Position numbers and translations under genes: made by a program. This document shows, piece by piece, positions 1-64,000 of a DNA stretch of 64,000 bases. The stretch lies in NCBI GenBank assembly GCA_037447655.1, contig JBBHKE010002940.1, positions 124,001-188,000 on the forward strand, given 5' to 3'. The notes beneath the pieces were generated by a model. It was not told the DNA's origin and ran no database searches. It worked only from the letters and a program-made list of their open reading frames with translations. The DNA comes from Zygnema cylindricum (lineage: Eukaryota; Streptophyta; Zygnematophyceae; Zygnematales; Zygnemataceae). Position 1 is the stretch's first letter, and each line of letters opens with the position of its first letter.

Positions 1-286
1 GAAAGAAAGATGGCCTTTAACTTCAAGCACAATAGTTCTGTGTGCACGCATTTGTTTGTGAGGTAGTATGTTTTGTTAAACAAAAAACAGGCTAACACCT
101 TGAACAAGAAGTTCTTTGCGTGTACACCTGCCAGCCATCCTATTCTGTAGAACAAAAAGTCGGTCAGAGATTCCGAGTATATCTGTTTTCATCTAGTAAT
201 TGCTGGTAATGGAAAAATGAGCCAAAACTCTTTGCTACAAAAATACAAGACTTTAATACTTACATTTCTATATTTCTATTGCCCAG

Positions 287-3200
287 ATATGTGCCCTTGC
301 AGAGCATGCTCAGGCTGGAGTAGTATTTAATGAGCTTCTAGCCGCCTTAGAGAGAGATGCTGGCCTTGGGGTCCGTAGCTTCGGTTCTCGACATAGGGAG
401 CCCTGGCCAACTCAAGCAGTACTGCAGGTGAGCTAAATGACACATCATATGGACACGATGACAAGTCTGTAAAGTCTACATTGTTAGCAGGGAAGGGATA
501 CAACTAAGTAAAGCTTATGCTCGTTAATAACGACGAATTGCTACAAGGAGGAATAAGTCATTATGCCTCACATAAGAGGTGTAGAACACTTCAACGGAAG
601 GGCGATGGTTGTTCTTCACTTATGAGGTCACAAAAGCTGCATGTGAATATCCCAAGTTTCGGTATCTTCCACCTATTCTCACCAGTCACTACTTGCCAAA
701 ATGATCTGTTAATTTTTAGAATGTTGGAAGGCATCTCTGACATCTTCTGCTGGAAGCATATTGAGTTCTGGATCAAACTCTTCTTGCTTAGTCTCAGCAG
801 TTAGCTAAGGTGTGCTGACACTGATTGTCAACTGTAGAATTGTTGCTGGTATTCTGGCAGTCAGTTTGGCTTGGACTATCTCTGTTTTATCAAGGTTTCA
901 TGAAGCCATATTGCTATGGAATGTTGACTCGTGACCCCGTGTCTTGGCCTGTGAGGCTAAAGTTGATCGGTATGCTTTATCTGCCGCTTTCCTATGTGTG
1001 GGGCAGATGGTGGCGAATAGCCCTGTACTCGGACGTCCGCTGTTGGACCATTTGGTGGATGTCGTTTACAAAGCGCCCCTGTTTCTGGAGCCTTCTCCTG
1101 AAGAGGTCGAGAGGCCATGGCCTCCATCGAAGAACCAAGTTCTTAACCCTCTACCGCAAGCTGCGACACTCGCTTTGGCCACAGTGTTCCAGTATGTTCT
1201 ATCATCTGGCATTTTTTTTTCTTTTTCGCGTTGTAACTATCGGAAGAGAAGTTGCGAATAGATAAAATGTGGGTTGCGAGACATGGTCAATGGTTTTGCA
1301 CAATGTAAAGTTAGGGAGCTCTGCACGGAGTTTGACAATTTGGAGTCTTTTGCCAGCCTGACGAAATGGAATAAGTTCTCAGGACAGTTCATTTACTTAA
1401 CTTCATTTACTGGGCACATACGGGAAACTGAGCAGAAACGGTGATTGGCCTTTACAATCGGAAGTTACTTTGTTTTTTGCATGTGAAAACCGGCAGATCC
1501 AACAGTGAGAGTGTGAAGCGAGATGTGGAAGCTTCCTATGCTTCACTCTTCTGTGCCCTTCTCCTTCGTGTGGGGAGTGTACGTAGCAGTGCTGACCTCG
1601 ACTTGCAGGCACTCAGGCAAGTGTACAGATCACTGTATGCTGTATGTTTTATGCAGACCATGCTAATTGTAAGTTCCTGGATCATTGCTGTCTTTTTTAA
1701 AAAAGAACTAAACTACATGATGTGTTGTGGTATGTACGAATGTCACACAAATTTCGATGAGTGATGTAGATCAATTGCAGGTATGTATTGTGGAATATTG
1801 GGCCTTGGTACTTTTTCGCACAAGAGTGTGTCTACAGGTTTAGATTATCCATCATATGATTTTCTTCGGAAGGGTTATATTGCACAGAATTCTGTGTGCA
1901 GTTGCCAAAGTTGGGTTTTTGTATGAATCACATTTGATAGTGAAGCTTGGACAACCTTTGTTTTTAGTGTTAATTATTTTGAATTGATAGTTTTGCACTG
2001 CTTGCGTTTCTGCAATTTACTGTTGTGCTAAACCTTTTTTTTAAATTATTGTGGACCTTCGGCAAGTTTCATTGCAATCTAAAATGTGGTGTTTGGAGAT
2101 AAGATTGAGTCCAAAGTTATTCCTGTTTTCTTTTGCAAATTTTTGAACTTGCCCAAGTTATGATTAATTTGACTGATTAATGGCTGTTACTTATGATATT
2201 GCAAAGTTGCATGCACCACAATTTTGTTGACTGTGTTTTAGTCTTTTCAATGTGCTTATTTTTTGCGATGTTCAAACACTAACAAACTAAATTATTTTAA
2301 GCAGAAATCACTATTATTCTGCCGGGATTCAAATGGAGCAGCTACCAGGGGATTAAAAATGAAGCACAACTTCCTAGGACTGTCCTTTGGATTTGTGTTC
2401 TTGTTTTGTTACTTCAGATTGTTGTTGTGAACTTTTACTTCTCTACTTTTGGCTGTGCAATTCAGGGACCTTATTACTACTTTACAGGCTTTCTGCGATT
2501 GCACCGCAGACTCATCAATGAAAGAGGTAAATGGGTGACGGTTTTTGGGAAAGCACGGTAGGCTTGATGGGATTTTTTCTTCTCTTGGGCTATTTAAGTG
2601 GTGCAGTAAATTCTAGAATCATGTTTTCTGGTATGAACATCGTTTGGTTTGCTGTACGGCCAACTTTTTTGTGAGAACATTCTGTTGAATGATACCGATG
2701 TAATACTAATGCATAGTTGTATATTCAGATTAATGTTTGAAGTGCACTGTTTGTTTCTGTACAGGTTGTGAATCGATACGCAATTTCTCTTGCCGGAGGA
2801 GAAGGGTGGATTGATTTGGTGGGGGGTCTGGCAGAGTGCCAAGCAACAGCGTCACCTTGGGAGGTGGGTTGAGAACTTCGGTATAATAAGTTTTTGTTGG
2901 TAGAGAGGAGTGGTTGCAATATTCACGAAGGAAATCCGATTTTGGCATGTAAAGCGTAAATTTTTATGCTTCATTGCAAGATGCATTCGATCTCATACCC
3001 TGTGAGATAACGTCGAATGCTTCCTCTTTAAGTCACTGATGACAAATGTGACGAGGTTACTGTTTCAGGTGAAAAATATATGCAACCTCATATCACCTGC
3101 CTTGAAGAGTCTACAGGAGAGTCAACGTGCTATTACTGCCGCTGCATTGTCCACCTACTTGCAGCACAGGTACAGCTTTTTTTCCAGAGATCTCTCTCCT

Positions 3201-6200
3201 TCATGTCATTGCCCGGCCCACTAGTTGGGAAGTGTATGTGGTACATGTTCTCTTTTTAGTCTGGCACTTCAGGCAATGCGTCTTTATATGCACGTTGTTT
3301 CCTGCAGCCTCTGGTTTATTATAGGTTCTTTGTTTAAGGCTGGCTTAAGTTGCCGATGTCTGAGCAACTTCACTCGACATTGTCCTTTTCTTGTTGGTGC
3401 CTAAATGTTTGTTTCTCTTTCTTGTCCCGTTCTGATTTGGTTCTGCAATTTTGACTTTCATGGCATATTGCAGTGATGATAAAGCGTTACAGGGCCGACT
3501 AGTGGAGGTTTTACGCACTCTTACAAATGACGCATCGCCACTTGTCAGAAGGCTGTGTGTAGATGGTCTTGTAAAGGTCGGTCTTCCTCTTGCTATCATC
3601 TCCAAACAGTCTCCTTTCCCGTCCAACGTCTAGTATTTCCAATGGCAGTATACATTGTCTTGCCCGTTGTTTTATTTCATTTCCACCTGTTTCGATGAGA
3701 ACAGGGTTCTGAGACATTATTTGTCCCATGGTCCAATGGAGCTCAGCACACACTTATTGCACTCACTCAGCAGTTGCTGAATGATGTGAAAATTGACGAG
3801 TTTCAGGGTTCTTCTGCAGATGTCCGATGAGGCCTTATCGAGGCATATAACAGATGTCCTCGCAGTGACTGCTGCCCTAATTGAGGATAAAGAGGAGAGA
3901 GTGGTGCTTTTAGCATTGCAGGGTCTCTCGAAGGTGGGCTCCGTTGGGTCTCTACTTTCTCTCTTTGCCTAAATGATGGTGCTGTCCCCAAGTGATAAGA
4001 CACGTTTTTAGATGTGTATGGAGGACAATTTCCTGAGGTACGATTTGAGGTCAAAGATGACCCCTCTATATTCAATATGTCAACCTTATTGTGCCACCAG
4101 TGTGTTGTGATTCACTCTATTTTAATCGGTGATGTTTGTATAGGTCAAAATTTAATTTTGCATCAATTCAATATTGAATAATTTAATTATCGATGGAAGT
4201 ACTTTAAACCGTAAATTTACAAAGTCAGACGAACAACAGGAGCTCTTGTGTGGTAGAATGGGGCTGCTTGAGTGACTTCCAGATGTACGGTACTTCTGTC
4301 CAGAACTGAGTGATTATAATGCCCTGAAAGGCATTGCCGTTTGCATTAGCCATTTATTGGAGATTTTCCAAAGTGTCCGGAGCCTTTGGTTGTGATTGTT
4401 TTTGTAAAATCATCACACACACCAAATCAGCGGAGCTCAGGGGTCTCTTAATGTAGTCATCAGATGGGCAATAGTACTCAGAGGTAATGTTGCAGTAGCT
4501 CATGCACAAAAACCACGCTGCATACTCTAGAGATTATCGAATGGAAAATGCCGTAGCTCCTTATGTACGGTTTGAAAGAAATGTTGGGCAAAGCAAAATC
4601 ATCCATTGTAACACATTAAGAGGACATTTGATAGTTTGTTAATAGGGACCCTCTAATGTAGGATCCCAATACGACTTTTTTGTTGTGTTATAGTCTACAT
4701 AAGTACGGTCACATTGGCCTCACAAAATCTTTAAAGTGGGACCATTTGTTTCTTCGTTTGTAAGGCCTGTGTTAAGGGTTTATCAAGAAGGTCCTAGTGG
4801 ATGCCAAACATTATGACGTGACATGAATACTTTGTCAAAATCTCCTTCTCTGGTGACTACTGACACCATTTCGCGATCGTGAGAGCAAGTCCCAAACTAC
4901 TTATCTCTGTATGTTTGCCGCTAGAACGAAGAGAGGCCGTAATTCATGTGGCAAAAGCAAAATCTTCTTGGGGTTTTGGAACATGACTTGCCTCATTACA
5001 TAAGGCAGAAAGAGTGTCGCTAGAAGAAACACTGCGGGAACAGGGTCAGTCTTTTTATGTTCAGCTAAGGGGAGGCGGTTCTTTTTTAGAGAAAGGATAA
5101 ATGTTGTAATCCACTGCTTTAGTAAGCTTACAATGCCAACATGGTTGGATTTTCACATGTTTGACTAGTTCATCTTCTTCATTGTGAGAGTTTTCGTTTT
5201 TTTAAGAAATTTTCCTATTTGGAGCTTCTCTCTCTTCTGTTTGAAACGTTCCACAGGTAGCGTTTGTTGCCCTTTGAAAGCCCTTTATTGTAATGGTGTG
5301 TGGATTTGCAGGTTTTTGAACAAACTCCAACAAACCTAGTAACGCCTCTCCTTCTGGGAGTTTGTGCCCGACTGTTCACACTGCAGGTGATGACCATAAA
5401 AACTGATCCGCTAGATAAATTGCTGATTTTCTCTTTGCATCTCTCGCTTGCCTCTCCAGCTAATTATCTTTGTTGTGTGAACGGAGATTTTGTGTTGTGC
5501 AAAATCCATTTCCTTCTCTGCCTGGCTGCAAAATGAATTTTTTCAACCAATCAGTCGAAGCCTACTGAAAAGTGCTGTTTGTACACCGATTTGCTTGGTT
5601 TTCATGTGTGTGAATGAGGGAACAGAAATCAGACAGTGATAAGATGCGAGCAGCGGCTTTCACTGCTTTTGGAACTCTTAGCCGTTTCATTGACAGCGAT
5701 CTTCAGACAATTTTGCTGGAGCAGGTACATTGCACATCGTAATTAGTTGGGATTTTGTCGTCAAGTTTATTTCCATAATTTTATCGTCGGTCCAAACGAT
5801 TTTATGTGTGGCATGGCTAGATCAGGAGCAGTCCACCTCTACATGTTTGGGATTGAATATAGTTTTTAGTTCTGTCTAAAAATAATGGACTTCATTCAAA
5901 AAGCAGTCTCAACTGTGGCTACTATGCTGTGCTTTGCGCTCAATTTTTAGACATTTGTTTCCTTCCCCCTACTCCTGCTCTCTTGTACCCCCGAGCCAAG
6001 CACATAAAATAGGCATGGGTTATCTTGTTTTTCCTAGTTGCCTTTTCCATTTTGTATTGCTTTCTCTGCTCTTCCTTATGGGGTGATTTCAAATGACACA
6101 CGGACTTCTGTTTTGGCCTACAGATGCATACAGTGTTGCCTCGTCTCCTCTTCCATGTGGATGATGATTCTGCAGAAGTGCGATCTGCTTGCAAGGTACA

Positions 6201-9200
6201 GTACTGCTGTTGACACTTTTTCCTGTGAATTACATTGTTTTTTTTCATTATCGTGTTATGGTTTTCTGTCATATATGGTTTTTTCTCGTGATTTTGCATA
6301 TACATTGCATCAACACAGCCAGAGCAATTCCCAATTTCAATGGTGCCCATCTTGAGAGGTTTCGGGGTTTTCTGGTGGTGGAAGGAGTGCTTGTGGTGTA
6401 ATCTGGATCAGCCTGCCCAGTTATTGCTATGTATTGTAGGGGAAAAGGAGGTTGAAAATAGACTTTGATTGACCTAGAGTGGTTGGGTTTCTCTAAGAAC
6501 TTCGGCCCATCGGGCTCCCAAAGGAGTCATTTCACGTTCGATTTTTGCGATGACCACTTTTTGCGCCCATAAGATGACCTAGTCATACTTTTGGCCACAG
6601 AGTTAGCCGTGTGGCCTGTACAAAGAAAATGAAAAACAAGTTATGGGAAGAACAGAAGTCTGTGAAAAAAAAAAAAATTCCGACTTTTATTCGTCTCAAG
6701 TTTTTCTTTTGGATCGACTCCCAGTTTGGGCGAATCAATTTTCTTTTGTGACTTTGGCAGCTATAGTTTTTTTTTTTTTTACTTTTGCCCGTAGATTGCA
6801 TGCCTGAGAAAAGAACAGGCTCACCAGATTTCCATGGCTATCCTATGTATTGAGTTTCGTGGGTCTATTTTACCGGGTTTTCGCATTTTGCCAAGCGACC
6901 TTGAAATAACCCCTTCAGGGTCCCGATGGCTCGTCTTTCCTTTTGAGGTTGTATTTTTGTTATAATTAACGTGAATAACTTGCCATCAGTGCTACTTTCT
7001 GTTTCCCACTAAACACGTTTGCACTTTGTTGATCCTAATTTTTCAATGGAGCTAGGTACACCTTCTCATCAGCGTGGGTCCTGTGACAATGTTGTATGTT
7101 CTTTTGTCGGCATTACTTTGGTAAAGGTTTACAATATTAGGTGACCAATCTGTTGTATTAAACTCATTTAGCTTACATCCATTAGAAAATCATCGGTGCA
7201 CTTTGTATATAAACACTGTAAACCACACTAGCACTGAATGTTGTAGCAACTATATTGAGCAGGTAGGACTGTTGCTCTCTTTCTTTCGTTTGCCCTCTCC
7301 CTCATGCCCTCTTCCTCTCTCCCTCTTGTCGGTCCGATATGCGACCTTCCAAATGCAGAGTTCTTTGCGGCGTATTGTGGCGTGCCTTTCCTGCGATGTC
7401 CTGGAGGAGCTTCTCGACCACCGGGCCTTCCTATCAGATCGCAGGTGAGCTTCATGACGGGCTAAAACGAGCTTGGGCTATATTTTCCTGCAGGATTTTT
7501 GAGTCTTTAGATATGCTGATGTACAGTGCACGGTGAAATCGTTATCAGTGTTAACGGCAGTAATCTGGTGACGATTTTTTTTGCCCCTTGAACACAAAAT
7601 AGTGGTAATAATATGTTAGTGTTAGCGTTAACTATGCTAATTGTTTTATTCTTAACGCTAATTTGGTGAGCTGTTCAAAGTGGTCCATGTCGCTGGACCT
7701 AAATAGAGATAGTAACGCTCGAAAAAACCCCACACTATATATTTCTTAACGCTGATATCAATTCATGGTAGACCATACCTGAGTAGTTGAACAGTATAAT
7801 GTCCCTGGTTATGGCATTTTTGTGCTTAGTGGCTGCTCACTGGTATGGTATTTGTAATGCAGTTTTTTGCTTCTCTTGTCCACTTTGGATGTTGTTGCAC
7901 TTAAACCAGGCATCCAAGCCAACTGACTTTTTTTTAGCGCATTCGACAGGTTGAAGTATAAAGAGTTCATACGGGATTTCATCCGTCACTTAACTGCGAA
8001 CTTTCCCGACCAATCGGAAGTCTACTTGGCATCAGCGCTGGAGGTATGTGGAACGGGAGACTCGAAAAATACCTGTTTTGTCCGGATGTATCGGCTGGAC
8101 TTAAAATGGAATTTCCAATACAGATTGTCCTTCTATGTTTGCCTTTGTAAACCCAATTTGTGTTGGGACTTGCAACCGCTAGTATACTGATTTCATTTGG
8201 TGTTTTCACAGTCAATCCATGTTATTAAGCTCTTTTCACGCTTGAGGATTTCTGGAAATCAACAGCCCAGTATCGATTATTTGAGACTGGAATTCCCTCC
8301 TGTCCACTCTAAATCGAACATATTATGCGGCAAACGTGCTCTGTACACTGATAATGTTCATTTCTACCATATCTGGAATCCAGAGAACCTATTTTTTAGG
8401 AGATAGTTTTAGACTAAGTCAACAGAATCTGAGCCCATAGCAAACAACTATTGGCATTTGTGGTTGGAGTCCTTTTCTGATTAAATTGTGGTTGCTTTTA
8501 TGCTCAATCTTATGTCTACAACTTTTTTGTGATGACTATGGCGTATGTTGATTTGTGATGTCCATCAATAACCTCTTTCACAGCTGAAATTCATTATTGT
8601 AGTGATTATAACTGAAGTAACCAAAACCTGTGATCATGAATTTTTACATAGATTCATGGAGAAATCTACTGGAATTTTCATGTTTATCCCTTTCCCACGT
8701 CGTCGGGAATGCATGGGCCTGCGTATGTCGTTCACTTGGTTTGTTTCGGATGATTCAGGCAGTATTAATAGTATAAATGGCAAAATATTATGCTCAACAC
8801 CAATACATGAGAGTAAGAAAGTCACGAGAGAAAGTCATGAGGTCGGATGATTTTAGGGTCTTTTCTTATTGTGGTCCTCGCGAATATCTGTGTTAGCCTT
8901 GAAAACTCGACATCCTAAACTCATCATAGTGGACAGTTAATGAGCATCTCTGCATTATGGCCACTCATATCTTGACTTATCAGGTTATTACACTATCAAC
9001 ATTTTACCCTCGTTTTGAGGGTAAAATCGTATAGTTTCCACAATAATTTGAGTGATTGTACGTACGGTTAATCATAAAACTGTTCTGTTCACCCTCAACA
9101 TGAGGATAATTTTTCTCGTGTATTTACCCTATCAGCTATCGCTTTTCGGCTATGGAATTCTGGAAATGGCATTGTAGATGTGGAAAATACTGAAGTTCTG

Positions 9201-10200
9201 TATATCAAAAAGAGAGGATTATCATCATGCTTCTCTATTTTCTTGGGGACTGAATGAGTAATTTTGGTCATTTGTATGCAGAGTATGGAGGGAGCGACAC
9301 GAACTATCCAAGCCAATTCTTGCTTCTTTGTTGGATGCTTTTTAGGTCATGTAGAGGACAGCTCCTTTCTTCACCAACACTTGTCCCAGGTATGTCTTTA
9401 CTTCCTTTTTGGCAGTATGTCTTCCCTTTCTTTTTGAAATTATGTATGTCTTCCCTTTCTTTTTGAAATTATGTATTCCCTTTCTTTTTGAAAGTATGTC
9501 TTTCCTTTCTTTTTGAAAGTATGTCTTTCCCTTTTTTTTCAAAGTATGTCTTTCATTTCTTTTTGAAATTATTTGTTTCCTTTCTTTTTGAAAATATGTC
9601 TTCCCTTTCTTTTTGAAAGTATGTCTTTTTTTTTTCTTTTGCAATTACAAAGGTAGGATTTGACTTTAAAGCTGTCAGGGAATCGTCAGATCTTGGACAA
9701 TGTCTCGTGAGTTTTTTTCTGATGGAATTACTCCGTACTACTGCACTGTAGTAGCGATAAGATGAGCCCACTAAACATCATGAAAGGTCACAAAAGTCCT
9801 TCCGCTCCCCACTGCATGCATGATTTACGTTGTTTGACAAACAATCAAAGTCTGTTATTTTTTTTTTTTTCTGCTCATGTTAGACTATTTTTCTGGTGAC
9901 ATCACACCAAATCTTGGACTTGCTCCCTCTCCCTCCGTCTCCCTCCCTCTCCCTCTCCCGCTCCCCTTCCCTCTCCCTCTCCCCCTCTCCTTCCTTCCTT
10001 CCTTTCCCATTTCCCTTCCTTCCCTCTCGCTCTCCTCCCTCTCCCCCTCTCCCTCTCCCCCTCTCCCTCTCCTTCCGTGTGTTTTGCAGGCCAGCGCCAT
10101 GCTTGTGCGTTTGGCGTCCAACTCCTCCAGTCCTCCGGTGCGCGCCAACTCCGCCCAGGCGCTGGCACTGCTGCTGCGCCGCATGCCGCAGACCACCTGA
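287..10200 (+). CDS. SGR6-like: HEAT-repeat protein, SGR6/MROH1 family, C-terminal 539 residues (15 exons, 5' end outside window)
   Basis: Exons read as 287-427, 956-1191, 1497-1616, 2466-2526, 2765-2863, 3069-3169, 3474-3576, 3820-3933, 5312-5386, 5626-5724, 6124-6195, 7359-7444, 7950-8043, 9282-9389 and 10090-10200 (TGA). Joined they give exactly 539 codons with every splice phase compatible. The translation is a series of alpha-helical HEAT-like repeats with signatures such as SPLVRRLCVDGLVK, VLPRLLFHVDDDSAEVR and LALLLRRMP, which match my recollection of the C-terminal half of plant SHOOT GRAVITROPISM 6 and animal MROH1. Plant members are about 1,700 residues, so roughly two thirds lie to the left. 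Family role: SGR6 is a vacuole-associated HEAT scaffold needed for vacuolar membrane dynamics and gravitropism. No catalytic residues are expected. One intron is GC-AG. The acceptor of exon 2 (tgtgag) is the weakest splice call. Confidence 0.88.
1617..2465 (+). other. GC-AG intron in the HEAT-repeat gene
   Basis: The donor reads AG|GCAAGT and the acceptor TTCAG|GGAC. Only this GC donor joins the flanking exons in frame: AG plus G restores an Arg codon and yields the family motif LQAFCDC directly after it. A GT donor at 1669 is also present but would insert residues that break the alignment to the family. Confidence 0.75.
7529..7770. mobile_element. Short MITE-like element in an intron of the HEAT-repeat gene
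   Basis: The left end, CACGGTGAAATCGTTATCAG followed by TGTTAA, and the right end, which reversed reads TACCATGAATTGATATCAGC then GTTAA, form an imperfect inverted repeat about 26 bp long. The ends match the family seen at 14391-15005 and 15023-15638. There is no coding capacity. Confidence 0.6.
9001..9027. repeat. Perfect 11-bp-arm hairpin in an intron
   Basis: ATTTTACCCTC at 9001-9011 is followed by a GTTTT loop and the exact reverse complement at 9017-9027. It lies in the 8044-9281 intron. No function is assigned. Confidence 0.7.
9390..9636 (+). repeat. Intronic minisatellite of about 25-bp units starting at a splice donor
   Basis: About ten degenerate units of the form TATGTCTTTCCTTTC plus TTTTTGAAAG run in tandem. 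The first unit is the real splice donor of the exon ending at 9389 (CAG|GTATGTCTTT). Most later units repeat an A-A-G/T-TATGT donor-like start and a pyrimidine tract. Confidence 0.85.
9922..10076 (+). repeat. (CTCCCT)n polypyrimidine tract upstream of the last exon
   Basis: About 150 nt of nearly pure C/T made of CTCCCT-type units end just before the acceptor GTTTTGCAG of the terminal exon at 10090. Long spurious reading frames (SPSPS or GEGER strings) on both strands come from this repeat and are not genes. Confidence 0.85.
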
Positions 10201-10215
10201 GGAGAGGGGACGGCT

Positions 10216-10440
10216 CGCCACAACTGGTACGTAAGAGACTCTCCGAGACTGTCAAAGACTCTCCAAAATGTCAAAAACTCTCCAAGACTATCAGAAACTC
10301 TCAGTCAGAGACTCGCAGAGACTAACAGTGACTCCCGGAAACTATCGGAGACTATCAAAGAGTCTCAGAGACACTTTTGAGACTATCGGAGAGTCTCCGA
10401 GTGTAATAGAGACGATCAAAGAGTCTCAGAGACTCGTGAC
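10216..10440 (+). repeat. Degenerate GAGACTNTC tandem repeat in the 3' UTR
   Basis: Some 20 imperfect copies of a 10-11 nt unit (GAGACTATCAA / AGACTCTCC type) follow the stop codon. This is transcribed sequence if the UTR call is right. Confidence 0.75.
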
Positions 10441-10584
10441 CATCGAGCATTAGTTGTTGTCGAATAGCTTCAGAACTGCCCTTTTTTTTTGGCCCACGGA
10501 TTCCCTAGACTTGTCGGCGTGATGTACATAGTGGAAGTCTTTGATCTAGAGAAGAAATTGTACACTTTTTTCAATACGTGGCAG

Positions 10585-10624
10585 TGTCTCACATCTCTTA
10601 TGAGTGTCTCACATCTCTTATGAG
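10585..10624 (+). repeat. Exact 20-bp tandem duplication
   Basis: TGTCTCACATCTCTTATGAG occurs twice back to back at 10585-10604 and 10605-10624. Confidence 0.9.
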
Positions 10625-11527
10625 AACAGTGGCCGATCTGATGGTTAGGATGGGTGGAGACAGTTGTTTTTTAAATAAGGGACAGTCGAGGGTTTATTTC
10701 GTTCTGGGTCGATGTATTTGGTATAGACATGTGGAAGGAAATTTATAAGACGTGTGAGGGTTTTTGAGGGTTTTTGTTTAGGACTCTTTAGACAATTTCT
10801 TTTTTTCTTCTTTTCTTCTTTTCTTCTTTACTTTTCTTCTTTCTTTTTTCTTCTCCTTTGTAGGGCTTCTATTTAGCATGAAAATGGCCAAGAAGATGGT
10901 TGATGCCCATGTATGTGGTGGTTAAGAAAAAATAAAATTTTACAGCAAGGCTGACGCAAGACATAATGTGGCTGTGTTCATCTTCAAACACTAATGGTAC
11001 ATAAAAATTTTACAAAGAAAAAAGAAGACGTGAATGATAATAAGAAATATTTTGCGTCTTTTGTTATGGTAGTCAAGGTTCTCATTGCTATTCTCATCTC
11101 ATGTTTTCACACTAACAGAAACAGAAAGATTGATATTTGTTTCGGACATAAGTAAATGGTAATAAGAAACCTCTGCGTGCTTTTTTTTTCTTTCTTTTTT
11201 ATGGCATTTAAGGTTCTTCTCAGTATTGTCATCTCATTTTTTCTTATCCCATCCGTTTACATGAGAATATGTCAATAACAACCAAACTAGGACATTAAAA
11301 CCATAATTCAAAAGTAGGTGAAAGTTGCCTATACAATATGCCTATTGTACGCAAAAAATACAATATACCCTTAAGACCCATATTGTATTGGCCGCAAAAT
11401 GAAATAAAATAGTAACAGGGTTGAGTTGCACATCGTTCGATAGAGAATTAAACGTCATGTCTAAATTTTGAAAAATATTCGGACAAAATTATTTTTCTGT
11501 GAGTTTTGAGGTAATTTTTATTTAAAC

Positions 11528-11745
11528 CGTCAGATTCGGATGATCGGACGGTCTCTGATCAAAGTAGCGATCTAAGAAGATCACATGAAAAGCCCATAAC
11601 ACAACTTACGATAGTCCAAAAAGATCACATGAAAAGCCCATAACACAACTTACGATAGGACTATCGTCAGATTCGGACGATCGGACGGTCGCTGATCAAA
11701 GTAGCGACTTAAAAAGATCACATGAAAAGCCCATAACACAACTTA
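11528..11745 (+). repeat. Nested direct repeats of about 32 and 43 bp
   Basis: The segment AGATCACATGAAAAGCCCAT continuing to AACACAACTTAC occurs three times (about 11578, 11621, 11714). A second segment, starting CGTCAGATTCGGA and ending AAAGTAGCGA, occurs twice (about 11528 and 11665). The layout suggests stepwise local duplication. Confidence 0.8.
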
Positions 11746-13301
11746 CCTTAAAGGCGCTGACAAAAAGCCTACAATTGAAACGCTTACTTTTGAACTATGA
11801 TTAAAACATTACAAACCATATTATTTTCATTATTTTAATTAATTCTCATATAGTTTTCAAGGACTAAATTACCTGATGGCACTAAAATCGAAATAGTTAT
11901 CCAATCGATGTCGGAAACAAGAATGAAAAGACAAATTCTTAATGTCTGTAAGCATATAGAGTCTGCTATATGTTACAAATATGTTTTTAAATAATAGTGA
12001 AAAAGGCTTTCGTTCTCTCAAAGGTTATTAATGAGGATTATTAGGGCTGAAGTAAATGTGTTGTGCATTACTTTATGGCGGTGGAAAGAATGGTGCATAT
12101 GCTGGGCCCCATTTCAGTGAGCTTAATTATGTTAGGGGTTGATGACTATGTTTGTTTTCTTAATTTATTCTTAGATTTTATAGTGTTATTAGGTTTCGCT
12201 GGTCCTGTCTCGTTTTTTGGTAAGGATTTTGTTGTTTTTAGGCATGTGTAGGCTATCAAGAGTATGTTTCCCTTAGTATGAATTATGACGGCAATTTAAA
12301 AAGTGTTCCCATGGGATTTTGGCGTCATTGTGTGTGAGGGCGATAAACAGTACGTTGTTAGAAAGAAAAAATCCTCTGTTTTACCAAAGTGTGTTTTTTA
12401 TCTTTTAAAAGCTTTTTCACAGGGTTGTGGTCAAGAGATTATTTAGGCTTCAGGACAAAAGTCACCACGTATTTTCTGCAACAGCTTCACAATTTTGTAT
12501 AAAAACCTCTGGGAAGCGGCACTGCTGGCCTGTTTTTAAATGATTGGAGGACAAATTGGAGGACAAATTTGGAGTGCAGTTACAAAGCTACCTTTGAATG
12601 TCATTATTGTCAAGTTCATGTTTAAACTCACTGAGTATATGGCAGTGTTGTGATGACAATCGACTGTTCTTTAACTAAATTATAACAATCAGATTTCCTT
12701 TACATTGGCCGGCTGGATTTTGCTCTTCAATTAAATTGTTGGCTTCGTTTTATGGTTTTTGAGTTTGCGTCTGAGCCTAAGATTTCAATATAAATGGTCC
12801 ATTATATCATGTAGAGCGTTTGAATTATCTCGACTCTAGCTTTATTATGAACGTATAAAAGTAAAAACTTATAGTGTGAACTTATGTAAGGACAAAATGC
12901 CGCACTAAATGACTCTTGAAGCTCCATGTCACTTTGTACGGATTTTTTTGTTCCGGAATATGTGCGGTAACATTAGCTAGCAATTGATTGGGAATAGTAA
13001 CTCGATATTACGTATGCTTTGAAGTACTCCTCCGATTCTTCTCTCTAAGGGGTTTGAGCATTGAAAATTGATGATGATGTAAGTTTACAAGGAGTACCTC
13101 GCCTTCGTTGTATAACGTCATTTTCCATTTATCAAAGTGGCCGTTGTCACTTTCACAACAACTAATGGCAACTTGAATTTCTCTCCATGTTCCACTTCGT
13201 CATTCAAAACCTAATATGGGAGCACCTGTCAAAGTCAAGCAGCTCACAATTTTCATCAAAAGTCAGTATTCACAAATATTGGTGTGTATTTGCAAGGGAC
13301 T

Positions 13302-13397
13302 AGGAGGGATAAGGGGAGGGGGAGGGGGGGGGGATGGGGGAGGGCGAGAATGAGGGAGAGGACGAGGGCGAAGGAGAGCGAGAGGGAGAGGGAGGGG
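13302..13397 (+). repeat. (GGGAGG)n purine tract
   Basis: About 95 nt of G/A with GGGAGGGG and GAGGGAGAG units. It is the strand complement of the CTCCCT tracts found in introns elsewhere in the window. Confidence 0.8.
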
Positions 13398-14390
13398 TGA
13401 AAAAAACCCATATATTTTTGGGTATACTTTTGCCCTCCGTTCACGTAGTTTTTCTACACGATCGTACTCTTGTCGCTACTTGTGCAAAGAGACTACTTGT
13501 GCAAAGAGACTACAGTTCTGTTACATATCGCGTTGCGTGATGCCCCTTCTGTCACTAGCAAGCGTTACGAGATGCCCATTCTGTCACTGTTGCTGGTGAC
13601 AAATGGCAATAAATTGATCGTACCGCGAAAAGCTAACCGAACTGACAACAAAATCTTTATTCACCTCCTTATTTTGTGGACGTGATCCTGGCCGTCCGAT
13701 CGTGGTTATTAGAGTCGCGCATAAATTCCTTTATTTACGCTTCGTTACAGACTTTTTTTTTTGTCTTTTGTGTGTTGTGAACTGTGGAGGAGCCATTCCA
13801 ATGCTTGAAGCCATATTTGCGATTTGATTGAAGACATTCTTAATTTTGCTTTCAGCTGCACTGTACTGTACGGTATCATATTGCGCTCTTTGACAAACTC
13901 CAGTAAAATTATACTTTTACACCTTTTCATTATTGTAATTGTTGTTATCTGATTGCGGTCAAGAGCTCTTCTTCAGGTACACGTCAGCATGGGCAAAAAG
14001 AAGTTTATCGACAAAAAGAAAGCCACCACTTTTACTCTCCTTTTCCGCGACTCCGCGGAACCCAGCGCGACTCCCAGTGAGCGAATTTTCACAAAAATAA
14101 CAATGTGAAATAAAATAATTTAGACCATACTCAACAAAGACTATATTGATTTGCTGCAAGAAACCATCAATATCAATAAAGCTTCCAAACATTCAAAAAT
14201 AAAAAGTGATGGATAATCCCTCAAGCTATAAAAGCCTGGGACTGTTACAAATCCCAAACTATAAAACAGACAAACAATTCACAAAAACTAAATCTCTCCT
14301 GTCGTTAATCTCGGCCTCATGAAATTTTAATTGACGGAGTTAATATACAAGGGCCCATGCAAACCTAATGTTAGGTATGCGACTGACATA

Positions 14391-15005
14391 CAACGTGTAT
14401 CGTTATTAGCGTCAAGAAATTATTATAGTGGGGTTCATATTAGTGTTATTAATTCCAAATTATTCAAGTAAAGGAATTAATATGGAGTTTATATTAGTTT
14501 TACTAATTCTTATTCAATTATAAATGGCGGGGTTGGTTCTGAACTGTTTTAAGAATTAGCGCTAAAATAGGAAATAATGCTTTTTTAGGTTGGAGGGGTA
14601 AAATTTAGGGGCACCGATAAAGTATCATTGACGCTAAATGATACACTGTGTACTTCAGACTACCCCGCAAATCACTATCAGGGTAAAACAAATATTAGTG
14701 GCGATGTGCTAAACTAAAAAATAAACTAAAAATTACAATTTAATTAAAGCAGCGTGGACAATAAACAGGCATTCTGACAATTAGTCTTACAAAGGTGAAA
14801 CCATGAAAACGTTAAGAAATAGTTAGTATGCGGACTGCTTAAATGTCAATAATTGTTGTCGAAATGATGCAGAAAATTGTGAACCGCGAAAAGAACTAGC
14901 GTTAAGAAAGAAAATAAGTAGTACAAATAGCACTATTTTGTGATCAAAGGGCAACAAAAACAGGGACGCGATTAGCGTTATTAACACTAATAGCCATTCA
15001 CAGTG
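14391..15005. mobile_element. MITE-like TIR element A (615 bp)
   Basis: The left end CAACGTGTATCGTTATTAGC and the right end, which reversed reads CACTGTGAATGGCTATTAGT, form terminal inverted repeats. Both outer flanks are TA (14389-14390 and 15006-15007), as expected for a Tc1/mariner-type TA target. No transposase frame is present, so it is non-autonomous. Confidence 0.7.
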
Positions 15006-15022
15006 TAGTATTGTTAACACTA

Positions 15023-15638
15023 CACCGCGAATCGTAATTAGAGTAATGAAAAAATTAGAGTAAAAAAACCAAAAAAAACAATTAGAGTAATGAACTCTAA
15101 TTTATGTGATAGAACTTTTTCACAGTCGAAGTTTACTCTAATTTATTTAAGTACTCTATATTGGGTTATGTCGGCAATAATTATCCGCGCTGAAATTATA
15201 AACACTAAATTACGTGGACGTACAAAATCTGTCAGTCCGTATAGTTTTGACGTCATTATGACGCTAGTATTATTTGTCGCACTGAATGTCAGTTAATGTT
15301 CACACTGACGACGATGCTGTCGACGGACGAGAGTCATGCTAACGGCTTTTTTTCGATGTGATTGATTTTTCGTTTAGTCCGATTTCACGTGCGAGCGCGA
15401 TTGTATTAAATCATTATTTGTACCGTTTTACTTAAAAAAGTACAATTTTGCACGGTCGAACGTCGTCCGTATTCCACACTATTTAAAACGAACCTATATT
15501 ACAATTCTGTTACGCTAATTAAACTTACCTAAATTAGAATAATGAAAAAATTAGAACCGTTTACTCTATTTGAAGTCATAGAGTCGAAATTTCGAGCGAC
15601 CGAATTAGAGTAATCTACTCTAATTACGATTCGCGGTG
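15023..15638. mobile_element. MITE-like TIR element B (616 bp)
   Basis: The left end CACCGCGAATCGTAATTAGA has its exact reverse complement at the right end (15616-15638), giving about 24 bp of perfect terminal repeat. TA flanks both sides (15021-15022, 15639-15640). It begins only 17 bp after element A and is almost the same length. No transposase was seen. The ends are better preserved than in A, suggesting a younger insertion. Confidence 0.78.
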
Positions 15639-16243
15639 TAACGATTACTACGTACAGTGCGCATCAAACTATTTCGGGATTTTTAAAATTCGTACTTTAT
15701 TTTGACTTTCAAATTTCAATTTTTTTAAATATTCCATACCCTAAAAAACTGAGAAGTGCAACGAACTAGCGCCGAGCGGCGGAATTTATGGCGTCAATGG
15801 CGCTTCCATTCGTAGACGGATTGGAGGACAGATAAAAATACCTGCGCGCAAATGAAGCAACGTCTTTTTTTTTTTTTTTAAATGTCCAAACATTATTCCG
15901 TACAGTATGAAACATACAAAATTTACGACACAAGCGAATACTATGCAGTTTTAGGAAAAAAGTCCAAATCTGTACGAATTGGACAACTATGATGGGTGCG
16001 TCCGTAGTACTTTTTATCACTTACGTTTAGATGTACTTTTTGTTTACGGGAAATAGAACATCTTTTGATGTGGGAAAAACATTTTCGGTCAAATATACTT
16101 GTTTTTTGCTGGAAGTGCCTTTTGCATTCTTTTGTTATCTTGCTTCCGTATTTGCTGTGTATTCTATTCTATATATTTATATCGATCCTTTATTTGGTAT
16201 TGGAGCTTTGTGTGCTCCGTAAGAGTGTTTTAAGGTGGCAAGT

Positions 16244-16585
16244 ATGCCGCCATGGGGAAAAAAGAAGAAATCTTCCACTACTTCTCGTGTCGTGGCTCCT
16301 CAACTGGATCCACCGGATTCGCCCGATCTATTTGATTCATCACTGGATCAGGGTGTTAAAGACTTGTGTTTAGGAGGGGCAGCTTTTAATGCGGCCTCTC
16401 CTACACATCCACTTCAACAAAGAGAGGAAGAGAAAAAAGAAAGGGTGACTTTCACTGAAGATCTGCTTCAAGAGGTATTTCAAAGCTTCCTTCATCACGT
16501 AAATCAACTGATCTTCGACGATGACCGGAAAGGGAATTTTAAGGTGTTTGAAGATCCGATTTTCGATCTCTTTAGAGGTTCTTAG
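16244..16585 (+). pseudogene. gag: gag-like reading frame of copia-2
   Basis: A 113-codon frame begins MPPWGKKKKSS, 38 nt after the PBS-like site, and ends at a stop at 16583. It is basic at the N terminus and helical later (EDLLQEVFQSFLHHVNQLIF). The remaining gag sequence continues in other frames downstream, with residues like RFIMARIR near 17,100. Assignment rests on position between the PBS and the zinc knuckle, not on a domain match. Confidence 0.55.
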
Positions 16586-18454
16586 AACGCAGGAGTGGAG
16601 AATAAGGAAGAGAGAAGGGAGATCCTTCAAAAATAAACACAAGTCCTTGAACATGATTCAGATCTAGATGAGAATTCCGAAGTTGAGGAGACAATTCCAT
16701 CAATTCCAAGGAAAACTGTCCTCTTTAAGGGATCCAACAACCAAATTTGAAATAATCTTATCAAGGTTCAATTGGTTCTTTGTCATCTTTGGAAAATTGC
16801 CAATGGAGAAGAGAATATGTCACCCGTAGATTTGAAGGCTCGGTGGCTATGGATCAGGAGGAACTTGCCCGCCATCACCTGTCTTTTGTAATCGTGCACG
16901 GCTTCGGTCTATGACCACTTCCCAACTCGCAGCACTGCTCACAAGTGCTGGAAGACCCTCGAAACACAACTTGAAAAGAGGCTCCAAAGTAAGGGTCAAA
17001 ACGCGTATCCAGATTTTGAACAATTTAAGATAAACTCAAAAGAATCCGTTGATGATGCAATCAAATGACACTATATAAATGTCGAGCAACTCTCCAATAG
17101 CGAGAGATTTATCATGGCGAGGATAAGGTGACTAGATGAATTGATTCTTTACCAGATAACCTCGCCAATCTCAAGGATATACTTTGGGCTCAAAAATAAT
17201 CATAATTTGTGGTTAACTACCTCAAAACAACCAAGGGATATTGAGGCGATCCTTCTAAAGCGTCTATCTCGAGTAGGTCTATAAACGTAGTCTCTCATGA
17301 ATCCGCGGATCTACATTTCTCCGTGGAGGAAGAAGAGGAAAGAAAATAGGAGGTGGACCGAAAGAAAGGGAAAGAGGCCCGACAAGGAGGGGAAACTTTT
17401 AGATCTAGCCCTCCTTTCAAAATTGAGCCAATATAACCTACTTTTGTTGTAATAAGGTGGGCCATTTGTCTTCTTCTTGTCCCCGCAAAGAAAACAATGT
17501 CACTTTTGCGACAAATGATCACAAATTAGCCTAATAAATCTATGCAAAAGCGGATAGAGGCGGCGTTGGAGGAGGACGAATCGACGGACGAGGCGTGGCC
17601 GCTTTGGTGGAGTAGGAGGACGCGACTGTCATTTCAAAATCCATGGACATTTTATGATAGAAAGGGCAAATGATAAAGAAAGAGACAACGCAAACAAATT
17701 TTTAATTTTGAATCTGGCAAAATTTTGATTCAAATGACAATCCCCATGGCATCCGACACCACCAAACAAAATCAAAATGAGGATCAAAATCGAAAAAATT
17801 AAGACAATACAAAAAGAATGTAGAATTATATGTAGCAGAAGAGGAGACTAAGATAGAGATCACTACGGATAACGAACAAGCAAACAACAAAAAAAAATCA
17901 TTAAGTCCAACCCACTTCAAAAATGCGTGAAATAAGTTGATAGAAAAAAAATCCTCTAACCAAGTTCAAGGAGTGGTATGACATCGCTAAAATCCCAAGG
18001 AAAGAATAATCGGTAACAAAAAAAAAAAACAAAGAGAAAAGCTTTAAGTCGAATCCACCTCAAAAACTTGTAAAATAAAAAGTTCAATAAAAAAGCCTCC
18101 AACCAAGTTCAACGAGTGGTTTGAAATCTTTAAAACCCAAAGGGGAGCCGTCCTCCCTCCAATAGGTCCTTGTCGCAAAAGATAGAGGCAACGGGAAAAT
18201 CGCGGTAAACGAGGAGATGTCATCCATCTTGCAAAAACAAAACATAGGCATTGGAAGATATCCCACAAGGAAGGAAAGTGGTTGGAAGCAAGTGGACATT
18301 GCAATCAAGAGGAATATAGATGGAACGATAAAAGACCCAAGGCGCAACTTATAACTAAACGCTACACACAAAAAGAAAGCATAAAATACAAAAAAACCTT
18401 CGCCTCAATTCTCAAACATAGTCCGGACACTACTTGCATTAGTAGCCATTTTCG

Positions 18455-19662
18455 ACCTAAAAATTGCACAAATGGACGTAAGAACGACGTTCTTACACGG
18501 TGAGGTCGAAAGGAGCTTTCTATACGACAACCAACGAGATTCAAGGTCTTGGTGAATTCGACAAAGACTTGCAAGCTCTCAAAGGCTCTCTACGGGTTGA
18601 AGCACACACCACGACTTTAGAATTGATAGAGCCTAAGATTTTAAAAAATCCTATCAGACCATTCGCGATATTACAATAAGAAAATCAATATCATCATTAC
18701 AATATACGTAGATAATCTAATGATTCTTGGGAAAACCAAAGAGGATATAGCAAAGGTAAAAAAATACTTCCAAGTCAATTGAAGATGGAGGACCTCGGAT
18801 AATCAACGAATGTCTTAGGCATTAAGGTTACAAGAGATCCAGAAAACAAGGCCATCCATCTTTCTCAAAGGAAGTACATTGGAGAGCATGCCACCAAATT
18901 AGGATTTGAAGACAAGAAAGGCGTCTCAACGCCTGTTGAGCAAGACAAGAAAACTTGTTCAAGAATGCGAGGAGTCACACGGTGAGCCTATTATTGTAAG
19001 ATAGTGGGAGCTCTTATTTACACCATGAACAACACAAGACGCGATTTCACAACTTCCGTTGGTATATTGAGGCGATTTGTACACAAACTAAGCCAACAAC
19101 ATCGGCGGTGGTTAAAAATGTACCCAAACAATTGTAGGAGGCAAAGTGCTACTCCCTCAAATTAGGAGGAGAACAAAAAAACATCAGATCATTACAACAA
19201 AAAAATCCAAAACCACTTAACTTTGTAGCGTCGGGGATGGAAGTGTCAACTGGTCTAGCAAATTGTATAAGAACATCGCCCTATCCACCATGGAGGTGGA
19301 GTACGTGGATGTAGGCACCACCGTGATGGAACTCCGTTAGCTAAAAAAATTATTGATTGGAGTAGGGTTTACTCAAAATAAGAGGACTACCACCTATATT
19401 GACAACCATTTATAATTAAAGTCGAAGTTGCTTGAAGATTTATGTGAATCATCCTAAAATTATGCACATGGCCAAAAAGTACCACTTCGAAAGGAACGAG
19501 GCAACAATAGAAGTTGTTAATTTTGCCTATATGCCAAACATAAAAAACGCCATAAATATGCTACTTAAGGCCGTTGGGAGAGAGAAACTAATTCCATGTA
19601 CAAAGAAGGCATGGCTGTCGAAAAAGATATCGTTACTAAGCAAGAGACTAAAAGGAAATTAG
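18455..19662 (+). pseudogene. pol: copia-2 reverse transcriptase / RNase H remnant
   Basis: Successive frames give QMDVRTTFLHGEVER (first catalytic Asp retained), CKLSKALYGLKH, YVDN in place of YVDD, IHLSQRKYIGEHATKLGF, STPVEQ, a YCKIVGALIYTMNNTR-like block near 19,000, and the C-terminal RNase H region with VVNFAYMPNIKNAINMLLKA, where copia elements normally carry ADMLTK. At least five frame changes or stops interrupt it. It cannot encode an active enzyme. Confidence 0.8.
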
Positions 19663-19680
19663 CTGAGATAAGGATAATTT

Positions 19681-20490
19681 TGCTTACATCTGTTCTTTGA
19701 AAAACACACAAGCATATCTAGTCTTTCAGAACCACACAAGTTGGTAACGACGCCATTAGACAATGACTTTACGAATCTCTACGGTTCATGAACAGGTTTA
19801 TGTTGGCAGGTGCCGTCATAGACTTGATTATCAATCTAGTTATTGTCTACTAATCATCGTATTCTCTTAACCATTACTCAACATTTCTTTTTGGGCGAAG
19901 GAAACATCTTTACTTAAGGTCATGCTATGGGTTTAAAATCGGAGATGCCATCGCTTGGACCCTTCGTTGTGTTACTCACATAATGAACATGTAAAATCAC
20001 TCCACTTGGAAAAGATTAAAATATCCACGACAATCACCCGAGAAGGTGCTTACAAGTCGTATAAATTGTGTACCTTTCGCCAAGGTGGATACGAGTCCAC
20101 CAGAATGATCTTGTCACGTTACAACCTTCAAAATTTACCACCCTCTACACTGTGAATCACATATGGTGTTAAAAAGTTCTTAGTGTAAAGATTCATAAAG
20201 TGTTCTTAATGCTCTACTAAGTTTTATAAACGCACCCCAAACAAAACATTAACCATAATTTATACACCCCGTAGTAATTCGGATACACATGCCCATAGTG
20301 TAGCCCCTCTAGATTGTTTTCTTATAGTCTTTGTTTGAAAACGTGAGTTAGCCCGTCTTTATTACTAAGAATCAAGTTGAGAGCGCTTTCACGTGTCAAA
20401 GCCACTCACTTTTCGGTCTTGATGCTATTATCTGACATTTGTACCAAAAAAAGAGCAATTTTAGTACGAATTCGCAAATTTCGTATACTA
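19681..20490. other. Sequence between copia-2 and the 20.5-kb repeats
   Basis: No gene seen. By position it should contain the 3' LTR of copia-2. I could not find a matching 5' LTR upstream of 16,195 to prove this. Confidence 0.4.
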
Positions 20491-20518
20491 CACCATGTAT
20501 CGCTATTAGTGTTAACAT
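20491..20518 (+). repeat. Left-end TIR of the TA-flanked MITE family
   Basis: TA then CACCATGTATCGCTATTAGT and GTTAACATTA. This matches the termini of elements A and B. No right end is close by. The best partner in sequence (sharing CACCATG) is the inverted end at 33268-33292. Confidence 0.55.
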
Positions 20519-20890
20519 TATTAGATTATTGGGTGAATCGGCGGATCAGTCGAATTCACGATTTTGTTCGGTTTGTGTTTTGATTCGATCCTAGTCTAAT
20601 TTGTGTTCAGTTTGCGTCAGCAATTTTTTTTACGGTTTCTTAAGTCTAAGTGGTGATCAAGGTTTGTGTCATAGGTTCGTATCATTTGGTACTATACAGT
20701 TGGTTAGTTATTTAGTGCAAAGTAGCGTAGTACGGTTTGAAGTCTAGCGCACGTTTAAGTTTGGGGTCACTCTTGTTTGGGCGCTGAAGGTTATAGTGTG
20801 TGTGAATGAGTTTCCATGATGATAGTGGAAGAAGTCGTGCAGTCTAAATCTTTCTTTAAGATCTTGTTTAAGGAGAAGTATGAGTAAGGA
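20519..20890 (+). repeat. LTR fragment, copy of the 31.56-kb LTR
   Basis: About 370 bp starting TTAGATTATTGGGTGAATCG are about 85% identical by eye to 31559-31924, up to the shared GAGGAGAAGTA/GAGTAAG end. This corresponds to the first part of the long LTR described at 31557-32614. It abuts the TIR directly at its left. Confidence 0.8.
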
Positions 20891-21231
20891 CACTTCTCCA
20901 CCAGGCGCCGATGGTAATCCTACGAATAAATTTACTGGGAATAAAATTTCGTTCACTTCTGTATCGGTTCGTGTCAGCAATGGAATCTATCGCATACTTG
21001 CTTTCTTTCGATTGGATGCACGTAAAGTCATGTTTTGATAGCGAGCGTCATCAAAGATTCCAAAAGCAAAATGTCTAAACTTTGTATCCGTACAACCAGC
21101 CGCAAAATAAAATGACGAGAATATACAAGTTGTGTTGTTTTACAACCACCGATGCAGGTGGAGAAGCAGTAGTAGTAGTAGAAGTAGACATGATACACTC
21201 TTAGAAGCTATCAAGAATCCTACCAAACAGT

Positions 21232-21967
21232 TGTTTTCAAGTGCTCACCAATTCTTACACAAGCATCAAAACCTCTCAAAACTCTAACAGAATATAGAGT
21301 AGCATAAACACTGACAACTGCTAAAATTTGAGCACAATTGCCTTGATAACACTCAAGATATAATACTCAGAAGTTTCACAAAAACTGTTTGCAATTTTAC
21401 TACTTGGAAGTCTGGATATAAGATGTGTTCTGAGTTCTAAGTCTTATACTTGTGTTGTACTAGCAATACTAGTGTACCTGAGAGGTACGTCAATCTACTA
21501 GGCTTATACTAATCTGTCAAGCTACCACTGAGCTACCACTGAGCTACCACTATGCTACCACTGAGCTACCCACTAAGTTGAGGTCCGTTGACCTGATTCA
21601 TAACAAACACAACTACGGTGTCCCATACCGAATCATATCCAAGGTAGCAGCAGGTGCGTTGACTGTACGGATCATATCCAAAGTAACCACAACTCCGTTT
21701 TTCCTGTCTGTGTCGCAGCTTCGCGACTGCACTGCTCTGTATGCATAGCAGTTGCGCTGTTGCGCTAATCTGTCTGAATATCAGCTTCGCTGCTCTGTCT
21801 GCATAGCAGCTACGTTGCTCTATCTACACAGCAGCTACATTGCTGCGCTGCTCTATATGCATAGCAACTGCGTTGTCCTCAAGTGATGACGCATATCCTT
21901 ACCCTACAAATAAATACCTTTCTGCCGTCCTACTAATTTGCTGAGACTGAAAGCTTTCCAAATAACA
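21232..21967 (-). repeat. copia-1 3' LTR
   Basis: On the minus strand it starts TGTTATTTGGAAAGC and ends TTGAAAACA (TG...CA). It aligns along its length with 27923-28628. An AGGGGAGTTT polypurine tract precedes it. It contains a short tandem array of GAGCTACCACT units (about 21525-21565) and TGCATAGCAGCTGCG-type repeats. The TG/CA boundaries are chosen by rule; the homology itself extends beyond them into the leader and gag start. Confidence 0.65.
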
Positions 21968-22129
21968 AAACTCCCCTAAAGATTTAGACTTAGTATACTG
22001 GCGCAGCTGCAATGACAAACTAGCGCAGCATCGCAGCATAACAATTTAGCAATTAGCGAGTCACCTAGTCCACTACATCTTAATGGTGGACTTATCGCAG
22101 CGTGGCCGTATAGCAATGCAGCAATTGAA

Positions 22130-22798
22130 CTATTCACTTAATCCCACTGCCTTCCTACAATACCTCAGCTTAGGAGCAGGAAGAGCTTTAGTGAGCATAT
22201 CAGCAATCATTTTTGCATCTGGCAAATAACATAATTTAATTACTGTAGAGAACACTTTTTCTCTTACAAAGTGTAATCTTACATCCATGTGCTTGCTTTT
22301 GAAGTGATGCCTCGGGTTATAAGCAATGGCAATGGCAGCCTGGTTATCACACCAGGTCACCTGTGGACTAACCTGCATATATCCTAGTTCTTGTAACATG
22401 GATATTACCCATAAGAGTTCTTTGAGGGCCGAGCTTGCCGCCCTATATTCTGACTCCATTCTCGACTGTGCTGTCACCTTTTGAAGTTTGCTGCTCCAGT
22501 AGCAAGTACCGTTCCCAATTTGTAGAACGAATCCCGTGGTGGATTTTTGGCTTGGCATGTCGCCGTAGCTTGCATCACTCCACGTTTGCAGTTTTACTTC
22601 TCCTCCGCCTAGTGTGAGTTTGAGGTCTTTGGTTTCGACCAAATATCTTAAGACTCTCCTTGCTCCCTCAAAGTCAAATTTTATCGGATTCTCTAGACTT
22701 CTGCTCAGTACCCCGACTGCTGCAGCAATGTCAAGACTGGTATAATTCAAGAAATATGTAAAGCTTCCCACTATCTGTCTGTAAGGTATTTGTGTCAT
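22130..22798 (-). CDS. pol: copia-1 RNase H / end of pol
   Basis: 222 codons without interruption. Visible motifs are IPYRQIVGSFTYFLNYT (the conserved start of the RT-RNase H connection), WSDASYGDMPSQKSTTGFV, QKVTAQSRMESEYRA, TWCDNQAAIAIAYNPRHHFK, HMDVRLHFVRE and ADMLTKALP, all in the copia order. The acidic active-site residues (D of WSDASYGD, E of ESEYRA, D of CDNQAA) are present. The frame joins the RT block upstream, although stops intervene between them. Confidence 0.9.
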   Translation of the reverse strand: MTQIPYRQIVGSFTYFLNYTSLDIAAAVGVLSRSLENPIKFDFEGARRVLRYLVETKDLKLTLGGGEVKLQTWSDASYGDMPSQKSTTGFVLQIGNGTCYWSSKLQKVTAQSRMESEYRAASSALKELLWVISMLQELGYMQVSPQVTWCDNQAAIAIAYNPRHHFKSKHMDVRLHFVREKVFSTVIKLCYLPDAKMIADMLTKALPAPKLRYCRKAVGLSE

Positions 22799-23319
22799 AA
22801 AATCATTCTCCCTTGATTCTAAATACTCGCTAACAATGACACTTCGTTCTGTCTCTTCTCCCTCTAACTTCTACTGAAACTCCATTGGAGTTAGACATCT
22901 TTTTGCCCCCTGCATTCTGTACTCATCTAATCTGTTTCCAATAGCCTCCCTTTGAGTCAGTTTTATTTATTTCTTATTTTTGTCCCTCTTTACCAAGATA
23001 CCCAAAATATATTTTGCCTCACTGAGGTCTTTCATCTCGAAGCGTGAGTTTAGAACAGTTTTGATTTTGTAAATTTCAGCCATTGATTTGCTAAATAATA
23101 GTAAATCGTCTACATACACTGCTATATACACTATCCCATTTTCACCCTTTAGAATGTAGACAGAGTGATCAGAACTTATCCTTTGAAATCTTAGGCTAGT
23201 TGGGAATTCATCAAGCTACAGATTCCACAGTCTAGGGGCCTAAAATGTTTTATGTTGTATAGAGATTTTAGCAACTTGCATACTAAGTGCTCTTTTCCTG
23301 GTTCCACATACTTTTCAGG

Positions 23320-23706
23320 CTACTGCATGTAAATAGTCTCTTCTAGTTCTCTGTGCAAAAAGACCGTCTTTACATACATCTGATGTATTTCTATATCTTC
23401 TATAGCAGCTAGGGAAAGCAGAATCCTAATTGTCAGAAATCTTACAACCGAAGAAAACATTTCTTCAAAATCGATTCCTTCCTTTTGATTATACCCCTTT
23501 GCCACAAGTCTAGCCTTATAACGTTCAATGGTCTTATCGGGATTTAACGTCACCTTGAATACCCATTTGCTGCCGATCCCTTTTCGGTCCGGAGGAAGGT
23601 CCACAAGCTCCCATGTTTGAGCCTCCATGATGGACTTCACTTCGTCGTTTGCTGCCTCAATCCAATGATTCCGTTCTCGTGATGAGAAGGCCTCCTGAAT
23701 GGTCAA
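23320..23706 (-). pseudogene. pol: copia-1 reverse transcriptase N-terminal block (left copy)
   Basis: The frame reads WVFKVTLNPDKTIERYKARL, VAKGYNQKEGIDFEEMFSSV, then QMYVKTVFLHRELEETIYM. In copia RTs the last block is normally QMDVKTAFL, where D is the first catalytic Asp. Here the codon at 23374-23376 encodes Tyr, so polymerase activity is not expected. Upstream (minus-strand sense) are Gln- and Asn-rich linker frames to about 23,936. Confidence 0.85.
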
Positions 23707-24164
23707 AGATCCCTTGAGGCTGCCGAGTAGGCAAAGTGAGAACTTGCTTGCAGGCGGCTGCTGGATCTTCTTCCCCCGGGAAATTTTGAGGCTGAGATCG
23801 TTTGATGCCGCGCATTGCGCTGATTGCGCTGGTTGCGATCAATGTGTATTGTCCGCTGTTGGTTTGGTTGGAACTGAACTTGTTGAGGGACTTGGAGAGA
23901 GGCGGACTGCGCAGTCACCACCGGAGAATTTTGCATCTGCGGGACAATTTATTGCAGGCAATCTAAAATAACATATTCCTGTACTTTTTGTTGCTTTTGC
24001 TGCTCCGTCATTTGAAATAAATCTATGTAGTCAAGCTCATCATTTACAATAATATTCCTCGCTACAACTATTTTCTGCCTTTCAAACACAAAGACTCTAT
24101 AGCCTTTTGAGCGATCATCATATCCTAACAGAATACCCTGTAATCCCTTCGGTTCCATTTTCCA

Positions 24165-24174
24165 NNNNNNNNNN
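24165..24174. other. Assembly gap (10 N)
   Basis: A run of ten N. The true gap size is unknown. It interrupts copia-1 at the junction of the duplicated pol segment. Confidence 0.99.
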
Positions 24175-24596
24175 CAACGATTTTAGAGATATGTTGGATT
24201 TTGTAAAATCCGGGGATCTGACACCTTAGACTTCGAACTACTTAAGGGTTGATCGGATTCTAACGTTTCCTATTCAAGACTAGTGAGACAGATGTAAGAT
24301 TTCCCACTTTTACCCTATCACATATATCCTCACATACATCTGCTAAATGATAATAAATCGTTTAGTTACCGACTTTAAATGTTTTAGTTTTGACGAGATT
24401 TGAGTGCGAAGCTCTACTTTCTGGAGTCACTCCGTTTTATATAAAACCCATAGAACCATCTCTCCCTGTTTTCATTCTTTATTTATATTGACTGAGTTTT
24501 CCTCCGATAACCTTTGTACAATCTACTCATATCTTACGCCCCCCGTTTTTACTCATCTAACATGTTTCCAATAGCCTCCTTTTGAGTCAGTTATAT

Positions 24597-25204
24597 TTAT
24601 TTCTTACTTTTGTCCCTCTCTACCAAGATACCCAAAATATATTTTGCCTCACTGAGGTCTTTCATCTCGAAGCGTGAGTTTAGAGCAGTTTTGATTTTGT
24701 AAATTTCAGCCATTGATTTGCTAAATAATAGTAAATCGTCTACATACACTCCTATATACACTATCCCATTTTCACCCTTTAGAATGTAGACAGAGTGATC
24801 AGAACTTATCCTTTGCAATCTTAGGCTAGTTGGGAATTCATCAAGCTTCAGATTCCACAGTCTAGGGGCCTAAAATGTTTTAGGTTGTATAGAGATTTTA
24901 GCAACTTGCATACTAAGTGCTCTTTTCCTGGTTCCACATACTTTTCAGGCTACTGCATGTAAATAGTCTCTTCTAGTTCTCTGTGCAAAAAGACAGTCTT
25001 TACATACATCTGATGTATTTCTATATCTTCTATAGCAGCTAGGGAAAGCAAAATCCTAACTGTCGGAAATCTTACAACCGAAGAAAACATTTCTTCAAAA
25101 TCGATTCCTTTCTTTTGATTATACCACTTTGCCACAAGTCTAGCCTTATAACGTTCAATGGTCTTATCGGGATTTAACGTCACCTTGAATACCCAGGTCC
25201 ACAA
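24597..25204 (-). pseudogene. pol: copia-1 reverse transcriptase, right copy
   Basis: Two frames: 25204-24950 repeats the N-terminal RT block, again with Tyr at the first catalytic Asp (codon 25004-25006). 24818-24597 carries IGVYVDDLLLFSKS (YVDD box intact) and FEMKDLSEAKYILGI. The 32-bp deletion at about 25,195 removes the segment just upstream of WVFKVTLNPD. The frames are separated by stops. Confidence 0.85.
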
Positions 25205-25840
25205 GCTCCCATGTTTGAGCCTCCATTGTGGACTTCACTTCGTCGTTTGCTGCCTCAATCCAATGATTCCGTTCTGGTGATGAGAAGGCCTCCTGAATGG
25301 TCAAAGATCTCCTGAGGCTACCGAGTAGGCAAAGTGGGAACTTGCTTGCAGGCGGCTGCTGGATCTTCTTCCCCCCGGAAATTTTGAGGCTGAGATCGTT
25401 TGATGCCGCGCATTGCGCTGATTGCGCTGGTTGCGATCAATGTGTATTGTCCGCTGTTGGTTTGGTTGGAACTGAACTTGTTGAGGGACTTGGAGAGAGG
25501 CGGACTGCGGAGTCACCACCGGAGAATTTTGCATCTGCGGGACAATTTATTGCAGGCAATCTAAAATAACATATTCCTGTACTTTTTGTTGCTTTTGCTG
25601 CTCCGTCATTTGAAATAAATCTATGTAGTCAAGCTCATCATTTACAATAATATTCCTCGCTACAACTATTTTCCGCCTCTCAAACACAAAGACTCTATAG
25701 CCTTTTGAGCGATCATCATATCCTAACAGAATACCCTGTAATCCCTTCGGTTCCATTTTCCATCTATATGTAGACGTATCCAATATAAAGCATTGACTAC
25801 CAAAGACTTTGAAATGGCTAACATCTGGTTTGCTACCTAT

Positions 25841-26352
25841 TCAGATCTCGTAAGGAGTAGTGTCTACCGATCTGGATCGCATCCTATTTTTAATATAAAC
25901 TACACAATTTAGAGCCTCAGCCCAAAATTTCGGATCCATATTTTTATCTGCGAGCATCGACCTAGAGCTCTCCGTGAGAGTTCTATTTAGTCTGTCCGAC
26001 ACCCCATTTTGTTCCGGTGAATATGGAATTGTCAATAGAGGACTAATACCTTCCTCGAGTAAAAAGTTTTCAAATTCTTTCGATGTATATTCACCACCAT
26101 TGTCCGATTTGAGCTACAAAATAGGTAAATTATGAAGCTTTCAACCCATACTTTATAGTGTTTGAAGTGACCAAACACTTCACTTTTTTCCTTCATGAAG
26201 TAAACTTTTGTTAACTTGGAGAAATCATCTGTGAAGGTGACCATATAATTCATCCCCCTGGCAGATGGAACTTTCACAGGACACAAAACATACGAATGAA
26301 TTTGTTGCAAAAGTTTCGTTGACCAATGCTCAAACTCTTTAGGAAATGGCAC
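25841..26352 (-). pseudogene. pol: copia-1 integrase
   Basis: Frames 26352-26032 and 26035-25841 (minus) give YMVTFTDDFSKLTKVYFMKE and then YSPEQNGVSDRLNRTLTESS plus MDPKFWAEALN. These are the hallmark copia integrase core (DDE family) motifs. A frameshift and in-frame stop separate the two halves, so the enzyme is broken. Confidence 0.88.
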
Positions 26353-26467
26353 TCTGTGGATTTTGCCTAAAGCCCAACCATCACAAGTTTTGACCAGATC
26401 ATCTGTGATTGATACACCCTCTATTTTTCCAGCAAGGACCTCTTCAAACTATCATAGTTTACATAGC

Positions 26468-26900
26468 CTAATCTTTTATTCCACAACACATCAGAGTGAA
26501 AAACACCGGAGTACAGAACATCATTCTCCTTGGTATTAGCCATATCCATGCGGTACATCTTGCTACTATCTCTAGTACCTGTAACCGCAACCTTGCCATT
26601 TTTCCTAACAACCTGCCGACCATTTTCAAATTAACCTCAAAGCCTTTACTCTCGACCAACGACGTAGAAAAAAGATTTTTCTTAAAGTCAAGCATTAATA
26701 AGACATTGTGAAGAGTCCTTTCAATTGCTTTTCCTTCTACATCAACTAGTAAGGACACATCACCCACAGCACGAGTTTGGACACTCATTCCACAAGCATA
26801 ATAAATATTTTTCTCCGGCGTTGCTTTCAGATTTTTGAAGATGGTCTTGTTCCAGCACATGTGGGTTGACGCTCATGTATCCATTATCCATCGTGGGTCC
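26468..26900 (-). pseudogene. pol: copia-1 protease and pre-integrase region
   Basis: On the minus strand the protease site reads W-I-M-D-T-stop-A-S-T-H-M-C-W-N-K-T. The stop (codon 26873-26875) replaces the Gly of the aspartic-protease D-S/T-G-A motif. The downstream frame (26860-26468) continues as typical copia protease/GAG_pre-integrase sequence (NVLLMLDFKKNLFSTSLVES). Confidence 0.8.
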
Positions 26901-27099
26901 TTCGCGCCCTCCATTGCAGCCGCCATAGCGAATAGATCCGTATCGTCCTCCGTAGAAACCGTCAAATTCTCGTCTTGGAGAGACGAAGAAGCCGAAAATA
27001 GTGCAATTCCACGAGGCGGAGTCCCCGTGAAGCCTTTGTAAAACTGGCTTTGTTGCCATCCTGGCCGGTATAAACCTGTATCGTTAGCTTTTTTATGCT

Positions 27100-27889
27100 T
27101 AGGACAAAAATTTTATCCATGACCTCTCTCACTACAATAAAAGCATGCATTGTTGGATTGTCTATTTCCACTTTGATGAAAATGTCTGAACTGATTAAAC
27201 TGATTCCTTTGCTGATTAATCTGTCCTTTTCTCTCAAAGTGTGAATTAAAAGCCTCTACTTGCTCAACATTGAGAATATTAGATGTGGCTTCCTCCTCTA
27301 GTAAAATATTGATGGCTAACTGTAAAGTCTAGCTAGCTTTATCTTTCTGTTTGAGCATGTCAGATGCTCCTTTCATACTACGAGGGAGACCCCTCATGAG
27401 CAAAGCTGCCTGTTGAAACGGAGGAAACACCCCACCTGCACAAGCATGTGCATATACAAGAATGCAAAAATTGTTAGAATATTCAGCCATTGTATCGCCA
27501 GTGTACTTATAGTCCCAAATTTTTCCAGCCAATAGAAGCTCTTCCTGGACATTAGCCTTATCATAATCAATTTTAAGGGATTTCTAGATATCAATTGCTT
27601 TTTCCATTTTTATCCAAAACATAGCTAAGTCCTCAAATATACAAAATTTCAGAATAGAAAAAGCTTGCGTATTTTTCTTTGACCATGACGGATCAGATTC
27701 ATCCAGTGAACCATCCAATATATCGAAAAGATTGACATTCTCAAAATGTGTCTCCACCTTATTCGCCAGATAAACATACTTTCCCCGGAAAAGATAGGAA
27801 TTCTTGAAGACACGCTCATAACCTGTTGTTTTACAACCACCGGTGCAGGTGGAGGAGCAGCAATTGTAGTAAAAGTAGACATGATACAC
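27100..27889 (-). pseudogene. gag: copia-1 gag
   Basis: It starts at ATG 27882 (MSTFTTIAAPPPAPVVVKQQ), then shifts frame into NKVETHFENVNLFDILDGSL and YKYTGDTMAEYSNNF, FQQAALLMRGLP, the usual copia gag (UBN2-type) pattern. A CCHC zinc knuckle near 27,160-27,115 reads CFYCSERGHG, a stop, then NFC, so it is broken. Confidence 0.8.
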
Positions 27890-27922
27890 TCTCAGAAACT
27901 ATCAAGAATCCTACCAAACAGT

Positions 27923-28628
27923 TGTTTTCAAGTGCTCACCAATTCTTACACAAGCATCCAAACTTCTCAAAACTCTAAGAGAATATAGAGAAGCATAAAC
28001 ACTAACAACTCCTAAAGTTTCAGCACAAGTGATTTTACAACACTTAAGATATAATACTTAGAAGTTTCCCAAAAATTGTTTGCAGTTTTACTACTAAGAA
28101 GTCTGGATACAAGATGTGTTAAAAGTTCTAAGTCTTATACTTGTGTTGTAATAGTCATACCAGTGTACCTGAGAGGTACGTCAATCTACTAGGCTTATAC
28201 TAATATGTCAAGCTACCACTGAGCTACCACTATGCTACCACTACCACTGAGCTACCACTAAACTACCACTATGCTACCATTGAGCTACCCACTTAGTTGA
28301 GTTCTGTTGACCTGATTCATATCAAACGCACCTGCGGTGTCCCGTATTGAATCATATCCAAGATAGCAGCAGCTACGTTGTTTGTATAGATTATATCCAA
28401 AGTAACCGCAGCAGCGTTTGTCATGTCTGTGTCACAGTTTCGGTGTTGCACTGCTCTGTCTGCATAGCAGCTGCGTTGCTCTGTGTGCACAGCACCTACG
28501 TTGCTGCGCTGCTTTGTATGCATAGCAACTGCGTTGTCCTCAAGTGATGACGCATATCCTTACGCTACAAATCACTACCTTTCTGCCGTCCTACTAATTT
28601 GCTGAGACTGAAAGCTTTCCAAAAAACA
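27923..28628 (-). repeat. copia-1 5' LTR
   Basis: Same sequence as 21232-21967, about 88% identical by eye, beginning TGTTTTTTGGAAAGC and ending TTGAAAACA on the minus strand. Divergence between the LTRs shows that the insertion is not recent. It holds the same GAGCTACCACT short repeats. Confidence 0.65.
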
Positions 28629-30087
28629 ATAGGTTGTACGTACCTGTTTTGTAAGCAAGCGCAGCAAATTCTGGATGACAATGGATGGTGGTGGAGGCGT
28701 CACGACACATTCTTCAACAAACTTTTTGCGGTGGTTTTTGTCAGAATTGATTCTCGAGTGTTCCAAGGCGCGTGGCGTATGTCCGAAGGCGCGAAGCAAA
28801 TGTCCAAAGACGCGCGGGTCATACGTGACCTTTCCACGCGTAAACATTTCACACATTCGATAATTGGCTAGTGTCCTCCCTGAGGGGAGTAATTAATCAC
28901 TGGACAAAGTGACCGCTTGCTTCGATAACACATAATCGGACGATCGACGATGTCGCCTGAAAGTTTGGAGAATCTTGACGAATCTCCAGTGATCATGTTT
29001 AATACAAATAAAAGAAAAAACAGTACCAACATGTACGAAAATGAGCTGGATCTGTTCCTTTTCCAGTAAATAAATATTATGCGTTTGCAGTAGTAGATGT
29101 TATTTCTTTTAAATACTTAGTTTCGTGCACACTATGAGACGTATAGAATTTGGGGAGTAAACGATTCATGGTTCAGGTGATTTGGTACAGATTTACTTAG
29201 AGGATCGCTTCAAAAAAGCGACCTCGATATAGACACATGGCGCAATTTAAATCCAAGTGTATCGCCGCATTTATTACGACACTGCAAAACTTTGATAAAG
29301 TGCACGGCAAATTGTTTTGTCGAAGAGATCCGATATACTGATTCTTTTTGGTCGGCGGCTATACCAGTTTCAATTATATGGCGTGAAGACAATCGAAAAG
29401 TTGTTCCAACGGCTTGTTTACGACAAAGATTACACTGTAAAGCTTAGTGAATCAAGACACTTTGTAAGCGTACTCGGAATAGTGCAAGTCATTACATGAT
29501 CCATACATATTTAACCGGACGTTTTTGTACATACAACAAATATGTGTTTACTTTGAGTAGTGTGTGGAATAAACCTGGTTAGCTCTTAGCATAAAGACAA
29601 TCACCGTGGGGGAGCCAATTAGACTTATTAGTAAACATGCGCATTTGTTATTTTTGTTGTTTTGTCACATATAGGTGGCTCACAATTGTATATATTCAGG
29701 AGAGCCTTGTTGAACAAATATCAATGCTTGCTTGAAAAGTACAGACCGAAAATGTAGTACTTCAAAGTTATCAAGTGTAGGGAACTTAAATAAGGGACAT
29801 GGTCGATATTATACCTTTGTTGCTTTGAGATAATATAAGGGTTTTTAGGAGAAATCATGTGTCTTGATGTTGTTAAGTGCTTTGTGTATTTGGTTCGTGT
29901 GTCGTGTATTGTTTTATGTATGTTGACCCCATTTTTGTGTAAGTCGTAAGGTGTAGTTCATGATGTGTCACAAGGTAAATAAAGGATAAGATGTCAATCC
30001 TTTATGATTGCTAATTAGACTATATTACTCATCGCTTGGGATGCAATAGTTTTGGGTGTTTTCCGCGGTCTATTTTAGACCAAAGGA
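28629..30087. other. Non-genic interval
   Basis: No recognised protein, RNA gene or repeat end. Short open frames on either strand show no domain-like sequence. Confidence 0.5.
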
Positions 30088-30368
30088 CAATAGATGCATC
30101 ATGCGTTTAAAATAGTGCAGAGTTAAATGAGAGTGAGTGTAAGGAAGAAGTAAGTGAGAGTAAGTGGAGAAGTGAGAGTAAGTGAATGAGGAGAAAAAGA
30201 GAAGTGAGTGAGAGTAAGATTTTTTACAGGAAAAACCTTCGACTAAATAAAAGTATATTTGGTCGATGTACTTTGTTGTGAGATTGTGAGACTGTTTATG
30301 CTAAGCTTCCTTGTGCATATATTTTTGTTCAATTTATTTTTGAGTGCAAAAATCCTAGTTTTATCAAT

Positions 30369-30380
30369 TGGTATTGGAGC
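30369..30380 (+). promoter_or_regulatory. Primer-binding site of the small LTR element
   Basis: TGGTATTGGAGC starts two bases after the LTR end CA. It differs from the plant tRNA-iMet PBS TGGTATCAGAGC at two positions and is identical to the site at 16195-16206. Confidence 0.7.
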
Positions 30381-30455
30381 GGGTTAGCATTTAAGTTATT
30401 GAAGTTGAGTAAAGGTTAATGAGGAGGTTAGTGAGTTAGTGAGGAAGTGGGAGCC

Positions 30456-31062
30456 ATGAGAAGGAAGATTTTGGATGTGCTTCTTGTTCCCGAAGGGTCT
30501 TCCCGTTTGTCTTGTGAGAGTAAAGTCAATTCTGGAGGTGCGAGAATTTGTGAGGATCAATTTTTTGAATTGTTTGACACGATGATTGAGTATATTACTG
30601 TGAGACTTCAGAATGAGTTTGGAGGAAGTAATGGAAGGTCTTATGTGAGTAAGGAGCCGAGTTCCAGCCCTTGTGGCAGTGAGAGTTTGTTGAGTGAGAA
30701 GGAGTCTAATTTCGGAAAAGCTACTTCTGGAACATCTTTCCCAAGTTATCTGCCTTGCCAAGTGAGTGGTGGAGATTCAACCATGTTCGAGGAAAGACGT
30801 TGTGATTTGTAATGAGAGAATATCCGACGTCCAAAGGAAGGGAAATTTTCGAGTGAGTGATGGTCCAGCTCTGAATTGGAGTCCAAGTGTTGGAAATCCG
30901 GATAATGATGTCGCAATTTTGAAGGAGAAAAGTTGCAAGGAGATGCAAGAAGTCGAGGATGATTCCGATTTGGTGGACGAAGAAGCTGAAAATTATGAGG
31001 ATGTCAAAGATGAAGAAGAAAACGAGGAAGGAGACGAAGAAACTGTGAATGAGGCAAAATAA
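30456..31062 (+). pseudogene. Gag-like acidic frame of the small LTR element
   Basis: It begins ATG at 30456 (MRRKILDVLLVPEGSS) and runs to a stop at 30812. The continuation in another frame (to 31062) ends in a strongly acidic tail (DSDLVDEEAENYEDVKDEEE). Position right after the PBS suggests gag. No zinc knuckle or other domain is visible. One frameshift is needed to join the halves. Confidence 0.45.
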
Positions 31063-31956
31063 GGCTCGAAGAGAGGAGGAAGACGTGGTCTTAGTCATGG
31101 TTTTCGTCGTGGAGAATTTGTGGATTTTGTAGAAAGTGATTCTAGCCGCAATGTTTAGACTTTAATTTGAATTTAAGATGAATGTAAAAAATGGCAAGCG
31201 ACAGTTTGAAGACTTGCCGGTTAGTTGGGGTATGGTTGAAAATTTGGATTCAAACGGTGAGGAGAATTTGCACATGGCACAGGTTGGGCAGATGTTGTTG
31301 TGAGGAAGAAAAATTGTGAGGAAGATGTCCGTGTGTGAGGTGAGAAGTGAGACGAATAATAAATTGGAGAAGGAAAAAAATTGTACAACAAATTACGTAT
31401 TGTTTAGTTTGGAGCGCGTATGTTCGGATTAATGTTTCACATGGTACTTCTATACGGTGACATATTTGAGAGGGGGCGAACAACATCCGTTCGGTGTTTG
31501 AGCGAGAACAACATTGGCGTTGCGCCTTCCACCGCTTCGCCCAATAAAAGGGGGAATGTTAGATTATTGGGTGAATTGGCGGATCGGTCAGATTCACGAT
31601 TTTGTTCAGTTTTTGTTTTGATTCAGTCCTAGTTTAATTTGTTTTCAGTGTGCGTCGGCTGTATTTGTTCCGTCTTGTTTAGTTTGAGTGTTGGTGAAGG
31701 TTCGTGTCATAGGTTTGTGTCATTTGGTACTGTACGGTTGGTAAGTTATTTAGTGCGTAGTACCGTGGTACGGTTTGAAGTCCAGCGCACGTTTAAGTTT
31801 GGCGTCACTTTTGTTTCAGCCCTGAAGGTTATAGTCCATGTGAATGAGTTTCCGTGATGTTAGTGGAAGAAGTCGTGCACACTAAGTCTTCCTTTGAACT
31901 CTTATTTGAGGAGAAGTACGAGTAAGAAATTATCATGCGTATGTAGTAGTATGTGA

Positions 31957-32344
31957 TGATAAAACTAGGATCGTTGCACTCAAAGGTAAACCGAACATAA
32001 ATATGTGCACATCGGAAGCTTAACACAAACAGTCTCACAATCTCACAACAAAGTACATCGACCAAATATACTTTTATTTAGCCGAAGGCTTTTCCTGTAC
32101 AAACTCTTACTCTCACGCACTTCTCTTCTTCTCACTTACTCTCACTTCTCCACTTACTCTCACTTACTCTCACTTACTTCTTCCTTACACTCACTCTCAC
32201 TTAACTCTGCACTATTTCAAACGCATGATGCATCTACTATCGCCCACGCAAACTGAACACAAATTAACTTAGGACCGAATCAAAACACAAACTGAACAAA
32301 ATCGTGAATCCGACCGTTCCGCCAAATCACCCAATAATCTAACA
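31957..32344 (-). mobile_element. Solo LTR (388 bp) inserted in inverted orientation, TSD TGTGA
   Basis: On the minus strand it runs TGTTAGATTATTGGG ... CCTAGTTTTATCA, the full length of the short form of this LTR family. The five bases TGTGA stand on both sides (31952-31956 and 32345-32349), a perfect target-site duplication. Removing it rejoins the host 3' LTR cleanly. No internal region remains, as expected after LTR-LTR recombination. Confidence 0.88.
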
Positions 32345-32888
32345 TGTGATGGATCATGCATTTGAAATAGTGCAGAGTTAAGTGAGAGTGAGCGTAAGGA
32401 AGAATAAGTGAGATTAAGTGGAGAAGTGAGAGTAAGCGAGTGAGTGAGAAGAAGAGATGTGAGTGAGAGTAAGAGTTTGTACAATAAATGCCTTCGGCTA
32501 AATAAAAGTATATTTGGTCGATGTACTTTGTTGTGAGACTGTCTGCGTTAAGCTTTTGCTGTGTATATATTAATGTTCAGTTTATTTTTGAGTGCAACGA
32601 TCCTAGTTTTATCAAATATTTTTTTCACCACCTAAAACATCTTGTACGATAAATCTTGTCGTGAAATATACTAGCAGTAATAATGTATCATTGCATTTTT
32701 TTTGTTTTAAATTGTGGGTGATTTATGAAAGCGACACAAAATGTGTAGATGTCAGTAGCATATGTTACTTGACTATTGCAGTTTGAAAGAGTTTATGATG
32801 CGTTTGTGAACTTAACGCAAACACCCTATGGTTGTTGTTGCAAAGTGTGTAAACGTTAGTATGCATATTCGAGCTGAACAAGAACTCA

Positions 32889-33128
32889 CAATATGTGACC
32901 CGACAATGTACGAACCGACAAGATGTGAACCAACAATATATAAACCTACAAAATATGAAGCGTAAATGTACGAACCGACAATGTATAAAGAGACAATATA
33001 TAAACAGACAATATTTGAACCAACATTATGTGAACCAACAATATATGAACCTACAGGATATGAATCGCCAAAGTATGAATCGACAATATATGAACCAACA
33101 ATATGTGAACCAACAATATATGAACGGA
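32889..33128 (+). repeat. 15-bp minisatellite, about 16 units
   Basis: Units of the form AACCAACAATATATG vary at a few positions. Because the period is a multiple of three and lacks in-phase stops, several frames stay open and show pentapeptide repeats such as TIYEP. No start context, splice signals or flanking coding sequence support a gene. Confidence 0.88.
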
Positions 33129-33129
33129 C

Positions 33130-33240
33130 AACAAGAAAGAGGGAGAGAAGAGAGATAGAAGACGAAGAGGAATAGAGAGAGGGAGAGGGGAGAGACAACG
33201 AGAGAGAGGGACGGGGGAGAAAAAACAAACGAGATAGGAA
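33130..33240 (+). repeat. GA-rich tract
   Basis: Purine-rich AGAGGGAGAG-type sequence directly follows the minisatellite. Confidence 0.75.
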
Positions 33241-33267
33241 AAAGAAAAGAGCGTTGAATCAGTGTGT

Positions 33268-33292
33268 CTAACATTAATAGCAATCCATGGTG
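33268..33292 (-). repeat. Right-end TIR of the TA-flanked MITE family
   Basis: CTAACATTAATAGCAATCCA followed by TGGTG and TA. Its reverse complement, CACCATGGATTGCTATTAAT, is the closest match in the window to the left end at 20491. Confidence 0.5.
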
Positions 33293-33294
33293 TA

Positions 33295-34446
33295 TTTAGA
33301 TGTTTCCATAAACAAGAGAAGGTAATACAATGTGAAAATTGACATTTTTTTTACAATAGTGAAATAAATAAGTTTCGAAAGAAACTTATCTGTAACATTG
33401 TTAGAGCTATAAAATGTTAATATCAAAAATTATGTTTAATCTTAATTGGGTTGTTAACGTTTTAAAGTAAGCTGCATAGGTATACATACTTCGACACACT
33501 TATGTTCTAACACCACTATTTTTTAATGGAATATTCTTGCTGTTTGGAAGTGTGTATATTTCTATGCTTATAGCATCACTCTTGGGTGTTGTTCAAATAA
33601 AAGTTATAGAGAGACTCTTTACATATAATGCATGTCGTACAACTGCTTATTGAACACAAAAACGTATATTTGTATAATACTTTGGCAAGGCTCAACAAAG
33701 CGTGATAAAACAACACACGATACATGCCCATATAACAAGCATAACAACACACGACATGAATCATGTCCGTGTAACGGGCATTGATTGATTTATGTGAACA
33801 AAATCATATTGTGTAACAAAACACACCAACATGAAAGTTGTAGCTAAAAATAAACATTTGTTTTATGACAGGTACACATATATATGGGCAGAGAATGGTT
33901 AGTTAAGTGTAGTTAGTCAATTGAAATTGCTAGCGCAACACACCATTGAACGTTATTACAAAGGTGACACTCAGTCATCAATTAACCCATTTAATCTCAA
34001 TTACAATATTCTTGTTGAGAAGTAGACTAAATATGATTATAAACTTCAAAACATGTTTGTTTGCACAGAATGACATCTTAGACGAGTTTAAAATTGTCTA
34101 TATTTGTGTTGTAAATCAAAACACCCTATGGTTTTAATTCCCATATATAATTTACATTTGTAGAGTTCATCAAGAAACCCACTTGTAGTTGTTCCCAAAT
34201 ATATAGAGTAAAAAAACTCTATACAACCTTAAACACACACAACACGACCTTTGCGCGTGAAACGGGCTTTGATAAATTAGTAGAGAAAACATATCTAATT
34301 TTTCCTTGACGTTAATTACGGTTCTCGTAATCAGCGTTAATGATTATGACGTACTCATTTCTAGAATAGTGTGGTGTACTGAAGGTATTTGTTTTTGTTC
34401 AAAAATGTACTTCATTACGTAAAATTGTATGAAAATGGTAGTAAAC
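33295..34446. other. Non-genic AT-rich interval
   Basis: No coding or RNA feature recognised. Confidence 0.5.
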
Positions 34447-35413
34447 CATAGTTGTTCAAGGCGATAAGTGCGAACGTATCGTACGCGATGAATTATAAGT
34501 AACAAACGCATTGAACCTTTTGATCAAATCGCAAAAAATCGTTAATGAATTTTGTTCCGTACTATTCCGTACATAAAAAAAGAAACTATTACATATAACG
34601 CAGTTTGCAAGCTTTTTTAATTAAATAAGCGGTAAGACAATAAACTCATTATGCTTTTATCACACTATATGATGGTATCGGAACTTCTTCACCAACTGGT
34701 AGTCCAGTCGTTCACTCTAGGGCACCCTACGGACTTGATGCACACGGGTTCGAATGCCACGAAGGTAAATTTTTTGAAATTTCGTCTGTCCGAGCCTATC
34801 TGACAGACAGACATGGCCGCCTTCTGTCTGCCTTCTTTCTCTATCTCGCAGACAGCGCATTACTCCAAAAAAAAAAAATACAGACCAAGAACAAATGACA
34901 TTTTTCACATTCAGCAATTTGCACGACATGGAAAAACAAGATATTTAAAAAAGATCAATCACATTAATAAAAAAAAAAAAAACATATTTTTCGTCTATCT
35001 CTATGGGGAAGCGGCTTCCTCGCGGTTTCGTTTTCAATGTTCCATGGCGTCTTCTTTCAAAAAAAATTGAAGAAGACGCCTGTACAAATTTCTAACTGAA
35101 CGCGCGAAATTATTGTGACGTTCAACGTCTCTTTTCGAAAATGTCCGTACATTTTCGATTATATAACGTACAACTTCCGTGGTATTTTTGTACAGTTCAC
35201 TGAACAGAAAGTACCAATAAGTACGACGCATATTTCCCGTTTTTTTCCGTACATATCCGTAAAAAAATGTACAGTTACAGTAATTAGTTTACAGGCTTCC
35301 ATAAATTCCAGTTTCAGTTTACAGTACACGTTTTTTTACTATTTTTTCAAAAGTCACGAATTATAAGTTTCAATCGCAAAAAAGGAAAAAATAGCGCGAT
35401 TTGAACAACTATG
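34447..35413. mobile_element. Inverted-repeat element, copy 1, with tRNA-like boxes
   Basis: The ends CATAGTTGTTCAA (34447) and TTGAACAACTATG (to 35413) are perfect 13-bp inverted repeats. Inside, AACTGGTAGTCCAGT (A-box-like) and CGGGTTCGAATGCC (B-box-like, near 34747) lie about 50 nt apart, as in a tRNA-derived promoter. Most of the sequence recurs at 55428-56579. No protein is encoded. Confidence 0.65.
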
Positions 35414-37371
35414 TAGTTAACGTATGTCGGTTGCATACAGGCCGCGCTTAGAATAAATGGTTTTGTGCTCGTTACCATTTTAGAAGTATGAACGACGTAT
35501 TAATTATTAACCCGGAAACTCAAATTAGAATTATGGATTAATTATAGTAAAAAGGACGCGACGATGTACGGATTGACAGGTTTTGTACCCCTACCTATTT
35601 TACTGTATATATAATTACGGCAGATCCGAGTGTGCCTAAATCAGCGTATTGGATCAATTACAATTAAACTTTTTATTTGGAATTTTGCAAAACCCAGACA
35701 AGCATTAATAACACTAATTAGTTATTAACACTAATAATTGCTAAGCGCTAATAACGATTCACGGTGTACTGTACTCGTCAGCATCGCGTCAAAATATAAC
35801 GTTTCTAGTCATCGATGGTTCAGATATTTTTGCAGATGGTCATATGTTGGATCAAATATCTTTTTCTCGTTTCTTCGCTTTGACTTTGGTCCTTGGTCCT
35901 TATAATCCACTCTGAAAGAAAGTCTTTTGATTGTTGTCAGGCGCTGTGAGGCAAAAGATCCTTTCGTACGGAATCATTTAACGCAAAAAAGCAAAAAAAA
36001 GTAACGTAACTAAATAAGGTCCATCGGACGGCTGAAAAAATCTCAGTATCGTCATGGATGATCATTTTCGCACGTGTAGCGTTTAAAATTACAAATTGAA
36101 AACCCTGAAAATGTGCAAGGAGAAAAGATATGTTAAGTGGCTAGAATACTTTCAACACTAATAGCGATACACGGTGAAGCTTTCGCATGCGTATTCTCAT
36201 CTGAGTGGATCTTATATTGAAAATCGTCAAAGATTCTACAAATCGACCAAAATTAAATGTATAATCTGTACTTGCGTATTTAATATCATTGTACAAATAT
36301 TGCCGTACCATGTCCTTGTGCCACGCTAATCCATATCTAAGCGCAGATATTTTTCGCAGCGCGTGAACCACCCTCCAGAAGAAAACAAAAAAGTACTGTA
36401 GCGTGACGAGATATTTTTCGGCAAAGACTTTTTGCTCAATGTTACCTTGTCCGAAGGCACATGGCCTCTGCCACGTGTAAAAAGTCAATGGTAGCTCATT
36501 CTGGGATGAATACAATTTTAGCTCCTCCACGTGTAACGATTCTAAACGCTCTTGAGATGAATACGACATTCGGTGACATTACTTTTTCGGTGACGGACAT
36601 TTGGCCTTAGGCACGTAACGCGTACATTTTTAAACTCTCGGTTTTTTCAGTTGACTTTTTTCTTTTTGAAATAATTAAAAATAAATTATAAATTATACGC
36701 GCATGCATATGAACGTGCACTGAAAAAATGGTATCAATCTCGTCGCCAAAAACCTCGTTCGCACACGATCTACTATAATCGCTTGTTCTGCAGTGTGAAC
36801 GTAAAATATGTTCGCATGTGCGAAGTCATGTAAGTGAACTGTTTTTATTTTACACGTCCACATAAACAGTTTTAAAACTGTGTATTTTTGGTGCATGTGA
36901 TTTTTTCCTGTTCAGTTTATATAAACAATATAACGTGCATTTTGTACAATTAGGGTATGGTTACATCAGGAGGTATCTGTAATAGTACGGACAGCAAAAT
37001 TTCTGTATTACAGAGGCCTCGGTTACATCGCGTATCGTCTGTAAATAAGTTTTTACATACGTGTTCTGATTTTAGTGGTCCACGTAAGTTGATGATCAAA
37101 TCTTTAAAATCGTTAAAGATTTGGAAATTGACCATTTTCGTATGAAAATCCGTACTTTCGTATTACGTACGTGTACTTCGCAAGTGTACCGCGTCAATGT
37201 ACCTCGGAGATCTCCTTCACTCTGCTGACTTTCAGGAAAAAACAGTATTTCTTTCCGGCAAAGATTTTACGGTCACCTTGTCCGAAGGCACGTGACTTTT
37301 AGGACGCGTGAGAATTCTCATTTTTCATCGACGCACGTGTCTATCGTCCAGGTGTAGCGAATTGATTGGTT
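35414..37371. other. Non-genic interval with MITE-end remnants
   Basis: It contains isolated TIR ends of the TA-flanked family at about 35748-35766 (AATAACGATTCACGGTG followed by TA) and 36152-36176 (AATAGCGATACACGGTG). Two related stretches carry CTTGTCCGAAGGCAC at about 36446 and 37280. No gene was seen. Confidence 0.55.
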
Positions 37372-37416
37372 CTGTATTGGTGAACCCACCTCCTCGAGGT
37401 GGGTTCACCAATACAG
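37372..37416. repeat. Perfect hairpin, 21-bp arms and 3-nt loop
   Basis: CTGTATTGGTGAACCCACCT plus C at 37372-37392 has its exact reverse complement at 37396-37416, with a CTC loop. It sits immediately upstream of a truncated copia fragment. Confidence 0.92.
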
Positions 37417-38095
37417 AGGCGGATGGAGCGATTGCTTCGCAGATGAAGACCAAAATGTAATCGGAGAAGGTGAAGAGAGCAAGGTGTGCAGGTTAATAAA
37501 ATCATTGTATAGGTTGAAACAAACATCACCGGATTGGAAGAAAAAATTAGATATTTTTTTTACCGGGCTAGGATAAATAAGAATTAGCACATATCATTCA
37601 ATTTAGTTGTTTGAATTCGAGGAAGGTGTCATCTTTATTGCAGTGTATGTTGACGATTTACTGGTGTTAAGTCGGTCATTAGAAAAGATCAATAAAGTGA
37701 AAAAATGTTTAACGGGTCGCTTTGATATGAAGGATGTAGGAGAGGTTAAATATATCTTAGGAATCCAAAATGGAAAGAAATATGAAGGAAAGAATCATCG
37801 GACTAACACAGAAAGAGGCAATATGAAATATGTTATAAAAATTCCATATGGAGAAAGCCAACAGTTGCTCTACTCCAATGGAATTGAAGAAAGTGAGCGA
37901 ATGGAGCTTAGAGGAAGGTGTTGTGATATTAGATGATCATATGAGTAAATAATAGGAGGCATTCATGAGAGATATTCCATATAGACAGGTTGTCGGAAGT
38001 CTGATCTACTTTATGAACTGCACTAGACCTGATATTGCAGCAGCAATAGGAATTTTGATCAGGGGTCTTAATGCGCCTAGAAAGATTTGCGTCCA
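37417..38095 (+). pseudogene. pol: Ty1/copia pol fragment (copia-3)
   Basis: Consecutive frames give VCRLIKSLYRLKQTSPDW (37,485-37,540), VIFIAVYVDDLLVLSRSLEK and FDMKDVGEVKYILGIQNGKK, then after frameshifts IPYRQVVGSLIYFMNCTRPD and IAAAIGILIRGLNAPRK. Sequence resembling RNase H stops at about 38,095, and the next bases belong to the 150-bp repeat. Only this fragment remains; no LTRs were found. Confidence 0.88.
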
Positions 38096-38138
38096 CGTCG
38101 TCAAAAGTCACTTGACGTTTGGTTTTTGCGGCGTGTCG

Positions 38139-38287
38139 ACACGCGCGATTGAGTGGCGTCGATACAAAAAGTTCACGGAGATTTGATTCTTAGTAATAAT
38201 GGCTTTTTTTTTTCAAATTAGTTGATGTACACATTAATTACAAGATTAAAAATTTTGCCGACTTTTTTTTAGGAATTGCTACTTATT
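38139..38287 (+). repeat. 150-bp dispersed direct repeat, copy 1 (copy 2 at 39265-39416)
   Basis: Both copies start ACACGCGCGATTGAG / ACACGCACGATTGAG and end AGGAATTGCTACTTATT. Copy 1 fuses directly to the tail of an F-type lectin exon. Copy 2 runs into unrelated sequence. The junction marks the breakpoint that removed the upstream part of the first lectin exon. Confidence 0.85.
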
Positions 38288-38319
38288 AACACTTTGCGAA
38301 GTCCGTGCTTACGGCTATG
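38286..38319 (+). pseudogene. Truncated F-type lectin exon, 3' end only
   Basis: The bases encode LTLCEVRAYG and stop at a TATG|GTGAGT donor in phase 1, exactly like the end of the intact exon at 42000-42440. The first 280 nt of the following intron are also nearly identical in both places (38320-38600 and 42441-42720). The rest of the exon is missing, replaced by the 150-bp repeat. Confidence 0.75.
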
Positions 38320-38641
38320 GTGAGTTGGAAGGTGTTGTATCAAATAGACGTAAACAGGCACGCTAAACCAATTTCTTGTATGCTATCACATCAGTTTATT
38401 GCGATTCATTCAATGTGTTTTCATGCGAACATAATTTCCTGCATATATTGTGCTTTGAAATAGGGGAGGATTTTAAAGACAAGAAACTTAATTCTTCATA
38501 CTGATCACGAGTTGCAAAATGCAACTCCTTTACATTCGTGTGTATTGGGGCAAACATCTTGTATGGTATCATTCGTTTTCCATGTTGGGCTTCTTTAGTA
38601 TGGCTATTGATATGAGTCACTTTTGGCAGCATTGGATTCAG

Positions 38642-38905
38642 GATGCCCGAATCCCGTTTCCTGGCGAACATTTACACAAAGGGATTCCCTTGGGAATGAT
38701 CTACGATCGCGGACAATAACGAACTACCCCGGGGATGAAGGATTTAAATTCTGTGCGAATGAATGCGCCAAAGATTGCAGATGCAAAGGCTTCAATCTGT
38801 CTCCTAAAGTAAACTCCGTGGAAACGTGTTGGTTGAAATTTTTCATCGAAGTGGAATCTAGATTGACGGTTACCAATGACTTGAATTTGTTTGTACGAAA
38901 CGCAG
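38642..38905 (+). CDS. PAN/Apple-domain exon (upstream module; gene status uncertain)
   Basis: The acceptor ATTCAG|GA and donor GCAG|GTGAGC enclose an open exon, phase 1 on both sides, reading GCPNPVSWRTF ... FKFCANECAKDCRCKGFNLS ... CWLKFFIEVES. The C-x3-C-x3-C-x-C-x-GF pattern followed by CWLK is typical of PAN/Apple modules in secreted proteins (protein or carbohydrate binding). An alternative acceptor at 38630 keeps the same phase. It could be spliced straight to the lectin exon at 42000 (phase 1 to phase 1), or belong to a broken earlier copy of the gene. Confidence 0.65.
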
Positions 38906-39264
38906 GTGAGCCTTAATCGAACTAAATTTGAATGTAATTCAGAAATTTGAACCACAAGGTGACACATTTGACCTTACACGCGAATTATGGGATGGACGAG
39001 AGAGGGGGGAACGAAGACACGCCGTGAATCGCTATTAGTGTTAATAACACTTATTTGGGGTCCTTTATTTTTGACCTTTGAACCTATAATAGAATTTCTA
39101 ATTCTACTTTTTCCTTAAAACGTTATATAGGTACAATTTAACCAGTGACAATGACGCTAATTTTGGCGTTTTGTAAATAGACCAGTGCACGAAATGTTTG
39201 AGCCGTACTAACAATGTTAGTTATTCTTTACCAAATTACAGAAAAAGTATCAGAGAACGAGTTC

Positions 39265-39416
39265 AACACGCACGATTGAGTGGCGTCGATACAAAAAGTT
39301 CACGGAGATTTGATTCTTAGTAATAATGGTTTTTTTCTTTTTCAAATTAGTTGATGTACACATTAATTACAAGATTAAAAAATTTGCCGACTTTTTTTTA
39401 GGAATTGCTACTTATT
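39265..39416 (+). repeat. 150-bp dispersed direct repeat, copy 2
   Basis: Partner of 38139-38287, about 95% identical by eye. Confidence 0.85.
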
Positions 39417-39603
39417 CGCTGTCTTTAGAAGCTGTTGCTCAACAAACTCTTATTATAGCTAAGTATCATGCTAAATTCAGACTTAATAACTGTACAATAT
39501 TAAAGCGTGAATTTTAAAATATCATGAGCTTGGATTCTCCTAGGATATGATCTCATGGGGTGGACCATTGCAAAGTTTAGCTCGGCCGATACATGGAAAC
39601 ATT

Positions 39604-39740
39604 GTGCGGGCTACGCGACAAAGATTACAAAGGCTTCAATTAGTTGACTGCATATGGATAGTGTTGGCTCAAGTATTACATCGAAGTGGAATCGAAGCTG
39701 ACCGAAACCGTTTATCGGGATTCGTATGTTAAACGTCCAA
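39604..39740 (+). pseudogene. Decayed PAN exon remnant
   Basis: One frame gives C-x7-KGFN then a stop. After a further stop, CWLKYYIEVESKLTE is clearly related to CWLKFFIEVES in the exon at 38642. A GTAAGT donor follows in phase 1. Two in-frame stops mean it cannot be translated as a whole. Confidence 0.65.
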
Positions 39741-41999
39741 GTAAGTCTCTATCCCAAATTTCTCATTCAATCGCGTAAAAATGTATGCACCAGTTCTTGT
39801 TGTATATGTCACATGATTAGCTCTTGCTGTAGTGTTGTTTTGATGATGCTGTCTTGTTTCCTTATGGTCAACAATCTTATGTCCAATCATATATTCTTGG
39901 TTGTGCCCATTGCCCAATGGAAAATCTTTAATCAATGGGTTTTGAGTCATGGTTTTTTTACAAAAATCTCATTTTGAGCTTTCGTGGCACTACACTATCT
40001 CTAGAGTTTATAGAAGATTCCTCAATTAATTTCGTGTTATCGGTCTTGACTTTGACTATTGACCTTGCCATGATTTTTGATATCTATAAAAACCAATGTC
40101 ATATTCTTGAATGAGGTCATAAGAGAGCATTTTTCTAATTAAAGCATAAAAATGCACATTCATCAGTTTAACAGTCCACAAGAGACATAGAAAACCTTAA
40201 AGATGTCAATTTTTATAAACCAACCATATTAAATAACTAACCACATTAATGTCAATTTTGGTATTTCTGATTAGAAATGTCAAGCTTTTGTATATGTAGG
40301 CAATTATTCCTAATCATTGAAGATTTTGTTGAAACTAAAGAGTACACAAAAAAAGGTTCACTCAAGGATTAGAAAAATCAAAAGTCGAGCTTGTGCCTTA
40401 TTGTGAACCAATGGTCTTTAAAAACTTGGCTACTCCACATGTCGACATGTACATGTGAACAGATGAGCATTAATTAACAATTCTTTAACATTTAGTTAAA
40501 AAATGAGAGAAGATGGCCTTAACATGTTTCGTAGGATCTCTTCGTTTTTGTCAAAATGTCAAAAATTTCTTTTCGTAAAAATATGGGAGTGTGCTAATAG
40601 TCAAATATTGCTCACATTAACAAATAAACACTCAATTTAATTAACACAAGAGTTGGGAATGAAAATAAAAGATGTGATCATTTTCTCTTTGTAACGTTAT
40701 TAGAAGTCCACACAAACTTGGATGTCATGCATTTGTTGCTGAAATTAGACTAACTAAACCATTTCAACAGAGTGCACGAAGCATAACGTATCATGAAGTA
40801 CAAATAAAATTTTGATGTTGTTGTTGAAGTATACTAAGAATTGATGTTAAGGTTATAGACAAAACTTCAGCACGGGTTTGTTTGACATTTCTTAGACCTA
40901 TATTATATTTAATGAATGAAACCCCAAAGTAATTTTTTTTTATTCTTATAGCAAAACAAGGTGTTCTATGCATTGCCCTTTGTTATTAGTGTGCCCTTTG
41001 TTATTAGTGTTACAGATTTATTAGTGTTAATGCAAATTTAGAAAAAATAACAATAATCTAGTGCAAAAGGAAGTGACATATTTTAGTCCATGTTTTAAAC
41101 AGTGTTGTTAACACTATTATGGAATAAAGCTTAGTTAGCCCCTAACATAAACTTGACTAATAAAAAAGTAACCCTAAAAAATACTATGTAAGTATTTTGC
41201 ATCGCTTATTATGGATGAGAAGTTCAACACCTAGCAGAAATAACTTCCTCTAGGTTGATTCCACATAGTAGAATAATAGTGCTACACCAAGTTCATCATC
41301 TACTTTGTAGTTGATGGAATCGATAACAAGTTAGAAGATGCCCTGAGTCCATGAAAATACACAAGCGGAACCAATAACACACTCAAAACATTACATTATA
41401 TGTGCCTAAGAAGTCAACCAAATACACACATATTAAGCTAAATCTTTTTCTCACTCTTTAATCCTACAAATTTCTCTTTTCTTTGCTACACTTAAATCAA
41501 TCATACTCATCTTTTCTTCGTTGTACAGAAATATGACAAGCTACGCCGACATGGAGAGTAGCCTACATAGAGATTCTTTCACTACGACAAATATGGGCTG
41601 AACGAAGAATAAATACCACGTCCTAGGCTCTAAATCACATCAGACCGTACGAGAGGAACCGATACTTTAACTGACGCATTGAACAAGTTTTAATCAATTG
41701 ACTCAAACCGGTCCAATCCATCGATTCGCACAATGTTCACGACAGTGGCTTGATTATGATGATGGACTATTCCAATCTTGAAATAATTTTCTTTTGGATA
41801 TAAATTCACTTAACTTTGCTTTATGATGATGCGGTGTTGATTATGTTTTGTTATATTTCCATTCTATATCACATTTATAGCTTCTCCAGTGTAATTCTGA
41901 TATCAAATGTTTGATCACGTAGTTGAAGTGGCTGTAGAACAGAAGTCGCTACTTGTATAAATAACTCAAATTTGCAACTGTTGTGGTGTTTCATTTTAG
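39741..41999. other. AT-rich interval upstream of, or intronic to, the lectin-protease gene
   Basis: No exon with a recognisable domain and no convincing signal-peptide start was found. A short tandem copy of GCCCTTTGTTATTAGTGT lies near 40,976-41,006. If the PAN exon at 38642 is used, this is intron. Confidence 0.45.
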
Positions 42000-42440
42000 T
42001 TAATTATGCCTTGGGACGACCGACATACCACAGCAGTACGCTCATATTGAATGGATACCCTTACCCAGCAAGCCTTGCAGTTGACGGCGAGCCTAGTGGA
42101 CTCTTCCACGAAGGCAGTTGCACGCACACCCTTGAATCTGCTGATCCTTGGTGGATGGTTGACCTCGGAGAATCCTCACAAATTGAGAAGGTGGAGTTAT
42201 GGAACAGGAAAGATTGTTGTCAAGACAGAATGATTGGGGTTCAAATATGGGTGGGAACAAGCAACCAACGGTGGGATGCCGTAGGAAACAAAGAGTGCGA
42301 TCCTTCCAATTATTATAATGGATTATGGGATGGAAGACCGTTCGCAAAGACATGCTTGAGCAGAGGGCGTTATGTTTGGGTACGCCTAAGTGGTCAAAAC
42401 AGAATTTTAACACTTTGCGAAGTCCGTGTTTTCGGCTATG
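42000..42440 (+). other. F-type lectin (fucolectin, F5/8C-fold) exon with intact fucose site
   Basis: A single 1-1 phase exon of 146 codons begins [13 protein letters not shown], the usual start of fucolectin/tachylectin-4/pentraxin-1 domains, and ends [12 protein letters not shown]. His42 (42125-42127), Arg69 (42206-42208), Asp71 and Arg76 stand in the H...RxDx4R arrangement of F-type lectins, with the vicinal Cys72-Cys73 pair between. Relative to the eel agglutinin numbering I remember (H52, R79, D81, C82-C83, R86), every residue is offset by exactly ten. L-fucose binding is therefore likely. Confidence 0.9.
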
Positions 42441-45400
42441 GTGAGTTGGAAGATGTTATATCAAATAGATGTAAACAGCCACGCTGAATGAATTTCTTGT
42501 TTGCTATCACATCAATTTATTTCGATTCATTCAATGTAGTTTCATGCGATCATAATTTCTTGCATGTATTGTGCTTTGAAATAAGGGAAGATTGTAAAAA
42601 CAAGAAACTTAATTCTTCATACTGATCACGAGTTGCAAAATGCAACTCCTTTATATTCGTCTGTATCGGGGCAAACATCTTGTATGGTATCATTCGTTTT
42701 CCTTGTTGGGCTTCTTTAGAGAGTTTTGAGTCAGTTTTACTACGGAATTTTAGAATTCGGAATTTGTTAAATTAATAAAAAATATGTCAAATTCTAGTCC
42801 AGATGGTAATGTTTTGGAGATAGCGCAAGGGCACGATCTAATTGTCGTATTTTCCAAACTTTCATGTCTTCCTTATTTCCTTTCATTTTTTGACTCAAAC
42901 ATGTTTTAACCTGTTGGGTCAACATTTCACCATGCAGATGGTCAATCGTGCAATGACATTCAATATTCCTATACCGCTAATGGCAATATTGACGCTAACG
43001 GAAATGATATTGCATATTATGATGCAACCGCTTCAGAATGTCAAACGAAGTGCACAATGGACTGCACCTGTACAGGATTTTTTATTAATAATCGACAATG
43101 TTGGATAAAGTGGAATACCGATAAATCGGCTCGGACTTATTTGGGCTACGGGTTTTTGTATACAAAAAGTCAAGGTAAGTGTTTCATTTCAGAACTTCCA
43201 TTAGCCAGAAAGATTTTTTTGTACAATCAATAACGGTATAATATGCAACCAAATATGAGGAATGTACACTGCCTACAAAATCTTGAATTGGATCAATTAA
43301 CTAAAAGTCAACGCGTCACCACCATAATTTCTTATCAAACTTTCGGAGAAGTCACTTCATAAACGACTCGGCCAATCCCCACGACCCAAAACGCATGCAT
43401 GTGCGATAAACACTAAATTCCAATACAGTGCCCTACTAATTGCACTAAACTTCTACATGTACTAAAAAAAACTACCAGCACATTTTGTGCAACCCCCTTG
43501 CCTTTCTTACTAGAACTCCATATGAGCCAACCATTGGTACATCCAAAAGGATTCTTTTTTATTGTGTGGTGTTACTAGACGACAATACAACTACGTACGC
43601 TAATTTCACCCTTTCCAACCATTTGGTGGTTGCTTCATTTCCTGTTTAATAACATCTTCATCATCGTCCAAATCTATTTATACGTTGAATCATGATCCTA
43701 TAATATAGACAAGATATAACCTCGGAAAAGGAGATTACTCACACATTGAGTCTACATTGAAACTACTGGAAATCATGCACAAATATTGAAACAAAACAAA
43801 ACAAACCAAAACCATGTACACAAAACGCGCATGCAAAAATTACAAACGAAACTAAAAGTACTAATGAAACAAAACGAAACGAAAGAACTGCGCAACGTGA
43901 CACGCGACAAAATGAAACCACACTATATACGAACCAGCATTACAACATTAACATTAATTCCCACATTGTAAATCTAACATCCCTCTCCCTCTCCCTCTTC
44001 CTATCCCTCTCCCTATCCCTCTCTCTCCTCCCTCTCCCGTGGCAGTGGCAGTGGGAGCATTGGGAGTGGATGTTAGTAAATGGACATCTCCGAGCTCAGG
44101 ACCATTTTTGGTTATTCCCTCCATTTCTTTCAATGCCTGGGCGGCTGAAAACAACCGTGATGAACAAGGAGTTAATATTCTGCTATACAATTGTAATTTT
44201 CGATTTTTTTTCTCTTTTATTGACAATCCTATATTATTAAATTTTATACAATCACACATTTGAAATTTCTCTCTTATGTTGACATTTCCTTTGTTATTAG
44301 TTTGGAACTTTTATCTCTTATATGTGAAGTTTCCTCTTTCACTTGCTTTATTTCTCACTGACATTCTTTTGTTTGTGGTTATGCCCGTTTGAATTTTTCT
44401 CGTCAATATTTTCATTGTTTGACAACTTTTGCCTTATTCTATTTTTGTTCGGCATAACACTTTCTGGTTCTTCATGAACAATATTGTGCAATTTTTTGTT
44501 ATACTTGTAGTCGTTACATTTTTTTTCGACAAACTTTTTCGATTGCCTGAAATTATTTTATTTCATTCGTTTGCATCCTTTCTGTATCCTTTCTTTTAGT
44601 TCGTGCAACAATATGTTTTTTTGGATCCTTTTCATCTCGCAAATTCTCATTTGATGTTTTATTTATTGAGAATTCCTTACATTTTCCAACTAGAAACATG
44701 ACTCTTTCCGAGTGTAATCAACATTCTCCTTTTTTTTTCCTTTCTTTCACTTGTTTTTTTTTTAACAGACCCAAATGGTTTTGACAACAATGTCGGAGGA
44801 CTTTGGACTGTCGGTACTTCCAACAGTTATTATTATTTTCAACAAAACACGGGAAAATGTCTTTCGATTTCTTCCAGTACTTCGGGATCAGCATTGATTC
44901 TTTCAAGTAAGTGTTTTATGTAGTTTGAAGTATTCGAGTATCTTTTAAAATATTTTCCCTTAACTTTAATAGACTACACTCAATCATCGACAATATTAAA
45001 TTTTTCAATTTCCCCTTTCGTTATTTCACTTTGTGTTTGATTAAAATTTTTGATCACAAATGTACCTTTATGAACGTACCTGGTCATATTTTATCAGCAA
45101 GGGAGTCAAACTTTTGAAGGTCTCTTTCTTTTTTTTTCTCTTTTCTCTTTTATCTTTTTTTTAACACCATCGTTATCTTTATTGTGGTTAACTTTAGATA
45201 TAGTTTGGATATGAAAACGCGTTTGGATTCTAAAAAATAAAAAGAACCTGTATTAAATTGAAAAATCGTGTTTGGAACACATCCATTTTCTCAATATAGA
45301 ATGTTACTTCCCTTTCAAACGCTTTCTCGAATAATCAGTGATTTTGGGATTATTACGTTATTTCAAAATTCTCTTATATTTTAACGTAAATGATATAAGA

Positions 45401-48400
45401 ATCAAATATTATGTTCAGATGGTCCTTTTTTTATTAACTACTGTTTATTTTGGCGACTTGTCACCATGTTTATCACGAACGATACAATTTTGCTCTCTCT
45501 TCTTCCCTCTTCTCGCTCTTCACTCTTCCTCTTTTTCTCTTGCTTCTTCCATTTTTTCCGGTGCAACTGAATCCATGGATCTGAAATCTGTTTGAATTCC
45601 CATCATCTCGGATTTTTTTTTTGCAGATTGTAACCGTGAAGCCAGCCAGCTTTGGACACCGATTTATTCTCGTAAGGAGATAGATTTTGCAATTCAATGG
45701 CAGAATAAACTGTCAGGAAATTGTATTGACGGAACAGGTGTCGCTCTTGGAAATTCGGTAATACAGTGGACATGTAAATCGGTCAGCGATTGGAGTATAA
45801 CCAATCAACTATGGTTACCTCTCCCTCGATCTTTAGTAAACGCTGATTCTTGTGTGTAACCACTTAAAATTCTTAAAACTCAACATTTACCAAACCAGTT
45901 AAAATCGCAAATTGGGAACGATTCAAATTCTAAAAAAAATTCCATCTTCAAGTCTTTTTCCATCGTTCGGTTTTTCAACTTGCTAATTGTTTACTTTTGT
46001 TTTTTGAAACCTTCTAGAGCATTGATGTGAGTCTCCCTTTTGTTGAAAAACACTTTACTTTTTTAGATATTGTTCAAATCTCTCCAAAATACAGTTGAAA
46101 ATCCTTCAATCGAATTTTCTTTCTTAAAACTTTGTGCTACATCTATTTTCATATTTTTCTTTTCTCCGTTCTTTATGAACAGCACCCTCAGGTCTCTCTC
46201 AATCGGGAAATCCTTCTGCGGTTACTTCAACTTTAAATGTTTTTTCTCGACATTCGAGTCAAATTTCAAATCTTCCAACTTACGTCGATTGGTCGTCGTA
46301 TTTTGGACCAGTAAAGGACCAATTAACATGCGGTAAATGGCTTAAGTTTACACTGTTTTGTTCCTTTTAATACACATTTTAATATTGCGAGAGAATTTTG
46401 GCGATTATTGATAAGAATTTTTTTTGTGTCTCGATATTAAAGTTATGATTTAATCAGTCCCTTTTCCAGTAATCACGATTAATAAAACATCACACTATTC
46501 GCACAACTAATTGTGAGCCATGACCGTTTTTACCGGAATTATAACTGAACAAAAGAGAGCATTTGGCTTTTTTAATTTTTGTACATGGATTGACAGTGAG
46601 TTTTTATTATACGAGTTGTAGTTATTCTCATCCATACTAATAATAGACCTTTGAGCCCTAACTTTGGTTTATCGGCAAGTTAAAGAAAATAAGTACTTGA
46701 TGCGCGAATAAACCCTTATTTTTTGGACACCTTTTTTTGCAAAAACGCGAAAACCACGAGCCTTATGCATTCGATTTTTTTTCTTTTGTGGTTGATAGTC
46801 GGTAATGATGTGTTAAAAAAAATTGGAGTCTGTGAATTGTATTTATTTCTAAGTCAGCTCTAATTTGTTTATTCTACACCTATGTCATTGACATTCTCAA
46901 GACAATTTAGAAACTCCAAACTTGAAACTCACCATTTTGTATTGTGAGCCACATAACTAAAAAAATAATTTAAAATCGATCTTATCAACAGGAAGCATTG
47001 GTGTACGAATACATACTTGTTTATACCCCATTTTGCCCATTTTCACAGGTTCATGTTCTATTTTTGCGGTTGTTGCTTCGATTGAAGGAGCATATAACAT
47101 TTGGTTGGGAAAAAATGTGAATCCTATCGTATTTTCGGAACAACAAATATTAGATTGTTTCGGTTCTTGTCTAGGAGGCTGGTCAGAAGACAACTTTAAT
47201 TGGCTAGTTTCACAATCGGGAGGACTTGCAACACAATCTGATTATGGAGTTTATAAAGGTCAAAGTTCGGGAAGCTGTAAGGTGGGATTTCCGTTTTTCT
47301 TTTTAGTTTTGGTTTCCATGATGTAGGAAGTTGTTGGGTGGTTGTCACTTTTTTTTTGTTTTTCTTTCGTTTTTTTTTTAAGAATTGAGTTGAACTTCGT
47401 GTTTATTTTCTTTTTAGATTCTGTTTTAGGAAGTTGTAATGTTTTTTCATGGTTTTTATCGGTTCAGTCTAAAAAGGAGTTTTTGCGGGTTAAAATGTGT
47501 TATTTAATTATTTTTTTTCATTTTCTTAAGGTTTTCTTGTGGGTTTGTAAGGTTCATTTTAATTTTCGTTCAGATTCGGGGAAAGAGGTCAGGAGAGAGG
47601 AGAGGTGGAAAGAGATGAGAGAGAGGAGAGGGAGGGGTCTGCGAGCGAGAGAGAGACCCCATTAATTCGTCTTTCCTTAAATCAGTTCCCTGTTACGGCT
47701 ATTCCCTGATTCGCTCCTCAATTTTATTCCTTGCCCCCTCGTGTGTCGTGCTTTCACACTGAAGGTACAGCCGATAAAACATATTCTTTCTTGTCCACTT
47801 TTGGCCACGCCTTTGCTTTTAGGTTTGGCATTGTGCAAATCCGCTAAGTGATCGTGTGATTGTTTTTCCCGCCTTTGCATGTTTTGTCTGGTATATAATT
47901 CTTTTTGTCTAGTTTCATACTCCAATCATATACACGGTTCTGTGCAACGTTTTGTTTCGTTAGTGTGTGTTTCTGTCAGTGCTTACGTGTTCGTCTCTTT
48001 GTTTGTTTTGGTAAGTGCTGCCACTTTGTGTCTTAGGATTAAGTTAAGCTAGTTTGTCTGCCGGCTGTTAACCGTGAGTTGTATTTTAAGCTTTTAGTGA
48101 AGTGCGAGAGAAGTAGTGGGAGAGTGTGTGAAATAGCTTCGACTTAACATATGCGTTTTTGGCCGAGAACGGGAGTGTAGTTTGTGAGTGTATTATAAAT
48201 GCTTTCGCTTGTGTAGCTAAACGTCTTTGTCGAGCACCGCGGTGTGTAATCGATCCTATCATTTGCCGCCATCTATACAACATCCTCTATTAGGGAGGGT
48301 GAGGAGGAGAAGAGGAGGAAGAGGGATAAGGAGAGTAGGCGAGAGGGGGGAGGGGTGGAAGGAGGGTGAGGCTGAGGCGGCGACAAGGACGAAGACAAAA

Positions 48401-51400
48401 GGGGGGTGGAGTGAGAGGGAGAGGGTAACATTTTTTTTTTTCACTGTTGTTAGTTGTTGGTGCTTGGTGATTGGTTGCTGGTTGTAGTTGTGGTGGGTTG
48501 TGGTGGTTATAGTGATTGTGGTGGTGTTGTGGTAGTCATTGTGTGATTGTAGTTGTTGTTGTGGTGGCTGTCGTTGTGGTTTGTTGGTGCTGTTACTGAT
48601 GCTTTGTCTTGTTTTTTGTTGTTGTCGTTGTTGTGGTTGTTGTCGTGTTGTTGTTGTTATCGAGGTTGTTGTTGTTGTTGTTGTCATTATTGTCATTATT
48701 GTTTTGTCATTGTTGTGGTTGTTGTCGTGTTATTGTTGTTATCGTGGTTGTTGTTGTCATTATTGTCATTGTTGTCATTGTTGTGGTTGTTGTCGCTGTT
48801 GTTGTTGTTGTCATTATGGTCAGTGTTGTCGTTGTCGTTGTTGTCTTTATTATTTTCTTGATCTTTCTTATGATCGCTATCCTTTTTCTCATGATTTATC
48901 AATATTATCATGCTTTAACTTGGCTTCATACTTATCTCAGTTTTTCCTTTTTTTGTATGTAGTGGGGCATCTTCACAGATTCTCGAAATGAGTGTCAAAT
49001 TGATTCACAATTGAGCCATTTTGTGACTCTGGTCGGATACGGTACAGAAAATGGTGTTCCATATTGGATTATTCGCAATTCATTTGGATCCGATTGGGGT
49101 CAAAACGGGTATGGGCGAATTAAAAGAGGAATTTGTGGAGTTAATTCCCTTCCGGCTTCGTATCCGGTTATCTCTGGTAAGATATGTCATCTACGATTGT
49201 GAACAAAAAAAAAATCGTGGAAAAATCTGTGCAAAAACCGTTTCTTTTATTGTTACTGCTATTATCGTTATTATTATTACTGTTATTATCATTATTGTTA
49301 TTATAAATATTATTATTGTTGCTGTTAGTAGAATTATTATTCCAACTGTACTATCAATATTGTTTTCCTTGATCATTTATTATTGTTACCTGTTATTTGT
49401 TAGTGTTTTTTTGCTATTTATTATTCTTAGATTTTTTATTATTAATATTGTTATTTATTAATTATATATTGTTAAGGGGTTTCCTCACCCACCTACCTGC
49501 TACCTTTTACTTGTTTGTTTGGTTGTTTTGTTTGTTTGCTGCTTATTTATTTTTATTATTGGTACGTATTAGTATAGTTATTTAACACTATTTCTATTAT
49601 TTATTGTTAGTATTGTTAACATAATTATAATTTTTTTCATTACAATTATTATTGTGTGGTACTGTTATACATTGCTAGTATGTAAGGTGGTACTTCCATT
49701 TCATTTCATCGATTTCTGATTTTTGAGAAGGAAACCCTGTTATGATCAAAGAAGTTCCGGAAGTTTTAGTTTCTTGGATTTATGATTTGGACATTTAATC
49801 CCCAGACATTTAGCCCTCTTTCTCCCTCTCTCCCTCTCTCCCTCCATCCCGACTTCCTCTCTCTCGTTTGCTGTGTCCTTTCTCCTTTCCCCTTCCTCTC
49901 TCTCCCTTCCTTTCCTGCCTTTCTCCTCTCTTGCCGCCCTCCCTCTCCCCCTTCGTCCTTTCAATATTTTTTTGCATCTTTCTTTTTTTTTTTTGGTGCA
50001 GCTCCGGACAACAATCCATGTAACGCCAAAATCAATCCGTGCGGATTCGGAACATGTGTTCCCTCTGCGCCCCCCTCCACAAATTTTTACACGTGTAGTT
50101 GTCCTAATGGTTATGTTAGTGTGAAGAATTCCGACAATACCGCAACATGTGCCCTTCGTAAGTTTCATATCCTTCAATTCATACATGTGGGCCCGTTGTA
50201 TCTGATTTATGTTGAAGCTTTGTAGGTCATTTATATTTGAGCTTTGAAAAAATCATTTTTTAATAACTTATCATCTGTACTAACGCTTTCTTTACATTAT
50301 TTACATTCGGTCTTCGGTCATATCAATTATAATAAAGCTGCGTAACCTTATTTCAAATTTTTATCCTTGTATGTCGCTTATTTTTAAGCTTTGTGCATGA
50401 TTTATGTTTCATCTTTTTATACACCATTTATGTTAAAGCTTTATTTGTGTTATTTATATTAGGGATTTGGGCATATCATTTTTAATAACACTTTGTATTA
50501 CTTGTATTTGAGCATTGTAAATCATTTATAATAACGCAGTGTAAAGTGACCGGTAACAGTGGTTCCACAATTATTATTTTTCTGTGAAATTTTGTCAATG
50601 TGTTTATGTCAAAGCATTTTGTTAGAGCTATGCATTCTTTCAACACATAAAATTCAACTATTTTGTTTTCTATGTCGATGTATACATCATTATATCTGAT
50701 TCCCGAAATAGTGTAAGACTACCTTACCTTTCAATCTTTTCTTTCTTTCCCTTATCACCCGCTCACCTGGTATGTTTTTTTTGCTTGCCAATTGAAGGTC
50801 ATTGTTGTTCGTAAACATTTTTATCTTTTTTTTCTTGTATTTTTTGCAGTTGATGTGTGCAGCTCCTCTGGTTTTAATCCGTGTGGAGCCGGAAGTTGTA
50901 TTAATGAACAAAATGGGTTTTACCATTGTGTTTGTTTTCTTGGGTACATACCGTCGATCAATAGCCAAGGAAACCCCATGTGCGCCCCACGTGAGTACTT
51001 TTCAAAACCACGTAAAAACTCATGTATTGCATTTTATTTCCTCGCATAAACACTTAAGAGTTACAGTAAAGAATTTGTAAAGAGTCTAGTTAAGCATTTG
51101 AAATTTTAGTCATAGACGAATCGATGATATTGTGAAGTTAAAGTTTCATTTTTTTGTTTCTAGTTCGTCATCAGGTCGTGAATGTTAATTACTATTTTAT
51201 CTGAAAGTTCCAATCTTTATTTTTTTTTAACTTTGTGAAAAAGCATTGGTTAGTTACTGTTTGTCGCGTGCATTTACAACAAGAGCGGTTTACTCTTATT
51301 TCAAAATCTTCTACCTCATATTCACAATCGCCCAACAATTTTTTAGTAGTTGTTTGATAATTTTATTTGAACTTAAATTGTCGCAGCGGTGGCCACTGAT

Positions 51401-54400
51401 TCAACTTTACCTCAAACTTATAAAGTACTTTCGGGCGATTATTGTTATGTCATTGCGTATGCTTTTGGATTAACTATTCAGCAGCTCCTTCGTCAAAACA
51501 CGAACATACGATGGGTGAGAATTTGTTTTCTTAAAATTTCTATACCTCTTACGACAAACATATTCCAAGACTAAAGTTTTGGATATTATAAGCAAGTTTT
51601 AACTTTGTTATCGTAGCTAATCCACACACTATATACAAATTCTTCTATTTGAGGGGGACTTTACACTAACTAGTGTGTTGTAATGAACGGGTTTACCTCA
51701 CTCCTTTCAAAACAAGAGGTATACATTATTGGTAATTAGTGTGGATGACGTTAATGGTGGTTAGTTGAAAAGCAATTATGTAAATCGGATTAAGTTTAAT
51801 TTTCTGGATTTGACGAGTTGGGAAGTTATTAATTGCCCTAAAATTTCTTCCAACTAGAAGTTGAATCATAGCATAAAAATAAATAAAAAATTACAATGGA
51901 ACCTCTTTTTTTATCCAGGTTTTCCGGTGGGATTTACAAAACTGTTTTCTTTTTTGTTTTTAATTTCTCGTTGTCGGTGTAACTATGTTGGATTGCAAAT
52001 TTTCCAAATTTTCATTTTTTTTCTCGATGGTGACGTTGGTGCGCGTATTGAAGATGTCACATATGTCACATGTTCAAGCAAGTCTATTTTTCCACTTTAC
52101 TTAATGTTACCGTTTTTTTATTGTTTCTATATAGGGTCTCTGTCTACCAGGTAACTTATGGATCGGAGATGTTTTAAACGTTCAAAACTTCGGGGCAAGT
52201 TCGTGCAAAGTTCTTTACAGCATTCAAAAAGTAAGTACAGCTCAAAAAATTCACAAACGTTGATTTCCATAAAATCAGTCAGATTAAACATCATAGGAAT
52301 CAATTTAAATAGTCTCATTGATCTCTGAGAAGCAATTAGAAGTTTCAAGAACATAAACATGCAAATCATGGAAACTAAGTATCTCCGTCTAGTTTATTTT
52401 CCCGATGGTGGCAAGCAAAAAATGATTTTTATTATTTTTTTTCGCTGTTGTTGAATGTTTTACGTGATTGAAGGTGAGAAATTTTATTTTTTCCAATGCT
52501 CACTCACATTGTGCTCAACTTTATGTCCTCTTGTTTTTCTCAACTGTGTTTTAAGTGATTTTTTGTCTTGGTTTTCTTTTCTATTCAGGGAGATTATTGT
52601 TACGCTATTGAACAAACATTTAATCTTGCGATAGGCTCTCTCCCTGTATTGAATCCGGGACTTTACTGCTTGCCTGGTCAAACTCCAGAGGGCTACCCCG
52701 TGGGGATTCAACCCGGGCAGCAGGTAAAGTAAAACAAAAGCTCCCAAAAAATAAAAAAGAGGCTTAACAAACAATAAAAAAAGAATACATATGTATATAT
52801 ATACATATATATATACACATATATATACATATATATACATATATATACACATACATATACATACATATATATATACATGTTTGTATATATATATCAAACA
52901 TTAAAGAAAGGTTGGAAGGAAAGTCCTTCCCCACCTTATGAAAAATGTCCTCACACTTTCATTAGAAGATTGTATAAAAAAAGTAAATCTTCGTGAACAT
53001 TTACAAAGTTGTGGTAAAAAATTTTGTTTATCAAGTGAGTTAAGACTCTATAAAGTCCTAAAGCCGACTTAAAGTCACAGTAATTTGTGTGGACAAACTA
53101 ACGACGTAAATGGGAAAATATGAAGACTGTGTCAATTAGTGTACGAGGTGCTTATGTAGATGCTTCTGTTGTGACAGTGTGGTTTCATAGTGAATAAATT
53201 GCATATTGACCTCATACTATCAGAAGGTAAGTGTACTATAGACCATTCTAGTTATGGAGACTGTTAACAAAGGTCTAAGTTTTTTAGGCCTTTGTATATT
53301 TTACGATGCCACAATTATTTGAACAAAAGCGTAAAACACTTGATTATTTATGTTATTTGGCGTTGTACCACAAGAAAGCGAAATTCCTATTCAAGCCTCA
53401 ATATCTTTCATTAGGAAATTGTAAATGTGAATAAAAAAACCCTAAACATCTCCCTCAAAAGTACACATAATAGACATTCTTATAGAAGTTCAGCTACTTC
53501 TTAGTCCAAGTTATGTTTCATTTTACTTCTTCAATAGCAAGCTTTAAGCTATGTACGGTTTTAAATAGAAAATACTGAAATTTTAAGAAAGAGGAATTGT
53601 TGAATTGTGCAGGTTTGCATCCAAAGAGGGACACCCGATACGAGCAAAGTATGTACTCGAATTGATATCGTGCGAGAAAGTGACAGAAGTAGCAGTAGTC
53701 CATGTAACGCAATTCTCGCACGAAACGCTGGAATCTCGCGACTCGCCTTTTTTGAAGTCAACCGAGGCATCAACTGCGGAAATCTTTTTGCGGGACAAAC
53801 GGTAAAAGACAAAACGGAGTCTACACTTTGGCATACTTTGCAATAACGAAACGTAATCAAGCATGACATCTGTCACAAGTTTACGTACAGGATTTATTGT
53901 GGCTCAAAAAGTTTTTTTTTTACTTTAACATATTTTGACCAAAAAGTAAGGTGTAATCGAAACGTGACATCTGTCACAACTCAAGTTGTACAAGATTTTT
54001 TATGGCTAAAGGGTTTTTTTTTTTTTTTTTATAGATGCTTCTACATGAAAACCAGGAGAGAGGGAGATCGGAGAGTGAGCGAGGGAGGTGGAGCAAGAGG
54101 AGAGAGAGGAGAGAGAGGGGATAGGGGGAGGGCCAACGGGAGGGCGGTGGCGTGGTTTGGAGTTGCCTATACACCTAATTTTGACTTTTTATTTTTTTAA
54201 TTTTGCAGCTATGTGTGGCCTATCAGATCTCTCCTCCCTTAGCTTGTTCAAGATCCTACAGGTGGAGACAAAGTGACACGTGTAATTCTGTGATTTCGTT
54301 GTTTTGTGGAGCGAGGTCAGGGCGGACGTGGCGGCAATGCATGGGAAACACCGCCGGGTTCTGTGTCGGAAGTGAATCTTCTTGGAGCGTTGGGAAAATT

Positions 54401-54469
54401 GTTTGCCCTAAAACTTGTCGACATCAAGTAACAAATAATCGCGTGACAGGGTGTGTCGGCCCCTTGTAG
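42000..54469 (+). CDS. Secreted multidomain lectin-cysteine protease: F-type lectin / PAN / ricin-B / C1A peptidase / 2 EGF / 4 LysM-like
   Basis: Exons: 42000-42440, 42938-43174, 44769-44906, 45627 to about 45851, 46183-46332, 47049-47281, 48963-49176, 50002-50157, 50850-50990, 51387-51514, 52135-52230, 52589-52723, 53613-53801 and 54209-54469 (TAG), about 905 residues. All junctions have GT-AG signals and agree in phase, except that the donor after 45627 is uncertain. The protein has three classes of glycan-binding module around a papain-like catalytic unit, and disulfide-rich EGF and PAN domains, so it should be extracellular or wall-associated. No start codon or signal peptide was found; the 5' end lies upstream, perhaps through the PAN exon at 38642. 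Such a domain set is not one I know from land plants. Substrate and role are unknown; defence or wall remodelling would be guesses. Confidence 0.82.
42938..43174 (+). other. PAN/Apple-domain exon
   Basis: A 1-1 phase exon of 78 codons: [39 protein letters not shown], ending YTKSQ. The cysteine spacing C-x3-C-x3-C-x-C-x-GF and the CW(I/L)K motif define a PAN-like fold. Confidence 0.82.
43979..44040 (+). repeat. CT-rich tract in the intron before the ricin-B exon
   Basis: CCCTCTCCCTCTCC-type sequence, about 60 nt. Confidence 0.8.
44769..45851 (+). other. Ricin-B-like (beta-trefoil) lectin region, two exons
   Basis: Exon 44769-44906 encodes [20 protein letters not shown]. Exon 45627 onward encodes [38 protein letters not shown] and NQLWLPLP. 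Repeated Q-x-W motifs and the K-C-L/N-C-I-D pattern are typical of ricin-type trefoil repeats. Only about one and a half repeats are visible, so the domain is short or diverged. An in-frame TAA at 45856 forces a donor before it. GTGTGT at 45852 fits the phase of the next exon; GTAAAC at 45836 is a better site but out of phase. Confidence 0.65.
47282..48962. other. Intron inside the protease with GA tract and (GTT)n array; no central exon found
   Basis: The splice phases of 47281 and 48963 match directly (0-0). Papain homologues carry about 40 further residues here (the QPVSVAID strand). I scanned all frames and found nothing like it. The intron holds a purine tract at 47583-47655, unremarkable sequence to 48300, G/A-rich 48296-48430 and a GTT/GTC microsatellite at about 48470-48860. 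Confidence 0.6.
48470..48860 (+). repeat. (GTT)n/(GTC)n imperfect microsatellite in the protease intron
   Basis: About 390 nt of GTTGTTGTT-type repeat with GTGG and GTCATTATT interruptions. Open frames of V, C or L runs (+) and N/T runs (-) are artefacts of it. Confidence 0.9.
49240..49465 (+). repeat. (ATT)n imperfect microsatellite
   Basis: TTATTATTACTGTTATTATC-type sequence in the intron after the protease exon. It directly follows the donor region at 49177. Confidence 0.85.
49810..49960 (+). repeat. (CTCCCT)n tract upstream of the first EGF exon
   Basis: A long C/T-only stretch ends about 40 nt before the acceptor TTTTGGTGCAG at 50001. This is the same arrangement as before the last exon of the HEAT-repeat gene. 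Confidence 0.85.
50002..50990 (+). other. Two EGF-like domains, one per exon
   Basis: Exon 50002-50157 (1-1 phase) has [33 protein letters not shown] and TATCA: six cysteines in the EGF order C-C-C-C-x-C-C. Exon 50850-50990 (1-1) has [33 protein letters not shown] and PMCAP with the same order. No Asn-hydroxylation consensus and no clear calcium-binding motif are visible. Confidence 0.88.
52785..52895 (+). repeat. (AT)n/(AC)n microsatellite
   Basis: ATACATATATATACACATAT-type sequence in the intron after the exon ending 52723. Confidence 0.9.
54052..54130 (+). repeat. GA-rich tract upstream of the last LysM exon
   Basis: GAGAGGGAGATCGGAGAGTG-type purine run, about 80 nt. It is the strand complement of the CTCCCT tracts. 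Confidence 0.8.
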
Positions 54470-54960
54470 TGTGGATTATGGTGTTTATTATGGTTTTTGC
54501 GCGGACTTAAGAGTTTTCTAAAATATGGAAGTGTGTCGGATAAAATTGGAATTATTGTGGACTAGAAAGTGAACACCAAAGAGGTTGGTGACAAGGATTT
54601 TTGAGTTTCCATGTGTCAGTTCAAAGGGTTTGTAAAAACTGAACTGGAGGAAGGTTGGCCATGATATTTTGAAGTGTCGTTTGTAGTAATAGAAGATGGC
54701 CCTTTATTAAGGAAGACATTTATGAGGACCAATGGGAGTTGAATGTGGAACATGATATTTTCAGTACGAACCAGTGAAAACTTTTCGCTTATCATAAATG
54801 ACACCGTAAAAAAAAAAAAAGTGTGCATTTTAGTAACATGTTTGGGTGTGCATCTTTAAATACATTGTTAGTTACATTGTGAAACTGCGTCTCAATTATG
54901 TTGAGCGTCGTAAGCGTCGTTCAATTTGTTTCAGGTTTGGTTTGATTGGTTTTGTTCGCT
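54470..54960 (+). other. 3' flank of the lectin-protease gene
   Basis: No exon was found after the TAG at 54467. No clean AATAAA is close; the 3' UTR end is undetermined. Confidence 0.45.
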
Positions 54961-56579
54961 GTTGTTCAAATCGTGTGATTTTTTCCTTTTTTCCTATTTC
55001 TGCTTGTAGTTCGTGACTTTTGAAAAAATCGCAAAAAATACGTGGAGTACTTTCTGTCCGGTAAACTGAACAGAAATTTTACGGCAAATGTACGGAATTT
55101 TACGGAAATGTACAGAATTTTACGAAAAGAGACGTTGCAGTGTTACACCATTTGCGCGCGGTAACTTTGAATTCTATACGATTGTACGAAAATTTTCTAC
55201 ATATACGAAATAGTACGGATACAAAATCATTAACGATTTTAACGATTTTTTCAAATCGTTAAATGCGTTACTTAGGTATAATTCGCGCGATTATTTGGAT
55301 AGGTTTTCAATACGTCCGTTTTGAATTAAGTATGGTACCCCGTAATTTATGTCGTTTCTTGAAATGTATGTTGGATTGTTGATGGGTGCCATAGATGTCC
55401 TATGCGCCTAACACGCACGGATTAAACCATAGTTGTTCATAGCGTTTAGTGCAAACAATTCAATCGCGATGAAGTATACCTAACTAACGCATTAAACGTT
55501 TTGAACAAATCGTTAAAAATCGTTAATGAATCTTCATCCGTACATTTCCGTCAATTTAAAACAAAAAAAATGTACATATATCGCAGTTTGTAAGTTCTCC
55601 GTTAAATGATCGCTAAACAATTATAAATATATAAATGCGTATCACACTTCATACGTCTATCGGAATTCTTTCCTCAACTGGTAGCGGAGAATGTGAAAAC
55701 AGTCTTTGCCTAAAAATTGTAGACCCGGGTTCAAAAGTTGACAAGCGTAAATTTTTGACAAAGTCCGTCTTGCAGATACTATGACAGCCATGGCCGCCTT
55801 CTCTCTGCCTTCTCTCTATCTTTGCCTTCTCTCTCCATCTCTCAAACATCACACAACTGCAAAAAAAGTACAGACCATGTATAAATGACATTTTTCACAT
55901 TCAGCATTGCACGACATAAAAAAACAAAATATTGAAAAAAGATCAATCATATTAATCCAAAAAAAATAATTTTTTTTCATCTATCTCTACTCTAAATCCT
56001 TGCATAAATATAGATGCACAATCGGTTGGCCACAAGAATCCCACCGTCTTCAGCCTTCACTTGCTCCCACTCCTCTCCTCGAATTCTGGGCATGGTTGCT
56101 TCTGTCGAAGTCTGGAAGAAGAGAGGATAGTAAAAAGCTTAGGAGGGAGGAGGGTAAGATATAGGGAGGCGGCTTCCTTGCGGTTTCGTTTTCAACATTC
56201 CATGGCGACTTCTTTCAAAAAAAATGGAAGAAGACGCCCGTACAGTTTTCAAACTTACCGTGCGAAAATAGTGTGACGTTTCAACGTCTCTTTTGGAAAA
56301 TGTCCGTACATTTCAATGAAATGACGTACAGGTTCTGTGATATTTCTGTTCAATTCACTGGACAGAAAGTACCAATGACTCCAACATATCTTTTCCTCGA
56401 ATTCCGTATATTCCCGTAATAAACCATACATTTTACGGGAAATACTGTACTTTCCCCGTAAATTGACCGTTCAGTTTACCGTACAGAAAGTACAACGCGT
56501 TTTTTTCGTGATTTTCTCAACAATCACGAATTATACGTTTCAATCGGAAAAATTGAAAAAATCGCACGATTTGAACAAC
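54961..56579. mobile_element. Fold-back element with long inverted arms, copy 2 of the 34.4-kb family
   Basis: GTTGTTCAAATCGTGTGATT at 54961 and its near complement ending 56579 open inverted arms that remain alignable for about 250-350 bp (for example AAAGAGACGTTG near 55130 against CAACGTCTCTTT near 56284). An inner copy of the left end, CATAGTTGTTCA, starts at 55428, and 55428-56579 aligns with 34447-35413, including A-box- and B-box-like sequence near 55680-55735. The structure looks like one full element joined head-to-head with a partial inverted copy. Confidence 0.7.
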
Positions 56580-57173
56580 ACTGCTTTATATTGAACAACT
56601 CCCTGAATACCTTTTTCAATATTCGATGTTAACTAATTTGTTTCGGGTGTTACGTTACAATTGCTGCCAATTATTGGCCAGAAAATTTTCCTGTCATAAA
56701 CATTTTTTTTTCGTTTTTTTTTTCCCCTATTCTCCGAGTTCCACGTCAGCACCCCCAAATCTGCCTTCGATACCAGATCTCGTCGCTTGCGTGCACAGTG
56801 TGGAAACTCTTGACGCTTTTGTCCTTTTTGTCCTATTAGCCAAAAGGCGACAGTTGACGAGATCTTAAGGCTAGCCGCGAACCTGTCCAAAGCGACAAAA
56901 ATGCAGCTGCCGCCCAATGCGTCAGAGCGTTGTCTTTCGCAACACGTGCCACGTAGCCAGAAATTTCCAGACGAGGCGTCACGAAATGCCAGCTGGCAAG
57001 ACTTATAATTTCCAAACCAGTCCCTCGACACATAAAAACAAGTTTTAGTTCAAATAGACGACTGTCTACCTTATTGAAAAAGGCAAACTCAGTAAAGGAC
57101 AAGACATGCACAAAAGCCAATCCTGCGACTGACATAAGTGGTTTCCTCTTTCGCGCCGACAAGAAAAAGACAA
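56580..57173. other. Upstream region of the SPPPP gene
   Basis: Mixed sequence without coding features. It should hold the promoter and 5' UTR of the next gene, but I see no TATA box at a position I would defend. Confidence 0.4.
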
Positions 57174-57396
57174 ATGGCGTCTCTCTCTCTCTCGCAGGCG
57201 CGGCTTGTTCTCCTGGTCGCCGCCACGTGCCAGCTTCTGGTTGGCGTCGTGGCGCCGCCGCCCAGAGTCACGGATCTCTTCTTCTCCCCTTGCCCGGTTC
57301 TCACTGAACCCTCTCCCCCTTCCTCTCTCTTCGATTCTCCTCCCCCTCCCTCTCCTCCCCCCCCCTCTCCTCCTCCTCCTTCGCCTCCCCCCCCAG
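57174..57396 (+). CDS. First exon of a secreted SPPPP (hydroxyproline-rich type) protein
   Basis: ATG at 57174 opens MASLSLSQARLVLLVAATCQ, a clear signal peptide with a hydrophobic core and likely cleavage after VGVVA. A short segment with one Cys follows, then about four SPPPP repeats, up to a CCAG|GTAAGC donor in phase 1 after 74 codons. SPPPP motifs in algae and plants are sites of prolyl hydroxylation and O-glycosylation in wall proteins. Later exons are not visible; a gap begins 182 nt after the donor. The phase-1 end would accept lectin-, PAN- or EGF-type exons like those of the gene just upstream, so this may head a related protein. That is inference. Confidence 0.72.
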
Positions 57397-57578
57397 GTAA
57401 GCCACGCTTCACTTTCTTGTGATTCCCCCTTTTTGCAATGTACTGATTCTTTATTTGGCTGGTTGTGCTGTTATCCCCTTTTTTTTTTCTTAATTATTTT
57501 GTTTTTGTGATTTGTTTTTTGAGGAATACCGTTTTCAGTCGGAGCAATGGAAACCGTTTTTTTTTTTTTTTTTTTTTT

Positions 57579-57588
57579 NNNNNNNNNN
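57579..57588. other. Assembly gap (10 N) after a poly-T run
   Basis: Ten N preceded by more than 20 T. The join may be arbitrary; continuation of the SPPPP gene may be lost here. Confidence 0.99.
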
Positions 57589-57860
57589 CGTCCTGGGCTT
57601 GGAGGCTGGCCATCCCGCTCCGCATCGGCAGTTGGGAATGGTCAGACAGCATCATCAGGCAATCCTATGTATCCCAAGCTATCGATAAATTTGTTATCTA
57701 TCTGCTGATTAGGCTAATTGCCTCAATGTTTTTCCTATGTATCTTTGAATGTCCGGTACATTTGTTTCGTGCGCACTTAATTTCCCAACTAGTTTCTATG
57801 TATCCTTTTTGTAACTCCGTTAATCGGATTAGTCGTCTATCTATTGTTTAAATAGCTATC

Positions 57861-58145
57861 GAACCCTATGTATCCTAACGGACTACTACGACAGACTGGT
57901 AAGGGTTGACGGCTACGCCTCGCCCTACCGGTCGGAGGTTCGGGTCCTGCCGGACTCAACCTTTTTGGTTGAGAGTGACTTAGGTCACTCTTAAGCCCTG
58001 CCTATGGAGCTAAGGCAGCCATGGCTCCACCGCTCTCTCTTTCTTTCAGTGACTACAACAAGTATGGGGGTCAGAGAGAGAAGGTGGAGGCAAGCTGTCT
58101 CTGCTTTTCTTTTCTTTCTTGTTTTAACTAAGACCTAGAAAATAC
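57861..58145 (+). mobile_element. tRNA-like SINE family, copy 1
   Basis: Starts GAACCCTATGTATCC, has an A-box-like GACTGGTAAGGGTTG and a B-box-like GGAGGTTCGGGTCC about 45 nt apart, then a conserved body with CAGCCATGGCTC, and ends AGACCTAGAAAATACC. Two more copies share start, body and end. Confidence 0.65.
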
Positions 58146-58653
58146 CTCCCCTAAATCTAGTGATTTCAACAGTGTCCTATCTCCTAATTTTTCTAAGTCC
58201 TATCTCTCTCACAGACTCTATCTATTGATGTACGGAGCCAATTAGATTACTCCTCCATATATAAAAGTACAGCTACCATTGTACTTTTTGTACGGACATT
58301 GTACGACATGGCCTTAATGTCGATACATGTCATATCCGGATTTGGTGTCGTAATCTATAGAGATACCACGATCTAATGTAATTTCGCCACGTGTCATCCG
58401 ATGTGGCGATGACCACAAACCGTCAAAATCCTCCTCCGCGATCACGGCGTTAATTCCGACTGTCCGATTAAATTCACATTTAATCGGAGCTCTAATAAAT
58501 ACATGCGCAGTATTCGTTTTGGTAAAGAAATAAATGCACGGTATTGGTTTCTTATCCGTACCGTAATCTGTACTTTTACATTACTGGATCTATGTCCCTG
58601 TAAAACTATTTCAGTTAATTGAACTATCCTACGTATTAATGTTTAATAATTTA

Positions 58654-58962
58654 TCAAACCCTACACTACGTAACATTATCTCTAGATTTAACGGTTTAAA
58701 GCTACCGGCTGTCGGCTGGTTTCCGGCCGGCAGTTTGCAGGTTCAAATCCTGGAGGTGGCACATATATTTTAGTAAATATATCCTTAATTATAAATAAAC
58801 TAATATTTATATCCCGTAAACCTCTGGATAGCCTAGGTAGCCATGGCTCTAGCTTCCTCTCCAATTTCTCTGTGACTGCGACAAGTTTGAGAGTTGGAGA
58901 GAGAAGTTAGAGGTAGATTGCCTCGACTTCTTTCTATATTTCTATTCAAACCTAGAAAATAC
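58654..58962 (+). mobile_element. tRNA-like SINE family, copy 2
   Basis: Starts CAAACCCTACACTACG, B-box-like GCAGGTTCAAATCCTGG (about 58737), body GTAGCCATGGCTCTAGCT, ends CCTAGAAAATAC. Confidence 0.6.
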
Positions 58963-59255
58963 TTAAAAAGACCATTAATTTCTACATCATGTACTCCCTC
59001 CTTCATATATCCCAGTTCTTGCAACAATGACTTCACCAACATTAGTTCTTTTACAACAAAACAAGACGCCATATACTCAACCTCCATAGTAGACTGAGCA
59101 ACCACCTTTTGTTGCTTACAGCAACAACAGCAAGCACCTTCCTTCACATAAAAAACATATCCAGAAGTGCATCTTCTCATAGGTGCATCCCCATAACTGT
59201 CATCACTCGATGTGAAACTCTGTGTGCTCCATTGCCACAGAAATCGCAGATCCAA
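58963..59255 (-). pseudogene. pol: copia RNase H fragment (copia-4)
   Basis: The minus-strand frame reads SSDDSYGDAPMRRCTSGYVF, KQQKVVAQSTMEVEYMASCF, VVKELMLVKSLLQELGYMKE: the second half of copia RNase H. The usual W-S-D is shifted to S-S-D-D, and five consecutive Cys (CCCCC) replace the normal loop. The frame then drifts into repeat sequence. It is truncated at both ends. Confidence 0.82.
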
Positions 59256-59851
59256 AAGAAGCTAATCTAGATTGTGCCGACTTCAAGTTGATATAAACCC
59301 AAATGACTGACCCGTTGACAATCAGAAACCCATTATAGCTTGACCCTTGTGAAATAAGACTTTGTGTGTGCTCAGTTCCACCACAGAATGCAAAGTTAGA
59401 ATATGAGTTTTGGACACATTCACCCACTTTGACTTTCCTTTATAAATGCAACTACCTTGGAAGGAAAAAACTCTGACTGACTACACTCTTGTGTAGCTTG
59501 GACTCCCTTGAGTCCGCAACAAAAAGAATCACTGAAAATGGTCAAGTATTCTCCGGAATTCCCGTAATCCAATGTTATCACGCCACGTGTTATCTGACGT
59601 AGCAAAGACCGTTAAACGCCAAAAGTACCTTTTCCGTGATCGCGGTGCCTATCGCGGCCGTTCAATCAAAACCGGCTAAAATCCTAGCTGCTGAAATTCG
59701 ACGCGCGGTATTTGTTTCGCTATCGAAACAAATGCGCGGTATCCGTTCCGTCACCATTCCGTACTCCGTACTAAATCAAACTATATTTATGCACTAAGTA
59801 TGTATTCTCCGTTAAACGAATTAATCTACGTGTAACAATTTATATATTTAT

Positions 59852-60130
59852 CAAACCCTATATATCGTAATATGAGTCTTTGACCTAACGGTTAGAGCTA
59901 ACGGCTACGGTAAATTGACGGACGGCAGGTACCAGGATCAATTCGTGGGTCCGACAAGTACCTTTTGGTAAATCTACCTAATCCACCCCTTGTCTCCTCT
60001 AGTGAGATTAGGCAGCCATGGCTCTAGCTCCCTATCAAGCCTTCAGTGACTAAAACAAGTGTGGGGGCTTGGAGAAGGGAGTCAGGGACAGACAGCCTTT
60101 GCTCTTTTTCTATAAAGACCTAGAAAATAC
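59852..60130 (+). mobile_element. tRNA-like SINE family, copy 3
   Basis: Starts CAAACCCTATATATCG, A-box-like ACGGTTAGAGCTAACGG, body GGCAGCCATGGCTCTAGCTC, ends AGACCTAGAAAATACC. Confidence 0.6.
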
Positions 60131-60273
60131 CCAAATATCAACAATTACCAAATTACAAACACTTTTGGTACGGACGCAAACTACACCATTTTAGACATTC
60201 CTTAATTTGTGTAATTGACGTGAATTAAACCATAACTACAGTAATGATGAGGAAAAAAATGTTACGTTAACTC

Positions 60274-60586
60274 TATTGTCCTCTTCTTTAATAGGCGACA
60301 GCACCTACTCTTGGTCACAATGAACCTGTAGACTTGAACTATTTCGTCCTCCTCCTCACTAGGCCACATCACCTAGTCCTCGTCCCTATGAACCACCGAA
60401 TCTGAACTTTGACATCCTCTTTTCCTCATTAGGCGACATCACCTACTCCTCGTCACTATCGACCATCGGATGTGAAGTTTGTTGTCCTCTTCCTCAGTAG
60501 GGGATAACACCTACTCCTCGTCACTATGAACCTACGAATTTGAACTCTGTTGTGCACTTCCTCACTAAGCGACAACACGTACTCGG
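60274..60586 (+). repeat. 62-bp minisatellite, five units
   Basis: Units of the pattern TTGTCCTCTTCCTCANTAGG, CGACATCACCTACTCCTCGT, CACTATGAACC... recur five times with about 80% identity and end just before a copia fragment. Confidence 0.85.
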
Positions 60587-60603
60587 AGGATCATCAGACT
60601 TAC

Positions 60604-61451
60604 ACAGAAAGAGGCTATAGGAAATATGCTGGAGAAATTCCAGATGGAGAATGCAAACAGTTGTACCACTCCCATGGACTTGAAAGAAGTAAGTGATGGA
60701 AGTGTAGAAGGAGGAGTGATAATGTTAAACGATCAGATGAGTCCTGAAAAGAGGCAGTTTATGAAGTCTATTCCCTACAGACAGGTTGTAGGAAGTTTGA
60801 TTTACTTTATGAATTGTACTAGACCTCACATAGCTCCAGCAGTTGGAGTCCTTAGTTGGAGTCTTAATGATCCTAGAAAGAGAAACTGGGAGGCAGCCAA
60901 GAGAGTAATGAGATACTTGGTGGGAACAAGGGATCTATGGTTTCATTTAGGTGGGGAAAGCATTAACATTACCACTTAGAGTGATGATAGTTATGGGGAT
61001 GTGCGGATGAAAAGTTGCAGTTATGGGTATGTCTTTCAAGTTGAGTTTAGAGCTTGCCGTTAGAGCAGCAAGCAACAAAAAGTCGTCGCTCAATCCACTA
61101 TAAAGGTTGAATACATGGCCTCTTGTTCAACAATGAAAGAATTGATATGGGTCAATTCATTGCTTTAAGAGCTTTGATTTATGAAGAGTGTTGTACAAAG
61201 TGTGTTTTTTGATAATCATAATGCAATCGAAATTGAAACAAATCCTATGCATCACTTTAAAGTGAAACACATGGATATCAGGTTAAGCTTTATAAGGGAA
61301 AAAGACGAAAAAAACATTTTTAAATTAGATTTCAAACCAGATGGGGGAATGGTGGGGGATATGATATAAAAAGCTGCGCCTTCCCCAAAATTGTTGTTTT
61401 GTAGAGGGAAAAGTGGGTTAAAGTTAAAAAGTGACTAAGAATTAAGGGGAG
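60604..61451 (+). pseudogene. pol: copia pol 3' fragment (copia-5) with polypurine tract
   Basis: Frames in order: LTQKEAIGNMLEKFQMENAN, IPYRQVVGSLIYFMNCTRPH, NWEAAKRVMRYLVGTRDLWF, SDDSYGDVRMKS, KQQKVVAQSTIKVEYMASCS, FDNHNAIEIETNPMHHFKVK and MDIRLSFIREKDE. This is the end of copia pol. Stops replace at least four residues. AAGGGGAG at 61444-61451 is a polypurine tract followed by TGTTGAAAAATGC, the probable start of a 3' LTR at 61452. Confidence 0.86.
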
Positions 61452-62479
61452 TGTTGAAAAATGCAATTCTCAAGTTGTTAGTTTTTTAATAATTTGGATA
61501 GGAGAGAGAGAGAGTGAGGTGGAGAGCCATCATGGTTGCCTCCTTAGTAGCCAAGGTGACAAATTAAAGAAGGAGATAGAGAGAGACAAATGTAATCTCT
61601 ATCTAAAAAATTTAACTAACCTATATTTGATCTTGGGTCCTACGGAGTCTGTATTAGTCGTCGAGAAGAATCATTACAGAAATAGAGTTTGATAAGGTTT
61701 TAAACAGTTCATGAGCAAATAATACATTTAATGGCATACCAACAAACTGGTGAACATAAAAAAGAGGAGTACAACGGCCGCAAAGAACATTCTGCGCGCG
61801 GTCCAAATCGAACAGACGATATTGATTTTGAAATATGGGAGAAAGCATGCGTGAGCGCCGACATCCTTCAATGGATCTTTTGGCGACTTACACCAAAAAA
61901 CCGATGTAATGACACTTGGGAGGTCTGCATAGGTCAGCGGAGGGAGACGGGAAAATTTGATTGGCGTCGAACATAAAATATAAATCGTCCTTATGTGTTG
62001 TACATAAGTTGTTCAAACTGTATCACGGCTAGTGTACCTTCCCATGTACAAATTGTACATTAGAGTGTTCTGATTGGTAGACGGGTCACTAGATAGTGGT
62101 TGTGAGTAGGACTTTAGAACTTAGATAGCTTTCTATAACCTCTCTCACATGGAGCATCTTTATATATATTTGTTAACTTTGATCAACCACAATATTCCGC
62201 TCATGTATTTGCTGACTTTGATCAACCACAATATTCCGCTCAGTGGAGCGTTTTGAGTAATTTCTTTTGCGGCGGACTTAAAAAAGGCTTGCCTTCACTA
62301 GGTTGAAGTCGGTCAAAGGTGTTTCTTGCCTGGGTAGCTTATTTTTTTGGTCAAACCAAAATGGATTCGGGATATCCAAGAGGCTTAAGTTTACCTATGC
62401 ATTATGGGAGGCTATTAAGTCCCCATTATTTCATGATCGTGGACTTTAACACCTCTATTTCATGTTTTCTTTATGGGTT
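61452..62479 (+). other. Probable 3' LTR of copia-5 and flank
   Basis: Begins TGTTG after the polypurine tract. It has a purine-rich stretch with GGAGAGCCATCATGGTTGCC at 61500-61560, related to the SINE bodies upstream. The far LTR boundary is not determined. A 37-bp tandem duplication, with TTTGATCAACCACAATATTC in both units, lies at about 62169-62242. No gene was recognised. Confidence 0.45.
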
Positions 62480-64000
62480 TTAGTCTTACCAGGCCGTGGA
62501 GGTGGTAGCGGGGTCGGTGAAACTATCGGTGTATGTTGACAATTTTTTCCAGGTGATTGGAGGGCCTTTCACGCCGAGCACAATGATCGATTTACGAGTG
62601 TTTCTTTAACACCACACGGTAGATTTAGGATTTCAGATATTTCATCCTCTTATTGTCATGAAGTTCATTGAGGCCAAGTTGGTGATGTCTCTCGGGTGGT
62701 TTAGGCCCTCCAACTGTTTAATCATGCTCTTTGGTCTATTAAAACTGATCATGCTCCTCGGTGTGCTACAACGGATCATGCTCCTCGGTCTGCTACGATT
62801 GTCAAGATTCTTTGAGATTTGTATCCACCGGCTCCCACCCCTCCACCCCCCTCTATTCACACCTTCGAGCATTCAAAGTTTTTTCTCCTAGATAAAGACT
62901 CTCTCATTAAATCCCTTATAATTTCTCCACTTTTGTTAGTAGGAGGGGGTCCATCAGGCATTGTTTATGAGTTATTTCGCAACATTTTGCCTCCAAAGTC
63001 AAGTGCCCGAGGTTTTGATATGATTTTCGAGCCTGTTCTCTTATTGCGGGTGGCATTGTCCCCTTCGGTTTTTGTGATCTCCTCACAGCTTCCCGCCTAA
63101 TAGTGCTCACCAATCCTAGTGGGGAAAATATCCTATTCCAGTGGGCGAGGAATTGTACCGATTGGTGGCCCGTGCTATCAGCATCTAGCTCTAGCCGCCT
63201 TTCACGATTATTTCTCTCTTCATCAGTTTTAAGTAATAGTCCCGGGGGGTTCTAAAGTCGTGGTCCACGGGGTTTAAGCATTTTTGGATGTCCATCCGGA
63301 TTGGTTATTCCTCTATATCAAAGTTTCTAATGCTTTCAATACATTGGATCAGAACGCCATTTTTGTGAATCTTACGGGTGCACCTTCTCTTATTGTCCAT
63401 ATATTTTCTTTTGTCAAGGCCTTTTATTCTTTCAGCAACAATCTTTGTTTTTCCACTGATGGCGATTTGGTCCCACTTTCTTTCACGATTGGCACTCGTT
63501 ATCGCAATCATCTTAGGGAGGCTTTGATTTTCGTTTTTCTTTATTAGGCCCTCCGAGCTTCCGCGGTTGCTTTTGCTTCTTGCCTCTTCCCTTTAGTTGC
63601 GAACGATACACACACTATTGGTCCTAAGAGACCACGTTATACCGGCCCATAAACTTTTCAAATATCGTTCCACCGGACAAAATATTTCTATCCACCCATC
63701 TAAGTGTGTTTTTTTGTCCCCCGATGTTATGCCTGCTTCTTTCATCCTCCCTCCTCGTTTTTAGACTCCTCTATCAAAACACATTCGTGTGTTGGGTTGC
63801 CCGATCGGTTCGGATCCATACGTTATGTAATTTCTTCATTAGCTCTTCAGACAGATTTGTCCCATGTGGACGGCCTTCCCAACCTTTATGATCCCCAAGT
63901 GGCTTTTCCTCTTTTGACACGGTGTTTCCCCAATCTCCCCTCTTACCTTACTCACACTTCCCCTCCCACCCTTATTTTTTATTCCTCTTTTATGATCGCC
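62480..64000 (+). pseudogene. Degraded LINE (non-LTR) reverse transcriptase, runs off the right edge
   Basis: Frames in register with several stops give SGIVYELFRNILPP (63,0xx), VGKISYSSGRGIVPIGGPCY-like text, WLFLYIKVSNAFNTLDQNAI (63,300, the RT D/N-A-F block), SFTIGTRYRNHLREALIFVF (in place of the S-x-G-x-x-Q-G-D-P block) and FPLVANDTHTIGP (63,600) where active LINE RTs carry A/F-A-D-D. Then SIHPSKCVFLSPDV and KHIRVLGCPIGSDPYV follow. The order is that of non-LTR retrotransposon RTs. The catalytic DD is altered to ND and stops are present, so it is dead. Confidence 0.75.

What the first reader, a model, noticed from the sequence alone, without database searches (positions are those of the whole stretch)
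42000..54469. Lectin-protease-EGF-LysM fusion protein with an unfamiliar domain set
The exons read directly as F-type lectin, PAN, ricin-B-like, papain-like protease, two EGF and four LysM-like repeats on one strand with compatible splice phases. Each family is well known (F-type lectins bind fucose, LysM binds GlcNAc polymers, C1A cleaves proteins), but I know of no described protein combining them. The combination suggests a glycan-targeted extracellular protease, perhaps acting on microbial or own-wall glycoproteins.
Basis: partly seen in the sequence, partly recalled or inferred. Interest (0 to 1): 0.88.

Follow-up and report, generated by a model that had tools for sequence, protein, structure and literature searches.

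The report
Lectin–protease chimera family, one decayed copy
The stretch holds one damaged copy of a large gene family in which sugar-binding modules of several kinds are joined to a papain-like protein-cutting enzyme; the family is unusual, while this particular copy probably no longer makes a working enzyme.

Summary
On the + strand the window carries PAN, F-type lectin, PAN, ricin-B (three exons; one was missed at first), papain-like C1A, two EGF-like and about four LysM modules in phase-compatible exons. Exon order recurs in siblings on other contigs of the same 353-Mb genome, with acceptors at the same place in 78 of 92 and donors in 86 of 90 matched exons. Ricin to LysM is one gene; the TAA at 45856 is intronic.

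Two parts that siblings have are missing here: a 48-codon exon inside the protease (present in 8 of 8 siblings with a readable interval) and the start codon plus signal peptide (seen in 2 siblings). The copy is probably decayed, unless the assembly is wrong.

The family matters more. Of 113 C1A last-exon hits, 15 have a ricin exon, 11 a legume lectin and 6 an F-type lectin within 12 kb upstream on the same strand; chance predicts 0.06-0.16. One sibling has a hevein domain. Lectin-protease chimeras are known, so I file this as a new variant. No transcripts or named relatives were available.

The parts
38642..38905 (+). PAN exon (type U), phase 1 in, phase 1 out
   Evidence: 83% aa identity to the C695 PAN exon; PAN_2 0.0023 for the ORF; ends read; DNA homology to C695 stops at 38626, so the signal-peptide part of the sibling exon is absent
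38286..38598 (+). duplicated piece of F-type lectin 3' end plus intron (copy of 42407-42719, 92%)
   Evidence: self-blastn; sits where siblings have ATG and signal peptide
39614..39709 (+). remnant of a second PAN-U exon with in-frame stops
   Evidence: tblastn
42000..42440 (+). F-type lectin exon, phase 1-1, fucose-site pattern H..R.D.CC..R kept
   Evidence: Pfam 7.4e-18, PDB 3cqo 6e-41; 433 of 441 bases identical to C695 against 1141 of 1262 in flanking introns, p 4e-9
42938..43174 (+). PAN exon (type that follows F-type lectin), phase 1-1; its region is absent from C695
   Evidence: matched in C695, C1920, C791, C1552, C41 and C1597; the acceptor is at the exact place only in C695, elsewhere shifted or not seen
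44769..44906 (+). ricin-B second exon, phase 1-1
45627..45851 (+). ricin-B third exon, donor CTT|GTGTGT, phase 1-1
46183..46332 (+). C1A exon 1 (mature N terminus LPTYVDW..QLTC), no I29 propeptide seen
47049..47281 (+). C1A exon 2 with catalytic Cys (CGSCSIF)
   Evidence: Pfam 2.5e-11
47575..47579 (+). junction: 379 bp of C695 (composite 11764-12142), which hold the 144-nt phase-0 C1A exon 3, have only 3 bases in their place
48963..49176 (+). C1A last exon with catalytic His and Asn
   Evidence: Pfam 7e-18; 1 nonsynonymous and 10 synonymous changes against C695
50002..50157 (+). EGF-like exon 1, six Cys, phase 1-1
50850..50990 (+). EGF-like exon 2, six Cys, phase 1-1
51387..51514 (+). LysM 1, first half
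52135..52230 (+). LysM 1, second half, and start of LysM 2
52589..52723 (+). LysM 2
   Evidence: chitinase A LysM chain 5bum 3.5e-5 (that it is from Volvox is recalled)
53613..53801 (+). LysM 3 (diverged)
54209..54469 (+). LysM-like 4 and stop TAG 54467-54469
   Evidence: homologous exon in C1763 and C695; no Pfam match

Best explanation
The window holds one member of a multi-copy family of chimeric lectin-proteases. Shown: a C1A papain-like domain is preceded by differing sugar-binding or adhesion modules (PAN, F-type lectin, ricin-B, legume lectin, hevein) and, in the ricin class, followed by EGF and LysM repeats; the F-type lectin, PAN and ricin exons have phase 1 on both sides, which lets such modules be inserted without breaking frame. 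Inferred mechanism: the protein is secreted, the lectin modules dock the protease on particular glycans (fucose by the F-type lectin, galactose-type sugars by ricin-B, GlcNAc polymers by LysM) on a cell wall or foreign surface, and the tethered C1A domain cuts glycoproteins there. Inferred history: in the parent of the window copy and of C695, an F-type-lectin-plus-PAN unit like that of the legume-lectin class was put between the PAN and ricin exons. The window copy later lost a C1A exon and its signal-peptide part and is most likely no longer a working enzyme.
For: Exon order ricin-C1A-EGF-EGF-LysM in 6 of the 14 stretches fetched (14 of the 29 LysM matches), plus contig 41 with one EGF found. 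Contig 1597 carries PAN-PAN-ricin-C1A (complete)-EGF-EGF-LysM with no stop in the matched parts of 15 exons. Splice ends: acceptors 78 of 92, donors 86 of 90 at the exact place. Contig 695 has PAN-FTL-ricin-C1A-EGF-EGF-LysM. Second class: contig 1824 has FTL-PAN-legume lectin-C1A. Same-strand upstream lectins near C1A: ricin 15, legume 11, FTL 6 of 113; chance 0.06, 0.16, 0.15; downstream 2, 1, 0; opposite strand either side 0, 1, 1. Hydrophobic starts: contigs 695 and 1920, 41. C1A exon 3 present in 8 of 8 siblings (2 read by eye, 6 found by search); the complete C695 domain scores 2.4e-45 in one stretch. Constraint: 11 nonsynonymous of 27 changes on the window branch, p 9e-5, and 12 of 26 on the C695 branch, p 9e-4. 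MOA as working precedent (passages).
Against: No transcript. FTL is upstream of only 2 of the 15 ricin-class C1A hits (window and its near twin C695), and C695 lacks the PAN that follows FTL here. C695 has a lesion (LysM1b acceptor missing) and C1920 two (stop in the first PAN; donor of the last C1A exon). In the ricin-class copies read, the residues after the catalytic Cys and after the Asn-Ser are Ser and Phe, where papains mostly have Trp (recalled), so activity is not certain. FTL alone: about 3.5 nonsynonymous to 4.5 synonymous changes, p 0.02-0.08; its Ks (0.047) is the lowest of the exons, so recent conversion or duplication could also explain its likeness. Not every exon exceeds introns (88.7%): PAN-U 243 of 277, EGF1 137 of 156. 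19 changes (12 S, 7 N) could not be polarised, and EGF exons of C695 look exchanged with C1597. Sugar binding and secretion are untested.
Confidence: 0.64

Rival explanations
1. Two genes side by side: an F-type-lectin/PAN gene piece was dropped by duplication next to, but is not spliced into, the ricin-C1A-EGF-LysM gene.
For: 13 of 15 ricin-class C1A hits lack an F-type lectin upstream; local duplication is evident; in contig 1482 the FTL-PAN pair lies on the opposite strand beside a C1A-EGF-LysM piece; the PAN that follows FTL is gone in C695; the low Ks of the FTL exon allows recent copying instead of selection.
Against: Phase 1 ends fit on both sides; FTL exon far more alike than its introns between the two copies, p 4e-9; FTL upstream of C1A on the same strand recurs in a second class (4 hits).
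Confidence: 0.23
2. The window copy is intact and functional, and the missing C1A exon and signal-peptide part are assembly errors.
For: All other exons are open with AG/GT ends; constraint pattern on the window branch; the stretch missing relative to C695 ends in a GA-rich simple repeat that could collapse in assembly; the loss keeps the frame.
Against: Two separate losses; the 5' loss coincides with a 313-bp duplication; no N run there.
Confidence: 0.15
3. The ricin-class proteins are pseudoproteases: lectin scaffolds whose C1A fold is a structural or regulatory part.
For: Changed residues next to Cys and Asn in the ricin-class copies read; no I29 propeptide match.
Against: Cys, His and Asn are kept in the copies read; last C1A exon has 1 nonsynonymous to 10 synonymous changes; the legume-lectin class keeps SCW and NSW.
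Confidence: 0.2

Closest known systems
MOA, Marasmius oreades agglutinin (PMC8408931, passages)
   Same: N-terminal ricin-B lectin joined to a C-terminal papain-like cysteine protease; both parts needed for its action on nematodes
   Different: fungal, two domains, calcium-dependent protease; no PAN, F-type lectin, EGF or LysM; no family of swapped lectins described in the passages seen
C1A-LysM proteins of non-vascular lineages, EGF-ricin proteins, and the LysM-fucolectin protein of Chlamydomonas (PMC6362431, passages and section 12 part 1)
   Same: C1A paired with LysM; EGF paired with ricin-B; LysM paired with a fucolectin domain; C1A-lectin pairs not kept in vascular plants in that survey
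   Different: the parts read do not say which species carry C1A-LysM and do not describe ricin, F-type lectin, PAN, C1A, EGF and LysM in one protein
Lectin_legB combinations of Zygnema, 26 architectures (PMC11096116, passages)
   Same: lineage-specific shuffling of a lectin domain in a streptophyte alga
   Different: C1A partners not named in the passages read
Lectin-enzyme fusions and expanded peptidase_C1 of Saprolegnia parasitica (PMC3681718, passages)
   Same: ricin or CBM1 domains fused to secreted proteases, and a lineage-specific papain expansion
   Different: oomycete; the ricin fusion named in the passages is with subtilases
F-type lectins FBP32 (3cqo) and the 1k12 lectin
   Same: sequence, H..R.D.CC..R pattern
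   Different: not fused to a protease

Membership tests
F-type lectin | sequence match to solved F-type lectins and fucose motif H-X26-R-X-D-X4-R/K with vicinal Cys pair (motif recalled) | tested here: met
   3cqo 6e-41, 1k12 1.5e-16; aligned H, R, D, CC, R identical. Among 10 aligned paralogs the motif is kept in some and altered in others
F-type lectin | fucose binding | not testable with these tools
   needs protein
Peptidase C1A | catalytic Cys, His, Asn | tested here: met
   CGSC, SHFV, RNSF in window exons, aligned to ficin and actinidin
Peptidase C1A | complete domain | tested here: not met
   window lacks Pfam 102-153 of 220; sibling C695 covers 1-215 in one stretch, 2.4e-45
Peptidase C1A with I29 propeptide | inhibitor I29 prodomain before the mature N terminus | tested here: not met
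   no I29 match in the spliced protein at E up to 10 (HMMER filters drop most weak matches)
Ricin-B lectin | Pfam Ricin_B_lectin over cut-off | tested here: met
   35.8 bits against 29 for the three-exon domain, match covers the second and third exons
Ricin-B lectin | sugar binding by a QxW trefoil | not testable with these tools
   QLW seen twice in the sequence; binding needs protein
LysM | Pfam LysM over cut-off | tested here: met
   three stretches, 9.3e-18; the fourth repeat has no match
PAN/apple | Pfam PAN over cut-off | tested here: inconclusive
   window exon 42938-43174 below cut-off (19.5 against 21.4 bits); 7 of 8 members match PAN_1, best 1.5e-7; profile finds kallikrein 2.3e-5
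EGF-like | six-Cys EGF pattern, Pfam EGF cut-off | tested here: inconclusive
   six Cys in each exon; 20.6 against 21.5 bits
MOA-like chimerolectin (works like) | ricin-B lectin N-terminal to a papain-like protease in one chain | tested here: met
   exon order in siblings; one chain is inferred from splice sites, not from cDNA
MOA-like chimerolectin (member of) | common descent of the protease domain with MOA | not tested
   MOA sequence not compared; MOA is not among the PDB matches shown for the C1A queries (60 of 174, 60 of 67)
C1A-LysM proteins of PMC6362431 | C1A and LysM in one protein | tested here: met
   pairing shown in siblings; orthology not testable, protein database off

The most novel reading that the evidence does not exclude
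This genome keeps a combinatorial repertoire of secreted lectin-tethered papain proteases, in which phase-1 lectin modules (F-type, legume, ricin, hevein, PAN) are exchanged among protease genes by ongoing exon shuffling, with copies gaining modules and decaying. It would be a germ-line-shuffled arsenal of glycan-addressed proteases against microbes, in an organism without adaptive immunity.
Probability: 0.35. Interest if true: 0.86.

Novelty: new variant of a known kind. Interest (0 to 1): 0.62.

Why it matters
If the family is expressed, it is a natural set of proteases addressed to different sugars by differing lectin modules. Comparing the classes would let one test directly what glycan targeting does for a protease, and how domain shuffling through phase-1 introns, best known from animals (recalled), runs in another lineage. 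The window copy and its twin C695 may catch one insertion (F-type lectin plus PAN) at a young stage.

Tried and rejected
Rejected: that the ORF stop at 45856 ends a gene (intronic). Rejected: that the gap in C1A is an exon I had overlooked. The three forward frames of 46300-50002 were scanned with Pfam, and sibling exon peptides were searched against the interval and the whole window: no credible match. Rejected as chance by eye: a CVSVSA reading near 47960 that looked like part of C1A.

Led nowhere: Pfam read-through of the three forward frames of 27-42 kb found only a copia reverse transcriptase and a low-complexity extensin match; it also missed the PAN exon at 38.6 kb, so it is not sensitive. 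Rfam at gathering scores found nothing. F-type lectin relatives in named collections: 6 distant bacterial loci at 33-54% identity, none viral. The F-type lectin tree resolved only the window-C695 pair, and one of its 11 rows (C1657) was read on the wrong strand; it is not used. LysM4 of the window and C695 is too divergent (ratio 0.96) to be sure that the two are orthologous. In one search the exons ricA and ricB gave 0/0 because of my diagonal filter; their figures come. In one search the C695 C1A exon 3 was printed out of frame; searches give the right frame.

Rows left out: of the 150 matches (a cap; 237 candidates) I used the 113 that cover the His/Asn exon. In one search I left out contig 1824 and four misassigned matches (PAN2 in C695, C1920 and C1597; EGF1 in C41). 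Of the 14 stretches (chosen from 29 LysM matches, one of them the window's own), 6 show ricin-C1A-EGF-EGF-LysM, C41 shows it with one EGF found, C1763 and C1482 are partial, C1242 shows EGF-EGF-LysM only, C2338 has a distant C1A and EGF pieces, and C2569, C21 and C230 have no other exon at E 0.01. Of the 11 legume-lectin cases, 7 lie 2.8-3.1 kb and 4 lie 7.6-10.5 kb upstream; the far ones may belong to other genes. Some ricin cases come from tandem copies (C120, C1638).

Literature: in the titles and abstract beginnings listed (open-licence papers only; several lists capped far below the number of hits) I saw none that describes this architecture. Supplements were not read.
Full report
WHAT WAS CLAIMED.

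IS IT THERE. Splicing the visible exons at AG/GT ends gives one open frame of 913 aa with matching phases throughout. Pfam supports C1A, the F5/8-type fold, LysM and ricin-B above cut-off; EGF and PAN are below it. The F-type lectin call is firm: FBP32 at 6e-41 and the 1k12 lectin at 1.5e-16, with the H, R, D, CC and R of the fucose site aligned (that these are the site residues is recalled). PAN is supported by a profile of 8 such exons from this genome. The LysM part is closest to solved chains named extracellular protein 6 and chitinase A. A first ricin exon, 44052-44192, came to light by comparison with siblings, and an intact PAN exon lies at 38642-38905.

IS IT ONE GENE. Around 14 of the 29 LysM matches I fetched DNA. 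Six stretches, on contigs 791, 1920, 2476, 1597, 1552 and 695, show ricin, C1A, EGF, EGF and LysM in the same order on one strand; contig 41 shows the same with one EGF found; seven show less or nothing (listed under Tried and rejected). Over nine siblings the acceptor sits at the exact homologous place in 78 of 92 matched exons and the donor in 86 of 90; the misses are mostly at the first ricin exon, at LysM1b and in the more distant contigs 41 and 1763. The donor after the third ricin exon, CTT|GTGTGT in the window, has a counterpart in the siblings and is CTT|GTAAGT in contig 41, so the TAA at 45856 is intronic. Ricin to LysM is one gene. Whether F-type lectin and its PAN are spliced in is less certain. 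For it: the phases fit, contig 695 has the lectin at the same place, and that exon is 98.2% identical between the two copies against 90.4% in its flanking introns (p 4e-9). Against it: its Ks is the lowest of the exons (0.047), so recent copying or conversion is not excluded, and its own N:S test is weak (p 0.02-0.08).

WHAT IS WRONG WITH THIS COPY. The C1A domain lacks Pfam positions 102-153. All 8 siblings with a readable interval have a short exon there, two read by eye and six found by search. In contig 695 it is 144 nt with phase 0 on both sides, so its absence keeps the frame. The window matches contig 695 up to and after a 379-bp stretch that holds this exon. The complete contig-695 domain scores 2.4e-45 in one stretch. 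Second, contigs 695 and 1920 begin with an exon that codes for a hydrophobic, signal-peptide-like start and PAN together (no signal-peptide program was run). The window matches contig 695 only from 38626, and the place of the start is taken by a copy of 42407-42719. A scan found five weak candidates and no convincing replacement. Changes since the split from contig 695, polarised with contigs 1597 and 1552 over 7 exons, are 11 nonsynonymous of 27 on the window branch (p 9e-5 against neutrality) and 12 of 26 on the other (p 9e-4); 19 more could not be polarised. Exchange between copies may blur this, for example at EGF1, where contig 695 equals contig 1597. So the copy was probably under constraint for most of its time and decayed late, or the assembly is wrong at two places. 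Other copies have lesions too: contig 695 lacks the acceptor of the second LysM exon, and contig 1920 has a stop in its first PAN and lacks the donor of the last C1A exon. Contig 1597 shows two PANs, ricin, complete C1A, two EGF and LysM 1 to 3 with no stop in the matched parts of 15 exons; its start and last exon were not fetched.

THE FAMILY. Contig 41 has a signal-peptide-like start, a hevein domain (5.6e-6; 26.9 bits against 27.8, 29.6 bits), ricin, C1A, EGF and LysM. Contig 1824 has F-type lectin, PAN, a proline-rich piece, a legume lectin (3.3e-34) and C1A with the usual SCW and NSW motifs. Genome searches gave 78 F-type lectin, 83 legume-lectin, 31 ricin and 31 hevein matches and 150 C1A exon matches, a capped number. 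Of 113 C1A last-exon hits, 15 have a ricin exon, 11 a legume lectin and 6 an F-type lectin within 12 kb upstream on the same strand; chance predicts 0.06, 0.16 and 0.15; downstream gives 2, 1 and 0, the opposite strand on either side 0, 1 and 1. Seven of the 11 legume lectins lie 2.8-3.1 kb upstream, four lie 7.6-10.5 kb away. Two of the six F-type lectin cases are the ricin class (window, contig 695) and four also have a legume lectin. The simplest history is that an F-type-lectin-PAN unit of the second class was inserted between PAN and ricin exons in the parent of the window copy and contig 695; the lectin tree was too poor to test this.

HOW IT MOST LIKELY WORKS. Shown by sequence: lectin-type domains, a C1A domain with Cys, His and Asn, and hydrophobic starts in siblings. 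Inferred: lectins address the secreted protease to glycans and C1A cuts there. The mushroom protein MOA, ricin-B joined to a papain-like protease with both needed for its effect, shows that such a design can work (PMC8408931, passages). Against full confidence: no I29 propeptide, two changed positions next to the catalytic residues in the ricin-class copies read, and no expression data.

WHAT IS KNOWN. A survey of plant lectins reports C1A with LysM, EGF with ricin-B, and LysM with a fucolectin domain in algal or other non-vascular lineages, and says that C1A-lectin combinations have not been kept in vascular plants (PMC6362431, passages and section 12 part 1). F-type lectins occur in green algae but not in higher plants (PMC5712786, passages). 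Zygnema has 26 Lectin_legB architectures (PMC11096116, passages). Saprolegnia has expanded papain genes and lectin domains fused to proteases (PMC3681718, passages). The Penium secretome paper names secreted proteases and papain-domain homologs in Volvox and Chlamydomonas (PMC6027541, passages). I saw no listing that names the present architecture, but the library and the lists are partial. I therefore call it a new variant of a known kind.

LIMITS. The protein database was off, so relatives outside this genome were sought only in PDB, Pfam, bacterial and archaeal genomes and viral contigs.

Noticed in passing
window 37460-37768: Copia-type reverse transcriptase fragment (RVT_2 9e-20) just upstream of the broken 5' end.
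   Followed up: partly
window 57176-57420: ORF with MASLSLSQARLVLLVAATCQLLVGV followed by SPPPP repeats: probable first exon of the next gene, a secreted proline-rich protein.
   Followed up: no
L056:1260-7538: Contig 1824: F-type lectin, PAN, proline-rich piece, legume lectin and C1A with usual SCW and NSW motifs.
   Followed up: partly
L022 reverse strand: Contig 41: signal-peptide-like start, hevein, ricin, C1A, EGF, LysM; a hevein module in place of PAN and F-type lectin.
   Followed up: partly
L015:4006-5208 and 6079-9666: Contig 1482: F-type lectin and PAN on the minus strand next to a plus-strand C1A-EGF-EGF-LysM piece; a module in inverted position.
   Followed up: no
window 47049-49176; L009 to L014, L016, L022: In the window and the 8 siblings with both exons read, the residue after the catalytic Cys is Ser and the one after NS is Phe, where papains mostly have Trp (usual residues recalled). 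The distant C2338 copy has NSW.
   Followed up: partly
whole genome G000: At least 150 C1A exon matches (capped) and 83 legume-lectin matches: a large C1A and lectin expansion.
   Followed up: partly
window 48547-48844: TTG-rich repeat array in the intron before the last C1A exon.
   Followed up: no
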